Shown here: one piece after another, positions 1 through 55,955 of the stretch | Numbering within the stretch: position 1 is the stretch's first letter | How the letters are laid out: each line of letters starts with the position of its first letter | From: an uncultured Alteromonadaceae bacterium | Lineage (GTDB): Bacteria; Pseudomonadota; Gammaproteobacteria; Enterobacterales; Alteromonadaceae | DNA length: 55,955 nt | Assembly (NCBI GenBank): GCA_950073835.1 | Contig: CATMRP010000009.1 | Location: forward strand, 1 to 55,955 | Direction: 5' to 3' | The notes under the pieces: generated by a model | What the model was told of the DNA's origin: nothing | Databases searched by the model: none | The model's input: the letters and a program-made list of their open reading frames with translations, nothing else | Translations under genes and position numbers: made by a program

Positions 1-1326
1 CGCGGTGAGTTTGACGGCATTGGTATTTCGATTCGCCGGGCCAACAATATCATTATCCAGAACCTTAAGATCCATCATGTCTTAACCGGTGGTAAGGATG
101 CTATTTCCATTGAGGGTGATGATGATGGCTCAACCACCAGTCATATCTGGATTGACCATAACGAGCTCTACAGTACGTTAGATGTGGATAAAGATTTCTA
201 TGATGGTCTGATTGACTCCAAGTCAGGCGCGAAGAACATCACGATTTCCTACAACTACCTGCACGATCACTGGAAAGCCTCGTTACATGGCCATACCGAT
301 GATGAAAGTAGCAGTAATGACAGAGACCGGTTGATTACCTTCCACCATAACCGCTTTGAGAACATTGAGTCACGCTTACCGCTGTTCCGTTTTGGCTATG
401 GCCATCTGTACAACAACTACTACAACAACATCAGTTCTACCGGTATGAATTCGCGCATGGGGGCAGAACTACAGATTGAGAATAATGTATTTGAAAATAC
501 GCAAAACCCAATCGTGTCGTTCTACTCAGCAGAGATAGGCTACTGGAATACCTCGGGTAACCTGTTTGGTAGTGGCGTTACCTGGACCACCCCGTCAGGC
601 AGTGACGTGGCAGCCGGACCGGATGCCACCCCTACCAGTAGTTACGAAGTGCCGTACACTTACACGCTGGATGAAACCAGTATTGTGAAGAGTAAGGTTA
701 TTAACCATGCGGGTATAGGTAAAATTGACCAGAGTGATTTGGATATCCCGGCTATCGAAGATGATAACGGCGGCGAAAACGGTGGTGGCAGCAACGAAGG
801 CACTGATGTTACGCTGCCTTACAGTGAAGACTTCAGTGCGGCCGACGAAGATACGTTCTTCAGTGCCGCCTACAAGTCGCTACCGGACGACAGCTCAATG
901 CCACTGCATAATGTAACCGGCGGCGGCAGCGGTATCGTGGTGATCGCTGGCCAGATTACCCTGACCAGCGCGCGCTTTACCATTGGCGATACCCTGCCTG
1001 AAACCGACACCACCGACAGCGATACTACCGGCCGGGGCGTGTTTGACCTGAGCCGCCCTTATAAGGTGCTGGTGGATATTGTTAGCGTGAGCGATCCCGA
1101 CGGTGATAACAACTTCCAGATCTACGTGGATAACAATACCAGTAGCAGCGGTAAATCCTGGTTAGGCGGCAGTTCTAAGTTCTATGCGACCCTGATTAAC
1201 GAACTGACCATCGGAACCCTTGAAGTAGAAGGTCCGGTAGCCAGCGAGAATTCGTTTATTCAACTACGCACAGAAAGTGGTGGTACGGTCACGTTGGATA
1301 ACTTCCGCATCGAATATATCGATTAA
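1..1326 (+). CDS. Pectate lyase, polysaccharide lyase family 1 (5' end cut off by window)
   Basis: Secreted enzyme that cleaves polygalacturonate by beta-elimination. The open frame continues from the first base of the window, so the start and signal peptide lie outside. PL1 hallmarks are visible: WIDHN, then DGLIDSKSGAKNITISYN, then RLPLFRFG, which fits the RxPxxR segment holding the catalytic arginine of PelC-type lyases. The parallel beta-helix part ends about residue 250. A Gly/Asn-rich linker (NGGENGGGSNEG) then leads to a C-terminal beta-rich module of about 180 residues, probably a carbohydrate-binding or sorting domain that I cannot assign. A strong terminator follows 35 bp downstream. 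It anchors the pectin/arabinan locus to its right. The family call is secure; exact substrate specificity is inferred. Confidence 0.9.
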   Translation, partial: RGEFDGIGISIRRANNIIIQNLKIHHVLTGGKDAISIEGDDDGSTTSHIWIDHNELYSTLDVDKDFYDGLIDSKSGAKNITISYNYLHDHWKASLHGHTDDESSSNDRDRLITFHHNRFENIESRLPLFRFGYGHLYNNYYNNISSTGMNSRMGAELQIENNVFENTQNPIVSFYSAEIGYWNTSGNLFGSGVTWTTPSGSDVAAGPDATPTSSYEVPYTYTLDETSIVKSKVINHAGIGKIDQSDLDIPAIEDDNGGENGGGSNEGTDVTLPYSEDFSAADEDTFFSAAYKSLPDDSSMPLHNVTGGGSGIVVIAGQITLTSARFTIGDTLPETDTTDSDTTGRGVFDLSRPYKVLVDIVSVSDPDGDNNFQIYVDNNTSSSGKSWLGGSSKFYATLINELTIGTLEVEGPVASENSFIQLRTESGGTVTLDNFRIEYID

Positions 1327-1639
1327 TCACGCTACGGGATTAACCCGTTGTTAATTAAAAAATCCGCAGTGCTGATCCAGCCTGCGGATTTTTTTGTATT
1401 TAACTGACTGGCAGTAAAATTTGAACTACTAACCAGCATTATCAGGTGTTGCGTAAACGGATTGTGGTGATTATTGATAAATTTATAATTATCAATACAT
1501 TACAAGATTATCGGGCACGTAAATGTGATTCCTGAAAATCGATGCAAAAGTGAAATGGTATACGATTTTAAAATTATACTGGCAATTATTACAGTATTGT
1601 CATATAGTTAATAGGGCAACATAGAACGGAGGATGGCAA
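1327..1639. other. Intergenic region with a terminator and an AT-rich inverted repeat
   Basis: 313 bp without a gene. It holds the pectate lyase terminator and then an AT-rich stretch with a 9-bp inverted repeat (TATTGATAA at 1472-1480, TTATCAATA at 1489-1497, 8-nt spacer). The AT-rich DNA at about 1550-1620 is the likely promoter region for the small ORF at 1640. I see no further coding potential. Confidence 0.5.
1361..1395 (+). terminator. Rho-independent terminator after pectate lyase
   Basis: A 9-bp perfect stem (AATCCGCAG at 1361-1369, CTGCGGATT at 1382-1390) with a 12-nt loop is followed by a T-run. An A-run precedes the stem, so it may work in both directions. Confidence 0.85.
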
Positions 1640-1777
1640 ATGAAAGCTTTTAAACGATTCTTCAAGCGCGCACATCCATATACTGTTGCCTGGTATTTAG
1701 GCAGGAAAAATACCCAGAAAATCTTTGATTGTAAGATTAAGAAAAAGTCGGAATTACTCGATGAACAGCATGGATAA
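1640..1777 (+). CDS. Small basic protein, 45 aa, unknown function
   Basis: A short ORF starting MKAFKRFFKRAHPYTVAWY and ending DEQHG. It has a textbook Shine-Dalgarno (GGAGGA at 1628-1633) six bases before the ATG, and a strong terminator begins 15 bp after its stop. It therefore forms a complete monocistronic unit between the pectate lyase and the convergent ThuA gene. The product is strongly basic (Lys/Arg-rich) with an amphipathic N-terminus. I do not recognise the family. RBS, terminator and tight boundaries argue for a real gene; no function is assigned. Confidence 0.6.
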   Translation: MKAFKRFFKRAHPYTVAWYLGRKNTQKIFDCKIKKKSELLDEQHG

Positions 1778-1792
1778 TGCTTGAAGGCATAA

Positions 1793-1817
1793 AGGCTCCC
1801 ATACAGGAGCCTTTTTT
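1793..1817 (+). terminator. Rho-independent terminator after small ORF
   Basis: Seven-bp stem AGGCTCC / GGAGCCT (1793-1799 and 1806-1812), six-base loop, then a run of T to 1817. Confidence 0.85.
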
Positions 1818-1867
1818 GCGGATAAAAGCAGGCTTTCTCAGCACTGCCTTTTAGTTAGAACATGCCC

Positions 1868-2992
1868 TTATTGAGCACAAACTTTAGCGCCGTGTCCGGA
1901 AGTCCATTTCAGGGCATCTTTGATCAGGGTGATATTTTCCGGCACGGCATACATTTCTTCGCGGTGACCAATCGCGGTATACATAGCGCGACCTTCATTG
2001 ACGCAATGCTTCCAGGCAATGGGATGAACGCCACCCATGGCCAGATCGCCCGGTGCATAGCTGTCTTCATCGATGGTGATCACGTATTCTACGCCATCCA
2101 AATCGGGCTCAGCCGCAAACGAGTACCACTCATCTTTAATTGACCAGGTGTCTGGCAGTGACTCAGCAATATGCGCTGAATTCTCGTGAGTGGTGAGCTC
2201 GGCTAACTGGAACTGCGGATCCATGGGGTGGCCAATAAACTGCACGCCAAGCAGAGCATCGCGATACCAGTCCCAGAAATAGATGGAGTCGCCGCCTGAG
2301 GCATGAACGCCGAGGAAACCCCCACCGTTATTCATATAGTCTTCGAATGCCGCGCGCTGTGACAGGGTAAGCGTATCACCGCTCACGTTGTTCCACACCA
2401 CTACATCAAACTGCGCCAGGTTTTTCGCATTAAACGCGCCGCCGTTAGCGGTAACGGTAACGCCATAGCCCATTTCTTTTGACATCCGCGTGAGCGCTTC
2501 GGTAGCGGCAGTTACGGAACGACCGTGGTCGTAGCCGTTGATCTTTTGATACACCAGTACCTGCACCGGGGCGTCATCAACGCTGAAATACTGCGGCTCA
2601 GCATCAAAACGGGCGCAACGAGCAGCTTTAACGGCTTCGGTTACCGGTAACGCGCGAAGCTCGGCATCCAGGTCGGCCAGGCGCGGCTTAGTCGGATCAG
2701 CTCTGGCGATAAGTTGCTCCAGTGTCAGTATGGTGGCAAAAGAAGGCATTTTTTCGCTGAGTAACCAGGCCGGTAGCGTTTCAAACAGTCCCGGGTAATA
2801 TTTTTCGGCAACAGCCCGCGCTTCCGGGCGGGTCATAACATCATATGCCGGTAGTTGCACACTGAATGCCGTATCGCGTAACACACAGTCTGCGACGGCG
2901 GTTTCTGCCTTGGTGACATTCGCACAAAGTAAGCCGGCAGTCAGCACGGCAGCCTGGGTTAGTGGAAGTTTGATAAGTTTGTTTAATTTCAT
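1868..2992 (-). CDS. ThuA-domain protein, secreted
   Basis: 374 aa with an N-terminal signal peptide (MKLNKLIKLPLTQAAVLTAG, cleavage near NVTKA). About 125 residues that I cannot assign come next. The C-terminal ~240 residues form a ThuA-like glutamine-amidotransferase-fold domain: VLVYQKINGYDHGRS, VVVWNNVSG, GGGFLGVHASGGDS, then HPIAWKH near the end. ThuA-like proteins are linked to trehalose/3-keto-sugar metabolism. It follows the gluconate_2-dh3 and GMC genes on the same strand (6 bp apart), consistent with one operon for periplasmic sugar oxidation. The reaction of this family member is not known. Confidence 0.8.
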   Translation of the reverse strand: MKLNKLIKLPLTQAAVLTAGLLCANVTKAETAVADCVLRDTAFSVQLPAYDVMTRPEARAVAEKYYPGLFETLPAWLLSEKMPSFATILTLEQLIARADPTKPRLADLDAELRALPVTEAVKAARCARFDAEPQYFSVDDAPVQVLVYQKINGYDHGRSVTAATEALTRMSKEMGYGVTVTANGGAFNAKNLAQFDVVVWNNVSGDTLTLSQRAAFEDYMNNGGGFLGVHASGGDSIYFWDWYRDALLGVQFIGHPMDPQFQLAELTTHENSAHIAESLPDTWSIKDEWYSFAAEPDLDGVEYVITIDEDSYAPGDLAMGGVHPIAWKHCVNEGRAMYTAIGHREEMYAVPENITLIKDALKWTSGHGAKVCAQ

Positions 2993-2998
2993 TGTGTT

Positions 2999-3622
2999 TT
3001 ACCAGGGCCAGACTGTTGACCAGGCTTTATCGCCTTCGTTATATGGAATGCCGTAATAGCCGCCGGGCACATCTGAATGGCGGAGTACCTGTGTGCCACC
3101 TACTTTGGATGAGAAGAAGCCAAAAATAATCAGTTGTTTCATCAGCGTGAAGTAGTGTGGCTGACCTGTAAAACCAGCGCCATCCCACTGCGTGTCTTCG
3201 CCTTTGTTAAATGCCATGGCTTCTACATCGATGGCCGTGATCAGATCGGACTTTTGCACTGTTGCCAGGGTGGCAAAGGGTTTGCCGTAAAGCGTTTTAC
3301 TGCGCGATTCAATGTCGGCAAAGCCTGCCTCAAACAACTGTTGTTGCTGTTCGTCGTAGCACTCGCGCACCATACCAATGAAAAATGGCGGTACGCCTGC
3401 GTCTTTGGCTCCCGGAGTGTCGGTACGCGGCATAACCACTTCGCACAGCTCGGTAATGAGTGCCACAGTGGCGTCATCAAAACCTGCTTTATTAACCGGT
3501 AGCAGGTCGGGTTGTTCTTGCCAGACTGCCAGTGCCGGAGCATTGATCAGACCGGCGCCGGTTGAGGCGGCAATCAGCTTTAACAGCGTACGGCGGTCCA
3601 TGGTTGATGATGAGTTTGCCAT
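2999..3622 (-). CDS. Gluconate 2-dehydrogenase subunit 3 family protein (Tat-exported small subunit)
   Basis: 207 aa. The N-terminus carries a twin-arginine signal (DRRTLLKLIAAS, R10-R11, then a hydrophobic stretch ending APALA). The body matches the gluconate_2-dh3 family: ALITELCEVVMPRTDTPGA and ending GYYGIPYNEGDKAW. In known enzymes this subunit carries the Tat signal and takes the signal-less GMC flavoprotein across the membrane. Its start overlaps the stop of the upstream GMC gene by one base, so the two are translationally coupled. Likely role: export and assembly partner of a periplasmic sugar or glycoside dehydrogenase. Confidence 0.88.
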   Translation of the reverse strand: MANSSSTMDRRTLLKLIAASTGAGLINAPALAVWQEQPDLLPVNKAGFDDATVALITELCEVVMPRTDTPGAKDAGVPPFFIGMVRECYDEQQQQLFEAGFADIESRSKTLYGKPFATLATVQKSDLITAIDVEAMAFNKGEDTQWDGAGFTGQPHYFTLMKQLIIFGFFSSKVGGTQVLRHSDVPGGYYGIPYNEGDKAWSTVWPW

Positions 3623-5313
3623 TACAGATTCCCCCGTTTTAATTCTTCAACGGCAAAGTCTGCTGCCCGGGCGGTTAATGCCATGTAGGTCAGAGACGGA
3701 TTGACGCAGGATGATGATGTCATACAGGCACCGTCGGTGACGAAAACGTTCGGTGCGTCCCATACCTGATTGTGTTTATTCAGTACTGAGGTTTTTGGAT
3801 CCCGGCCCATACGAGCGGTCCCCATTTCATGGATCCCTTTACCCATATGGTAGGTGCTTTCCCACGCCTGCGCATTTTCTAAACCGATGCTATCAAACAT
3901 TTCTACAATGTCTTCTTTCATGGCTTTACGCATTTTAATTTCGTTATCACGGATTTTGGCATCCATTTCCAGTACTGGCAGGCCCCAGGCATCAGTGACA
4001 GTTTTACTCAGGCTAACCTTGTTACGGTGATCCGGCAGGATTTCACCGAATCCTACGGTGCTCATGGTCCACTTACCGGGCTCGCTCAGCGTCTGTTTCA
4101 GTGTTGCACCAATGCCAAGGCCATCGGCGTCACGATTAAAGCTTTGACGTACAGCGTTACCCTGGAAGCCAAACCCGCGCAGGAAGTCGCGCTTGTCACT
4201 GCCCCAGTTAGCGAAACGAGGAATGTAAATACCGGTAGGACGGCGACCATAAACATATTTGTCGAGATGACCCGGAATATCAGCGGTGCCGCCTAACATG
4301 TAGTGGTGATCCATTACGTTGTGGCCAAGCTCACCAGAGCTGGAGCCCAAACCGTTGTCCCACACATCCCGGGCGGAGTTCATCAAAACCCAGGCAGAGT
4401 TAAGGGTTGACGCATTCAGGAAAACAATCTTGCTTTTATAAACAATGGTTTCTTTGGTTTCGGCATCAATGATTTCTACACCGGTAACGCGCTTTTTGTC
4501 TTTGTCGTACAACAGTTCTTTTACGATAGACATCGGGCGCAGTGTAAGGTTACCGGTTTTCAGAGCTGCCGGCAGGGTGGCCGACTGAGTACTAAAGTAG
4601 CCGCCCCACGGACAACCCGTCCAGCATTTATCCCGGTTCTGACATTTACCGCGGCCCTGCTCCGGGCGGTGCTCGGTAATGTGGGCGGTACGGCCCATGA
4701 TAATGTGACGCTCGCCTTTGTATTGCTTTTTCAGGCGCGCAGCCAGGTCTTTCTCTACGGCGTTCATTTCAAACGCAGGCAGGAAGTCACCGTCGGGTAA
4801 AACGTCCAGACCGTCTTTGTTTCCAGAAATACCGGCAAACTTTTCTACATAGCTGTACCAGGGGGCAATGTCGTCGTAACGGATTGGCCAGTCTATGGCT
4901 ACGCCTTCTTTGGCATTGGCTTCAAAGTCTTGTGGATTGAGGCGGTAAGACTGGCGGCCCCATAACAGCGAGCGGCCGCCAACCTGGTAGGCACGAAACC
5001 ACTGAAAAGGTTCTTTTTCTACGTAGGGTGAGGTTTTATGATCCGCCCACGCACCCATGGTTACTTCATTAAAAGGGTAGCCTTTACCGCGTGCCATCAC
5101 CGGCTGAGAGGCCAGCGCTTCTTCGCTTGGACGACCATGGTGAGGATAATCCCACAGGTTTTTATGGGTATTGGTGTAGTCCTTTACGTGCTCAACGTTT
5201 TCGCCACGCTCCAGCATTAATACCTTCAGGCCTTTCTCGGTCAGCTCTTTAGCGGCCCAACCGCCGCTTATTCCAGAGCCAACAACGATGGCATCATAAG
5301 TGTTATTAACCAT
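3622..5313 (-). CDS. GMC-family FAD-dependent sugar/glycoside dehydrogenase
   Basis: 563 aa GMC oxidoreductase. The FAD-binding Rossmann motif is at the N-terminus (VVGSGISGGWAAKELTEKG, ending in LERG). A Cys-rich stretch near residue 225 (CQNRDKCWTGCPWGG) is typical of the gluconate/FAD-glucose/glucoside dehydrogenase branch. The C-terminal GMC signature is HEMGTARMG followed by NVFVTDGACMTSSSCVNPS. There is no signal peptide; it is probably exported with the Tat-tagged partner encoded next. First gene of a three-gene minus-strand cluster with gluconate_2-dh3 and ThuA proteins. Likely oxidises a sugar or glycoside (glucoside 3-dehydrogenase type is my inference) and passes electrons to the respiratory chain. 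Confidence 0.9.
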   Translation of the reverse strand: MVNNTYDAIVVGSGISGGWAAKELTEKGLKVLMLERGENVEHVKDYTNTHKNLWDYPHHGRPSEEALASQPVMARGKGYPFNEVTMGAWADHKTSPYVEKEPFQWFRAYQVGGRSLLWGRQSYRLNPQDFEANAKEGVAIDWPIRYDDIAPWYSYVEKFAGISGNKDGLDVLPDGDFLPAFEMNAVEKDLAARLKKQYKGERHIIMGRTAHITEHRPEQGRGKCQNRDKCWTGCPWGGYFSTQSATLPAALKTGNLTLRPMSIVKELLYDKDKKRVTGVEIIDAETKETIVYKSKIVFLNASTLNSAWVLMNSARDVWDNGLGSSSGELGHNVMDHHYMLGGTADIPGHLDKYVYGRRPTGIYIPRFANWGSDKRDFLRGFGFQGNAVRQSFNRDADGLGIGATLKQTLSEPGKWTMSTVGFGEILPDHRNKVSLSKTVTDAWGLPVLEMDAKIRDNEIKMRKAMKEDIVEMFDSIGLENAQAWESTYHMGKGIHEMGTARMGRDPKTSVLNKHNQVWDAPNVFVTDGACMTSSSCVNPSLTYMALTARAADFAVEELKRGNL

Positions 5314-5536
5314 TACTACCTCAGTGCTGATGACAACGATATGAGGCTCGCCGTCAATTGTTAGGGGGCTTAACTAATTGGCCAAAGATACTCCTGCTGT
5401 GAGCATATTTGAAGCAAAAAATAAAAAAATTAACATTTGTTTATCTTTTTATGTGCTGCAGGGCAGGTAAACCCTGGTCTGCGCCACTGCGCCGACCATA
5501 AATAGCGATTCGTTAACATTCGCTGTTAATGAATCA

Positions 5537-7375
5537 CTACCAGGGAAAAAAGAAGGGAATAAGAAAATAACAGCAGGCAAATACCCAGAGCAGCATAGGA
5601 CTGCCGAGTTTAATGAAGTCGACAAACCGATACTTGCCCGGCTCAACAATCAACGTAATGATGGGCGAAGCAATAGGCGTCATAAAGGCCGCTGATGCAG
5701 CAAATAGCACGGTCATCGCCAGCGGGTACGGCGAAACACCCAACTGCTGGGCTACGCTGATAGCAATGGGGGCCATGAGGACCGCCGAAGCCGTATTGGA
5801 TAAAATATTGGTTAGCAAAGCTGTAATGGCGAATAACAGGACCAGCAGGGTTTGCGGCGAAGCGTCGCCCGCCGAGCCTATCATACTGCTAACAATTATA
5901 TCGGTACCGCCGGTTTGTTGCAGGGCGTCAGCCAGGGGCAGCATACCGGCCAGTAATACCAGGCTTTGCCAGTGAATGGCCCGGTAAGCGTCGGCCGCGG
6001 TGAGGCAACGGGTAATAACTGCCGCGATAACTGCGATTAGCACTGCTGCCACCAGCGGCATCCAGTTAAAAACCGAACTGAGCACCATAAAGGTAGTGAT
6101 AGCCAGTGCTACCGGCATGCGTCGGAATGCCGGTACTACATCGGCAGCTTCGGCAGGCGTTTCCAGCACTACAAAATCGTGGTTTTGCTGTTGAAGCTGC
6201 ATAATTTTAGCCCAGGGGCCGGTTACCAGCAGACAATCAGACGCTTGCAATTTTTGATTCTGGTAGTCATCCAGCGACTGACGGTTACGCCTCACGCCAA
6301 AGACATCCAGGCCGTAATGATCGCGGAATTTCGCTTCCCGCACCGACTTACCAATTAGCTTTGATTCAGGGTGGATCAGCACGCTTTCAGCGCCGAACTC
6401 CCAGCTGCGATACTGGGTTTCCAGTTGTGAGGGGTGAAATGGCATCAGTCTGAGCTGGCTTTCCACTGGCGCCAGTTGCTCAGGCGGAATAGCGACATGC
6501 AGCACATCTCCGGCATGGAGCACGATATCCGGCGATACGCCGGCCTTTAACTCCCGCCAGCCCCTAACACGCTGGGACAGATCAAGAATGCGCAGGCCGT
6601 AACTATTGTACAAGCCGCTTTGGGCGATAGTTTTGCCGTGCAAAGGCGACGCCTCGTCGATGCGCAGGTAAATCAGTTCACGGTTTACCCGGTAGTCGTC
6701 CCACAGGGCTTTAATCGACCGCTGGGCAGATTGATGCTCGGCTTTACCATTGTTGGGCAGCCACTTACGACCGACCAGCAACATATACAGCATCAGGCCA
6801 CCAAGCACGACCACCCCGGGCAGCGTAAAAGTGAAAAAGCGCAGGGGCTCATAGCCCTGAGCACCGAGCTCGCCACTGATCACCAGATTAGGCGGTGTGG
6901 CAATGAGGGTGAGCATACCGCTCACCAGTGCAGCGTAAGACATGGGAAGCAGTAATTGACTGGCACTGTTACCGGTTTGTTTGGCGATACGCATAACGAT
7001 GGGAATAAAAATCGCCACTACCGCCGTAGAGCTCATTACCGCGCTTAAAATAGCACTGGCAAGCATAAGCATAATTAACAGTTTATTGGTGGAGCTATGA
7101 CTGTGCCGGCCTATCCAGTCACCCACAAAGCGGGCAACACCGGTGCGATCGAGCATTTCGCCAACAATCAAAAGGGCGCCAATAAGCACAACCACCGGGT
7201 TACCAAAGCCGGCCAGCGACGCCTGTACCGACAATACGCCGCCTAACATTAAGGCCAGCACTACCGTAATGGCTATCATATCGTAGCGCACGCGATTACT
7301 GGCCATTAACAGCGCGGCCAGACCAATAACCAGAAATACATAATGAGCATGCCAGGCATGCGGAATAGAAAACAT
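5537..7375 (-). CDS. SLC13-family permease with TrkA-C (RCK_C) domains
   Basis: 612 aa integral membrane transporter. Hydrophobic helices flank a central soluble part (about residues 210-400) with two TrkA-C-like repeats: SPLHGKTIAQSGL and SKLIGKSVREAKF, each followed by a VLHVA/LLVTG-type strand. Conserved SLC13 segments are SSTAVVAIFIPIVMRIA and NILSNTASAVLMAPIAISVA. The architecture matches the SAC1/DASS-like permeases for anions such as sulfate or dicarboxylates; the substrate cannot be told from sequence. It is separated by about 220 bp from the GMC gene start and by about 175 bp from the GH43 gene, both on the same strand, so it is probably its own unit. Confidence 0.85.
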   Translation of the reverse strand: MFSIPHAWHAHYVFLVIGLAALLMASNRVRYDMIAITVVLALMLGGVLSVQASLAGFGNPVVVLIGALLIVGEMLDRTGVARFVGDWIGRHSHSSTNKLLIMLMLASAILSAVMSSTAVVAIFIPIVMRIAKQTGNSASQLLLPMSYAALVSGMLTLIATPPNLVISGELGAQGYEPLRFFTFTLPGVVVLGGLMLYMLLVGRKWLPNNGKAEHQSAQRSIKALWDDYRVNRELIYLRIDEASPLHGKTIAQSGLYNSYGLRILDLSQRVRGWRELKAGVSPDIVLHAGDVLHVAIPPEQLAPVESQLRLMPFHPSQLETQYRSWEFGAESVLIHPESKLIGKSVREAKFRDHYGLDVFGVRRNRQSLDDYQNQKLQASDCLLVTGPWAKIMQLQQQNHDFVVLETPAEAADVVPAFRRMPVALAITTFMVLSSVFNWMPLVAAVLIAVIAAVITRCLTAADAYRAIHWQSLVLLAGMLPLADALQQTGGTDIIVSSMIGSAGDASPQTLLVLLFAITALLTNILSNTASAVLMAPIAISVAQQLGVSPYPLAMTVLFAASAAFMTPIASPIITLIVEPGKYRFVDFIKLGSPMLLWVFACCYFLIPFFFPW

Positions 7376-7487
7376 GGGAACTCCCGCGACACAAACCCTG
7401 TGAAACCGAGAACAGAGAAGACATTTTGTACAATCAGAATACTGAAATAACGTATTGAAAAACAGTGGTCTGGATCAATAGAGTTAT

Positions 7488-7537
7488 AAAAACTCCCGTG
7501 CGCGTGGGTCTGTCATATCCATCGACAACGCACGGGA
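7488..7537 (-). terminator. Terminator after GH43 arabinanase (minus strand)
   Basis: Nine-bp perfect inverted repeat (TCCCGTGCG at 7494-7502, CGCACGGGA at 7529-7537) with a 26-nt loop. On the minus strand it is followed by a T-run (7492-7488). It lies just after the stop of the GH43 gene. Confidence 0.65.
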
Positions 7538-7550
7538 AGGTGAAGCGGAG

Positions 7551-8603
7551 TTATTTTTTCAACAGCTTAGTAGTGCGCTGATTGAGGTCGGCCGGGTCGA
7601 CTACTGGCCAGTCATTATCCCAGCTAATCGGCAGAATACGCAGCTTTTGCAACCCGTTATCGGCTGTTTCATAGGCGTGTAACACCAGGTAATCCTTACC
7701 GTCAAAGGTGTAGGCTGCATTGTGGCCCAGGGCAACCCAGTCGTCGTTACCTTCTATCACCATGGTACCGCCGCCTGCCATTAACGACTTGCCATCACGG
7801 TCGAGATACGGACCGGTAACCGATTTGCTGCGCCCTACGCGTACGTTATAGGTGCTGTCCATACCGCGACAACACTTATCAAACGACACAAACAAGTAGT
7901 AATAACCGTTTTGCTTAAAAATATAGGGAGCCTCAATAGCCCCTTCGCCCGGATCAGCACTGTCGTCGACATTCGAACCTGGGCGGCTGGCAATGGAATA
8001 CCATTCCTGCGGCTCTGCCAGACGTACTAAGTCATCATCGAGCTTAACCAGTTTCAGACCATCCCAGAACGAGCCAAAGCTCATCCATGCGTTGCCTTCG
8101 TCGTCTTCAACAATTGCCGGGTCGATGGCATTCCAGTGATCGCGGTGGGGCACCGATTCTACCACTATGCCGTAGTCTACCCATTTGTAGTCAGGAGATT
8201 GCGGATCGAGACTTTCGTTAACGGTTACACCAATGGCCGACGTGTTCTTACCAAACGCCGAAACCGAGTAGTACAGATAAAATTTACCGTCTTTCTGGTA
8301 AATGTCTGGTGCCCATAAATGGCCGTCGAAACTCGGCGAGATACGCTTGGCCCAGCTGGGCTCATCGGGAAAAACGCGCCCGGTCAGGGTCCAGTTTTCC
8401 ATATCCTTGGACTCATAATAGGTGATCCCCGGCCCGGTACTGAACACATAGTAAGTATCACCGGCTTTGGTCATCACCGGATCATGAACCTCCACCTGTT
8501 TTGCCTGGGCACCACAGCCCATCAATAAGGCACCGCTGAGTAAGCTTGTTAAGGCTAAGCGCAATCTGCTTGCACTGGTTTTCCGTTTACGGCTCTGAAT
8601 CAT
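7551..8603 (-). CDS. GH43 endo-alpha-1,5-L-arabinanase, lipoprotein
   Basis: 350 aa from the ATG at 8603, chosen over a GTG at 8621 because AGAGG sits five bases before it. A lipobox (LLMGC, Cys30) indicates a membrane-anchored lipoprotein. The GH43 five-bladed propeller acids are visible: base Asp41 (HDPVM), pKa-modulating Asp161 (NAIDPAI) and acid Glu224 (GAIEAPYI). GHLWAPDIYQKDGKFYLYYS and FDKCCRG are typical of arabinanases. It hydrolyses the arabinan backbone of pectin side chains. Divergent from a second GH43 gene; the shared 137-bp gap holds a 13-bp motif repeated at two other promoters of this locus, suggesting joint control. Confidence 0.92.
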   Translation of the reverse strand: MIQSRKRKTSASRLRLALTSLLSGALLMGCGAQAKQVEVHDPVMTKAGDTYYVFSTGPGITYYESKDMENWTLTGRVFPDEPSWAKRISPSFDGHLWAPDIYQKDGKFYLYYSVSAFGKNTSAIGVTVNESLDPQSPDYKWVDYGIVVESVPHRDHWNAIDPAIVEDDEGNAWMSFGSFWDGLKLVKLDDDLVRLAEPQEWYSIASRPGSNVDDSADPGEGAIEAPYIFKQNGYYYLFVSFDKCCRGMDSTYNVRVGRSKSVTGPYLDRDGKSLMAGGGTMVIEGNDDWVALGHNAAYTFDGKDYLVLHAYETADNGLQKLRILPISWDNDWPVVDPADLNQRTTKLLKK

Positions 8604-8664
8604 TTTTACCTCTGAAAGCACCTGTAAAAGAACTTGCTTAGTGTAGCAATAATCATGTTAAATA

Positions 8665-8677
8665 TGTAATACAATAT
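8665..8677 (+). promoter_or_regulatory. Candidate operator TGTAATACAATAT (copy 1 of 3)
   Basis: AT-rich 13-mer in the gap between the two divergent GH43 genes, about 62 bp from each start. It matches 12 or 13 of 13 positions with copies at 15349-15361 and 17303-17315. It is probably bound by the GntR/FadR-type regulator encoded at 15577; that assignment is inferred from position. Confidence 0.55.
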
Positions 8678-8740
8678 TAATAATTGATTAGCAACTGCGC
8701 AACCGCAATTGCCCGTTCATTTTTAAACCAAGGACTCGCT

Positions 8741-9775
8741 ATGTTGTTTGATTTTAAAACCCTGCTGCGCACCAGCCTGACCATTGCCTGTACCGCCTTT
8801 GTAACGTTAAGCGCTGCACCGGTGGTAGCTGCCCCGCTTGAGCCTATTGATAATCCTATCGTGGTCCAGCGGGCCGATCCCTGGATTGTACAGCACGAGG
8901 ACGGTTGTTATACGTTTATCGGCACCTCACCTAAGTTTGACGAAATAGAGCTGCGCGCTGCCTGCCGGCTCAATGATTTGAAAATTGCCGAGCCGAAAGT
9001 TATCTGGCGCAAGAACGACAAGGGGCCGATGAGCGTAAATATCTGGGCACCGGAATTACACGAGGTGGACGGCGACTGGTATATTTACTTTGCCGCCGGG
9101 GATGTGGATGCGCCCTGGAGTATCAGAATGTATGCGCTGAAAAATACCGCCGCGAATCCTATGGACGGAGAATGGATAGAAGCCGGTCGCATCCGGACGC
9201 CGGTAGATGCTTTTTCGCTGGATGCCACAACCTTTGAACATGGCGGTAAGCGGTATCTGGTTTGGGCCCAGCAGGATGCAAAGCGCAGTTACAATTCGGC
9301 GCTGTGGATAGCTGAAATGGACTCGCCTACCTCAATAAAATTCGACACCGTTACCCTGTTAAGCGAGCCTACTTTCGATTGGGAAGTCGCCGGTTATAAG
9401 GTTAACGAGGGGGCCGCAGTGCTTGTTCGCCATGGCAGGGTGCTTATTACCTATTCGGCCAGTGCCACCGATCACCGCTATGCCATGGGGTTGCTGTGGG
9501 CCGATGAAGAAGCCAATCTACTCGATCCTACCAGTTGGCATAAAAAAGCACAGCCGGTATTTACCACTAACGCAGCGGTGGGCCGCTATGGTCCGGGCCA
9601 CAATAGTTTTGTCAAAGCCGAGGATGGCGAGACCGACCTCATGATTTACCACAGCCGTGATTACGAAACCCTGCGCGGGACACCACTTACCGACCCTAAC
9701 CGTCACGCCAGAGCACGGGTGATTTACTGGGATGCTAAAGGGTTTCCGGTATTTTTCAGCGATAAAACTGACTAG
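8741..9775 (+). CDS. GH43 alpha-L-arabinofuranosidase/exo-arabinanase, secreted
   Basis: 344 aa from the ATG at 8741, preceded by AAGGA; an upstream in-frame TTG would add 19 residues without an RBS. The signal peptide runs to about residue 30 (VTLSAAPVVAA). GH43 catalytic acids appear as Asp46 (RADPW), Asp161 (FSLDATTF) and Glu223 (NEGAAVL). The layout resembles GH43 exo-enzymes that release arabinofuranose from arabino-oligosaccharides. It would work after the divergently encoded endo-arabinanase. Its stop overlaps the stop of the convergent AEC transporter gene by 4 bp. The GH43 assignment is firm; exo activity is inferred from family resemblance. Confidence 0.88.
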   Translation: MLFDFKTLLRTSLTIACTAFVTLSAAPVVAAPLEPIDNPIVVQRADPWIVQHEDGCYTFIGTSPKFDEIELRAACRLNDLKIAEPKVIWRKNDKGPMSVNIWAPELHEVDGDWYIYFAAGDVDAPWSIRMYALKNTAANPMDGEWIEAGRIRTPVDAFSLDATTFEHGGKRYLVWAQQDAKRSYNSALWIAEMDSPTSIKFDTVTLLSEPTFDWEVAGYKVNEGAAVLVRHGRVLITYSASATDHRYAMGLLWADEEANLLDPTSWHKKAQPVFTTNAAVGRYGPGHNSFVKAEDGETDLMIYHSRDYETLRGTPLTDPNRHARARVIYWDAKGFPVFFSDKTD

Positions 9776-10674
9776 TCGAGCACAAAGAATAGTGCCACCG
9801 GCACCACTACCAGACTGGCAATATTGCCGAGCAAAACAATCGATGCCACCGTGTGCGGCGCCTGTTTGTAGCGCTCTGCCAGCATAAAATTGAGCACGGC
9901 CGGTGGCAATACAGAAAACAGCACAAAATACGCCGTATGTTCGTTAGATAGCCCGGCCAGCAAAGCAAATGGGTAAGCAACCATTAAGCCGGTTAGCGGC
10001 CCGTATAACCCCCAGAACAGGCCGGAGCGCCAGTCGGCAAAATCCACATCGGTCATGCGAACCCCCAGCGCAAACAACATCAGCGGAATGGAAATCTGCC
10101 CCAGCATATCGATGGGTGTGCTGACCCAAACCGGCAATGACCAGCCGGATAAACTCCATACCAGCCCGGCTGCGGTAGCCATTACCATTGGATTGGTTGC
10201 CAGCGTCTTTAGCTGAGCTTTGTCGTGCAGGATGTAGACGCCCAGCGAAAAATGCAGCAGCGTACTAACCAGAAACATGGCAATAGCCGCACTTAATCCG
10301 GCTTCACCAAAGGCCAGTAAGGCCAGGGGTAAACCCAGGTTGCCGCAGTTGTTAAACATGGTGGGCGGGGCGAAAATTTTGGGCGACACCGCCAGCCATT
10401 TACACACCGGCAGCGCCAGTAAGCCAGAGCCGATCACCATCAGCAAAGTCCCCAGCATTAAATCGAGATAACTGAATAGATCAAATGACTTAGACGCCAT
10501 GACAGAGAAAATTAGTGCGGGCACGAAAATATCGATATTGATGCGGTTGGCCACCCCCATGTCCGAGTCGGTTTTGCGGGCATAAAGAAACCCCACCATC
10601 ACCATGGCGAATAACGGGAAAACGGTGGCAAAGATGCGCTCAATAATGGGCAGTAATGCAAAGCTGTCTGACAT
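9772..10674 (-). CDS. AEC (auxin efflux carrier) family transporter
   Basis: 300 aa from the ATG at 10674; a TTG 36 bases upstream is the alternative. About ten hydrophobic helices. Typical AEC/Mem_trans segments include IFATVFPLFAMVMVGFLYA at the N-terminus, and NNCGNLGLPLALLAFG and PLMLFALGVRM in the middle. Bacterial AEC proteins export or import organic acids such as malate or malonate; the substrate here is unknown. It converges on and overlaps the second GH43 gene by 4 bp. Upstream lies a MITE-like element that may have displaced its original promoter. Confidence 0.85.
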   Translation of the reverse strand: MSDSFALLPIIERIFATVFPLFAMVMVGFLYARKTDSDMGVANRINIDIFVPALIFSVMASKSFDLFSYLDLMLGTLLMVIGSGLLALPVCKWLAVSPKIFAPPTMFNNCGNLGLPLALLAFGEAGLSAAIAMFLVSTLLHFSLGVYILHDKAQLKTLATNPMVMATAAGLVWSLSGWSLPVWVSTPIDMLGQISIPLMLFALGVRMTDVDFADWRSGLFWGLYGPLTGLMVAYPFALLAGLSNEHTAYFVLFSVLPPAVLNFMLAERYKQAPHTVASIVLLGNIASLVVVPVALFFVLD

Positions 10675-10740
10675 GACAATCCTGTCTGTAAAAGGCGAGA
10701 CTAACCGCAAGCAAAAACACGGAAATTCAGAGTATCCTTA

Positions 10741-11010
10741 TTAGGGGCTGTTGATCTTTGCTGTACGATTTTTGGTCTACATGAAAGCATTTTAATCGCG
10801 GAGCAGTCCTGAAGGCATAGTTGTTCTACGTCAAAGGGCTGTGACAATGAGTAAAATGCTTTCATGACGACCCCTTCGGGCAGCGCCTGTGTATCATTTA
10901 TACTGTGTTGACTGTTTTTGATTTAGCCCACTAGACCTGCAAACAGTCGCCTTGTCTAAATGATACACAGACTGCTGCAAAAGTGTACAGCAAAGATCAA
11001 CAGCCCCTAA
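10741..11010. mobile_element. MITE-like element with 26-bp perfect terminal inverted repeats
   Basis: 270 bp bounded by perfect 26-bp inverted repeats (10741-10766, beginning TTAGGGGCTGTTG, and 10985-11010). The ends read T-TA-GGGG...CCCC-TA-A, which fits insertion at a TA dinucleotide as in IS630/mariner-type elements. Inside are nested perfect inverted repeats: 14 bp (10781-10794 with 10852-10865) and 13 bp (10888-10900 with 10957-10969), plus GACTGTTT/AAACAGTC between the latter. There is no transposase, so it would need one supplied in trans. The strand folds as a branched hairpin. Confidence 0.85.
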
Positions 11011-11330
11011 TCAGTGGATTCCAACTGATTGCGACAGATACAGAGAAAGAGACGTTAGCTACCCGGAATTCGCCAGCCATGGGGACAGGCATCAACCAGC
11101 CAGGCAACCTCCAGCAAAACGAACGAATTGCACCAAAAAAATCCACAGGGGAAGAGAACAGGGCAAATTATGTCGTTTTTCTTTACAGCATCATCGGGCC
11201 TGTAATTTAACTATATGAAATTTCTTATATAAAAAACTGGCCCTTTCCTTGCTGTGTGAAAAATATACAGTAAGAATGACTTCTCTATTTTCCCGGTTTA
11301 ACCCACATAAACCGCCATTAAAAGGAATTA
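11011..11330. other. Intergenic region upstream of the di-haem peroxidase
   Basis: 320 bp to the right of the MITE-like element. A weak open frame of about 75 codons starts inside the element, lacks a ribosome site and looks spurious. The last 120 bp are AT-rich and presumably hold the promoter of the peroxidase gene. An RBS (AAGGA) is present just before its ATG. Nothing else was recognised. Confidence 0.4.
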
Positions 11331-12674
11331 ATGATGAAATTAAACGCCTCTCTGCTCTGCGTAAGTGCATTATATTTCAGTGTTGTATACTCCGCCCTCG
11401 CGGATGAGTTGCCATCCCCGGTAGTCGACTCTGATTACCATTATGATGGTGCGCCGAGTGATGAATTGGTAGAGCTCGGCCGCATGTTATTTTTTGATAA
11501 AATTATGAGTGGCAATCAGAATATTTCCTGTGCTACCTGCCACAACCCCATGACTTTTAGCGCCGATGGTTTGTCATTAGGGGTTGGGGAAGGCGGCAAG
11601 GGGTTAGGCCGTTATCGCTCTACAGGTGAGGGAGATGATACGGTTGATGCGCGTATCGGTCGGCATGCACCGCATCTGTATAACCTTGGCGCCAGGGAAT
11701 TTACTCATATGAACTGGAACGGTCTTCACTTTGAAGAGGATGGCGAGGTAAATATTCCTGCCAATCGTGATACGCCTCCTGATTTGCATAACGTGTTGGC
11801 TGGCCAGGCATTGTTTCCTATTCTTAATCAAAACGAAATGTTGGGCGACGCGATTGAGAATGAAATCATCGCGCGATTGATTATCACCCGCGACAACAGT
11901 TTCCCACCGCTGTGGAATGCTTATATGGAGCGGCTGCGGGTCAATCCGGATTACGTGCAGTTATTTGACGCGGCTTTCGATGATGTTCGTCGGCCTGCAG
12001 ATATTCAGATCCAGCACTACGCAAATGCGGTGGCCGCGTTTCAAACCGTTGCTTTCCGGAGTGATAACAGCCCCTTTGATGCATACCTGCGCGGTGATTC
12101 TGAGGCCATGACAGCTCAGCAGTTGCGTGGTATGGATTTATTTTACGGCGCGGCTAATTGCAGTAGTTGTCATAGCGGTAAGTTTCAGACCGACCATCAG
12201 TTTTACGGTATTGCAATCCCTCAGGTAGGGCCGGGTGGTGAAGGCCGCACGCCTCACCAGGACCGCGGCAGGGCAGAAGCAACCCGTTTAGATGAAGATT
12301 GGGGCAAATTCAAAACGCCTTCCCTGCGTAACGTGGCGTTAACGGCGCCTTATGGTCATACCGGCGCCTATGCGACGCTGCGCGGCATTGTCATGCATCA
12401 TCTTGATCCCCTGACGGCACTGGAAAATTACGATCCGAGCCAGTTGGTAATGCCTTCCCGTGAAGATCTGGATGAAAGTGACCTGATTGGACACGAAGAC
12501 CTCAGTCTGCGACAAGTAGTAATTGATGCCAATGACCTGCAACCAGTATCGCTCACCGCAGCCGAAGTTGATGATCTACTGGCATTCCTTCATGCGTTAA
12601 CTGACTTAAGTGTGATGGAAGACCTGGAGTTGATTCCACAGAGTGTTCCCAGTGGATTGCCGGTGCTAGACTAG
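11331..12674 (+). CDS. Di-haem cytochrome c peroxidase (CcpA/MauG family)
   Basis: 447 aa with a signal peptide (ALYFSVVYSALA). Two c-type haem attachment motifs are present: CATCH (Cys67-His71) and CSSCH (Cys277-His281). Supporting family segments are ELGRMLFFDKIMSGNQNISC near the first haem, and KTPSLRNVALTAPYGHTGAY in the C-terminal domain. Such periplasmic enzymes reduce H2O2 with electrons from small cytochromes, or oxidise substrates in the MauG branch. It stands alone between the MITE and a convergent esterase. A second ATG three bases downstream is an equally possible start. Confidence 0.88.
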   Translation: MMKLNASLLCVSALYFSVVYSALADELPSPVVDSDYHYDGAPSDELVELGRMLFFDKIMSGNQNISCATCHNPMTFSADGLSLGVGEGGKGLGRYRSTGEGDDTVDARIGRHAPHLYNLGAREFTHMNWNGLHFEEDGEVNIPANRDTPPDLHNVLAGQALFPILNQNEMLGDAIENEIIARLIITRDNSFPPLWNAYMERLRVNPDYVQLFDAAFDDVRRPADIQIQHYANAVAAFQTVAFRSDNSPFDAYLRGDSEAMTAQQLRGMDLFYGAANCSSCHSGKFQTDHQFYGIAIPQVGPGGEGRTPHQDRGRAEATRLDEDWGKFKTPSLRNVALTAPYGHTGAYATLRGIVMHHLDPLTALENYDPSQLVMPSREDLDESDLIGHEDLSLRQVVIDANDLQPVSLTAAEVDDLLAFLHALTDLSVMEDLELIPQSVPSGLPVLD

Positions 12675-12691
12675 TTCAGCGATTGCTCAAG

Positions 12692-13603
12692 CTACTCAGG
12701 GGAGCGAGTGGCACACTGACTTTCCAGTTGTGCCACTCGTTCGGCAAATTGGCGTCCTAGTGTCAGGTAATCTGCGGATGTGTAGTGCCAGCCGTCATCA
12801 AGATGGGTAAAACCTTCAGTAACGGTAACCAGAGCTGCGCAACTATCCTGCTCTACAAAATCTAGCTGGGCCTGTTGCACCAGACTGCCCCAGTTCATTC
12901 GTAATCCGTCTTCAGGATCCATGCCTGAATCCGTAATCTTGCCTAATACCACCGGTAAATCCGGGCTGCGGAGCGCGGCCCGAAACAGTGCCATCATCGT
13001 TTTCAGGTTATCCAGATAACGGTTGGCAGTGATGTCGCTGTCGTAAGCATCAGACTCTCCCTGCATCCAGATAATACCAGCAGGGATGAGGGTGTCTGGC
13101 TCACCGTCGCCATCGATATCCCGGCTGGCAAAAGCATTACTGAGTGTCGATAAGAAGTGGTCGTACTGGTTTATGCCATTGCCACGGCGATAGTCTGGAT
13201 ACCAGTTGTTGCCAACCCCATAACCGAGGGCTGAGCCGCCCAGTGCATATTTAATCACTGCTACGTTTTGCTGAGGGTGCAGGTTGGTAATCTGATGGCC
13301 AAAACTCAGCTCCGGTCCGAAATAATCTGAATACCGGTTGGTTTTTCCATCAGAGTAAAACTGCCGGCCATAACCGGGTTGCAGGGTATCCCACAAACCA
13401 CGTCCACCATTGAGTTTAAAATCGGCCGCCGGATTGCCCTGGAAAACCGGTACCGATTTGAGTGGTGCCCGATAGTTAGCTGGTAAATCGACATTTTCAC
13501 CAAAGCCTTCCATGTTCGACTGGCCGCCGAGGTAATAAACCTTATAGGTGGCTGCCGTGGCAGGCAATGTTACCAGTAACATTAAGGTAAGTATTTTCAG
13601 CAT
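12692..13603 (-). CDS. SGNH-fold carbohydrate esterase (CE6 / sialate O-acetylesterase-like)
   Basis: 303 aa from the ATG at 13603; a start 60 bases upstream would bury the signal peptide (MLKILTLMLLVTLPATAA). The nucleophile block is YLGGQSNMEGFG, the oxyanion block VIKYALGGSALGYG, a middle block GIIWMQGESDA, and the catalytic Asp-His lie in LDDGWHYTSADY. This matches the CE6/DUF303 group of acetyl esterases that remove acetyl groups from xylan or pectin. Secreted. It follows the SSS symporter gene on the same strand, but a terminator lies between them. Likely deacetylates plant polysaccharide so that lyases and hydrolases can act; exact substrate unknown. Confidence 0.82.
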   Translation of the reverse strand: MLKILTLMLLVTLPATAATYKVYYLGGQSNMEGFGENVDLPANYRAPLKSVPVFQGNPAADFKLNGGRGLWDTLQPGYGRQFYSDGKTNRYSDYFGPELSFGHQITNLHPQQNVAVIKYALGGSALGYGVGNNWYPDYRRGNGINQYDHFLSTLSNAFASRDIDGDGEPDTLIPAGIIWMQGESDAYDSDITANRYLDNLKTMMALFRAALRSPDLPVVLGKITDSGMDPEDGLRMNWGSLVQQAQLDFVEQDSCAALVTVTEGFTHLDDGWHYTSADYLTLGRQFAERVAQLESQCATRSPE

Positions 13604-13638
13604 GGCGATCACCCGGATAGTCTTTAATCGTTTGATAC

Positions 13639-13669
13639 AAAAAAAAGCCGGTGACGAAGGCACCGGCTT
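13639..13669 (-). terminator. Terminator after SSS symporter (minus strand)
   Basis: Nine-bp perfect stem (AAGCCGGTG 13645-13653, CACCGGCTT 13661-13669) directly after the symporter stop. The A-run at 13639-13646 gives a T-run on the minus strand. Confidence 0.88.
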
Positions 13670-13675
13670 GGTTAT

Positions 13676-15304
13676 TTACCAGAAGCGGATATAGATAAAG
13701 GCAGTGATAGCTAATATACCCACGGTATGGATGTAATCCCACTTATCCAGACCGTCGACCACTTCTCTCATGGTGCCTTTGCCCAGCGTTCGGAACGTCA
13801 GGCCCTGCAGTTTCTCTTCACTGGCCGCTTTGGTGAACATACTCACCACAATCATGATAACCGTCACCAGGACGAACAACAGGATACAGTAGTACAGCCA
13901 GTTCATTTCCACAATCCAGGCAAAGCTGGTGTTGGCCAGGCTGTCTTTGAATGGCAGCATGACCAGTCTGATCATACCCAGTACAAAGCCTGAAACCAGG
14001 CCAGCGTAACCCGCGGCTGGCGTGATACGTCGGCTAACCAGACCTAGCAGGAATACTGCTGCAATCCCAGGGGCGATAAGCGACTGAACGCTCTGCAGGT
14101 ACTCATACAACACATCGGCGATTAAGCTCATCACCGGGATCCACAGGATACCCAGAATAACAATGACGATGGTGGCGATACGGCCTACTTTAAGCAGGTG
14201 CTTTTCGCTGGATTCAGGTTTGAATTTCTTATAGAAATCGATGGTAAACAGCGTAGCAGAAGAGTTAAACAGTGACGCCAGCGAACTCATCAGCGCGGCA
14301 ACCAGGCCTCCGATAACAATGCCCTTAACCCCTGATGGTAACAGTTCGGCAACCAGAGTCGGGAACGCCTGGTCGGCGCTGGCGTAATTGATAATGCCTT
14401 TTTCCTTCAGGGCCACAGCAATCATGCCCGGGAACAGGAAAATAAATACAGGCAGTAATTTCAGGTAACCGGCAAACATCGTACCGCGACGGGCTTCTTT
14501 AATCCCTTTAGCAGATAATACACGCTGTACGATGTACTGATCGGTACACCAGTACCAGAAGCCAATGATGAATGAGCCGAAAATAATGCCTGGCCATGGG
14601 AAATCCACATCGCTGGCAGCACGAATCAGGTGCAGGTTGGCGTCGTTAATCCGCTCAACTTCAGACCAGCCACCAACCTGATCGAGGCCAACAACCAGAA
14701 TGACTACAGAACCGATGATCAGCACCGGGGTTTGTAATACAGAGGTCCACATGATGGCCTTCATACCACCGAGTACGGTGTAAATACCGGTAATAATGAC
14801 CAGACCCAGCGCCGATATCCAGAAAAAGTCGATACCCCAGATACTATCGATACCAAGGATAGTTTTAAATGCAATACCGCCGGCATAAACCGTTACAGCC
14901 ACCTTGGTTAACACGTAACTGACCAGTGAGATTACCGACAGGAAGGTTCGTGAAGCCGAGTTGTAGCGGCGTTCTAAGAACTCCGGCATGGTATAAACTT
15001 TACTGCTCCAGTAGAAGGGCACAAAAACCCAACCAAGCAGCAGGATGATCCACGACTGCAACTCCCAGTGAGCAAGCGCCATGCCCGACTGAGCGCCGGA
15101 ACCAGACAGTCCCACCAAATGCTCAGAGCCGATATTGGAGGCAAAAATTGAGGCACCTATCACCAGCCAGCTGGCGTTACGACCGGCAAGGAAATAATCT
15201 GCCGTATCTTCCTCTTTTTGCCGCATGGACATCCCGACCACGCCAAGTAACAAAATAAAAAAACCAGCCAGAACCAGCCAGTCGAGTGTACTTAATTCAA
15301 CCAT
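13676..15304 (-). CDS. SSS-family Na+/solute (sugar) symporter
   Basis: 542 aa with about 14 hydrophobic helices. SLC5/SSS hallmarks include ADYFLAGRNASWLVIGASIF and NIGSEHLVGLSGSGAQSG in the first inverted repeat, YTMPEFLERRYN, and GSFIIGFWYWCTDQYIVQRV in the middle. Close in style to sodium/sugar symporters found in polysaccharide-utilisation clusters. Divergent from the GntR-type regulator, and its upstream region carries a copy of the 13-bp candidate operator. It probably imports an arabinose- or galacturonate-type product of pectin breakdown; the substrate is inferred from context only. Confidence 0.88.
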   Translation of the reverse strand: MVELSTLDWLVLAGFFILLLGVVGMSMRQKEEDTADYFLAGRNASWLVIGASIFASNIGSEHLVGLSGSGAQSGMALAHWELQSWIILLLGWVFVPFYWSSKVYTMPEFLERRYNSASRTFLSVISLVSYVLTKVAVTVYAGGIAFKTILGIDSIWGIDFFWISALGLVIITGIYTVLGGMKAIMWTSVLQTPVLIIGSVVILVVGLDQVGGWSEVERINDANLHLIRAASDVDFPWPGIIFGSFIIGFWYWCTDQYIVQRVLSAKGIKEARRGTMFAGYLKLLPVFIFLFPGMIAVALKEKGIINYASADQAFPTLVAELLPSGVKGIVIGGLVAALMSSLASLFNSSATLFTIDFYKKFKPESSEKHLLKVGRIATIVIVILGILWIPVMSLIADVLYEYLQSVQSLIAPGIAAVFLLGLVSRRITPAAGYAGLVSGFVLGMIRLVMLPFKDSLANTSFAWIVEMNWLYYCILLFVLVTVIMIVVSMFTKAASEEKLQGLTFRTLGKGTMREVVDGLDKWDYIHTVGILAITAFIYIRFW

Positions 15305-15348
15305 GTAATAACCCTGATACCATGATGTCAGCTCAAAATAATTAAAAA

Positions 15349-15361
15349 ATATTATATTACA
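15349..15361 (-). promoter_or_regulatory. Candidate operator TGTAATATAATAT (copy 2 of 3)
   Basis: Lies 45 bp upstream of the SSS symporter start and 216 bp upstream of the divergent GntR-type regulator gene. Identical to the copy at 17303-17315 and one base different from 8665-8677. The position suits control of the symporter and possible autoregulation. Confidence 0.55.
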
Positions 15362-15576
15362 ATATAGGTAATGAAAAGCTTTTTGTTAAAACAGCGTTAA
15401 ATTACGTAATGGCGTTAAAAGATTGTTTTTAGCGCTGGATCAATTTTAAACGCTTGCACGGGAGGGGATTACGACTCTATGATGAGAACAACTATATTAA
15501 CAATAAAGCCAACAGGTACCACCGATAAGTATGATATTATCAGTGGTTATGGCCGTAAGCAGAAAGATTATAATCC

Positions 15577-16296
15577 ATGGCGCGAATTGAGAATTTAAAC
15601 CTGTCGCAGCGCGTTACCAATGAATTGGGTAAAGCGATTATCGCAGGAGTCTATGGCGAAGGTTCCGGCCTTCCAACTGAAGCTCAGCTTTGTACCGAGT
15701 ATGGCATCAGTCGTACTGCAGTGCGCGAAGCCGTAAAAATGCTGGCAGCTAAGGGGTTAATATCCTCCCGGCCACGTCAGGGTATTCGGGTTGAGCCACC
15801 GGAAAACTGGAATTTATACGATACCAGTGTGTTGGGGTGGATGTTTGAGAGCAGCCCGTCTTTACTGGTATTAAAAGAGTTTTTGCAAATGCGTCTGGCC
15901 ATCGAGCCACAGGCGGCAGCATTGGCAGCCAAACATGGCTCACCGGAAGCTATCGCGCAAATTGAGGTGGCTTTAAATGCCATGGATAACGCTGCACAAA
16001 CCGACGGTTCTATCCATCAGCCCGATGTAGAGTTCCATACGGCCATTTTACTTGCCAGTGGCAATCGCTTTTTCTACCAGCTACGGGATTTCATCAGCAC
16101 CGCTTTAAATGTAAGCTTTCAGTATACGACTAATGCCAAGGACAGCCTGCAGACCATTGCCGACGAACATCGCAAGATTTATCAGGCGATCAAAAACGGT
16201 GAAGCAGAGCGAGCCAAAAACATGATGGCGTATCTGATAGATGAGGCAATGGCTTATATTGAGCTCAAGATTGCTGAATCAGAACTGTCAGCGTAA
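15577..16296 (+). CDS. GntR-family transcriptional regulator, FadR/FCD subfamily
   Basis: 239 aa. The N-terminal winged helix-turn-helix spans about residues 8-75, with GSGLPTEAQLCTEYGISRTA, VREAVKMLAAKGLI and RPRQGIRV. The C-terminal all-helical FCD ligand domain contains the metal-site pattern: Asp/His in PDVEFHTAILLASGN and His in ADEHRKIYQAI. FCD regulators usually sense sugar acids or organic acids and repress neighbouring catabolic genes. Here the neighbours are a pentose dehydrogenase, transporter, lactonase and arabinanases. Its own upstream region carries one of three copies of a shared 13-mer, the best candidate for its operator. The RBS is weak. Confidence 0.9.
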   Translation: MARIENLNLSQRVTNELGKAIIAGVYGEGSGLPTEAQLCTEYGISRTAVREAVKMLAAKGLISSRPRQGIRVEPPENWNLYDTSVLGWMFESSPSLLVLKEFLQMRLAIEPQAAALAAKHGSPEAIAQIEVALNAMDNAAQTDGSIHQPDVEFHTAILLASGNRFFYQLRDFISTALNVSFQYTTNAKDSLQTIADEHRKIYQAIKNGEAERAKNMMAYLIDEAMAYIELKIAESELSA

Positions 16297-16358
16297 CAAA
16301 TATTTATTTTATAACGAAAGTTGGTGTGTACTGAGCCATCATCAATGGTGATTTTTTT

Positions 16359-17138
16359 ATGACCCAGTCGTCTGATACTTCAGCCTGTTATCCAAGCCTG
16401 AACAACCGCAGTGTATTTATTACCGGCGGTGGAACAGGCATTGGTGAGGTTATGGTGGAGCGATTTTGTGCACAGGGAGCCCGGGTGTGTTTTGTGGATG
16501 TCAATGTTGACAAGAGTCAGGCATTGGTAGAGCGAATAGCACAAGCCGGAAAAGGCCAGGCCACTTTTATAGAGTGCGACTTGCGCGACCTCAAAGCCCT
16601 TAAAGGGGCTATCAGTGAGGCCGGAAAATTGCACGGCGATATCAGCGTGCTAATTAATAATGCGGCCGACGATACCCGCCACGAATTTGAAGAAGTGGAC
16701 GAGGAATACTGGAATGATCGCATTAACGTAAATCTGCGTCCGAGCTTTTTTGCCGCCCAGGCGGTTGTCGAGCAAATGCGCCGCTGCGGTGGCGGCAGTA
16801 TTGTGAATATGGGCTCGGTTAGCTGGCGCCAGAAGCAAACCTGTATGCCCGTTTATACCACGGCGAAAGCCGCGATTGATGGCCTGACCCGCACCCTGGC
16901 GGCCAAACTTGGTCCGGAACATATTCGGGTGAACACGCTGGTGCCGGGCTGGGTAATGACCGAAAGACAAATGACCCGTTGGGCTGGTCCTGAAATTGTG
17001 CAGGAAGTACAACAGGCGCAGTGTATTCATGAAACCCTGTTACCCATCGATATTGCCAACGCGGCATTATTTCTCGCCGCTGACGACAGCAAAATGATGA
17101 CAGCGCAAACGCTGATAATCGATGCTGGCTGGGTGTAA
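16359..17138 (+). CDS. SDR oxidoreductase, XylB-like D-xylose/L-arabinose 1-dehydrogenase
   Basis: 259 aa classical short-chain dehydrogenase. NAD-binding motif FITGGGTGIGE, LINNAADDTRH where the family NNAG motif stands, catalytic Ser in GSVSW, YxxxK in YTTAK, and a C-terminal IDAGWV. From memory it resembles Caulobacter D-xylose 1-dehydrogenase along its length: shared YPSL start, DERINVNLR-like block, GSxSW, DAGW end. That enzyme oxidises xylose or arabinose to the lactone, the first step of the Weimberg route. It lies 62 bp after the GntR gene, and an SMP-30 lactonase lies 1.5 kb downstream, giving a plausible second step. L-arabinose as substrate is inferred from the arabinanases nearby. 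Confidence 0.82.
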   Translation: MTQSSDTSACYPSLNNRSVFITGGGTGIGEVMVERFCAQGARVCFVDVNVDKSQALVERIAQAGKGQATFIECDLRDLKALKGAISEAGKLHGDISVLINNAADDTRHEFEEVDEEYWNDRINVNLRPSFFAAQAVVEQMRRCGGGSIVNMGSVSWRQKQTCMPVYTTAKAAIDGLTRTLAAKLGPEHIRVNTLVPGWVMTERQMTRWAGPEIVQEVQQAQCIHETLLPIDIANAALFLAADDSKMMTAQTLIIDAGWV

Positions 17139-17154
17139 CGCCATTCTATCGTCT

Positions 17155-17171
17155 GCCGGCGATGCGCCGGC
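17155..17171 (+). other. GC-rich hairpin after SDR gene
   Basis: Seven-bp perfect inverted repeat GCCGGCG / CGCCGGC with a 3-base loop, 17 bp after the SDR stop. It lacks a T-run, so it may be an mRNA-stabilising hairpin or an imperfect terminator. Confidence 0.35.
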
Positions 17172-17302
17172 ATGCCTTATCCTCTGAGTTTTCCCTATTA
17201 GTGCGGCGTGGTCTGAAGAGCCTGATTCGGCCGCAAAAAACTATCCTGACTAATTGTTATGTTGCAAAAATGTTTACATTCTGGCACTGTGCACACATCA
17301 TA

Positions 17303-17315
17303 TGTAATATAATAT
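17303..17315 (+). promoter_or_regulatory. Candidate operator TGTAATATAATAT (copy 3 of 3)
   Basis: Located 53-65 bp upstream of the TauE/SafE gene start, within TATGTAATATAATATGTAAA, which has partial dyad symmetry. Identical to the copy near the SSS symporter. Suggests that the TauE/SafE-to-lactonase segment has its own regulated promoter. Confidence 0.55.
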
Positions 17316-17367
17316 GTAAATTGCATGTTACACATAACAGCTAAGTTTTAGTTGAAGGATTGTTTGT

Positions 17368-18072
17368 TTGACCGACTATATCCTGGTGTATCTGGTCCTG
17401 ATCATCGGTTCATGCTTGCAGAGTGTTATAGGCTTTGGGCTTGGCCTGTTGGGTGCACCGCTTATCTTTTTGATCATGCCCGAGCTGGTTCCTGGCCCCA
17501 TGATCCTCAATGCTTTACTGTTAACCACGCTGCTGGCTGTTAAACATCAGTACGATATCGATTTAAAACAAACCGGGTTTTCAATTCTTGGCGGCACGGC
17601 GGGTGTGCTGGTGGCCGGTAGCGTGCTGCTTTACATAGACGCCCATCAGTACCAGATGTTGTTAGGCGTGTGCATTATTGCCGCAGTGATATTGTCGATG
17701 GTAGGTGTAACGCCACGGATAAGCGTTATTTCCAATTTAATTGCGGCGATGATTTCGGGCTTTATGGGCACCACTACATCGGCGGGCGGTGCGCCTATGG
17801 GGTTGCTGTATCAAGCGGAAGATAAAGATAAAATTAAAGCCAACCTGAGCGTCTTTTTTGTTTATATCAACATGTTTGGTATCGCCGTACTGTGGTTTAC
17901 CGATGCGGCGGGGCATGACGATCTTGAGCTCTTCTTAACGTGTATCCCGGCTATTCTGACTGGCTGGTTCGCGTCGTTTTTCATTAACCGGCGTATCAAC
18001 GAAATACTGATTAGAAAACTGATCCTGGTGGTGGCAGCGTTTGCCGGCACCGTGCTGATTGTTGCCAGTTAA
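17368..18072 (+). CDS. TauE/SafE-family membrane transporter
   Basis: 234 aa, seven to eight hydrophobic helices. The N-terminal block LIIGSCLQSVIGFGLGLLGA and the repeat block GFMGTTTSAGGAPMGLLYQ match TauE/SafE (DUF81) permeases. These are thought to move sulfur-containing anions or small organic acids; in sugar-acid clusters the role is undefined. The start is a TTG with AAGGA eight bases upstream; no in-frame ATG gives a better N-terminus. A copy of the shared 13-mer lies about 60 bp upstream. Confidence 0.8.
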   Translation: MTDYILVYLVLIIGSCLQSVIGFGLGLLGAPLIFLIMPELVPGPMILNALLLTTLLAVKHQYDIDLKQTGFSILGGTAGVLVAGSVLLYIDAHQYQMLLGVCIIAAVILSMVGVTPRISVISNLIAAMISGFMGTTTSAGGAPMGLLYQAEDKDKIKANLSVFFVYINMFGIAVLWFTDAAGHDDLELFLTCIPAILTGWFASFFINRRINEILIRKLILVVAAFAGTVLIVAS

Positions 18073-18190
18073 TCTGGCTTTATTAAGCTTTATATAAACT
18101 GGTCCCAACCTGACTTTCGGATCTGCATACCCGGTGTGCTTTTCCGGTTACATTGGTTTTTGCCAACGAGGATCGCACAAGGGAAACCAC

Positions 18191-18595
18191 ATGGAACGTA
18201 TCTGTATTTACTCAAGCCTGGTAATAATGACTGTGGCGGTTTATCACGGCTTTAGCGAGGGATACATCTGGTTGCCCGTTGTCCTGACGCCCATTGCGCT
18301 TGTCGTTGCGGCAAAGCTTTATGCTCATACGCAGGGCAAAGGCATAAGTCAGTGGCAAAAAGAATTACCGGTGCTCAGGTTCATGGCCTGCGTGTTAAGA
18401 GACGAGCGGCTGTGCCAGCAGCAAAACAGCCAGTCGTTGTTTGCTTTATTGTTTTTCGGTAGCTTTTTTCTTTGCGCCGATCTCTCAATGATCTTATTTT
18501 TAAATGACATTCACTATTCGATTCTGTTTACAGGTTGTGTAAGCTTTGCCTTTCTCTATTCAACTTTGATGGTGAATAATCAGTCAGCCAACTGA
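18191..18595 (+). CDS. Small integral membrane protein, unknown function
   Basis: 134 aa from the ATG at 18191, preceded by AAGGGAAACC; a start 57 bases earlier lacks an RBS. Three to four hydrophobic helices (residues ~5-20, 24-42, 90-110, 113-128) enclose a soluble loop with LRFMACVLRDERLCQQQNSQ. It sits between the TauE/SafE gene and the lactonase gene on the same strand and is probably cotranscribed. I do not recognise the family with confidence. Confidence 0.65.
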   Translation: MERICIYSSLVIMTVAVYHGFSEGYIWLPVVLTPIALVVAAKLYAHTQGKGISQWQKELPVLRFMACVLRDERLCQQQNSQSLFALLFFGSFFLCADLSMILFLNDIHYSILFTGCVSFAFLYSTLMVNNQSAN

Positions 18596-18655
18596 CGAGG
18601 GAAGTCGGTTAGGGCAGGGTTCACTCGCAGGACTATTTATCAGCGAAATTATGTA

Positions 18656-19540
18656 ATGCCGGTTAAAATGTTAAATGTAAGTCGTCACAGATGCAGCCTC
18701 GGCGAAGGCATTTATTACAGTGCCCGGTATCAATGCGTTTTCTGGGTCGATATTAAGCAGCAGCTGTTATACCGCATGGATTACGCTTCCAGGGCCGTGA
18801 CCTCCATCCCCATGCCAGAACAAATTGGCTGGGTTAAGGAAACCCTTTCGGGCCGCTTTATGGTTGGATTACAGTCAGGCATTTACTGGCTAAACGACGA
18901 TCTGAGTTGTGGCGAATGCTGTTTATTGCTAAGCGAAGAACCGGCAACCAACCGCTTAAACGATGCGAAAACCGACCAGGCTGGCCGGCTGTATTTTGGC
19001 ACCATGGATGACCGTGAAACGGCCCCCAGCGGAAGTCTTTATCAACTGACCAGTCTCAACGAAAACAGTACGTTACAGAAAGTAGATAGTGGTTATGTTG
19101 TCTCTAATGGCCCGGCCGTTAATCTTGCCGGAGACCGGCTTTATTCGGTGAGTTCCGCCACCCGAACTATCTACGCCTTTACCGTTGATGCCATCGGGCA
19201 GTTATCCCATAAACGCCAACACATTGTTTTACCCGAGCGCCACGGTTATCCGGACGGTATTACGGTGGATAGCCAGGACAACCTGTGGGTGGCCTGTTGG
19301 CAAGGCCATGGGCTGTGTTGCTTTAATCCGACAGGAAAGCTCATCGAGCGAATTGTGTTGCCTGCGCCACAAATTACTAATGTTACCTTCGGCGGACCCG
19401 CCTATGCAAAACTGTTTGTTACTTCCGCCTGCATCGGGATGGATGATGATGCGCTAAATCGTTATCCGTTGGCCGGGAGCGTGTTCGAACTCGATCTGGG
19501 TGTAACCGGTGTTGCTGAGCCGCGGGTTTATGATAACTAA
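18656..19540 (+). CDS. SMP-30/gluconolactonase/LRE family lactonase
   Basis: 294 aa six-bladed beta-propeller. Metal and active-site positions of the family are visible: Glu in SLGEGIYY near residue 17, Asn in RLNDAKTD near 103, Asn in VVSNGPAV, and Asp in GYPDGITVD near 200. The family hydrolyses aldonolactones, including L-arabinonolactone and xylonolactone (XylC). With the XylB-like dehydrogenase upstream it would give arabinonate or xylonate; the dehydratases that complete the pathway are not in this window. Cytoplasmic, no signal peptide. Confidence 0.87.
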   Translation: MPVKMLNVSRHRCSLGEGIYYSARYQCVFWVDIKQQLLYRMDYASRAVTSIPMPEQIGWVKETLSGRFMVGLQSGIYWLNDDLSCGECCLLLSEEPATNRLNDAKTDQAGRLYFGTMDDRETAPSGSLYQLTSLNENSTLQKVDSGYVVSNGPAVNLAGDRLYSVSSATRTIYAFTVDAIGQLSHKRQHIVLPERHGYPDGITVDSQDNLWVACWQGHGLCCFNPTGKLIERIVLPAPQITNVTFGGPAYAKLFVTSACIGMDDDALNRYPLAGSVFELDLGVTGVAEPRVYDN

Positions 19541-19575
19541 ACTCAGGTTTATCAACCTCTTGGATACCGTCTTCA

Positions 19576-19589
19576 GGTAAACGTATACC
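19576..19589. promoter_or_regulatory. LacI/GalR-type operator, distal
   Basis: GGTAAACGTATACC is a near-perfect palindrome around a central CG, typical of LacI-family operators. It lies about 160 bp upstream of galT and 132 bp (centre to centre) from a second site. Confidence 0.5.
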
Positions 19590-19706
19590 CGTTTAAAAAC
19601 GTTCCTGTCGGTTTCTGCTGGCAAACATTGATAATGTTAATTGCCGGATCAAAGCAGACATGTTTGCTCTGAGATATTTACATCTCTGTAAAAAAAGATG
19701 AGAATA

Positions 19707-19722
19707 GGGAAAACGTTTACCC
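19707..19722. promoter_or_regulatory. LacI/GalR-type operator, proximal to galT
   Basis: GGGAAAACGTTTACCC, a 16-bp palindrome broken at one symmetric pair, lies 24 bp upstream of the galT start. AAACGTTT is the typical LacI-family core. No LacI-family gene is in the window, so the regulator must be elsewhere. Confidence 0.65.
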
Positions 19723-19745
19723 TTTAAGTTAAACAGGACTTAATC

Positions 19746-20792
19746 ATGTCTGTTCCTTTTGAGCCGTCAGATCATCCGCATCGACGTTACAATCCGTTAC
19801 TACAAGAATGGGTACTGGTATCGCCACACCGGGCCAAGCGTCCCTGGCAGGGCCAGCAGGATGAGCCAGACCAATCCGTGTTACCGCCGTATGATGAGAA
19901 CTGTTATTTGTGCCCGGGAAATACCCGGATCAACGGGGAAATGAATCCGGTTTATGAAGGGACTTTCGTGTTTACCAACGACTTCGCCGCGCTGCAACCG
20001 GATACGCCACAAAGCGCCAGTAGCGATCCGTTGTTTCGCTATGAGTCTGAACAGGGCTGTAGCCGGGTGATTTGCTTTTCGCCGGATCACAGCAAAACAC
20101 TGCCATTACTTACCGATGAAGAAAGAGTCGGCGTAGTGAAATGCTGGATGGCCCAAACCGCAGAGTTGGGTAAAAGCTATCAGTGGGTGCAGGTATTTGA
20201 GAATAAGGGCGCAATGATGGGGTGCTCTAATCCGCATCCCCATGGACAAGTCTGGGCACAGCGTCATTTACCTACCCAGGCGGTCAAAAAACTGACCAGC
20301 TTCGCCGAGTATTATCAGCAACATCAACGGTCGCTGCTACTCGATTATGCTAAGCGTGAAGTTGATCTGAATGAACGGGTGGTATGCAAAAACGACGATT
20401 GGCTGGTTGTGGTTCCATACTGGGCTGCATGGCCCTTCGAAACTTTGTTACTGCCTCGCTTTAGTGTGAGCTCTCTGGCGGACCTGAGTGAGTCTCAGGC
20501 GCGTCACCTGGCCACCATTGTGGGCGACATCACCTGTAAATATGATAACCTGTTTAAGACCTCTTTTCCTTATTCAATGGGCTGGCACAGTCAGCCCTGT
20601 GATGACAAAGTGCATCCTGAATGGGGGCTGCACGCGCATTTCTTTCCGCCACTGCTGCGCTCAGCCAGCGTCAGAAAGTTTATGGTTGGCTATGAGATGA
20701 TGGCAGAAGCCCAGCGCGACCTTACTCCTGAACAAGCTGCCCAGCGCCTGCAGGCGCTCTCGACAACGCATTATAAGAAGGCCGGCCAATGA
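19746..20792 (+). CDS. galT: Galactose-1-phosphate uridylyltransferase
   Basis: 348 aa, Leloir pathway enzyme swapping UMP between UDP-glucose and galactose-1-phosphate. Class I GalT signatures: [20 protein letters not shown] at the N-terminus, zinc ligands in CYLCPGN, and the active-site [11 protein letters not shown] (His-Pro-His). A second conserved block is [17 protein letters not shown]. It leads a galT-galK-symporter group; the galK start overlaps its stop by ATGA. Two LacI-type palindromes upstream suggest galactose-responsive repression. Confidence 0.95.
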
Positions 20793-21940
20793 TGCTTGCA
20801 GATATTTCTTCACTCTTCACAACTTATTTTAATACCCCCCAGAAGTAACCAGCCACGCCCCGGGCCGGGTTAATCTGATTGGTGAGCATACCGATTATAA
20901 CCAGGGCTTTGTTTTTCCGGTAGCAATCAACTTTGGCACCGACATTGCCGCGGCAAAGCGGGAAGACGGCATCGTTGAAGTGGTGGCCGTTGATTATGAT
21001 AACGAATGTGCGTCATTTTCGCTGGATAACATTGAGCACCAGCCACAGCCTGGCTGGCTGGCTCAATTATGTGAAAGGGGTGTGTCAGGTTGTCAAAGCA
21101 AAGTATCCACAACTTGGCGGGGCTAACCTGATAGTGACCAGCAATGTGCCACAAGGCGCGGGACTGAGTTCTTCTGCGTCTTTTGAAATGGCGATTATCA
21201 GTGCCTTAACGCAGCTTTATGAACTGAATATTCAGGGCACTGAAGCCGCTTTGCTGGGCCAGCAGGCCGAAAATGAATTTGTAGGTTGCTCCTGCGGCAT
21301 TATGGACCAGCTGATCTCGGCACTGGGCAAAAGCGGTAAAGCCATGCTGCTGGATTGTCGCGACCTGTCACAGCGCTTCATCGATTTGCCCGAAGATTTC
21401 GCCATTATGATCATCAACTCCAACGTTAAACGAGGATTGGTTGACAGCGAATACAACCTGCGACGTCAGCAATGCGAGGCGGCGGCACGCAAACTCGGCG
21501 TGGCCAGTTTAAGGGAGGCCGATACGAAGCTGCTGGAATCCGGCAAAAATAGGCTCAGTGAGGATGAATACAAACGTGCGCGGCATATCATCAGTGAAAA
21601 CTCACGTACTACTGCTATGTTTGATGCATTGGGAAAGGGTGACATTGCTAAAGTGAGTCAGTTAATGGCCGAGTCACATGTATCTATGCGTGACGACTTC
21701 GAAATAACCGTACCGGCTATTGATTACCTGGTAGAAATTATCCAACAGCTGATAGGAGAATCCGGCGGGGTAAGGATGACTGGAGGCGGTTTTGGGGGTT
21801 GTGTTGTTGCTTTATTACCAAAAAATTTACTTTTAGGGGTGACTAAACAGGTAGAAGGCAAGTATTATGCGCGGACTGGGTTGAAACAAAAAGTTTACAT
21901 TTGTACTACAAATCAGGGCGCTTTTGACGAAAATACCTAA
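20789..21940 (+). pseudogene. galK: Galactokinase, disrupted by two frameshifts (or sequence errors)
   Basis: A galactokinase gene of normal total length (about 383 codons) split over two frames. It begins with ATG overlapping the galT stop. After 19 codons it hits TAA at 20846, because the C-run at 20835-20840 has six C; seven would restore frame and give [20 protein letters not shown]. The next ~70 codons (including [13 protein letters not shown]) are in the second frame. At 21052-21063 a GGCT unit occurs three times; two copies would keep frame into GWLNYVKGV. The remainder is intact: VPQGAGLSSSAS, CGIMDQLISALG, MTGGGFGGC. The two changes (-1 and +4) cancel overall. As given, no full kinase is made. 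Confidence 0.85.
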
Positions 21941-21988
21941 TTTCGTTGCCCAATTACGAATTAAAATTACAATTGACTGGGTCGCATA

Positions 21989-23551
21989 ATGAAAATTGAA
22001 ACACTCGACATAGCGTTATTCGCTATCTATGTGATTGCCTTAATCGGCATTGCATGGTGGGTTTCTCGTGAAGAGAAGGGACACGAGAAAGACACAAACG
22101 ATTACTTTCTGGCGGGTTCAAGTCTGCCATGGTGGGCCATAGGTGCATCACTGATTGCTGCCAACATTTCGGCAGAGCAGATTATCGGAATGTCCGGTTC
22201 CGGTTACATGGTGGGTCTGGCGATTGCTTCCTACGAGTGGATGGCAGCTATCACGCTGATCATTGTTGGTAAATACTTCCTGCCAATTTTCCTGAAGCAT
22301 AAAATTTATACCATGCCGCAATTCCTTGAGCAGCGCTATGACCACCGTGTACGCATGGTAATGGCGGTGTTCTGGCTGGGTGTTTATGTGTTTGTAAACC
22401 TCACCGCCGTATTATGGCTGGGTGCATTGGCAATTAATACCATTGCCGGTGTCGAACTGATGTACGGCATGATTTTCCTGGGTATCTTCTCCCTTGCTTA
22501 TTCACTGTATGGTGGACTCAAAGCGGTGGCTATGACCGATATTATCCAGGTGGTGCTGTTAGTGCTGGGTGGTTTGTTCCTGTCTTACACGGCACTGAAC
22601 CTCATCGGCGATGGCGCAGGCTTCTGGGCGGGTTTCAATACGGTCACAGAAGAACTGCCTGGTAAGTTCGATATGATCCTTAGCGAAGACAATCCACACT
22701 ATATGGATCTGCCGGGCTTATCGGTATTGATTGGTGGTTTGTGGATCATGAACCTGTCTTACTGGGGCTTCAACCAGTACATCATCCAACGTACCCTGGC
22801 CGCCAAAAGCGTTAATGAAGCGCAGAAAGGGATTGTGTTTGCGGCCTTCCTGAAAGTGCTGATGCCATTGATTGTGGTATTGCCGGGTATTGCTGCGGTT
22901 CTGCTGGTACCGGATCTGGAAAAAGCCGACCAGGCTTACCCATCGCTGATGACACTGATGCCGGTGGGTCTTAAAGGCATTATCTTTGCTGCACTGGTTG
23001 CCGCAATCGTGTCGTCACTGGCGTCGATGACCAACAGTGTGTCGACTATCTTTACCATGGATATTTATAAAGACCGGAATCCTAATAAGAGCCAGCATCA
23101 TTATGTAAAAGTAGGTCGTATTGTAAGCTTAGTGGCGTTAATTATAGCCATGGTGGTGGCTAAACCCTTACTGGGTCAGTTTGATCAGGCGTTCCAGTAT
23201 ATTCAGGAATTCACCGGCTTCTTTACACCAGGTATTGTGGCGCTGTTTGCTTTGGGTATGTTCTGGAAGAAAACCACGGCTAATGGCGGTCTGGTAGCAG
23301 CGGTTGGCTCTGCAGTATTCAGCCTGGCGTTTAAACTACTGTTGCCTGAGCTACCGTTTATGGACCGCGTAGGCATTGTATTTTTACTGTGTGTGGGACT
23401 GGCCGTTATTATTAGCCTGTTTGAAGGTAAGGGCGACCATGAGCACGCTGTACAGCTGAACGACATTAACTTCAAAACTTCATCAGTGTTTAATGTGGCT
23501 TCTGTGGCATTAACCATTGTAGTGGCGGCGTTTTATATTACCTGGTGGTAA
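21989..23551 (+). CDS. Sodium/galactose symporter, SSS family (vSGLT-like)
   Basis: 520 aa with about 14 hydrophobic helices. NDYFLAGSSLPWWAIGASLI, AANISAEQIIGMSGSGYMVG and GLWIMNLSYWGFNQYIIQR follow the Vibrio sodium/galactose cotransporter vSGLT nearly word for word as I recall it. Gln and Asn residues of the sugar site are retained in those blocks. Downstream of galT and galK on the same strand; a perfect terminator follows 41 bp after the stop. Probably imports galactose released from galactan or arabinogalactan. Confidence 0.92.
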   Translation: MKIETLDIALFAIYVIALIGIAWWVSREEKGHEKDTNDYFLAGSSLPWWAIGASLIAANISAEQIIGMSGSGYMVGLAIASYEWMAAITLIIVGKYFLPIFLKHKIYTMPQFLEQRYDHRVRMVMAVFWLGVYVFVNLTAVLWLGALAINTIAGVELMYGMIFLGIFSLAYSLYGGLKAVAMTDIIQVVLLVLGGLFLSYTALNLIGDGAGFWAGFNTVTEELPGKFDMILSEDNPHYMDLPGLSVLIGGLWIMNLSYWGFNQYIIQRTLAAKSVNEAQKGIVFAAFLKVLMPLIVVLPGIAAVLLVPDLEKADQAYPSLMTLMPVGLKGIIFAALVAAIVSSLASMTNSVSTIFTMDIYKDRNPNKSQHHYVKVGRIVSLVALIIAMVVAKPLLGQFDQAFQYIQEFTGFFTPGIVALFALGMFWKKTTANGGLVAAVGSAVFSLAFKLLLPELPFMDRVGIVFLLCVGLAVIISLFEGKGDHEHAVQLNDINFKTSSVFNVASVALTIVVAAFYITWW

Positions 23552-23909
23552 GCGCCATCGCTTAATATATGTCGCTTATTAGATAAAGCTGAAAGCCTCA
23601 ACCCCGGTTGAGGCTTTTTTTTGCCTGGCTGAGCTTAATCGTGATTAGCCATGCTACACATGGCACGCTTACCTGCCGGGTTAAGTAACACAACCGGTTG
23701 CAAGAACAGGTGAAAGTTGCGCTTATTTGCCGTAGTCTGTTTGGTAAAACAACGAGTTAGTATTTTGTCATTGAGGATTTTTATTTAACCTCAAAAAGGC
23801 GCTGAGCGAGCGCAAAAAATGCGTTATACTGGCAAGCTTTACAAACGACGACGAAGCGCTGCATGCGCTTATATTATTATAAAAGCGTAAACAGATTTTA
23901 GGAGACATC
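23552..23909. other. Intergenic region between gal operon and ssb
   Basis: 358 bp. Holds the gal terminator, then about 200 bp without recognisable features, then the ssb promoter area. TATACT at 23825-23830 is a good -10 candidate but lacks a clear -35. I see no LexA box of the CTGT-N8-ACAG type. uvrA, often divergent from ssb in gammaproteobacteria, is absent here. Confidence 0.45.
23593..23622 (+). terminator. Terminator of the gal operon
   Basis: Eleven-bp perfect stem (AAGCCTCAACC / GGTTGAGGCTT) with a 2-base spacer (realistically a 4-base loop), then eight T. Confidence 0.92.
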
Positions 23910-24467
23910 ATGGCAACTCGAGGCGTTAACAAAGTCATTCTGGTCGGTAATTTAGGTAACGACCCGGAAGTACGTTACATGCCCAACGGCAACGCCGTTG
24001 CCAATTTGAGCCTGGCAACCAGTGAAAGCTGGAAAGACCAGCAGGGGCAGGTGCAGGAACGAACTGAATGGCATCGTTTAACCATGTACCGTCGGTTAGC
24101 AGAAATTGCCGGTGAATACCTCAAAAAAGGTTCGCAAATTTACGTTGAAGGTAAACTGCAAACCCGCAAGTGGCAGGATCAGCAGGGTCAGGATCGTTAC
24201 ACCACAGAGATTATCGTCGACCAAATGCAAATGCTCGGTGGCCGTGATGGCGGTCAGGGCGGCCAGGGTGGTGGTTATCAGCAACGCCCACAAGGCGGTC
24301 AACAGGGCGGCGGTTACGGTGGCGGCAACCAGAATTACGGCGGTGGCAATCAGGGCGGTGGTTATCAGCAACCGCCTCAGCAGCAGCGTCCGCAAGGCGG
24401 CCAGAACCAGCAAAAGCCACCTATGGCTGAGCCTGATTTCGACTTTGATGACGATATTCCGTTTTGA
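23910..24467 (+). CDS. ssb: Single-stranded DNA-binding protein
   Basis: 185 aa. The OB-fold covers residues 1-110: [20 protein letters not shown], then [21 protein letters not shown], then [21 protein letters not shown] long Gly/Gln-rich linker of GGGYQQ/GGQQGG repeats follows, ending in the acidic tip DFDDDIPF that binds partner proteins. RBS AGGAGA precedes the ATG. It sits directly left of the genomic island; its terminator marks the last clear chromosomal feature before it. Confidence 0.97.
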
Positions 24468-24547
24468 ATGACATAAAGATTTTATTGTAAGGTAATTTAT
24501 AGCCTAGTTTATTTTATAGCTTAATTTATAAGCGATAGGTGAAGGTT

Positions 24548-24590
24548 AAAGCCCTTTGAGTGTGTAAACATTTAAAGGGCTTTTTTTTTT
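24548..24590 (+). terminator. Terminator of ssb
   Basis: Ten-bp stem AAAGCCCTTT (24548-24557) with AAAGGGCTTT (24574-24583), followed by a long T-run to 24590. The left edge of the island lies at or just after it. Confidence 0.88.
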
Positions 24591-24684
24591 CCTAAGACTG
24601 CGTAAACAGTGAGATCGTATAAATTTAAAATTGTAAAGATAGTGCTTTGTGGCTATTGTTATTTTGTTGACAAGGATGGGTCAG

Positions 24685-25866
24685 ATGAAAGTAGAGCTAG
24701 TCACACATAAATCGGGTGAACAAATACCAATCATGCTGGATGCTTCCGATATGCCAGTTGTCTTACCCAACGAATTCATTCTCTCCAGACGGTCCCGTAG
24801 TACCAACACATTGATTCGGAATTTGAGAGAGCTCTCAGTACTCTACCGTTGGCTGGATAAATCAAATTGTGACCTATCTGCAAAATTATTGGCTCAAAAC
24901 TCATTCAACGAAGCAGAATTAAAAGGAGGTTTGGTCGAAGCGTTAAGAATGGAGCAAGTCAATGGACGTGTCAGTGTAGTAGCACCTAATACCTTCAATC
25001 AACGGTTAACAACCGTCCGACAGTATCTTGGTTGGTGCATGGACGTACTGATTAGCCAGTCGCCTCTATCTTCCTTGGACTATGAGCGTTTAAGAGAGAG
25101 AAAGTTATTTTTGCTAAAAACGCTTGATGGTAGTTTTATGTCTGCCACACCCATGAGAAAGAGCCTTAGGAAGGGCCTAATTGAGACTGAGGTTGATTTC
25201 TTACTTGCTGTTTTGCACCCCGATATTGAGCAGGGATTTGGACGAAGTTCTGCTGTAAAGTTCAGAAATTATGTATCTGTTGGGCTTATGTTATTTTGTG
25301 GTTTAAGGCCTGGTGAGTTGCTTAGTCTCAGGGTGGAGGATGCCCAGGTTGGTGCGATTTCGGCGATAAAAGTTGAGCGTAGACCAGCGGACCCAATAGA
25401 TGTAAGACGACCGAGGCCTCAAATAAAGCGCAATGGTCGAGTCATTCCCATTGAAAATAGAGATTTTGCATTTGCTTTGAATGAGTACGTTGTTACTTGG
25501 CGTGAGGTACTTGAAAGTAAGAGCAAGGATGAATCAGAATATTTAATCTTGAGCGATGAGGGGAGGCCGTTGTCACAATCCTCAATCACACAGTTCTTTC
25601 AGTTGTTGCGATCACAATACGCTGACCATCTTCCCGAAAATTTAACGGCTAAATCTCTAAGGCATACTTTTTCTTCACGGCTTGAAAGGGTTTTACGTGC
25701 TTCTGGAATGGATGAACAGCGTAGACGAGAAGCTCTGGCCGTACTACGTGGAGACAGTAGTTTGAACTCTCAAGATACATATATAGCTCAAGAGATCGAG
25801 GAACAGGCAATCAAGTCGTTGAGGTACTACCAAGCTGAAATAATGACGGAGAGATTGGATTCGTGA
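24685..25866 (+). CDS. Tyrosine recombinase 1 of the trio (TnpA/GmtY-like)
   Basis: 393 aa from the ATG at 24685 (AAGGA upstream); ATG 24676 and GTG 24649 are alternatives. The N-terminal half is the SAM-like core-binding domain (LRELSVLYRWLD ... TFNQRLTTVRQYLGW). The catalytic half shows Arg208 in CGLRPGELLSLR, Lys323, Arg326 and His327 in AKSLRHTFSSR, and nucleophile Tyr366 in SQDTYIAQ. The first His of the usual HxLRH box is Lys, and the LGH box reads LRGD, so the active site departs from the XerCD standard. The stop overlaps the next gene's GTG start (GTGA). Likely catalyses integration and excision together with the next two proteins. Confidence 0.85.
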   Translation: MKVELVTHKSGEQIPIMLDASDMPVVLPNEFILSRRSRSTNTLIRNLRELSVLYRWLDKSNCDLSAKLLAQNSFNEAELKGGLVEALRMEQVNGRVSVVAPNTFNQRLTTVRQYLGWCMDVLISQSPLSSLDYERLRERKLFLLKTLDGSFMSATPMRKSLRKGLIETEVDFLLAVLHPDIEQGFGRSSAVKFRNYVSVGLMLFCGLRPGELLSLRVEDAQVGAISAIKVERRPADPIDVRRPRPQIKRNGRVIPIENRDFAFALNEYVVTWREVLESKSKDESEYLILSDEGRPLSQSSITQFFQLLRSQYADHLPENLTAKSLRHTFSSRLERVLRASGMDEQRRREALAVLRGDSSLNSQDTYIAQEIEEQAIKSLRYYQAEIMTERLDS

Positions 25867-27449
25867 TTGAGAATTTATCGCAAATTCAAGCTGTAGAGCT
25901 GCATTTGTCTGAAATGCAGACCCTAGTTACTCGAGAGGGTAAAACAATAGATATAACCGGCGATAAATGGTTGCTCCCTATTGTAATTCGCGACCACTCA
26001 ACGATCGATTTTGGTAAAGTTCCAAGCTTAAAGGTGAGGAATGCTTTGAAGTATTATGTGTCTGATCAGCTCAGGCGAATTTCAACATCCGCTGGTCATA
26101 AAGTATTTCATGATTTATGGAGACAAGTCTTCAGAAATTGGAAAAAGGATTTTCATCATTCAAGTGTAAGTGAGCACCTTATCGATTTATTTGAAAAATC
26201 TATTAATTACCAACGTTCTAGGCAGAAACTATGGATGATGTACGAACCAATTAGGTGGTATATATGGTGTGCTAAAAACCTTTCTGATGAGACATTTTCA
26301 GATGCGTACGCCGCTGAACTAGAAACAATGGTGATTCCCGGAGGACCAAGGGGTGAGGCTGTTAGGATGTCAGACCCCGATACAGGACCACTACATAAGT
26401 CATTGGAGCTTCCTCTCTTAATAAAAGCGCTAAAAGAGGACAAAGGTAAAACATTTGAGCATTTGCAGCAGAAAGCAGTGATTGCTTTATCTCTTGCCTT
26501 TGGTAGAAATCCTGCAAATCTTACTTACCTGAGAGAAGGCGATCTCGTTAAGCTTGATCCGTTTAATAATGAGGATCCTTGTTATCTCATTAAAATGCCG
26601 CGAATAAAGAAAAGATTCGTCAATCCTCGGGACGACCTTTTAGATGAATATTTAGATCCACACTTTGGAAGAATCCTTGAAAGGCTTGTTGAGCGAAATC
26701 GCTCCGTTTCACTAAGCCTTACTGGACGAGACTTTTCTATACCTGAAAATCGCCCTCTTCTTATTAAAGCTGGCGGGAATCGCGTTGCAATGCTTTCAAA
26801 GGATGTGGAAAATAATTTCAACATGACAAGCGGAGACATATCTCGCTTGATCACAGCATTTATAAAGCGCCATAACATAATTTCCCCTCTCACTGGTGAA
26901 CTCATGCACGTTACACCAAGGAGGTTGCGATATACCTTAGCAACAGGCTTAGCAGCAGAGGGAATTAGCAGGCGAGAGTTGGCACGAATATTAGATCATA
27001 CTGACACCCAGCATGTGGGAGTATATTTTGATGTTGCTGGTAAAATCGTTGAGCACCTCGACAAGGTAATGGCAAAGGGGTTCTCGAAGTACCTCAATTT
27101 TTTCAAAGGCAGGCTAATCGATAGTGATGAAGATGCTGTCAATGGTGAGCGAGATGACAAGCATCTAACGTTTATAGATGATCAAAATCCTGCTGATCAA
27201 GCTGATATTGGGGTGTGTGGCGAATCCAGTGTCTGTCATCTTGATCCACCTTTTTCATGTTATTTATGTCCCAAATTTCAGCCTTATCGCCATGCTGATC
27301 ATGAGCATGTACTGGAATGCTTGCTGGCTGGTCGTGAAGAGCGTTTGAAGAAGTACGAGAATGCGCGATTGGGAATACAGCTTGATGAGGTAATAGCCGC
27401 TGTCGCACAAGTAGCCAAACTCTGTGAGGAAAGGGATCGCAATGACTGA
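25863..27449 (+). CDS. Tyrosine recombinase 2 of the trio, with C-terminal Cys/His cluster (GmtZ/TnpB-like)
   Basis: 528 aa, GTG start overlapping the previous stop. Catalytic residues are recognisable though diverged: Arg215 (AFGRNPANLTYLR), Arg353-Arg356 (TPRRLRYTLAT), His379 (ILDHTDTQH) and Tyr388 (VGVYFDV). A C-terminal metal-binding-like cluster follows: Cys452, Cys458, Cys466, Cys469, then His477 and His480 (SCYLCPKFQPYRHADHEH). A coiled-coil-like tail ends the protein. Such long second recombinases with zinc-type tails are typical of Tn554/RIT-style elements. It overlaps the third recombinase gene by 8 bp. Confidence 0.82.
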   Translation: MIENLSQIQAVELHLSEMQTLVTREGKTIDITGDKWLLPIVIRDHSTIDFGKVPSLKVRNALKYYVSDQLRRISTSAGHKVFHDLWRQVFRNWKKDFHHSSVSEHLIDLFEKSINYQRSRQKLWMMYEPIRWYIWCAKNLSDETFSDAYAAELETMVIPGGPRGEAVRMSDPDTGPLHKSLELPLLIKALKEDKGKTFEHLQQKAVIALSLAFGRNPANLTYLREGDLVKLDPFNNEDPCYLIKMPRIKKRFVNPRDDLLDEYLDPHFGRILERLVERNRSVSLSLTGRDFSIPENRPLLIKAGGNRVAMLSKDVENNFNMTSGDISRLITAFIKRHNIISPLTGELMHVTPRRLRYTLATGLAAEGISRRELARILDHTDTQHVGVYFDVAGKIVEHLDKVMAKGFSKYLNFFKGRLIDSDEDAVNGERDDKHLTFIDDQNPADQADIGVCGESSVCHLDPPFSCYLCPKFQPYRHADHEHVLECLLAGREERLKKYENARLGIQLDEVIAAVAQVAKLCEERDRND

Positions 27450-29451
27450 TGGGCGCTCTAAACGTAAGGCTAAGATCGTCCCTTTCGTAGATCGTCTTGA
27501 ACGTGAAAGGAATGAAAACCTCAAATCTTTAGTCAGCAAAGCAAAGCTAATGAAGCTAGAGGGGTTTGAATCGGTTGTTTGGGATGACCCCGAGTGGCAA
27601 GTCGATTCAGGTCGCCTAGTCAAGTTAACTGGTAATAATACGAAATCAGCCTCTTTTGGTTTTGCGCTGTCTCTGAAGCTGGGTTCAGCGCCACTAGACG
27701 GTTGCTGGGGACTAGCTGCTAAAGCGTTATTTGTTCTTAGGTTCCACAGAAAACATCAATCAGCATCGAATCAGCGCAATTTCATTACCGCTATTGGATA
27801 TGTATCATTTGCAGCTAAACAGCTAGGGCAGGAGTTAGTTAGGCTTACGCCAGAAGCTCTGGACAATGCGTCGGGTTTAATCTCAAAACATTACAGTGAA
27901 TCCTCAGCCTACAACCTTCACAAGCATGTTGCAGAGTTTGCGGCACACTGCGATGCCAATGGCTTGTGCAGGGTTTTATTACAGTACAAATATGCCAAGA
28001 TGGCACGTCCTGCGAGCACAGGAGGGCTGAATCATAAGAGGCTGGATGATCCGGAAATTCTGGAAACAAAGTCGGATAAACTTGTCTATCCAGTTGTATT
28101 TAGAGTTATTGGAGAACTCTATCTAAACGTACCAAAAGACCATAAGTATCGCCATTATGTTTTGATGTTGGCATTACTTGCTTGCACTGGGCGTCGATTT
28201 AGTGAGGTTTCACTATTCCCTAATCAGCAACTATCGTTAGATGGAGAAGGAAAATGCTATATTGAATATTTTCCGCGAAAAACAAGTCAAGGTGATTTTT
28301 TTACACCAAAGCGTCGGCTGTACTTACCCTCAGAAGTGTATCCTATCGTAGGTGATGTACTCGATGAGTTGATTGAAATTACTAGGGAAACACGTTCGAT
28401 AGCTGAAGAAATGCACAAGGTTCGGGGAGCGGATCTTAGATTTTTGGACAGCATTCCTGAAAGTAAAAAGTTATATATTGATGATTTAACTAAATTAGGA
28501 ATCAGTCACACTGTATTGAGCACAACCGGTTGGCTCAGAAAGCAAAACTTAACTTGGCCGGATCCATATGCTCAAAAAAAGCGAGGTGGAAAAACGATAG
28601 CGCCGATTCGATATACAAATAAGCAAGGAATCATAAGGTATTGTTTTCGAGATTTCTCTGAAAAATTACTACGTCCATATCATGTCGATCAGTTTGGTAA
28701 AGAGTATTACCTAAAAGATCTGTTATTCATTCGCCCGCTCGGGCTTTCCAGTGGGAGCTACGCTCACTGGTTGGCCGCAAGCTGTAGCCAGTCAATGTTT
28801 ACTACCTTTCTTCGCTATTTCCCAGCGCTTGCCGCCGAATACGCCTCCAGTAGTATCGAGGTGGACTTCACTAGTCATCACTTTCGTCACACACTTAATA
28901 CCCTGCTTGATGAGGGAGGGTTAAGTGACCTGCTGCAAACTGAATGGTTCGGTCGAACCAACCCAAGAGATACTAAAGCTTATCAGCATACATCTCGCGA
29001 AAAGCGAGCTCTGATGCTACGTGCAGACGTCAAAAAAGGCTTGGTTGGTGGCCAGTTAGCTGAGCGAATAAAAGTGGTTCCGTTGGAAGTTCAGGATGCC
29101 ATTTTGAAAGCGCGAATTCAGGCAGTTCATGATGTCGGTACGGGTATCTGTATCCACAATTTCTCTCAAACACCCTGCGAGCGTCATTTGCAATGTTCGG
29201 CGGACTGCAAAGACTACGTGTGGGCGAAGGATGATAAAGGACGTCTGGACGAGCTGAAACGCCAGTATGCTCTTACTGCGCAGGCACGAGAAAATGCTGA
29301 AAAGCAGTTGGCTAGCGGCAAGCCGAAAAAAAGTGCCGACTGGTTGGCACACAACGATAAAAAACTTAAAACACTAGCAGCTCAACTTGCCGACAATGGG
29401 GTAAAGCTCTTTGACCCCGAAGAATATCTAAACGAGGTAGAGCATGGTTAA
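27442..29451 (+). CDS. Tyrosine recombinase 3 of the trio, with C-terminal Cys cluster
   Basis: 669 aa from the ATG at 27442, which overlaps the preceding stop (ATGACTGA) and has GGAAAGGG before it; a GTG 18 bases upstream is possible. Catalytic set: Arg251/252 (ACTGRRFSEV), His480-Arg482-His483 (SHHFRHTLNTLL) and Tyr514 (DTKAYQHTS). Cys570, Cys579, Cys585 and Cys589 (CIHNFSQTPCERHLQCSADC) form a second zinc-type cluster, followed by a helical, Lys-rich tail. Largest member of the trio, comparable to Tn554 TnpB in length. The next gene overlaps its end by 8 bp. Confidence 0.83.
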   Translation: MTDGRSKRKAKIVPFVDRLERERNENLKSLVSKAKLMKLEGFESVVWDDPEWQVDSGRLVKLTGNNTKSASFGFALSLKLGSAPLDGCWGLAAKALFVLRFHRKHQSASNQRNFITAIGYVSFAAKQLGQELVRLTPEALDNASGLISKHYSESSAYNLHKHVAEFAAHCDANGLCRVLLQYKYAKMARPASTGGLNHKRLDDPEILETKSDKLVYPVVFRVIGELYLNVPKDHKYRHYVLMLALLACTGRRFSEVSLFPNQQLSLDGEGKCYIEYFPRKTSQGDFFTPKRRLYLPSEVYPIVGDVLDELIEITRETRSIAEEMHKVRGADLRFLDSIPESKKLYIDDLTKLGISHTVLSTTGWLRKQNLTWPDPYAQKKRGGKTIAPIRYTNKQGIIRYCFRDFSEKLLRPYHVDQFGKEYYLKDLLFIRPLGLSSGSYAHWLAASCSQSMFTTFLRYFPALAAEYASSSIEVDFTSHHFRHTLNTLLDEGGLSDLLQTEWFGRTNPRDTKAYQHTSREKRALMLRADVKKGLVGGQLAERIKVVPLEVQDAILKARIQAVHDVGTGICIHNFSQTPCERHLQCSADCKDYVWAKDDKGRLDELKRQYALTAQARENAEKQLASGKPKKSADWLAHNDKKLKTLAAQLADNGVKLFDPEEYLNEVEHG

Positions 29452-29920
29452 GCGCTTCAGACGCATGTCCGACAGTGACATCAATACAATCGTTGCCGAT
29501 TTGGATCGCTGGGCATTGGGTGAGCTTGGGTCAAAATTAACCTGGGCTGTGCTGGAAGAACGTTTTGGCTTTAGTCGCCAATCGCTCCAGGCTAAATCTG
29601 AGATTAAAGCTGCTTATGACAACGCCAAACGCGCATTGTCGGGCGGATTGGTGAAAACCAAAGAGCAGGCCACTAAAGAGGCTGAAGGGCTTCAGGTAGA
29701 GGTGGCTCGCCTCAAAGCGGAACTGAATGCTTACAAGCGAAAGGAAGAGCGATGGCTGTGTCGCTGGCAGCAAATCGCCTTTCATGTGCGGCAGAAAGGC
29801 ATTCAGATGGCCAGTGTTGATAAAGCTCCGTCAGAAGAGGGCGTGCTGCCTACTAAAACGGAAACCGATAAGATACTCAGGCCATTTGATAAGGAAATTC
29901 CACCTTCAGGTAGGGTTTAG
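29444..29920 (+). CDS. Small HTH/coiled-coil accessory protein (TnpC/DUF6262 or GmtX-like)
   Basis: 158 aa. The N-terminal ~55 residues look like a helix-turn-helix (WAVLEERFGFSRQSLQAKSE). Then a long charged coiled coil follows (KEQATKEAEGLQVEVARLKA), and a short polar tail. Small proteins of this form follow the recombinase genes in Tn554-like elements (TnpC) and in Gamma-Mobile-Trio islands (GmtX); which family it belongs to needs a profile search. Start overlaps the third recombinase gene by 8 bp; the first cargo gene begins 6 bp after its stop, so mobility and cargo genes share one transcript. Confidence 0.7.
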   Translation: MVKRFRRMSDSDINTIVADLDRWALGELGSKLTWAVLEERFGFSRQSLQAKSEIKAAYDNAKRALSGGLVKTKEQATKEAEGLQVEVARLKAELNAYKRKEERWLCRWQQIAFHVRQKGIQMASVDKAPSEEGVLPTKTETDKILRPFDKEIPPSGRV

Positions 29921-29926
29921 ACTGCG

Positions 29927-32900
29927 ATGAATATTAATTGGGATGTTGTGCGAAAAAACATAAAATTTGTGGTTTTGCTGCTTAGACCTTCATTAGCGAA
30001 GGCTCTAAGTGTGCCGTTGTTGTTGTCAGGAATAAGTATCCTTAATCCTCCTTTGTGGCTGGATTTTCTAAATTGGCTTTTGAGGAATCAAAAAGTCCTT
30101 CCAGAATTTAGCGAGCCAATATCAACTCCAATGTATATAACTGGCTGGGTGCTAATCGGTTTAAGTATTCTGATTTACTTGATCGATGTTTGGCTTCAAT
30201 TTAAATCAATACGTCAGGATAGTGAGATAAAGCTACAGGATGTCGTCAAGGAGCATTCTAAACAAGCAGCAGATTCGATAGCTGATAAGTTGCGGAGCGA
30301 AGGATTTACCGCGCAGCATCTTCAAGACGAAAAAATAGAAGAATTTGCTCACGAAATTTCTTCGCTGCGATTTTTCGGGGCTTTTCCTAAAGTGGAGAAA
30401 GCAAAAGCTTTGGCAGAAAGCATTATTAATGGAGAGTTGTCTGGCGGTACACCTCAAACAAAAGCCAAGGCACTTGCACTACTTGCACGGTACTTGTGTG
30501 TGGGGGAAACATTAGAGCAGGCTAAAAGCTGGTTATCATCCTCTAAAAAACTATGCCAAACGGAAGAGGCGGAAATAGCTCAGTCCTTTATAGACGCTAT
30601 TGGAACGAAAAATGTAGATGCGGCAACTGGATTGCTAAAGGTAAGTATCCCATCAAATTATGCCGCCTTTTTTACAATTAAAAGAATAGTAGAGGGCAAC
30701 GTTGCTGCTTTGGACTGGTTTGAAAGCGCTGGCTTAAGCGCTCAAGATTTAGATTATGATGGTAAGGCTGTAATGGTTTCCGCATTGTTAGCTGAGCAAA
30801 AATGGGAAGAGGCTTTAAATTTTTTGCAGGTAATGGACGATGAGTCATTGTCTGTGTCTCCAGCGCTGGCTCAGCTTTCCGCATTTACTTTCTTGGTAAA
30901 TGCAATTAAGGCCGTAGAGCTCCGTGAGAGTGTATTGACTTATATCCCCCTCGCTGCGGATAGGTTTCCACTGGCGGATGATTCTGAATCTATAGTGCTT
31001 AGAAATCGTTCGGTAAAGCTATTTAAAATATGTTCGCGCTGCGCAAGGGATCTCAGAGCTGAAGATATAGCGAATATTTCGGATAGCTATGCGCTGTGGT
31101 TAGAGCTTAGAAACAGTGAAACTCATGAACAGGCAAAGGCTGAACTTCAAAGTTACTTCGTTAGTTACACTCAAAAAACACTTGAGTATTTACCATTGGC
31201 GTATGCTTTTGGAATTGATATTGATTTTGACTCCATTGAGCAAGAGGTAAATAGACAGACAGCACTAAGTCCAGCGAATAACGCAATTCTCGGTTTAGCT
31301 CGGTTTATATTGGCTCAGGCACAAGACCCAATATCGGCCGCGGTGGATTATATCAGCCGCCATAGAAGTCAAATGGAAAGGAGTGTTAATTCCGTTGTTA
31401 TAAGTATGCTAGAAGTAGAAGCATTAGCGAAGTCAGGGTTGGTTGATGATGCACAAAGGCTTTTAGATAAGGCTGCGGAGTCGGGGGCGTCTGATACCGA
31501 GGTCAAGAACTTGCAAAATATTATCGATTCAGCCAAAGGCGCAGATCCTGTTGCATTGGCAATAAGCCAATATCAACAAAGTGAAGCTACAAGTGATCTT
31601 GCTTATTTGGTTAATTTGTTAGAAAGGAAAAATCGAGGGGACCGATACTATTTATATTGCCGGGAGCTTTTTGATCGTACTGGCCAAGAATCTGATGCAA
31701 TTAGAGTTTGTAATGCCGCGTCTTCGCTTGGAAAGTTTTCTGAGATTCATAATTTTCTGTCAGAAAGGATGGATATCGTTAATAGAAGCGAAGGGTTGCT
31801 GGCTCACTGGGCTTGGTCTCTTTTTAGAAAGGGGGACCTAAGAGGTGCTCATGATCAGATCGCACTGTTAAGACAATCCAAATCACAACTGCCTCATCTT
31901 AAAGCGCTTGAAATCAATTTGGCCATATTCGGTGGTAATTGGGAATCCCTTAGCGTATTTGTGGAGGATAGTTGGAATAGCCGGGAGGAGTTGAATGCCA
32001 ACGATCTTTTGCAGGCCGCCCAGTTAGCTAAGGCCGTGTCCCCGGGTCGAGCACGGCAAATAGTAGAGTTTTGTACTGGCAAGTATGCTGAAGATCCTCA
32101 AGTGTTAGCGGCATCGTACTTTACTGCGACCACTATGGGATGGGAGGACAATCAAAAAACATCGGAGTGGCTCAATCAAGCAATGGTCCTCTCCAATGAC
32201 GATGGCCCATTGCATAGGGCTTCACTAGAAGACTTGAAACAGATGATGTTTGAAGCCAGGGAGAAAAATGAGAAGGTTTATAAGGCATACATGGATGGTG
32301 ATGCGCCTATATTTACTGTGGCTGAGCACTTGAACAGGACGATGTCTGACTTTTATCTGGTGCAGTCACAGGAAAACAAAAGCGTTAAAGATATACGGCG
32401 GAAAAATTTAGTCCCGATATATCATGGTGTGAGATTGGAGCAGATTATTGAAAGTAAGAGGATTGCCATAGATGCTTCCAGTGCCCTAGTTATGGAGAAT
32501 GTAGGGCTTCTGCATCATTTGTTTGATTGTTTCGAGAGAATTGTTATCCCTCACTCGTTCATGCGCTGGTTGTTTGAAGAAAAGCAAAAAGTTGCTTTTC
32601 ACCAGCCGAGCCAGATCGAAAAGGCAAAATATTTTGAGCGAATGGTATCTAACGACATAATTTCCGTTTTCCAACCTAAAACGATTAACAACCCGGGGCT
32701 TGCGATGGATGTGGGTGATGAGCTTGCTTATATGCTTGAGGAAGCAATCGCGAATCCTAAAAGTGTATCGCAAACATTGGTTGTTTGTTCCTACCCCGTG
32801 CATAAGGTTGGTGGCTCATTCAGAGAGGTGGAAGTTGACCTTTCATCATTTAAGCACAGTCTGATTTCATGCACACAATTAATTAAAAAACTCGAAGGTC

Positions 32901-34027
32901 TGGCAGTAATAACTGAAGCTCAGAGTTGTAAAGCCATAAAATACCTACGCCAACACGAGAAAGAGTGGCCTACGGATCTTGAAGTAGAGAGTGGCGCAAG
33001 ATTATTTCTCGATTCACTGTCAATTACCTATTTAATGACCGTTGAAATGCTCGACAAGCTTAGCGAGGCCGGGTTCGAAGTGTTTGTCTTTAGAGGGGAG
33101 CGGGATAGGTATAGGTCGCTGATAAATTACGATTCAATCATCGAACAGGCAGATTCTAAAATAGAAAATATCAGGAACTTATTTTCTAATGGGATTGCAT
33201 CTGGGAAAGTGGCCCTTGCTGGATTGCCGGAAAATCTAGAGCAAGCAGATGCATCTAATAATAAATATGCTAGGCCAACAGAAGAGCTTTTTGAGACGCT
33301 GAAAGAATGCGATGCAGCTTTGATAGATGATCGATTTATGAATAAGCATCGAAATATTGTATTTGGTGAAATAACGGTACCAATTTTCACATCATTGGAT
33401 TTTATTAATACGCTACACCACAAAGGACTTATTTCTAAAGAGCAGAAGCTTGATGCCAGAACAACGCTTCGGGAGTTTGGGTTTGAGTTCGTTGGAATTT
33501 CTGCTGACGAGCTTGAATATCACCTAGATCACTCGGTTATGGCAAATGGTGAGTTTAAGCCAACTAAACAGCTAAGACAGATAAGAGAAAATCTACTTTT
33601 GATCAGGATTAGTGGTTTGGTTCAGCTCCCACGAGATGCGCAGTGGCTACAAGAAACACTGAAAACGATTGCACAAGCCATAAGGGCTCAGTGGTCGAAA
33701 GATATTCCACTCGAACTAAGCCGCGCTAGATCTTGCTGGCTTTATGAGCTGATTGGCTATAGGGAATGGGCTCAGGCACACCAAATAAGGGGGGATGAAG
33801 GGATGGCCAATTGGGGTGAGGTTTTAAAGGTGAATTCCATATTGATTGCTCCGGAGTCTTTAACTAATAAGCAAAAGAAAAGCTACAAAGCATGGTTAGA
33901 TGAGTTTGTTCTGGGGCCGCTGAAAGATATCGATCCATGGAGTTTTAAGAATATGGTTGATTCGATGAAACAGCAGGTTAAAAGCATTTCTCAACAATCG
34001 ACCACGGAGGATGAATTGGATGGCTAA
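29927..34027 (+). CDS. 1366-aa membrane-anchored TPR-like protein with C-terminal PIN-type nuclease domain (island cargo)
   Basis: Domain order seen: a hydrophobic N-terminus (about residues 13-53) and a clear membrane helix at 70-91 (ITGWVLIGLSILIYLIDVWL); a charged helical stretch; then about 650 residues of alpha-helical, TPR-like repeats (roughly 150-800). From about 840 a PIN-like fold: RIAIDASSALVM (Asp849), Asp931/Glu932 (GDELAYML), Asp1029, Asp1129, Asp1134-Asp1135 (ECDAALIDDRF) and IFTSLDFINTLHHKGLIS (Asp1158). These acidic positions and the hydrophobic strand patterns fit a metal-dependent RNase; they recall PIN domains reported in fusion with TPR and GreA/B-C domains. The partner gene overlaps its end by 8 bp. 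Role in phage defence or abortive RNA cleavage is inference; PIN call moderately sure. Confidence 0.7.
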   Translation: MNINWDVVRKNIKFVVLLLRPSLAKALSVPLLLSGISILNPPLWLDFLNWLLRNQKVLPEFSEPISTPMYITGWVLIGLSILIYLIDVWLQFKSIRQDSEIKLQDVVKEHSKQAADSIADKLRSEGFTAQHLQDEKIEEFAHEISSLRFFGAFPKVEKAKALAESIINGELSGGTPQTKAKALALLARYLCVGETLEQAKSWLSSSKKLCQTEEAEIAQSFIDAIGTKNVDAATGLLKVSIPSNYAAFFTIKRIVEGNVAALDWFESAGLSAQDLDYDGKAVMVSALLAEQKWEEALNFLQVMDDESLSVSPALAQLSAFTFLVNAIKAVELRESVLTYIPLAADRFPLADDSESIVLRNRSVKLFKICSRCARDLRAEDIANISDSYALWLELRNSETHEQAKAELQSYFVSYTQKTLEYLPLAYAFGIDIDFDSIEQEVNRQTALSPANNAILGLARFILAQAQDPISAAVDYISRHRSQMERSVNSVVISMLEVEALAKSGLVDDAQRLLDKAAESGASDTEVKNLQNIIDSAKGADPVALAISQYQQSEATSDLAYLVNLLERKNRGDRYYLYCRELFDRTGQESDAIRVCNAASSLGKFSEIHNFLSERMDIVNRSEGLLAHWAWSLFRKGDLRGAHDQIALLRQSKSQLPHLKALEINLAIFGGNWESLSVFVEDSWNSREELNANDLLQAAQLAKAVSPGRARQIVEFCTGKYAEDPQVLAASYFTATTMGWEDNQKTSEWLNQAMVLSNDDGPLHRASLEDLKQMMFEAREKNEKVYKAYMDGDAPIFTVAEHLNRTMSDFYLVQSQENKSVKDIRRKNLVPIYHGVRLEQIIESKRIAIDASSALVMENVGLLHHLFDCFERIVIPHSFMRWLFEEKQKVAFHQPSQIEKAKYFERMVSNDIISVFQPKTINNPGLAMDVGDELAYMLEEAIANPKSVSQTLVVCSYPVHKVGGSFREVEVDLSSFKHSLISCTQLIKKLEGLAVITEAQSCKAIKYLRQHEKEWPTDLEVESGARLFLDSLSITYLMTVEMLDKLSEAGFEVFVFRGERDRYRSLINYDSIIEQADSKIENIRNLFSNGIASGKVALAGLPENLEQADASNNKYARPTEELFETLKECDAALIDDRFMNKHRNIVFGEITVPIFTSLDFINTLHHKGLISKEQKLDARTTLREFGFEFVGISADELEYHLDHSVMANGEFKPTKQLRQIRENLLLIRISGLVQLPRDAQWLQETLKTIAQAIRAQWSKDIPLELSRARSCWLYELIGYREWAQAHQIRGDEGMANWGEVLKVNSILIAPESLTNKQKKSYKAWLDEFVLGPLKDIDPWSFKNMVDSMKQQVKSISQQSTTEDELDG

Positions 34028-35894
34028 CTCTGATTCTGTGCGTGCTTATATGGCCATCAGTGCGATCAATTTATTCCCCAGCCTTGTAAAGACTGAACTA
34101 TTATCTGATTCAAAGATGCTGGAAGAGCTGGCTATTACTACTGACGCTACAGTGCATTTTGGTAATAGAGAGTTAGCCTTTTCCAGAAGTTCTCTCTTTG
34201 ATGCTATTCGCAGTGCTTTTGAAAACACCGGGAAAGACTTTTTTCTAGATGATGTTAAGGGTAATTCTTGGTCTTTACGCTATCATCAGGATGAACGTCC
34301 AGCTTTTTCTTTAACTCTGGGGGATTTGCAAATATTTAATGATAGTTTTTGGCCGCTTTGTGCTGATGTGGACAGGCGGTTAAGCCTATTTGAGACAGAA
34401 GCGAAGGGTAGATCACTATCGAAAGATGAGCGGCTCCGTTGGCGGACAGTACTTTCGACACAAACGATAAGTGATGATGATGTATCAGATTTGTTGCTCG
34501 ATTTGGATTGCTCGCCAAGTCACATTGAGGCTCTTTTGAGGCAGGAGTTTCAAGGCTCCTCAAATGATGTTTCAACGCTAGTTCCAAGTAATATTCGCTA
34601 CTACGAGAGGCTAGTGGGGAAATATTGCGGGAGCAACAGTGTTGATGAGTATTGCGAGGTCGAGTTAAAGCAACATTTTGGCAGAAGAATAGAAAGTGGA
34701 GTTACTGAAAATGATTTTTTGATATGCATTCACAAATCAATATCAGCAGCCGTTTCCAATGGCCCTATTGATGAGGTTCAGTATCACGCTATAACAAAAC
34801 GAGCGATCGAATCCAGTCACCCAATACTTTTAATTTCATGCATCGAAGTAGGGATTCTGAAATTCAAAAATACATCAACTGCGATTATTAAGGAGCTCTT
34901 TGAAAGCATATCATCTACCAAAACGTTAAATAACATACGCCTGTTTTGCTCAATGGTAGTTTTTGTTGATGGCGAACTGTCGCGATTGCAGATATTCAAA
35001 GGAATGCCGCCATTCTACAGGCGTCTTGCTTCATTCGCCCAGTCAGCTTTAATTGTTAAAGTGGCGTTGGAAGAGGGCGTTGCTTTTGACAATGTTGAGC
35101 AGTGGGCTTCTCAGCAAAGGGGCCTTAACTTTTTCTGCCAAAGCTTTATCGATTTAAGAGAAGAGCCAAGATGGCTGCCGACTTACTTAACAGAAGAGCA
35201 AATTAATAATGAACTGTACGGACGGGTCAATGTCGCGTGTCAAGAGTCTGATAAGTGTGAGGTAACTGAATATCTACAAAATGAGCTTACGTCTGGTTCC
35301 AGGTTGAATATGCACTCGTTCTTACCTGGGCCATTGGAAGGTATCTCTGTACCAGCGGTTGTGCCTGATGAAATCTCGAATTTACTAGCTAAAAATATTA
35401 CCGGTGAGGCATCATTTGAATCCTACAAGGTTTTGATGCATTCAGCACCGTTTTGGAAAATTGATGATGAATTTTTGGATCGTGCCGTTTCGTTGCTCGA
35501 AAGCGCACAGCACAAGTTAGCAGCAGTTAACGACAAGGATTCTGTCTACCAAGTGTTAAGTGGGCTGGCTCAGGTTGCCTGTATGACCAGAAGTCAAAAG
35601 CTTGCTGCGTCGGTAACGATCTTAAGTCGACTATATCGAGACTATGTTGAAGTGGATTCTGAACCCGAAAACTATCTGGCAATAGGCGTTGTGGCAGGTG
35701 CAGCTTTTGAGGATAAAGATGGTTGGGCAGAATATATAGGACAATGGTGCACAGAATTGGCTTATATGCCAATCAGTGAAGACTCTATTGGGAGAATGGA
35801 ACGGATGCTTGAAAGGCTTTGCATTTTGGAGCCCTATTTATATTACACCTGTTCAAAAGCACTCGATATGTTTAGGCTGTTGATTGGGAAATGA
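34020..35894 (+). CDS. 624-aa partner protein of unknown fold (island cargo)
   Basis: 624 aa from the ATG at 34020, chosen because GGAGG lies nine bases before it; the ATG at 34011 abuts the same GGAGG with no spacing. It overlaps the PIN-protein gene by 8 bp, so the two are translationally coupled. No signal peptide, membrane helix or catalytic motif that I recognise. The N-terminal ~120 residues look beta/alpha mixed (ATVHFGNRELAFSRSS, SLRYHQDERPAFSLTLGD); the rest is mostly helical. It could be a sensor, inhibitor or structural partner of the upstream putative nuclease. Function unknown. Confidence 0.75.
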   Translation: MANSDSVRAYMAISAINLFPSLVKTELLSDSKMLEELAITTDATVHFGNRELAFSRSSLFDAIRSAFENTGKDFFLDDVKGNSWSLRYHQDERPAFSLTLGDLQIFNDSFWPLCADVDRRLSLFETEAKGRSLSKDERLRWRTVLSTQTISDDDVSDLLLDLDCSPSHIEALLRQEFQGSSNDVSTLVPSNIRYYERLVGKYCGSNSVDEYCEVELKQHFGRRIESGVTENDFLICIHKSISAAVSNGPIDEVQYHAITKRAIESSHPILLISCIEVGILKFKNTSTAIIKELFESISSTKTLNNIRLFCSMVVFVDGELSRLQIFKGMPPFYRRLASFAQSALIVKVALEEGVAFDNVEQWASQQRGLNFFCQSFIDLREEPRWLPTYLTEEQINNELYGRVNVACQESDKCEVTEYLQNELTSGSRLNMHSFLPGPLEGISVPAVVPDEISNLLAKNITGEASFESYKVLMHSAPFWKIDDEFLDRAVSLLESAQHKLAAVNDKDSVYQVLSGLAQVACMTRSQKLAASVTILSRLYRDYVEVDSEPENYLAIGVVAGAAFEDKDGWAEYIGQWCTELAYMPISEDSIGRMERMLERLCILEPYLYYTCSKALDMFRLLIGK

Positions 35895-36352
35895 TTAATA
35901 TTTTTAAATGTTTATTTTATATGTGGATTGCGGCATAAGCTCGGTAACAACTGAGTTAAAGGATTTTCTTTCACCGAGATGTAGAAACAACCAGCCATTC
36001 AATACCCTCTTTTTAGGTTTTGTGAGTTAGATCCGCAGGAGTTGATCAGTTACTGTCGCTAAAAATGTCAAGATTCAATCTTTACGCTTGGCGGCTAATA
36101 ATCTCGCAGTACTGGTACAAAAGATTTTCAATTGTTACCCAAACTTAACGCTTTGACCTGCGGTTTAATAAAAATCATTTATTTTCAATTGATTGAGTGT
36201 AACTTCTTTTCTTTTATGTGAACTACCGTTCTAAAATACGGGCATGCTTATTTTATAAACCCTGCTTCGGCGGGGTTTTTTATTGGCAATGACAGCACCG
36301 CCAAAAATGCATATAGTAAAAATCTGGTTATTTCACCTCTGCAGGAAATCAT
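35895..36352. other. Intergenic region at the right end of the island
   Basis: 458 bp between the last cargo gene and the zinc-ribbon gene. AT-rich, with no open frame of note. It should contain the right boundary of the island but I found no repeat matching the left side convincingly. A strong terminator sits at 36257-36281, followed by the promoter and RBS area of the zinc-ribbon gene. Confidence 0.45.
36257..36281 (+). terminator. Rho-independent terminator right of the island
   Basis: Nine-bp stem AAACCCTGC / GCGGGGTTT (one T-G pair) closed by a stable TTCG tetraloop, followed by six T (36276-36281). Probably ends transcription leaving the island. Confidence 0.88.
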
Positions 36353-36718
36353 ATGGATTGTCCTAAGTGTCATGGTAATTTTGAGCATATCAGCACGCCT
36401 GCTGGCGTTGTTGAGCGTTGTAGTACCTGCCATGGTTTATGGTTTGATGTCATGGAGCACAAGGAACTAAAGGATTTCGCCGGGGTTCTGGATACCGGTG
36501 ATAAGGAAATGGGCACGCTCTATAGTGAAATAAGCGCTATAAATTGCCCGGTGTGTCCGAATATTAAAATGCTCGAAATGACCGATAGCGGGCAGCGGCA
36601 TATCCACTTTGAAAGCTGTCCTCAGTGCCATGGTCGGTTCTACGATGCCGGTGAATATGCAGACTATGCCACGGTATCTCTGAGTGATTTTCTGAAGCGC
36701 TTTGGCTTGCGCAAGTAA
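36353..36718 (+). CDS. Small protein with two TFIIB-type zinc ribbons
   Basis: 121 aa. Two zinc-ribbon repeats: first MDCPKCHGNFEHI with RCSTCHGLWFDVMEHKEL, second NCPVCPNIKMLEM with SCPQCHGRFYDAGEY, each giving four Cys ligands. This matches the zf-TFIIB family of small bacterial proteins of unknown role. Alone on the plus strand, convergent with the TonB receptor gene. Likely part of the chromosome to the right of the island. Confidence 0.85.
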   Translation: MDCPKCHGNFEHISTPAGVVERCSTCHGLWFDVMEHKELKDFAGVLDTGDKEMGTLYSEISAINCPVCPNIKMLEMTDSGQRHIHFESCPQCHGRFYDAGEYADYATVSLSDFLKRFGLRK

Positions 36719-36777
36719 AGCTCAGGTACAGCCGGTATTTAACCCGCAAATAAGCATTTCTGTTGTTTGGTCTTTGC

Positions 36778-36802
36778 AAAAAAGCCCCGCTGGTGCAGGG
36801 CT
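36778..36802 (-). terminator. Terminator of the TonB receptor gene
   Basis: Stem of AGCCCCGC (36783-36790) and GCAGGGCT (36795-36802) with one mismatch and a TGGT loop; the A-run on its left is a T-run on the minus strand. It lies 28 bp past the receptor stop. Confidence 0.75.
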
Positions 36803-36829
36803 TCTGGCTGTTTCAGGCGCGCAGACTTC

Positions 36830-38920
36830 TTAAAACCTGCCCACAACTGTCAGCATTGCGTTAAGTGGTGCCGCTACCGTTGCCTGATGCGTGGCGTGGG
36901 CATTCGGGAAGTACAGCTCGTCGGTCAGGTTTTCGATGTTCAGCTGCACGCGCAAGTCGTCGCTGATATCGTAATAGGCCGAGGCATCCCATCGGGTATA
37001 GCTGGGTAATACCGCCGAATTGCCGTTGTTGATGAAGCTCTCATCCTGATAGGTTGCACCCAGACCAACACCAAATACGTCGTTTACCTGATAAGTACTC
37101 CACACCGAGAAGGTATTTTCCGGCAACTCACGGGGAGTAAGGCCGGTCGGGCCACTGCGGTCGACAATTTCGCCTTCAAGGTGGCTGTAATTAGCGGTAA
37201 TACGCCAGTCATCATTCAGATAGCCGGTGAGCTGCAGCTCGTAACCAGAGATGTCTGAGTTGATCACATCCAGAGTCTCCGGATTGTCATCGGCCACCTG
37301 AGGAGAGCTTTGCTCGTTCTCAAACAAGGCGGCGGTGAAGCTCAGACCCTGGGCGAAATCCCACTTAATACCGATTTCCTGATTGCTGTAGGTATCAGGG
37401 TCTAGCTGGTTGTCACTGCCGTTAATATCGGTATATTGTTCGCCACTGCGGGGCAGGAAAGACTCGCTGTAACTGGCATAAACCGAGATATTTTCCTGCG
37501 GCTTGTAAATAAGCCCGGCACGGGGAGAAACCTGTTCGTCGGTGCGGCTGCGGGTTTCCACTGCCTTAGCGTTGAATACCTCAATATCGAAACGGTCAAA
37601 GCGGGCACCCAGCACCAGATCCAGGTGTTCAGATAATTCAATCTCATCCTGCACAAAGAACGACGCCACATCCAGATTGACGCGGGTGTCATCATTTAGT
37701 GCCGTAAACGCAGTGGTTACCTGGTTCCCCGCTGCGTTAATACCACTTAAGCCGCTAAACATTAACGGGCGCTGGGTGATAAACGTTTCGCGGTCATTTC
37801 CGGTGCTGTCAAATTCCGGGTTTAAGCGGAACTGATCTGAATTCGTGCGAATAATTTCGGTACCTGCGATCACCATATGGCCAATGCTACCGGTGCTGAA
37901 TTCGCTGATCAGGTTGCCCGATACAATCAGGTTGTCGCGGGTCGTTTCATCAATATACCCGTCCAGCTCAACAATGTTGGTGTCGGCGTCATAGCCACTG
38001 GCGTAAAAGTTTGAGTAAACCTTATCGTAGTCGCCATAAAATACGTTCACGTTGGCTTTGGTGTAATCGTTAAACTGGTGCGACAGGTTTACCCGGAATA
38101 CGTGGGCCTCGAGCTCGTGATAGTTATTTTCCGGGTCGCCGAATACGACATTTTTCAGTGACTCTACCGGACGACCATCCGCGCCGGTTGGAATTCCACG
38201 GTCAATAAAACGTTCGTGGTTAATATACTCGTAAGACATATCCAATACGCTGTCTTCGCTTAACTCGAACCTGGCCGTTGGATTAAATCCAATACGTTCG
38301 CCGTCGAAGAAATCACGGTGGTTATCCAGTGATTCGTACATCGCATTAATACGTAGCGCTGAGGTGCTGGACATGTCGGTGTTGGTGTCTATTTCTACGC
38401 CGTAGCCGCCAAAGGAGTTCAGTGTGGCTTTATAACCGGTAAAGGTTTCATCTAATTTCGCTTTTTTCGAAACCCGGTTGAGGATCCCACCGGTGCCACC
38501 GCGACCAAAGAGCAGGGCGTTAGGGCCGCGCAGAATCTCCACCTGCTCTACATTGTACAGCGAGCGATAGTACTGTACGTCATCGCGGTTGCCATCAATA
38601 TAAAAATCAGCGGTTGAGCGAACGCCACGAAACACCACTGAATCCCGGTGTCCCTCACCCTGCGAAGTGTTAACGCCAGGCGTGTAGTCGATGATTTCGC
38701 CAATACTGGTAATGCCGCGCTCGGTAATGTCTTCGGCCGTCATAATCGACAAACTCTGTGGCACATCAATAATCGGCGTTGGCGTTTTTACCGAGTTCGA
38801 TTCGTTTATAGATAAATACTGGCCTTCAATAGTAATGCGTTCCGGGTCATCTTCTGTGCTGGCGGATACTGAGGTATTGAAGGTAAGGGCTGCGGCAATT
38901 ACTGATAGGGCAAATTTCAA
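36830..38920 (-). CDS. TonB-dependent siderophore receptor
   Basis: 696 aa from a TTG at 38920, chosen because GGAG stands seven bases upstream and the product then begins with a signal peptide (MKFALSVIAAALTFNTSVSA); another TTG at 39004 would add 28 residues ahead of it. Plug domain: VPQSLSIMTAEDITERG, IIDYTPGV, then VEQVEILRGPNALLFGRGGT. A 22-strand barrel follows, with C-terminal LNIENLTDELYFPNAH and terminal Phe in VVGRF. Resembles catecholate-type Fe-siderophore receptors. Outer membrane; a Fur-like site about 100 bp upstream suggests iron repression. The ligand is not determinable. Confidence 0.9.
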   Translation of the reverse strand: MKFALSVIAAALTFNTSVSASTEDDPERITIEGQYLSINESNSVKTPTPIIDVPQSLSIMTAEDITERGITSIGEIIDYTPGVNTSQGEGHRDSVVFRGVRSTADFYIDGNRDDVQYYRSLYNVEQVEILRGPNALLFGRGGTGGILNRVSKKAKLDETFTGYKATLNSFGGYGVEIDTNTDMSSTSALRINAMYESLDNHRDFFDGERIGFNPTARFELSEDSVLDMSYEYINHERFIDRGIPTGADGRPVESLKNVVFGDPENNYHELEAHVFRVNLSHQFNDYTKANVNVFYGDYDKVYSNFYASGYDADTNIVELDGYIDETTRDNLIVSGNLISEFSTGSIGHMVIAGTEIIRTNSDQFRLNPEFDSTGNDRETFITQRPLMFSGLSGINAAGNQVTTAFTALNDDTRVNLDVASFFVQDEIELSEHLDLVLGARFDRFDIEVFNAKAVETRSRTDEQVSPRAGLIYKPQENISVYASYSESFLPRSGEQYTDINGSDNQLDPDTYSNQEIGIKWDFAQGLSFTAALFENEQSSPQVADDNPETLDVINSDISGYELQLTGYLNDDWRITANYSHLEGEIVDRSGPTGLTPRELPENTFSVWSTYQVNDVFGVGLGATYQDESFINNGNSAVLPSYTRWDASAYYDISDDLRVQLNIENLTDELYFPNAHATHQATVAAPLNAMLTVVGRF

Positions 38921-39240
38921 ACTAAGGTCTCCAGGTATGCTGAGCTTAAAATATCGGTCAAAAGCCTCTCCAATCTGCGCCGGTTGAGGAGTGAGCGATT
39001 GCAAAATTGGAGCAAATACTAATGCGAATTATTCTTGGTTTCAATATAAGTTTTAATTTTTATTAAAGCCTATTTTTAGATTTACTTAATTTTTGCGGCG
39101 TGATTAGAACGCCGATTGAAGGAACCAATAGCAGCAATAGGTTGGTGGGTTAGCAGGTTAATAGTCAGAATAAATAACGGCCTGTTGGTGGCTAAGAGAT
39201 AAACGAGCTATCAAGAGCGTAAATAAAAGGGGCAAGCGCT
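38921..39240. other. Intergenic region upstream of the TonB receptor
   Basis: 320 bp between the receptor start and the acetate kinase stop. It contains the receptor RBS, a Fur-like box at 39017-39036, and AT-rich DNA around 39040-39090 that may hold the promoter. No small gene recognised. Confidence 0.45.
39017..39036 (-). promoter_or_regulatory. Fur-box-like site
   Basis: AATGCGAATTATTCTT (39021-39036) closely follows the AATGAGAATTATT core seen in many Fur boxes. Located about 100 bp upstream of the chosen TTG start of a siderophore receptor, where iron repression is expected. Confidence 0.5.
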
Positions 39241-40338
39241 TTACGGGTTAAGCGCCTGCTGCATGTAGTGTGCAATCATCCATTCTTCATTGGTGGGGAT
39301 CACTCGTACTGTAACGGGGGAAGATGACGTGCTAATCACGGGGAGGTTGTGCTGGTTGGCGGTGTTATCGAGCTCAACGCCAAGCCAGCTCAGCTGTTCG
39401 CACACCCTGCGGCGGATATCCGGTGTGTTTTCTCCAACACCTGCGGTAAATATCAGCGTATCCAGGCCCTGCAACTCGGCGGTCAGGCTACCAACGGCGC
39501 GCACGATGTAGCGGCAATAAAGGGCAAGTGCATCAGCCACCGCAGGTTCATCAGAATGTTGCGCCAGCATACGCATGTCACCTGAACAGCCGGAAACACC
39601 CAGCAGCCCCGATGATTTATACAAGGCACTGGTTACTTCTGAGGCAGACATTCCCAACTGAGTTATGCAGTGTAACACCAGACCGGGATCCAAAGTGCCG
39701 CAGCGAGTTGCCATCATCAGGCCATCAAGGGCGGTAAACCCCATGGTTGAGCTAACACTTTTACCTTTGTTCAATGCGCAACCACTGGCTCCACTACCCA
39801 GGTGCAAAACAATGCACCTGCCACCCGCCTCGGCATCTGCGGCAGCCAGCTGATGACTGATATAGTCATAAGATAAACCATGAAAACCATAGCGGCGAAG
39901 CCCTTGATTACGCAGAGAGTCAGGTAATGCATAAGCGGTTGAAACCTCAGCCTGAGAAGCGTGAAAAGCGGTATCAAAGCAGGCCACCTGAGGCAGTTTC
40001 GGGTGCAGCTCAAGCAGTACTTTTATGGCATGCAGATTATGTGGCTGGTGAAGGGGGGCCAGATCGCACAGTTTATTGAGAGACGCGAGGGCGCTATCAT
40101 CAATCAGCAGCGGTTGAGTATAAGCAGTACCGCCATGCACCACCCTGTGCCCCACGGCACTGACATAACCGCCATGGTGCAGTACTTCTTCCAGCGAGTC
40201 GGCATAATTATCTTCGCGGAGTTCGAATGTCCCCCGTTCCACTACCGCCAGGCTGATGGCGTCAAAGACGGCGTATTTTAAGGTGGATGAGCCGCTGTTT
40301 AATACCAGGAAGTGGGGAGTGTCGGATTGCACGCTCAT
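39241..40338 (-). CDS. ackA: Acetate/propionate-family kinase
   Basis: 365 aa, shorter than the usual ~400. Family signatures: FLVLNSGSSTLKYAVFD at the N-terminus, VGHRVVHGG, ACFDTAFH, RRYGFHGLSYDYI, VLHLGSGASGCALNKGKSV, TMGFTALDGLMMATRCGTLD and IFTAGVGENTPDIR. Converts acyl phosphate plus ADP to acid plus ATP. Its ATG overlaps the stop of the MaoC-PTA fusion by 4 bp, so the two work in sequence. Given the PHA synthase next door, the substrate might be acetate, propionate or butyrate; this is not decided by sequence. Confidence 0.9.
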   Translation of the reverse strand: MSVQSDTPHFLVLNSGSSTLKYAVFDAISLAVVERGTFELREDNYADSLEEVLHHGGYVSAVGHRVVHGGTAYTQPLLIDDSALASLNKLCDLAPLHQPHNLHAIKVLLELHPKLPQVACFDTAFHASQAEVSTAYALPDSLRNQGLRRYGFHGLSYDYISHQLAAADAEAGGRCIVLHLGSGASGCALNKGKSVSSTMGFTALDGLMMATRCGTLDPGLVLHCITQLGMSASEVTSALYKSSGLLGVSGCSGDMRMLAQHSDEPAVADALALYCRYIVRAVGSLTAELQGLDTLIFTAGVGENTPDIRRRVCEQLSWLGVELDNTANQHNLPVISTSSSPVTVRVIPTNEEWMIAHYMQQALNP

Positions 40339-41729
40339 AGCGGCAGATCTCCACGTTTACGTTGATAAACCAATGCCATGGCACAGGATACTTTGCGGGT
40401 AAGCGGGCCACCGGCCCGACTGGTCAGAATGATCGGCGCCCGGGCTCCTAAAACGATGCCCGCTCCCTCTATGCCGGAAAGGTAGCGCATCTGTTTAAAC
40501 AGCATATTGCCTGATTCCAGATCCGGTGCCACCAGGATATCCGCATCACCGGCGACCTGCGACATTATTCCTTTCGATTTAGCCGCTTCCGTTGAAATGG
40601 CATTATCCATAGCCAGCGGTCCATCGAGCAGGCCGCCCACTATCTGGCCACGCTCGGCCATTTTGCAAAGCGCCGTCGCATCCAGAGTAGAGGGGATTTT
40701 TTCCTCCACGGTTTCCACTGCCGACAGGATAGCAACCTTGGGCGTTTTGTTGGTCAGGGTGTAAACCAGTTCAATGGCATTTTGAATGATGTCTTTCTTG
40801 GTGGCCAGATTAGGCCGGATATTAATCGCTGCATCGGTCAAAAACAGCGACTTATGATAGCTGGGGGCATCCAGGGCAAAGATGTGACTCATCACCCGGC
40901 CGGTGCGCAGCCCGTAGTCTTTGTTGAGCACCTCGTGCATCATTTCGTCTGTGTGTAAGTGGCCTTTCATCAGCGCTTCTGCCTTGCCACTGCTGACCAG
41001 CTTTACCGCGGTTTCTGCCGCAGCGTGACTGTGCGGCGTATCCACCAGTTCAAAAGCAGAAATGTCGAGCTTATTTTCCAACGCCACCTGTTCTATACGG
41101 GCTTTCGGGCCCACCAGAATAGGCGCGATCAGGTTATCGGCTGCGGCCTCCAGGGCACCGGCTAAAGAGTTAAGGTCAACCGGGTGCACCACACAGGTCT
41201 TAAGCGGCGACATCCCTTTTGCCATGTCCATAAACTGCTGATAGCGGTCGCTGCTCTGTTCTTTTAATTCAACCGCTGGCAACACAGCCCGGGGCCTATC
41301 GATTTGTTCGGTGGGGGCTTTCACCAGCGCCTGACCATCAATCACCACCTCACCGTCCTGATTGATACAGGCGCAGTCGAGCAGAACCTGGTGATGCTCA
41401 CGCTTTTCCACTACGGTGACTGTGACCGTCAGGTTGTCACCTAAGGAGACCGGATGACGAAATGTGAAATCCTGCTTCAGGTAAATGGTGCCCGGGCCGG
41501 GCAATTGGGTGCCCAGCACGGTTGAAACTAATGCGCCGCCCCACATGCCATGGGCGATAATATGGTGAAACTGGGAGCTGTTAGCGTACTCCTCGTCTAC
41601 GTGGGCCGGGTTAACATCGCCCGACATAATGGCAAACAGCTGAATATCTTTACGGGTAAGTGTGCGATTGAGTGTGGCTTTATCGCCTACCATAATGCTG
41701 TTGTAGGGTTTGTTGCGGATCATTTCCAT
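40335..41729 (-). CDS. Bifunctional enoyl-CoA hydratase (MaoC) / phosphate acyltransferase
   Basis: 464 aa fusion. Residues 1-150 form a MaoC hot-dog domain with the hydratase motif FAIMSGDVNPAHVDEEYA. Residues 155-464 form a PTA_PTB domain: LIAPILVGPKARIEQVA, VSSGKAEALMKGHLHTDEMM, SHIFALDAPSYHKSLFLTDA, and GARAPIILTSRAGG. The hydratase half could make (R)-3-hydroxyacyl-CoA; the second half exchanges CoA for phosphate. Coupled to acetate kinase and divergent from PHA synthase, it may shunt acyl-CoA either into polymer or into ATP formation. Architecture firm; physiological direction inferred. Confidence 0.9.
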   Translation of the reverse strand: MEMIRNKPYNSIMVGDKATLNRTLTRKDIQLFAIMSGDVNPAHVDEEYANSSQFHHIIAHGMWGGALVSTVLGTQLPGPGTIYLKQDFTFRHPVSLGDNLTVTVTVVEKREHHQVLLDCACINQDGEVVIDGQALVKAPTEQIDRPRAVLPAVELKEQSSDRYQQFMDMAKGMSPLKTCVVHPVDLNSLAGALEAAADNLIAPILVGPKARIEQVALENKLDISAFELVDTPHSHAAAETAVKLVSSGKAEALMKGHLHTDEMMHEVLNKDYGLRTGRVMSHIFALDAPSYHKSLFLTDAAINIRPNLATKKDIIQNAIELVYTLTNKTPKVAILSAVETVEEKIPSTLDATALCKMAERGQIVGGLLDGPLAMDNAISTEAAKSKGIMSQVAGDADILVAPDLESGNMLFKQMRYLSGIEGAGIVLGARAPIILTSRAGGPLTRKVSCAMALVYQRKRGDLPL

Positions 41730-41776
41730 ATTGATTCTCCGGCCAGAGGCGCCAAAAGTAAATTCTGTAACTCGCT

Positions 41777-41790
41777 ATGTAATATTACAT
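41777..41790. promoter_or_regulatory. Perfect 14-bp palindrome upstream of the MaoC-PTA gene
   Basis: ATGTAATATTACAT, a perfect dyad 48 bp upstream of the fusion gene start. Typical operator geometry; the binding protein is unknown. It shares the TGTAATAT half with the 13-mers in the arabinan locus. Confidence 0.45.
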
Positions 41791-41822
41791 GCTTACACTA
41801 CAACCTGATGAATAAATGTGCA

Positions 41823-41836
41823 TTGATACGCATCAA
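41823..41836. promoter_or_regulatory. FNR/Anr box between phaC and pta-ack
   Basis: TTGATACGCATCAA is an exact match to the FNR/Anr consensus TTGAT-N4-ATCAA. It lies in the 167-bp divergent gap, 60 bp before phaC and 93 bp before the MaoC-PTA gene. TATGCT at 41865-41870 is a possible -10 for phaC, which places the box close to the class II activator position. Confidence 0.75.
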
Positions 41837-41896
41837 GATCAAGCTTTTTAAGGGCTGGTACTGCTATGCTGGGCAAAATAGTCAGGGAGACTTGTT

Positions 41897-43633
41897 ATGA
41901 TAAATCACGAAAGTAATGTTATTGAGTACACCTACACCGATCAGCATGCGGTCCCCGACGATGTTAGCGAGCCGCTTAAGCCCGATTACGCCATTAACCA
42001 GTTGCTCGCGCAGTTCACTGGCGGCATCGATCCGGTGGCCTATTCGCTGGCCTTCACCGATTGGTTTATTCATTTGCTGTTGTCGCTGGGTAAGCAGCAG
42101 GCGCTGCTCGACTTAACGCTGACCAACGCCAGTACGCTGAATAAAAATCTGGACGATGCCGCAGACGATAACCGGTTGTCCGGACCTGAGTGGCAAACCT
42201 GGCCCTACGCCCTATACCGGCAAAATTACCTGGCTATGCGCCAATGGTGGCAACTGGCTACCCGCGATGTGCAGGGCGTTGAAAAACATCATACTGACAT
42301 GGTGAACTTTTCAGTGCGGCAGTGGTTGGAAGCTTTATCACCGGCCAATTACCTGACTACTAACCCGAATGTCATTCACAAAACCCTGGAATCTGCCGGC
42401 GCTAACCTGGTAAAAGGGGTTGATAACCTTATCGAGGATATCCAGCAGCAGTATTTTAGGGAAGCTGAGCCCCAACACCAGGAAACCTACCGGGTTGGCG
42501 AAAATATTGCCGTCACACCTGGCCAGGTGGTGTTCAAAAACAACCTGCTGGAGCTTATTCAGTACAGCCCGGAAACCGAAGAAGTCTGCGCTGAGCCGGT
42601 GCTGGTGGTGCCGGCGTGGATAATGAAGTATTACATTCTCGATTTATCGGAACATAACTCCCTGGTGCGTTATCTGGTGCAGCAGGGCCATACCGTCTTT
42701 ATGATCTCCTGGAAAAACCCGCAGCACGAGGATCATAACGTAAGTCTGATTGATTACCTCAAACAGGGCCTGGGTGAGGCGATCGAAGCGGTGCAGCAAC
42801 GGGTACCCTCAGAACAAATCAACGGGGTGGGCTATTGTCTGGGCGGTACCCTGCTGACGATGGCTGCCGCCTGGCTGGCCCGGGAAAAGCGTAATCCATT
42901 CTGCGCGCTAACCTTACTGGCGGCACAAACCGACTTCAGTGATGCCGGCGATTTGCGCTTATTCATCGATGAAAGCCAGCTGTCAATGCTGGAGGCGGTG
43001 ATGGCCAAAAACGGTTTTCTGCCCAAAGAGAGTATGGCCGGCACCTTTACTCTGCTGCGGGCAAACTATTTACTGTGGTCGCGCTGGGTAAAAGAGTATC
43101 TGTTAGGAGAACGTCAGCATCCCAATGATTTGCTCACCTGGAATAAAGACGCCACCCGCATGCCCGCGCGCATGCATGCGGAGTACTTGCGCCAGTGTTA
43201 TTTGCATAACTCGCTGGCCAGCGGTCAGTTTATGGTCGATAACCGGCCCATTGCCCTGGCCGATATTCAGGTGCCGCTGTTTGTTGTGGGCACTGCGAAA
43301 GACCATGTGGCGCCATGGCAGTCGGTGTACAAAATCAATTTGCTGATTGATAAAGACATCACCTTTCTGCTCACAAATGGTGGCCATAACGCTGGTATTA
43401 TCAGCGAGCCGGGTCATGCCCATCGGGTCTATCAGTTGGCTACCCGTAAGGAAGACGGGGCTTACCTGCCACCCCAGGCATGGCTTGATGAGGTACCCTT
43501 ACAGGAAGGCTCCTGGTGGCCGGCATGGCAGCAATGGCTGGCCTCGCAATCAAGCTGCAGGGTTAGCGCCAGAAAGGTGGAAGCGGTGAAGCCGTTACCG
43601 GCCGCTCCCGGCGAATATGTTCTGGCGCCGTAG
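41897..43633 (+). CDS. phaC: Class I poly(3-hydroxyalkanoate) synthase
   Basis: 578 aa cytoplasmic synthase polymerising (R)-3-hydroxyacyl-CoA. The N-terminal domain has the PhaC block PLYRQNY-like YALYRQNYLAMRQWW. The alpha/beta-hydrolase core shows the lipase-like box GYCLGG with nucleophile Cys314, acid Asp469 (GTAKDHVAPW) and His497 (NGGHNAGII). WKNPQHEDHN and PAWIMKYYILDL are typical of the family. RBS AGGGAG precedes the ATG. Divergent from MaoC-PTA/ackA with an FNR/Anr box between. No phasin, PhaA or PhaB is in the window. Confidence 0.93.
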   Translation: MINHESNVIEYTYTDQHAVPDDVSEPLKPDYAINQLLAQFTGGIDPVAYSLAFTDWFIHLLLSLGKQQALLDLTLTNASTLNKNLDDAADDNRLSGPEWQTWPYALYRQNYLAMRQWWQLATRDVQGVEKHHTDMVNFSVRQWLEALSPANYLTTNPNVIHKTLESAGANLVKGVDNLIEDIQQQYFREAEPQHQETYRVGENIAVTPGQVVFKNNLLELIQYSPETEEVCAEPVLVVPAWIMKYYILDLSEHNSLVRYLVQQGHTVFMISWKNPQHEDHNVSLIDYLKQGLGEAIEAVQQRVPSEQINGVGYCLGGTLLTMAAAWLAREKRNPFCALTLLAAQTDFSDAGDLRLFIDESQLSMLEAVMAKNGFLPKESMAGTFTLLRANYLLWSRWVKEYLLGERQHPNDLLTWNKDATRMPARMHAEYLRQCYLHNSLASGQFMVDNRPIALADIQVPLFVVGTAKDHVAPWQSVYKINLLIDKDITFLLTNGGHNAGIISEPGHAHRVYQLATRKEDGAYLPPQAWLDEVPLQEGSWWPAWQQWLASQSSCRVSARKVEAVKPLPAAPGEYVLAP

Positions 43634-43642
43634 CGGCGGCCA

Positions 43643-44161
43643 TTAATCAGGCCGGTTGGTGCGTACCAGGCGCAGGTAGACGGCCCGTTGTTTCTCTTTA
43701 ATTGAGTAACTGGCGTTAAAGAAGGCCACGGTCCAGACTCTCTCAGGATCGTTCAGACTTGGCGTGGACGACCAGAAGCTGTCTTCTGGTGTAGCCGGAA
43801 AAAAGCTGGTGTTTATCGAAGGCCTGACGCAGTTACGTTCGGTTAACGAGGCCAACTCTTTGACGTTGGGCATGCGCCATCCTGCCAATAACTCAGCGTC
43901 GTAGTCGCGGGTATACACCAATGCTTGTTGCCAGGTAAGTTGCTCGGCATCGCCTGTACAGGTTTCGGTTTCATCACTCCAGGTTTGCCCCACCGCGCAG
44001 CGCTGCCAGATTAAACCGGTTGGGATGTGTAAAATGGTATCGGTGGTGACTTCGCTGAAGACCTCATCCGGCGTGGTTTCTACAGCGTTAGTAAGGCATT
44101 CCTGCGCTGTGACCTGAGTCATCCAAAATAAGCTAAACAAAGCTGAGATTAAGCGTGTCAT
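43643..44161 (-). CDS. DUF1566 (Lcl C-terminal domain) secreted protein
   Basis: 172 aa with signal peptide MTRLISALFSLFWMTQVTAQ. The rest is one DUF1566/Lcl_C domain: GLIWQRCAVGQTW, AGWRMPNVKELASL, SFFPATPEDSFWSSTPS and a final YLRLVRTNR. The domain occurs in surface and phage-tail-associated proteins and has a C-type-lectin-like look. Start lies 3 bp after the stop of a second, larger DUF1566 gene; the two are cotranscribed. Function unknown; probably cell-surface. Confidence 0.8.
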   Translation of the reverse strand: MTRLISALFSLFWMTQVTAQECLTNAVETTPDEVFSEVTTDTILHIPTGLIWQRCAVGQTWSDETETCTGDAEQLTWQQALVYTRDYDAELLAGWRMPNVKELASLTERNCVRPSINTSFFPATPEDSFWSSTPSLNDPERVWTVAFFNASYSIKEKQRAVYLRLVRTNRPD

Positions 44162-44163
44162 AA

Positions 44164-45879
44164 TTATCGTCCCGCTCTGACCAGCCGGATGCTGACGGCA
44201 TCTGACTTATTAAGAAAATTATCCACCCCACTGATGAAGTCGATAGCCCAGGCGTTCTGCGCCGCATCATTACTTACACCATCGGCGCTGGGCTGGGCGG
44301 TCCAGTACCAGAGCGTAGCGGCACTGTCGGCTCCGGTGTTGGGAAAGTACTGCGTATCAATGCGGGGCAGGGCGGTACGGCCAAAGTGAACCAGTGACAT
44401 CAACTCCTGATGATTGGGCAGACGCCAGTCATAGAAACCGCATAATCCGGCACTATTAACGGCGTCGACATAAGCACTGGTGTTGCAGCTCGTCAGCGTG
44501 CAACTGGTGTTTGTGCCATTAATATTGCCGGGCTCGCCGCCGTTGTCTTCTTCGGCATACCAGCTGTAGCGGTGATCAAGGTCGCGCAGGCCGCCATCGG
44601 TAGTTTTCACTTCCCACACCAGCCCGGTAACATTATCCCGCACACAGCTGAACTGCGGTGCATCTACATCCTCTTCATCACCGTTGGCATTCAGCTTGGT
44701 AAAATCAAAGCCGTTTTCACCGCGCCCCGCTTTTTCCAGCACGTTACTGTCGGCCAGTGCATCGGCGCCGCGCTGACCATCCTGGCCAGGAAACCCGTTT
44801 TGCTGATTAGCGGATAACGTGGTATTGGTGGCCTGCTGCGTCATGCCAGTATCATTGAGCACCCGCACTGGAAATGGGCGTATCAGTACCCGCAGATGGT
44901 CGGTCACTTCGTTACCGAACATATCTTCCCCGGTCAGATAAAAATCCAGAGTAGTAGCGCTGTCTACCAGCGGCGCTATAGCATAGGTGTCGGCGCTATT
45001 GGGGTTGATAATTTGCGGCGCAGCATCACCACTGTAGGTCCATAAAGTGGCAATCGGTGTGGCCGCTGGTACGGTACTGGTGGCAGTGCCGGCCAGCACA
45101 ATTCGCTCGCCGCCAAACAAGGCCTGATCAATACCAGCATTTACCTCTGGCGGCGTATCGGCGTCGGATAATACGGTAATCGAATGGCTGGTTGTATCCT
45201 CGGCCCCTTCATCATCTGTTACCGTCAGGCTGAATGTCAGGGTTTGCCGGGCATCGGTAACCGGCGTGTCGATCACCAGCGTTGACTGGTCGGTTTCAGT
45301 ACCGGTCAGTACATCATCCCCCGCGGTTTGTTGCCACGCCCAGGCGCTAATTTCTTCGCTGCTGGTACCGTCGCTGTCGGTGCTGTTGCGCCCGTCAAAG
45401 GTCAGCGATACACCCGCCGGGTAAGTGCCAGGAGGTAAATCCGGCCAGTCGCTAAGCGTAATAATAGCTGTGGGAGGCAGGTTGTCCGGGGTTACGGTAA
45501 GCGTAAAACTGTCTGAGGCCGATTGGCCTGCACTATCGGTAGCACTCACCGTGACCACATACTGTGTGTCGGCAGTAACAATCGGGGTGGTCAGGCTGGC
45601 CGTGGCAACGCTGGTGTCTTCATGGGTGATGGTAAGCGCCGGTGTTGACGACCAGCTGTAAACCACCGCGCCGGATGGGAAAGACACCTGCGCCGATAAA
45701 CTAACATTGGTTTGTTCTGCCGCCGAGCGATCGCGACCGGCATTGACGGCAAAACTTTCATCTGAATCATCCTTACTCAGCCCGCCGCCGCATGCAGTTA
45801 ATAGCAGCGCTATCGCTAGCAGGGCAACCTTCATCAGCAGATGATGGGTACGTAAGGGCAACAGGCTCATTCCTTTCAT
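44164..45879 (-). CDS. Lipoprotein with PKD/Ig-like repeats and C-terminal DUF1566 domain
   Basis: 571 aa. A lipobox LLTAC near residue 30 follows the hydrophobic stretch MKVALLAIALLLTACGGG; the in-frame Met at the start of that stretch is an alternative start. Three tandem Ig/PKD-like domains follow, each with an AGRDRS/AGIDQ-type start and a SLTVTDDEGAEDTTSHSITV-type end strand. The last ~210 residues form a DUF1566 domain (GLVWEVKTTDGGLRD, DWRLPNHQELMSLVHFGR, SIRLVRAGR). Surface-anchored protein, perhaps adhesive. Paired with the small DUF1566 gene; no partner enzyme is nearby. Confidence 0.82.
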   Translation of the reverse strand: MKGMSLLPLRTHHLLMKVALLAIALLLTACGGGLSKDDSDESFAVNAGRDRSAAEQTNVSLSAQVSFPSGAVVYSWSSTPALTITHEDTSVATASLTTPIVTADTQYVVTVSATDSAGQSASDSFTLTVTPDNLPPTAIITLSDWPDLPPGTYPAGVSLTFDGRNSTDSDGTSSEEISAWAWQQTAGDDVLTGTETDQSTLVIDTPVTDARQTLTFSLTVTDDEGAEDTTSHSITVLSDADTPPEVNAGIDQALFGGERIVLAGTATSTVPAATPIATLWTYSGDAAPQIINPNSADTYAIAPLVDSATTLDFYLTGEDMFGNEVTDHLRVLIRPFPVRVLNDTGMTQQATNTTLSANQQNGFPGQDGQRGADALADSNVLEKAGRGENGFDFTKLNANGDEEDVDAPQFSCVRDNVTGLVWEVKTTDGGLRDLDHRYSWYAEEDNGGEPGNINGTNTSCTLTSCNTSAYVDAVNSAGLCGFYDWRLPNHQELMSLVHFGRTALPRIDTQYFPNTGADSAATLWYWTAQPSADGVSNDAAQNAWAIDFISGVDNFLNKSDAVSIRLVRAGR

Positions 45880-45938
45880 CAGACGATATCACTCTTTTTG
45901 GCACAACACTGTGGGTGTTATCGGCCACCCCCACCTGA

Positions 45939-46529
45939 TTATTGAGTCTTTTGTGTAATTTTACGCTGCACAGTGGCAGGAACGCCGTAGGCAATGGCAT
46001 TGGCAGGAATGTCGTGGGTCACCAGGCTGCCTGCGCCAATCACCGCGTTATCGCCAATCGTCACACCGGCACATATGGTGGAGTTAGCGCCAATCCAAAC
46101 CCGGTGACCGATAGAAACCGGCCGACCAGCTTCCTCTGGCGGGTAATACTCTGGCCAAATCTGTGTTCTGCCTACTGCGCTGGAGATAATGCAATTCGGG
46201 CCGATAAGTACCTGATTACCCAATTTAATCGGGCAGACATCAACAATGGTAGCGTTATGATTGATGAAGCTGCCTTTGCCAATGAAGCAATTAAGGGCAT
46301 ATTCGATTTGCAAGGTTGATTCAATCTGTACTGATCCCGAACACTGCAGTTGTGCTGTTAGCATGGCCTGTCGCTGTTGGGGGGCGGTAAGCTGGTTGTA
46401 GCTGATACACCATTGCCGGGCGACTCGCCTTGCCTGCTCGAAAGGCGCGTCAGCCGGGGCGTAGGGGGCACCGCTAGTCATTTCTTCAACGCTATTAGCG
46501 GGGCCACTGTTGGAGACCTTATCAGTCAA
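45939..46529 (-). CDS. Hexapeptide-repeat (LbH) acetyltransferase
   Basis: 196 aa. The N-terminal ~60 residues are helical (ARRVARQWCISYNQLT). A left-handed beta-helix of hexapeptide repeats follows: FIGKGSFINHNATIVD, IGPNCIIS, SIGHRVWIGANSTICAGVTI, GDNAVIGAGSLVTHDIPANA, ending AYGVPATV. This matches the maltose/galactoside O-acetyltransferase (Maa/LacA/NodL) family; acetyl-CoA donor, sugar or glycan acceptor unknown. Divergent from mshI and separate from the DUF1566 pair by about 60 bp. Confidence 0.87.
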   Translation of the reverse strand: MTDKVSNSGPANSVEEMTSGAPYAPADAPFEQARRVARQWCISYNQLTAPQQRQAMLTAQLQCSGSVQIESTLQIEYALNCFIGKGSFINHNATIVDVCPIKLGNQVLIGPNCIISSAVGRTQIWPEYYPPEEAGRPVSIGHRVWIGANSTICAGVTIGDNAVIGAGSLVTHDIPANAIAYGVPATVQRKITQKTQ

Positions 46530-46682
46530 AAATTAACCTTGATGTCAGAGAGTTAAGTTGAAATTATAAGGGCGTGCGGTAATTTGGTAAATTGTTCGAC
46601 AAAAGTGTGGTATCGGATACTGGTACTTTGAGCTAAACTCTGTTGTAATTTAACTAATAATTATACGAAGTTATAAAAATTT

Positions 46683-47633
46683 ATGCGCATTGGTTGGCGT
46701 TCTTTCCTCAAACAAAAATTCCAAAAAAAATCTGGCTATCATGCAATCGGAATTGCTGTGTCGCTGGATTCGGTAACGTTTTGTGCGCTGAAAAAACTTA
46801 ACGGCGAAATTAGCCTTGCGTTTGAAGAGACTGTCAGCTTTTCTCACTGGGGCGTTCACCTGGCCAAGTGGGTTGATAAACACGGTCTGAGCGGCACGCC
46901 TGCCTGTGTTGCGTTTTCAATTCACTGGTATCAAATTCTGCAGATTGACCGCCCAACCGTTGAAGCCAATGAGATCACCGCGGCATTATCCTGGTCGGTG
47001 AAAGAACTCACCGGCAGTGATAAGGAAATGGCCATCGATTACACCGATTTACCGGTGCCGCTGGCAGGCAATGCCAGAATAAATGTATTTGCCCTGCCTA
47101 AGGAAGATGTCGAGAGTGTCAGCGAAGCGGTATTTAACGCTGGTCTTGAACTCCAATTGATTACCGTTGAGGAACTGGCCACTTGTGAATTAGTGCCGGT
47201 GCAATCCGACCCTATCCTGACCGTGGTACAGGAAGCCGGTGAAGAAATTTGTCTGAATATTATCAAAGATGGTCAGCTGTATTTCAGCCGCCGTCTGAAA
47301 GGCTTTGAGAACCTCGGTAGCTTTACTGAGGACGAGCTCAGAATGGGCATTGGTGAGTCGTTAAGTGTGCAGATTCAGCGTTCTATGGACTTTTATGAAA
47401 GTCAGTTGCGACAGGCACCGGTGAGGCAGATTATGATGCGCCTCGATACGCCTCATCGGGATGCACTGGCCAGTCAGATTGAACAGGTGGTGAGTGCCAG
47501 AGTCAATGATCTCACCCCCGCAGTGACTGCCGCCGAGCCGGGCATGTCGGTAACCCGGGTCAATTATTCCAGTCTTGGTGCAGCGATTTGTGGGTCTGCT
47601 GAGCCGCAGGTTAAAAACGAGGCTGCGGCATGA
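46683..47633 (+). CDS. mshI: MSHA biogenesis protein MshI (PilM-like)
   Basis: 316 aa. Actin-fold PilM-type protein: YHAIGIAVSLDSVTFCALKK at the N-terminus, EANEITAALSWSVKEL in the middle and SSLGAAICG at the end. In type IV pili PilM is cytoplasmic and binds the PilN tail to link the motor to the envelope. First gene of the MSHA (mannose-sensitive haemagglutinin) operon in the window. Its stop overlaps the next start (ATGA). The mshH/csrD genes commonly found upstream in relatives are absent from this side. Confidence 0.87.
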   Translation: MRIGWRSFLKQKFQKKSGYHAIGIAVSLDSVTFCALKKLNGEISLAFEETVSFSHWGVHLAKWVDKHGLSGTPACVAFSIHWYQILQIDRPTVEANEITAALSWSVKELTGSDKEMAIDYTDLPVPLAGNARINVFALPKEDVESVSEAVFNAGLELQLITVEELATCELVPVQSDPILTVVQEAGEEICLNIIKDGQLYFSRRLKGFENLGSFTEDELRMGIGESLSVQIQRSMDFYESQLRQAPVRQIMMRLDTPHRDALASQIEQVVSARVNDLTPAVTAAEPGMSVTRVNYSSLGAAICGSAEPQVKNEAAA

Positions 47634-48241
47634 AAAACAGGATTAATTTTTATTCTGCCGAGTTTGCCCCGCGCCTCGACTTGCTCTCGCTTACCAGTGT
47701 GTTATTAGCATGGGGAGCAACTCTCTCTGTGCTGTTACTCATTTGGGCGGGTGTCGCCTGGTATGGCGCTTCTAAACGCACCGAACTGGCAGAGGTTCAG
47801 GACCAGCAACAGCAGTTATCGGCTTCGGTAAACAACCTTAAAACCACGCTTGAGCAACGTAAACCGGATGCTGGCCTTACCCGCACTCTGGAACAACGTC
47901 AGCAGGAACTGGCAAATCGTGAACTGCTGGTGCGCGAGCTCAGCCAGCGCGAGCAAATCAAACAGCAGGGCTTTGCCGGGATGCTCGACAGCCTGGCGCA
48001 GAAAAACAGTCAGGATATCTGGCTCGATACTATTGAAGTGAGTGAAAACATGATGGTACTCCAGGGGCAACTGAGTACCCCGCAAGCCATGCCCAAATGG
48101 TTACAGCGTTTGGGACGGACTACAGCGTTCTCTGGCCGCACCTTCGATTCCACCCGACTGTATCGTGACAACGAGCAATTGCGCTTTGAATTGAACATGG
48201 CCCGGGTGCCGGAAACAATGCAACAAGGTGGTCTGCGGTGA
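47630..48241 (+). CDS. PilN-domain MSHA biogenesis protein
   Basis: 203 aa with one membrane helix (about 26-46, VLLAWGATLSVLLLIWAGVA) after the short cytoplasmic start RINFYSAEFAPRLDLLSL, which resembles PilN start motifs. A coiled coil follows (QDQQQQLSASVNNLKTTLEQ), then an alpha/beta periplasmic domain. It is expected to join MshI and MshJ as the inner-membrane alignment complex. Translationally coupled to mshI and to mshJ (GTGA overlap). Confidence 0.83.
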   Translation: MKNRINFYSAEFAPRLDLLSLTSVLLAWGATLSVLLLIWAGVAWYGASKRTELAEVQDQQQQLSASVNNLKTTLEQRKPDAGLTRTLEQRQQELANRELLVRELSQREQIKQQGFAGMLDSLAQKNSQDIWLDTIEVSENMMVLQGQLSTPQAMPKWLQRLGRTTAFSGRTFDSTRLYRDNEQLRFELNMARVPETMQQGGLR

Positions 48242-48885
48242 CTTTTGACCAGTACGAAGAAAAATTTGCCGCGCTGAGTCAGCGCGAGAAGGTGTTAATT
48301 TTTGCCTCAGGAATGGTGGTAGTTTTTGCTGTGCTGGTTTTCTTGTTGATTGAGCCCGGCGTAAAGGAAAACGGTAAAACAAGCAGTAGCATTGAGATTA
48401 CCCGCAACGAGGTTACCACACTTAAAGAGTTGCAACTGGTTTATGAACAAGCGCTGGCCGAAGATCCGAATGCCAGCCTGAAGCAGCAGATAACCCAGGT
48501 AGATAAGCGGATGGTGCGACTGCAGGAAAACTTTGCCGCGCAATTAGCTGATTTAATCCTGCCCCGGCAAATGCCCGCGCTTATCGAACAGGTGTTCTCC
48601 CAGGCTGATGGGTTAAAGCTCATCGAAATGGCCTCCGTCAGCCCGGAAAATATTTTTGCTGATAACCCGGCTATGGCAGAGGTGCCGCTTTACCAGCATG
48701 GTGTTACGCTGACTTTCGAAGGCCGTTATTTTGCGGTAAGAGACTTTCTGGCTCGCCTTGAGGAACTGTCGGATAAACTGTACTGGCGCTCTATGGCCTA
48801 TCATGTAAAGGACTATCCCACTGCTGAGGTGACCCTTGAGGTTTACACTCTGAGTACTGAAAAGGCGTTTATAGGTGTTGAATAA
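48238..48885 (+). CDS. mshJ: MSHA biogenesis protein MshJ (PilO-like)
   Basis: 215 aa, GTG start overlapping the previous stop. Short cytoplasmic start (YEEKFAALSQREKVLIF), one membrane helix (residues ~20-42), coiled coil (TRNEVTTLKELQLVYEQALA), then a periplasmic ferredoxin-like domain (LTFEGRYFAVRDFLARLEEL). This is the MshJ/PilO architecture of the inner-membrane alignment complex. Overlaps mshK by 11 bp. Confidence 0.85.
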   Translation: MTFDQYEEKFAALSQREKVLIFASGMVVVFAVLVFLLIEPGVKENGKTSSSIEITRNEVTTLKELQLVYEQALAEDPNASLKQQITQVDKRMVRLQENFAAQLADLILPRQMPALIEQVFSQADGLKLIEMASVSPENIFADNPAMAEVPLYQHGVTLTFEGRYFAVRDFLARLEELSDKLYWRSMAYHVKDYPTAEVTLEVYTLSTEKAFIGVE

Positions 48886-49231
48886 AGTGTCTCCTTTGTT
48901 GCTGTTAACCCTGCTCGCTGTACCGGCGGGAGCGCAGGTGCTTGAGGATCCAACGCGCCCGGCACGCAACGCCCCTCAGGCCAATGCGGCGGTTGCAGCG
49001 GCGGCGGTTGAACTACAACTGGAAGCCGTGTTACAGCTTGGCGCGAGTCGGATCGCGGTGATTAACGGCAAAACGGTGAAATCAGGGCAGACAATACAGG
49101 GCGCAATAGTAAAACAAATTAATCCACGCAGCGTGGTGATTGCGCAAGATGAGAACGGGGTTTGGAAAACAATGACGTTATGGGTCAGCCAACGGGGCGA
49201 CGTGAAAACCAATGCAGCAGAGAATTATTAA
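48875..49231 (+). CDS. mshK: MSHA biogenesis protein MshK (PilP-like)
   Basis: 118 aa from a TTG start with signal peptide (LNKVSPLLLLTLLAVPAGAQ). The mature part begins VLEDPTRPAR, typical of MshK/PilP/GspC-type periplasmic proteins, and contains an HR-like beta domain (LEAVLQLGASRIAVINGKTV, KSGQTIQGAIV). Bridges the inner-membrane complex to the MshL secretin. Overlapped with mshJ; followed immediately by mshL. Confidence 0.82.
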   Translation: MLNKVSPLLLLTLLAVPAGAQVLEDPTRPARNAPQANAAVAAAAVELQLEAVLQLGASRIAVINGKTVKSGQTIQGAIVKQINPRSVVIAQDENGVWKTMTLWVSQRGDVKTNAAENY

Positions 49232-49241
49232 AATGGGTAGC

Positions 49242-50909
49242 ATGAATAGACGTTTGATATATATCGCTCTGGCTATGGCACTGGCGGGCTGTCAGTCGAC
49301 ACCCGAAGAATCCGTGGTGGAACAATCACTGAAACAGCAACTGGCTGAACAAATTGCCCATGAACAAGCTGCGCAAAAAAACGCCAAGGCGTCGCCGGGT
49401 GCTTTGCAGGATGTGCCAGACAGCGTGACCAGTTTACTGGGTGATGTGGCAACCACCGGTGAGCGCCCCTCGTTATTTGGCCCGGAAAAATACGATATCG
49501 AAGCTGACGGCGTTGGCGTAAGAGCCTTTTTTACCGGGCTGGTAGCAGATACGCCCTACAGCGTGGCTATTCACCCCGACGTCAGCGGGGAAATATCCCT
49601 GAGCTTAAAACAGGTCTCCATGGAACAGGTGATGGAGCTGTTGGGCGACCTGTACGGCTTTGATATCAGTCGCAAGAGCAATGTTTTCAGAGTTCTGCCC
49701 GCTGGCATGCGTACCGAAACTCTGGCCGTAAATTACCTGCTGATGAAACGGGACGGCTCAACCCAAACCAGCATTATCTCTGGCGGTGTGTCCCAGGCCG
49801 ATAATAACGGTAATTCCAACAGCAATTTTAATAATTTCAGCGGTAATTCGGCGAACAGTAACAATCTGGGTAATCAGTTTGGTAACAATATTAACGGCAC
49901 CTCTATTTCAACCCGCACCGAAACCGATTTCTGGACCGATCTGAAAGCGTCACTGGAGTCGATGATCGGCACCGAAGGCGGCCGCGCGGTATTTGTCACG
50001 CCACAGGCTGGCCTGGTCACCATTCGGGCAATGCCGGATGAAATCCGTGATATTAAGCGTTTCCTGAAAACCTCTGAGGCAAGCCTGCAGCGGCAGGTTA
50101 TTCTGGAAGCCAGAATTCTCGAAGTGGCTCTCGATGACGGCTATCAGCAGGGCATTAACTGGTCTGAAGTAGTGGCAAACGTTGGCAGTACCGACTTTAC
50201 CTTCAGCAATACTGCTGCCAGTATTGGTAACGAAATTTCTGCTTCGCTGGGGGGCGTTACCAGCTTATCGTTCCTTAACCAGGATTTCTCCGGAGTTATC
50301 TCGTTGCTGTCTACGCAGGGCAACGTGCAGGTATTATCCAGCCCCAGGGTTACCGCCATTAACAATCAAAAAGCGGTGATTAAAGTGGGCGACGACGAGT
50401 ATTTCGTTACCGATGTATCGAGTCAAAACACCATCACCTCCACCACTACCTCGGTAGTGCCGAACATTGAGCTTACCCCGTTTTTCTCAGGGATAGCGCT
50501 GGATGTAACGCCACAAATTGACGAAACCGGCTCAGTGTTGCTGCACGTTCATCCTTCGGTAATCGAAACTCAGGAACAGGAAAAAGTGGTTAGCCTGAAT
50601 CAGGAGCAAATCGTCCTGCCGCTGGCGCAAAGCACTATACGTGAGTCGGATACCATCATTAAAGCGGCATCAGGCGAAATTGTGGTGATTGGTGGCCTAA
50701 TGCAAACCAGCCTGACCGATTCAGAATCAAAAACGCCGTTGCTTGGTGATATCCCGCTACTGGGCGAGTTGTTTACCAACAAAAGCCAGCGCGAGACCAA
50801 AAAAGAGCTGATTATACTGCTCAAGCCCACCGTTATTGGCAGCGGTACCTGGGCAGAACAAATTGAATTAAGCCGTGAAAAAATGGCCGACTGGCTGTAC
50901 GTAGAGTAA
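49242..50909 (+). CDS. mshL: MSHA secretin MshL (outer membrane pore)
   Basis: 555 aa from the ATG at 49242, which gives a compact lipoprotein signal (MNRRLIYIALAMALAGCQS); Mets at 49212 and 49233 are alternatives. N-terminal secretin/TonB short domain (GVGVRAFFTGLVADTPYSVA), an Asn/Gly-rich linker (about 185-225), then the secretin domain: RQVILEARILEVALDDGYQQ, VQVLSSPRVTAINNQKAVIK, and IVVIGGLMQTS with the final KSQRETKKELIILLKP. Forms the ring through which the MSHA pilus leaves the cell. Confidence 0.92.
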   Translation: MNRRLIYIALAMALAGCQSTPEESVVEQSLKQQLAEQIAHEQAAQKNAKASPGALQDVPDSVTSLLGDVATTGERPSLFGPEKYDIEADGVGVRAFFTGLVADTPYSVAIHPDVSGEISLSLKQVSMEQVMELLGDLYGFDISRKSNVFRVLPAGMRTETLAVNYLLMKRDGSTQTSIISGGVSQADNNGNSNSNFNNFSGNSANSNNLGNQFGNNINGTSISTRTETDFWTDLKASLESMIGTEGGRAVFVTPQAGLVTIRAMPDEIRDIKRFLKTSEASLQRQVILEARILEVALDDGYQQGINWSEVVANVGSTDFTFSNTAASIGNEISASLGGVTSLSFLNQDFSGVISLLSTQGNVQVLSSPRVTAINNQKAVIKVGDDEYFVTDVSSQNTITSTTTSVVPNIELTPFFSGIALDVTPQIDETGSVLLHVHPSVIETQEQEKVVSLNQEQIVLPLAQSTIRESDTIIKAASGEIVVIGGLMQTSLTDSESKTPLLGDIPLLGELFTNKSQRETKKELIILLKPTVIGSGTWAEQIELSREKMADWLYVE

Positions 50910-50911
50910 TC

Positions 50912-51835
50912 ATGTATCTGTATCACTTTGGTATCCGTGAACTGCCTTTTACGCTGACGCCGAATACCAGCTATTTTTTCGGTTTGCCCAGCCACAACGA
51001 GGCCATGCAGGTATTACTGACAGCGCTGAAAACCGGCGAAGGTTTTATCAAGGTTACGGGTGAAGTGGGAACCGGTAAAACACTGATTTGCAGAAAGTTG
51101 CTTAATGAATTACCGGACCACTTTGTGGCCGCCTACGTGCCGAACCCGATGCTGTCACCTACCGAGCTACGGCGTGCGGTGGCCAATGAACTGGGAGTGG
51201 AGCTGGGCAGCGACTGCGATCAGCAGGCGTTCACGCAAAAGATTCAGCAGCGTTTGATTGCCATTCATCAGCAACAGAAAAGTGCGGTGCTGATTATTGA
51301 TGAGGCCCAGGCATTGCCTACCGAGAGTATTGAAGCGTTGCGGTTAATGACCAATCTGGAGACCGAGTCGCGTAAATTACTTCAGGTAGTGTTATTCGGA
51401 CAGCCAGAGCTGGACGAAAAGCTCGCTTTGCCCGAGTTACGCCAGTTACGGCAGCGCATTACCTTTAGTTACAGCCTGGCGCTTATGGATCCTGATCAGG
51501 TGTATCAGTATGTCCGACACCGGGTCAATGTGGCCGGTTATCATGGCACGGATTTATTTAACCGTCAGTGCTGCGAGCTTCTCTACCGCGCCAGTGCCGG
51601 CACACCCCGGGTGGTGAATGTGCTGGCCCATAAAGCGTTAATGCTGGCTTATGGCGAAGGCAAGTCAGCGGTTGAGCCAGAGCACATTGTCGCGGCGTCT
51701 GCTGATACAGAAGCGGCGCAAACGGTAAGCAATAAATGGTGGCTCGGCCCGCAGAGTAAGTGGTTGCTGTTAGCGGCTACAGCAGTAGTGATTGTAATGA
51801 TTGCAGGGATATGGAACATGAGGGCGACACTGTGA
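50912..51835 (+). CDS. mshM: MSHA biogenesis ATPase MshM (ExeA/GspA-like)
   Basis: 307 aa AAA-type ATPase. Starts MYLYHFGIRELPFTLTPNTS, typical of ExeA/MshM. Walker A GEVGTGKT, Walker B VLIIDEAQALP, sensor-type VVLFGQPELDEKL, and SAGTPRVVNVLAHKALMLAY. A C-terminal membrane helix (WLLLAATAVVIVMIAGIWNM) ends the protein. Thought to help secretin assembly through the peptidoglycan. The stop overlaps the mshN start (GTGA). Confidence 0.9.
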   Translation: MYLYHFGIRELPFTLTPNTSYFFGLPSHNEAMQVLLTALKTGEGFIKVTGEVGTGKTLICRKLLNELPDHFVAAYVPNPMLSPTELRRAVANELGVELGSDCDQQAFTQKIQQRLIAIHQQQKSAVLIIDEAQALPTESIEALRLMTNLETESRKLLQVVLFGQPELDEKLALPELRQLRQRITFSYSLALMDPDQVYQYVRHRVNVAGYHGTDLFNRQCCELLYRASAGTPRVVNVLAHKALMLAYGEGKSAVEPEHIVAASADTEAAQTVSNKWWLGPQSKWLLLAATAVVIVMIAGIWNMRATL

Positions 51836-52926
51836 GTGTAGTCAATAAAATGCTGAAAGACTTAGAGAACCGCGAAGCCAGTCAGGCTACGCCGGCTAAC
51901 TATCAGCCGCCGGCTAAAAAGTCGTCTTCAGCGCTGCGCATTGCCATCATTCTGCTACTTGGTGTAATAGCCATTGGCGCCGTTTACTTATGGCCTGCAG
52001 ATACCATGGATAATCTGCCACAAAGCGCGTCGGTGGGGCCGATTAACCAGATTGTTCCTGAAGCCGTGGCCGCCCAGGCCGTAGCGCCTGAAGAGCCGCA
52101 AGAACCCAGACAGATTAAAGTCACGCCCACTACCAGGCCGCAAAATACCATGGGCGTAATGGAGGGGCCGGTCGATATCAACGCGCCATCCAGACGCACC
52201 GAATCCACAACTGAAGGCTCACAACCCACTGCACGGGAAAGAGTGGCTGCGCATTCAACCCGCAAGGCGTCTGACTCAGAGCCTTCTCCGGTTGCTGCGT
52301 CTGAACCCGATGATGTACCCGCTGAGCCGGTTATCAAGCCCAGTGCGACGAATCCGGAAGACGCCCTGAAAGCGCAAATTCGCCAGGCCCTGAGTCAGAA
52401 CGATACGCCAATGGCTGTTCAGTTGCTAATAACGCTGATCCGCCAGCAACCAGATAACGTGGCCGCCCGCAAACGACTGGCCGCCCTGTATTTTAGTGCG
52501 GGCCGCACAACCGACGCTCAGCAGTTATTGCAGCAAACTGTAGCGGATATGCCTGCCGACAGCAGTGTCAGGCTGATGTATGCGCGTTTGCTGGTGCAGC
52601 AAAATGAGACCAAGCTGGCGTATTACACGCTGCAAGACGTTAACGATTATGGTCAACCTTCCATTGAACTGTTGGGCTACCGCGCGTCACTGGCGCAAAA
52701 GCTCGACCTGCTGGATGACGCGCTGCAAGATTACGCCCAATTGGTATTGCTTGATAGTCAGACCGCCAGGTGGTGGCTCGGTCAGGCGGTGGTCGCCGAT
52801 AAACAGGGCTATACAGCCCTCGCGCTAAGCAGCTATCGGGAAGCACTGTCATTACAACAGCTCGAAGACGGCATTGAACAATTTATTCGCCAGCGCTTAA
52901 CCAATCTGACGGGAGTTTCATCATGA
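51832..52926 (+). CDS. mshN: MSHA biogenesis protein MshN (TPR protein)
   Basis: 364 aa from the GTG at 51832, which overlaps the mshM stop and has GAGGG upstream. Starts SVVNKMLKDLENREA, a typical MshN opening. One membrane helix (about 27-48, LRIAIILLLGVIAIGAVYLW), a Pro/Glu-rich periplasmic stretch to about residue 175, then TPR-like helical repeats (QALSQNDTPMAVQLLITLIR, AARKRLAALYFSAGRTTDAQ). Stop overlaps mshE (ATGA). Confidence 0.85.
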   Translation: MSVVNKMLKDLENREASQATPANYQPPAKKSSSALRIAIILLLGVIAIGAVYLWPADTMDNLPQSASVGPINQIVPEAVAAQAVAPEEPQEPRQIKVTPTTRPQNTMGVMEGPVDINAPSRRTESTTEGSQPTARERVAAHSTRKASDSEPSPVAASEPDDVPAEPVIKPSATNPEDALKAQIRQALSQNDTPMAVQLLITLIRQQPDNVAARKRLAALYFSAGRTTDAQQLLQQTVADMPADSSVRLMYARLLVQQNETKLAYYTLQDVNDYGQPSIELLGYRASLAQKLDLLDDALQDYAQLVLLDSQTARWWLGQAVVADKQGYTALALSSYREALSLQQLEDGIEQFIRQRLTNLTGVSS

Positions 52927-54719
52927 GTGGTGTAAAAGTCAGGCTCGGTGATCTGCTGGTGCAGCAGGGGCTCATAGACGAGCCACAACTGATGTCGGCG
53001 CTGGCTGAACAGCGCCAGACCGGCCGCAAGCTTGGTGCTACCCTGATAGCCATGGAACTGGTGACTGAGAAGCAGTTGCTGGAGCTGCTCTCCACGCACT
53101 TAAATGTGCCACTGATCGACATTGATCACTTCAATGTTAGTCCGGCCGCAGTAAAACTATTACCGGAAGTACAGGCCCGCCGTTACCGGGCGCTGGTACT
53201 GGAAGACCGCGGCGATAAATTGCTGGTGGGGATGAGCGATCCGGCCGACCTCACCGCCGTGGATAATCTTGGCGAGATCCTGCCTAAACCCATTGAAGTG
53301 GCCGTAGTAAGTGAACAACAGTTGTTTGGCGCTTATGACAGTTTCTACCGGCGTACCGATGAAATAGCCTCATTTGCCCAACAGCTGGCCAATGAGTACC
53401 GCGATGAGCAGGAGTTTGAGCTTACCGCCGGGCTCGAGGATGAGCAGGATACCGCCGTTGCCCGCTTGCTGCAGTCGATTTTCGAAGATGCGGTACAGGC
53501 CAAGGCCTCGGATATCCACATCGAGCCAGACGAACAACAATTACGCATTCGGCAGCGGGTCGATGGCGTATTGCAGGAAACGGTTATCCCGGAAAATAAC
53601 ATTGCCGCCGCGCTGGTGTTACGCCTTAAACTGATGGCGGGCCTGGATATCTCAGAAAAACGTCTGCCTCAGGATGGCCGCACCCAGGTCCGGGTGAAAG
53701 GTCACCGCGTGGATGTGCGTTTATCCACTATGCCGGTACAAACCGGAGAAGCGGTGGTTATGCGTTTGCTGGATCAGTCTGCCGGGGTGTTAACCCTGGA
53801 AGAAACCGGCATGCCCAAGCCATTGCTCGACCGCTTACGGGTGTTACTGAAACGGCCCCACGGCATGATCCTGGTGACCGGCCCGACCGGTTCCGGTAAA
53901 ACCACCACACTGTATGGTGCCCTGAGTGAATTAAACCAGCCGCAGCGTAAAATTATTACCGTTGAAGATCCGGTAGAATACCGTTTGCCGCGCATTAATC
54001 AGGTACAGGTGAACAGCCGTATCGGGCTAAACTTCTCAAACGTACTGCGGACCACATTGCGTCAGGACCCGGATATTATCATGGTGGGTGAGATGCGGGA
54101 TCAGGAAACGGTGGAAATTGGTTTGCGCGGGGCGTTAACCGGTCACCTGGTATTATCCACGCTGCACACCAATGATGCTGTATCCAGTGCAATTCGTTTG
54201 CTCGATATGGGCGCGGCCGGCTACCTGGTAGCCAGTTCATTGCGAGGCATCATTGCCCAGCGTCTGATCCGGCGGATTTGCGACAACTGTGAAGTGGATT
54301 ACCAGCCGTCCAATGATGAGCTGTTCTGGCTCGGGCATATTGACAGCAACTTATCTGCGGTATCGTTTAAACGCGGGAAAGGTTGCCAGAAGTGCAATCA
54401 TACCGGTTATCGCGGCCGGGTGGGGGTGTTTGAATTACTCGAACTGACCGATCCGATGATGAATGCATTAAAAGCCGGCGACACCGTTGCCTTTGGTGAG
54501 CATGCCTTACGCAGTCCGGGTTATAAGCCGCTGTCTCACGTGGCGCTGACCTATGCCAAAATGGGCATGACAACGGTGGAAGAGGTACTGAAACTGGTGG
54601 AAATGGTTGCCGAGCTTGTGCACAGCGAGGAGCAGGAAGAGCAACACGCAAAGACTGACCAGGACAATAATAGTAATACCGGTGGCGGCCTGAGTCTGGA
54701 GGATATTCCGGATGCCTAG
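52923..54719 (+). CDS. mshE: MSHA pilus extension ATPase MshE (GspE/PilB-like)
   Basis: 598 aa. N-terminal MshEN domain (RLGDLLVQQGLIDEPQLMSA, RKLGATLIAMELVTEKQLLE), the region that in MshE/PilB binds cyclic di-GMP. ATPase core: DIHIEPDEQQLRIRQRVDGV, Walker A GPTGSGKTTTLYGAL, Asp box TVEDPVEY, Walker B DPDIIMVGEMRD, His box TGHLVLSTLHTNDA. A four-Cys metal site (CDNC and CQKC) is present. Powers pilin polymerisation. Overlaps mshG by 8 bp. Confidence 0.95.
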   Translation: MSGVKVRLGDLLVQQGLIDEPQLMSALAEQRQTGRKLGATLIAMELVTEKQLLELLSTHLNVPLIDIDHFNVSPAAVKLLPEVQARRYRALVLEDRGDKLLVGMSDPADLTAVDNLGEILPKPIEVAVVSEQQLFGAYDSFYRRTDEIASFAQQLANEYRDEQEFELTAGLEDEQDTAVARLLQSIFEDAVQAKASDIHIEPDEQQLRIRQRVDGVLQETVIPENNIAAALVLRLKLMAGLDISEKRLPQDGRTQVRVKGHRVDVRLSTMPVQTGEAVVMRLLDQSAGVLTLEETGMPKPLLDRLRVLLKRPHGMILVTGPTGSGKTTTLYGALSELNQPQRKIITVEDPVEYRLPRINQVQVNSRIGLNFSNVLRTTLRQDPDIIMVGEMRDQETVEIGLRGALTGHLVLSTLHTNDAVSSAIRLLDMGAAGYLVASSLRGIIAQRLIRRICDNCEVDYQPSNDELFWLGHIDSNLSAVSFKRGKGCQKCNHTGYRGRVGVFELLELTDPMMNALKAGDTVAFGEHALRSPGYKPLSHVALTYAKMGMTTVEEVLKLVEMVAELVHSEEQEEQHAKTDQDNNSNTGGGLSLEDIPDA

Positions 54720-55935
54720 GTTCAGCTATACCGGCCGTGAACCCGGTGGCGAAATGAAAAGCGGCATGCTTGATGCGCTTGACGCTAACGCGGCGGCCAA
54801 AATGTTGCTGGCGCGCAGCATTACACCAATTTCAATTAACCCGGTGGAGGGCGGTGCGACACAAAGTGAGGTAAAGGTTAATTTCCTTACGCCTAAGGTG
54901 AGTCTCGATGAACTGGTGATCCTGTCTCGACAGATGTACTCCCTGACTCATGCCGGCATCCCCATATTGCGAGCGGTCAGCAGTCTGGCCGAATCATCGA
55001 ACTCGGTGCGCCTGAAACTGGCCCTGACCGATATCATCAGCTTACTGGAGAGAGGGCGCACGCTGTCTTCGGCCATGCACCAGCACAGCGAAATCTTCGA
55101 TCGGCTATATGTAAGCGTGGTGCACGTGGGTGAAAATACCGGTCGTTTGGATGAGGCATTTTTGCAGTTAGCCGGCTACCTTGAGCGTGAACAGGAAACC
55201 CGCCGCCAGATAAAAGCGGCAACCCGTTACCCGATTTTTGTGGTGATTGCTCTGGTGGCTGCACTGATCATAATGAACATTGTTGTCATCCCGAAATTCG
55301 CCGATATGTTTAATAAGTTCGGTGCCGAATTGCCGGTGATGACCCGTTTCCTGTTAGGCATGTCAGACTTCTTTATCAATCAGTGGTACATATTGATTGG
55401 TGCTATACTGGTTATTGTTTTTGGCGTACGTAACTACTTACAAACGCCGGATGGAAACCTGACCTGGAGCCGCAAGAAACTGAAACTGCCGATTGTCGGC
55501 AAGGTGATTGAGCGTTCGCTGCTCGCCCGTTTCTGCCGCAGTTTCTCGATGATGCTGCAAGCCGGTTTACCGTTAACCACGGCGCTTAATCTGGTGGCTG
55601 AAGCGGTGGGCAACCGCTTTATGGAAACCAAAATAATTGACATGCGCCAGAGTATTGAAAAAGGCGAGAACCTGTCGAGAGTTACCCAGGCAAGTGGCCT
55701 GTTTACGCCCATGGTGCTGCAAATGGTCAATGTGGGGGAAGAAACCGGTCGGGTAGATGAACTATTAGCAGAGGTGGCAGACTTCTACGAACGGGAAGTC
55801 GACTATGATCTTAATAGCCTGACGGCCAAGATAGAGCCGGTACTGATAGGCATTGTCGCTGGTATGGTACTGGTGCTGGCACTGGGTATCTTTACCCCGA
55901 TGTGGGACATGATGAGCGCGATTAAGGGGCAATAA
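54712..55935 (+). CDS. mshG: MSHA inner-membrane platform protein MshG (GspF/PilC-like)
   Basis: 407 aa with two T2SSF repeats: SRQMYSLTHAGIPILRAVSS in the first and CRSFSMMLQAGLPLTTALNL in the second. Membrane helices are at about 170-190, 225-242 and 378-400. The start YTGREPGGEMKSGMLDALDA is typical of GspF/PilC. It anchors the MshE motor to the pilus base. Complete in the window. Confidence 0.93.
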   Translation: MPRFSYTGREPGGEMKSGMLDALDANAAAKMLLARSITPISINPVEGGATQSEVKVNFLTPKVSLDELVILSRQMYSLTHAGIPILRAVSSLAESSNSVRLKLALTDIISLLERGRTLSSAMHQHSEIFDRLYVSVVHVGENTGRLDEAFLQLAGYLEREQETRRQIKAATRYPIFVVIALVAALIIMNIVVIPKFADMFNKFGAELPVMTRFLLGMSDFFINQWYILIGAILVIVFGVRNYLQTPDGNLTWSRKKLKLPIVGKVIERSLLARFCRSFSMMLQAGLPLTTALNLVAEAVGNRFMETKIIDMRQSIEKGENLSRVTQASGLFTPMVLQMVNVGEETGRVDELLAEVADFYEREVDYDLNSLTAKIEPVLIGIVAGMVLVLALGIFTPMWDMMSAIKGQ

Positions 55936-55937
55936 GC

Positions 55938-55955
55938 TTGAAATCAAAAGACGTT
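55938..55955 (+). CDS. Start of next MSHA gene (partial, possibly mshF)
   Basis: A TTG codon at 55938 with AGGGG eight bases upstream opens a frame reading LKSKDV to the window edge. In related MSHA operons mshF follows mshG. Only six codons are visible, so this is a positional guess. Confidence 0.3.

Follow-up and report, generated by a model that had tools for sequence, protein, structure and literature searches.

A probable split TPR/GreA/B-C/PIN conflict system carried by a GInt-like island at the 3' end of ssb

Two overlapping genes in a contig of an uncultured Alteromonadaceae bacterium raise the question of what kind of system they encode and what carries it. In this study, we have analysed the window that holds them (the whole stretch of 55,955 nucleotides) and we propose, with a probability of roughly 0.7, that they are a split TPR/GreA/B-C/PIN conflict system, the sole cargo of a GInt of about 11.8 kb at the 3' end of ssb, for which a mechanism is set out below. 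The family identity of the pair appears close to certain, and three diagnostic domains (PF24407, PF20698 and PF24388) score over their Pfam cut-offs in the two genes (Table 1). What seems to be new is the split, membrane-anchored form and its carriage by a GInt in four genomes.

The preliminary description had a 1366-aa reading frame overlapping a 624-aa one by 8 bp, and both are indeed intact at those positions on the + strand. The partner is taken from the ATG at 34020, a start retained by its relatives, which gives the 8-bp overlap; the longest-ORF call begins at 34011 instead (627 aa). The overlap measures 8 bp in 13/14 gene pairs examined (the window, L002-L012 and L022) and 4 bp, as annotated, in L023. 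Upstream, a gap of 6 bp lies between the ginD-like stop at 29920 and the start of the PIN gene at 29927, and a consensus scan for terminator-like sites, whose hits did not outnumber those in shuffled sequence, listed none on the + strand between 28437 and 31801. We infer that the pair shares one transcript with the recombinase operon.

Table 1. Features of the island and of the gene pair, in window coordinates.
Feature	Position	Strand	Evidence or remark
ssb, single-strand binding protein, insertion target	23910..24467	+	PF00436 E 1.5e-43
attL-like 11-mer at ssb stop, TTCCGTTTTGA	24457..24467	+	8/11 identical to right-end 11-mer
ginA-like tyrosine recombinase, 405 aa	24649..25866	+	PF00589 E 4e-12, over cut-off
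ginB-like tyrosine recombinase, 528 aa	25863..27449	+	PF00589 25.8 bits, just below 27.1
ginC-like tyrosine recombinase, 675 aa	27424..29451	+	PF00589 20.6 bits, below cut-off
ginD-like small protein, 158 aa	29444..29920	+	DUF6262 weak, 17.4 bits vs 29
Large subunit, 1366 aa	29927..34027	+	membrane module, TPR-like scaffold, HTH, two PIN-like regions
N-terminal two-helix membrane module, residues 1-125	29927..30301	+	hydrophobicity, identity drop
TPR-like helical scaffold, residues 126-760	30302..32206	+	weak TPR_19; family called TPR in eLife 2021
HTH_upst_double_PIN, residues 767-836	32225..32434	+	PF24407 E 4e-18
First PIN-like region, residues 836-1018, degenerate	32432..32980	+	PF20698 below cut-off
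Second PIN region, residues 1028-1141	33008..33349	+	PF20698 positions 2-135, E 2.4e-12
Partner subunit, 624 aa	34020..35894	+	related to C-terminal part of single-chain relatives
Start/stop overlap of PIN gene and partner gene, 8 bp	34020..34027	+	
Permuted_GreAB-C domain of partner	34173..34316	+	PF24388 E 1.6e-12
AT-rich 3' end of island	35895..36223	+	GC 0.34 over 35895-36234; window 0.49
Proposed attR-like 11-mer, TACCGTTCTAA	36224..36234	+	recurring 17-mer ends here

The C-terminal region of the large subunit, first read as PIN-like from its acids, matches PF20698 (PIN-TPR-GreABC) at 47.7 bits against a cut-off of 27.8; the PIN reading is supported by family. When profiles made from the PIN regions and from the partner were searched against solved structures, no credible match came up, and the top hit (E 0.0094, to a radial spoke protein) was read as chance. 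The first of the two PIN-like regions covers just the first half of the model (positions 2-68 alone, E 0.006, 17.3 bits against 27.8). A possible internal duplication behind the two regions was looked for by aligning their profiles, which gave E 0.002 for a single comparison but a probability of only 13.7. Among 34 aligned sequences, six of the acids originally singled out are well kept (D1134 and D1135 in 34, D849 and D1029 in 33, E932 and D1158 in 31), while D931 and D1129 are kept less often (25 and 27). In a broader set of 19 sequences, which includes distant single chains and whose column counts depend on the alignment, Asp stands at the D849, D1134 and D1135 columns in 19/19, at D1158 in 18 and at D1029 in 14. 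No acids are kept better than D849 and DD1134-1135, which argues that the putative PIN site matters. With regard to a composite site, the Asp849 and DDR columns are those kept in 19/19, and Asp1029 is lost in three chains having both PIN copies.

The helical repeats ahead of the PIN regions cover about residues 126-760, and their match to TPR is weak (TPR_19, E 0.066, 14.0 bits against the Pfam cut-off of 25). The suggested N-terminal membrane anchor was borne out by hydrophobic windows at about residues 14-45 and 65-95. This membrane module has no Pfam match of its own in the window, its two short helices come with a shared PSLAK motif, and by hydrophobicity and identity drop it is swapped as a block among close relatives, both swapped versions being membrane modules. 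It sits in the place of an exchangeable N-terminal effector. Among nine relatives scanned, four have an N-terminal domain over cut-off (HNH_2, PNP_UDP_1, bDLD3 and DUF676) and five have no recognised effector over cut-off; in a second set, 2/7 have such a domain (DUF4365 and DUF676). By type, several N-termini of relatives are HNH, nucleoside phosphorylase, esterase or bacterial Death-like domains.

The partner, at first thought to belong to no known family, does belong to one, as it carries a Permuted_GreAB-C domain (PF24388) at 47.2 bits, over the cut-off of 27. It makes up nearly a third of the two-protein system, and relatives exist in which the parts are fused: the homologue P0200 has 1998 aa, and P0247 holds all three domains on one chain. 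Furthermore, PF24407 was found in eight other genomes, as two genes in one of them and, in the other seven, as one continuous reading frame of 1811-2116 aa. In a search of these seven single-chain sequences, to which the E values refer, the partner HMM clearly matches the ends of four (E 4e-133, 4e-37, 1.5e-14 and 6e-6) and weakly those of three (E 0.02, 0.065 and 0.36). A profile-profile comparison of the partner with four single chains together, the three weak ones included, gave E 5.3e-5 and probability 66.7 over 561 columns. By sequence, the partner is thereby related to the C-terminus of the single-chain relatives.

The two genes form a fixed pair, as had been supposed: the partner adjoins its PIN gene at 13/13 outside loci inspected, the large gene is paired with it at 11/11 partner loci in genome contigs, and in both of the records opened among three plasmid records with the partner, the large gene lies directly upstream. 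The identities of both proteins correlate (r 0.982, 0/2000 permutations, 13 pairs), which shows that they were inherited together. The pair occurs without the gin operon at 7/10 loci with flanks, L004 retaining a ginD-like fragment. The expected company of defence genes was seen at 5/7 non-GInt loci in a neighbour test that covered 30 chosen ORFs, against 0/10 control ORFs from the window's flanks; no defence neighbour was found at L011, the neighbour at L008 is a general reverse-transcriptase match only, and six ORFs from two plasmid loci gave no defence match. PF24388 is present in 3/369 genomes of the class, the window's own counted. A search of 5,426 E. coli genomes with the partner's DNA found no match at the sensitivity of blastn, and neither did a search of 50,697 phage records with the partner. 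Close homologues of the pair are found in V. parahaemolyticus (66% for the partner, 71-72% for the PIN region). Neither protein matched PADLOC-DB 2.0.0 at E <= 0.1, and the pair had no match among NCBIfam and PHROGs families.

That the pair is the cargo of a mobile island was upheld, but not that the island is of the Gamma-Mobile-Trio type, in which the partners of GmtY are named GmtZ and GmtX. The GmtY model reaches 25.7 bits on the window's operon against a cut-off of 340, no GmtY match was found on the window's contig, and a true GmtY is encoded on another contig of this genome (G000, contig C46). The operon agrees better with a GInt inserted where ssb ends. Three recombinases and a small fourth protein reproduce the ginABCD layout, gin-like names being given by gene order, sizes and profile matches (the ginB-like protein scores 256.9 bits against NF041502, below the cut-off of 350); the cargo begins right behind ginD, and the 3' end is AT-rich. 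The gene order is the same in L002, L005 and L009, with identities to the window of 83-84% for ginC and 87-91% for ginD, and all three are likewise inserted at the ssb end. This end is also occupied in 12/13 opened records with a related ginC, a gene present in 75 of the 5,426 E. coli genomes. A scan of the island for inverted repeats gave nothing that was used as evidence.

As to the edges of the island, L002 and L005 also have, at their right ends, the 17-mer that ends at 36234, with 3 mismatches and 1 mismatch respectively. The right-end 11-mer agrees with the ssb end at 8/11 in the window and L002 and at 9/11 in L005, 8/11 being reached in 644/1000 shuffles of the right end and by itself not beyond chance. 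The left edge was compared with 19 ssb loci from the same genus: 15 match it only to the ssb end (24463-24467), L080 matches to 24490 at 78% and three have no match. A search of 21 same-genus genomes via right-flank DNA and ssb found no empty site, and only the left edge is supported, because ssb was not found at the nine relatives' right-flank loci examined.

Beyond what can be read from the sequences themselves (the domain content, the fixed pairing, the N-terminal module at the effector position and the gin operon at ssb), we propose that the PIN protein and its partner would form one complex, in which the GreA/B-C-like domain would dock on RNA polymerase, or on another target of that fold, and report when the polymerase or a transcript has been altered by phage. 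The TPR-like scaffold would pass this signal on, the candidate PIN site around Asp849, Asp1134 and Asp1135 would cut RNA, and the membrane module would either hold the machine at the membrane or be the killing effector, like the swapped toxic domains of relatives. The predicted outcome is abortive infection. Taken whole, this mechanism is tentative, at best somewhat short of an even chance. We consider it unlikely that it takes the more specific form of a membrane-tethered transcription surveillance, where the permuted GreA/B-C of a two-protein complex would read the state of the polymerase and, once a phage takes over, a composite PIN (Asp849 of the first copy plus the DDR of the second) would cut RNA and an exchangeable two-helix effector would open the membrane.

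The same parts could be divided differently, with PIN and GreA/B-C sensing or processing nucleic acid and the membrane module acting as effector, its helices depolarising the membrane on activation. This is possible though doubtful: in relatives, HNH, phosphorylase, esterase or Death-like domains occupy the position of the module, which is exchanged as a block among close relatives, yet two short helices with a PSLAK motif may be a mere anchor, each of the two exchanged versions is itself a membrane module, and the best-kept acids point to the PIN site. PIN domains are also typical toxins (VapC), and the strict coupling of the two genes would suit a toxin-antitoxin-like maintenance, in which a PIN toxin and a translationally coupled partner inhibitor mainly keep the GInt in its host. 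GInts have been reported with addiction-like modules (PMC5385486). Nevertheless, this is quite improbable for an inhibitor that would account for nearly a third of the whole, that distant relatives have in cis with the PIN and that has a GreA/B-C-like domain. The loci with flanks where the pair lacks the gin operon (7/10) also speak against it, as do the swappable nuclease and Death-like N-termini, which are not a toxin-antitoxin trait.

GreA/B-C and PIN folds occur also in transcription and RNA-decay factors, and the pair could in principle be a housekeeping RNA-processing factor with no defence role, moved by chance. We find this very hard to credit, given a distribution that is rare and patchy (by the class and E. 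coli counts above), the mobility of the pair, its defence neighbours and its effector swapping. The split conflict system is the reading we favour. Split in this way, the system fits into a compact unit of two genes and 6 kb that moves naturally, with separable parts and clear residues to substitute, and the pair would show whether bacteria can sense phage through their own RNA polymerase. It would also be a further cargo type for GInts at ssb, and N-terminal effector exchange in the family would now extend to membrane modules.

Among known systems, GAPS6 of Vibrio parahaemolyticus (Mahata et al. 2024) reportedly consists of two genes that act against phage, one of them for a PIN protein, and may be the same pair; that species also has close homologues of our pair. 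The literature searched gave no description of the pair or of GAPS6 (GAPS6a and GAPS6b), and the available portions of PMC12039261 and PMC12935923 do not carry the name GAPS6. DS-3 and DS-5, from DefensePredictor (PMC13092281), are described as PIN-containing defence systems in which PIN is needed for phage defence. DS-5 resembles our pair in having two proteins and a PIN nuclease, but its partner has DUF5830 and an AcrIF4-like domain, and DS-3 is one protein; both are set apart by description. Gamma-Mobile-Trio islands resemble the island in the window in that recombinase genes lie side by side, next to a small partner gene, and that defence cargo is carried, but the window's operon falls far below the GmtY cut-off. 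Their defence cargo is also reported in PMC12039261.

GInts (the Tn6571 family, Bardaji et al. 2017, PMC5385486) appear as carriers of defence cargo in the 2023 study of the E. coli pan-genome defense island repertoire (PMC10121019). As far as the available text of both papers goes, the window's element is like them in its three tyrosine recombinases and small fourth gene, its cargo right after that gene, its short AT-rich 3' end and its insertion at the ssb end. The imperfect direct repeats of 10-17 nt described as flanking GInts (PMC5385486) are, in the window, too weak to prove, and published cargo (restriction-modification, resistance, virulence and other known systems) differs from the PIN/GreAB-C pair that alone is found here. 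Finally, the system is not undescribed, as had been claimed: the part of the eLife 2021 paper (PMC8195603) available presents TPR / GreA/B-C / PIN as a predicted antiviral conflict system, without experimental test, in one chain with an exchangeable N-terminal effector and encoded by mostly standalone genes with few conserved neighbours, where docking of GreA/B-C on RNA polymerase and transcript cutting are likewise predictions. Our pair shares with it, as there described, the PIN-TPR-GreABC PIN, a GreA/B-C-type domain, a scaffold that may be TPR-like and a variable N-terminal effector position, with varied N-termini in some relatives. It differs in its permuted GreA/B-C located after the PIN regions, its two PIN-like regions, the membrane module at the effector position and its carriage by a GInt. 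It is, moreover, split over two overlapping genes instead of forming a single polypeptide, and we therefore file it as a variant of the TPR/GreA/B-C/PIN system.

The two genes behind the recombinase operon overlap by 8 bp, as the preliminary description had it, and are followed directly by about 330 bp of AT-rich DNA.

Genes of the proposed island and its target in the window
Feature	Position	Strand	Placement
ssb	23910-24467	+	leftmost of the series
four-gene recombinase operon	24649-29920	+	3' of ssb
1366-aa (PIN) gene	29927-34027	+	after recombinase operon
624-aa (partner) gene	34020-35894	+	after 1366-aa gene

In Pfam, the large protein carries HTH_upst_double_PIN (PF24407; residues 767-836, E 4e-18) and PIN-TPR-GreABC (PF20698; residues 1028-1141, E 2.4e-12), both over the curated cut-off, and the partner, for which the preliminary description knew no family, carries Permuted_GreAB-C (E 1.6e-12, over cut-off). 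By these domain names the pair belongs with a conflict system predicted in eLife in 2021 (PMC8195603), and the earlier claim of an undescribed system falls. PADLOC offered no named system: neither protein was matched there or in NCBIfam at E <= 0.1, nor in PHROGs at E <= 0.01. In the accessible sections of its source, the part of the system that stays constant combines TPR repeats with a GreA/B-C and a PIN domain, while the effector at the N-terminus varies between EAD10 and 13 alternatives (REase, HNH, TIR, SIR2 and nucleoside phosphorylase are named); the proposed target is virus-hijacked RNA polymerase (PMC8195603).

Among the candidates scored (some first-look candidates were left unscored), PF24407 occurred in 6/369 genomes of the class and 4/398 of the phylum, the window's own included in each. 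Eight other genomes carry it, as two genes in one (G352) and as a single open frame of 1811-2116 aa in seven. When these seven sequences alone were searched with filters off, their post-PIN regions matched the partner profile at E 4e-133 (G042), 4e-37 (G448), 1.5e-14 (G101) and 6e-6 (G515), and more weakly at 0.02 (G082), 0.065 (G554) and 0.36 (G155); the three weaker alignments begin at the same profile end as the others, and G082, G155, G554 and G515 jointly align over 561 columns (E 5.3e-5, probability 66.7). Two homologues are also fused: P0200 (1998 aa, 60% identical), a natural fusion closer to the window's clade, and P0247, one chain with all three Pfam domains. Because these chains match, the most fitting reading of the partner is that it corresponds to the C-terminal portion of the single-chain protein and here has a gene of its own. 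In G352 the two genes seem, from the sequence, to overlap by 4 bp (GTGA; L043:8761-8764), with a GTG start. In the 706-aa homologue P0258 a portion of the TPR-like scaffold is followed by a C-terminus resembling TnsD (PF15978), which looks like a gene interrupted by Tn7-like sequence.

Across 34 aligned sequences, D1134 and D1135 are kept in all and D849, E885 and D1029 in 33 each. In a set of 19 that includes the distant single chains, the D849, D1134 and D1135 columns hold Asp in 19/19, an alignment-dependent count, in the case of D849 because G554 and G515 have just one first-motif Asp, which falls in that column; D1158 is kept in 18/19, E885 as Glu in 15/19 and D1029 as Asp in 14/19. G554 and G515 give a single complete, sub-threshold PIN match across the same stretch. 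In the window, the match of the first PIN region to PF20698 stays below cut-off (E 0.006) and is confined to the first half of the model (positions 2-68), and the second spans the whole model; G082, G155 and G448 have both regions, with D849 kept and D1029 lost. On these alignments, either the first copy would be degenerate or one site would be common to both.

The effector position is variable in the conflict system, as far as its source is accessible (PMC8195603), and in the window's large protein it is filled by two hydrophobic stretches, a module with no Pfam match. The N-termini of relatives carry HNH_2 (G042), PNP_UDP_1 (G554), bacterial Death-like domain 3 (bDLD3; G515), DUF676 (an Agrobacterium plasmid homologue and P0249) and DUF4365 (P0231) over the Pfam cut-off, and Mrr_cat (P0226, G155) and HNH_2 (P0228) below it; in G082, G101, G352, G448, P0233 and P0247 the Pfam scan recognised no N-terminal effector. 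At loci L004, L005 and L007 the membrane module is 35-37% identical to the window's, against 77-79% for the rest, compared with 74-83% against 73-82% at L002, L006, L009, L010 and L022; the distant L008, L011, L012 and L023 give 34, 38, 27 and 16% against 49, 42, 41 and 27%. The protein homologues repeat the contrast between module and rest. Judged by these identities, the module is exchanged as a block.

A search of genome_contigs placed the partner at 11 loci (L003 starts within the PIN gene), with the PIN gene directly upstream at 11/11; the partner was also matched in three plasmid records, with the large gene upstream in both opened. The overlap is 8 bp in 13/14 gene pairs laid out, window included, and 4 bp in L023. 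Identities of the two proteins covary (r 0.982, 0/2000 permutations, 13 pairs, one very distant pair contributing), which at sequence level shows joint inheritance and says nothing on contact. We chose 30 neighbour ORFs, 24 from the seven loci without a full gin operon and 6 from two plasmid loci. Five of the seven have a PADLOC match (E <= 1e-5) within about 10 kb, in line with the defence setting expected in the preliminary description. Directly downstream of the pair lie Avs3a (L010) and PDC-S21 (L007); L004 has HEC-06/Orf5 and PDC-S20, L006 partial mad3/mad8 matches, and at L012 the pair is flanked on both sides by genes for type I restriction and methylation. L008 gave just a general reverse-transcriptase match, and the chosen ORFs of L011, the plasmid loci (0/6) and the window flanks (0/10, a small control from one chromosome) gave no PADLOC match.

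GInts, in the accessible text of Bardaji et al. (2017, PMC5385486), are defined by the genes ginABCD, which encode three integrases plus one small protein, with cargo that begins where ginD stops, a 3' end that is short and AT-rich, imperfect repeats of 10-17 nt and ssb insertion in six of eleven; the window fits in its operon, in where the cargo begins, in its 3' end and in its target, and its putative repeats agree in 8/11 letters, a level that 644/1000 shuffles reach. The proposed right-end 17-mer recurs in L002 and L005. We also noted GTAAAGAT at 24633, near the left end, and at 36078, near the right end, the reverse-complementary ATCTTTAC, likewise in L002 and L005, possibly recombinase binding sites. 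Like the window, which is additional to this count, 3/10 partner loci with flanks, L002 (Advenella), L005 (Providencia) and L009 (Klebsiella), have ssb, then the same gin operon and cargo; L004 retains a ginD-like fragment. A related ginC occurs in 75/5,426 E. coli genomes. In 13 matching records opened (7 E. coli chromosomes, 6 plasmids; several with identical proteins and not independent), ssb is directly upstream in 12, the exception (L039) having IS1 and fimbrial genes, and the cargo is type I restriction genes in 9, a 1,922-aa ATP-binding protein in 1 (L030) and other in 3. L030 is a Serratia marcescens plasmid with the GInt at its own ssb; the first cargo there is a single 5.8-kb gene (L030:13562-19330), annotated ATP-binding protein, whose product is possibly a large defence protein. 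Elsewhere in the window's genome, contig C46 encodes a genuine GmtY recombinase (21361-22668, L060; 554.9 bits, cut-off 340), and therefore a Gamma-Mobile-Trio island is probably present there. The right flank, which holds a type II secretion-like/type IV pilus-type cluster (46683-55935; secretin, T2SSE, T2SSF, PilN), is ordinary chromosome.

Sequence comparison establishes which domains the proteins contain, that the genes are paired, that relatives have them fused, that effectors are swapped and that the context is mobile; a defence role is, in our estimate, probable (about 0.85). The polymerase-sensing mechanism is tentative: the two proteins would form a complex and dock on polymerase, RNA would be cleaved, the membrane would be acted on, and the infection would be abortive. 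The Gamma-Mobile-Trio island paper reportedly describes GAPS6, a PIN-containing two-gene system, so that the pair may, with about even odds, already have experimental validation. We found no description in the open-licence papers searched of the split, membrane-anchored form or of its carriage by GInts at ssb, and these are what is new here; the conflict-system family is, from the accessible part of its source, already known as a prediction (PMC8195603), and GInts were already reported as defence carriers in the available text of a 2023 E. coli defence-island survey (PMC10121019).
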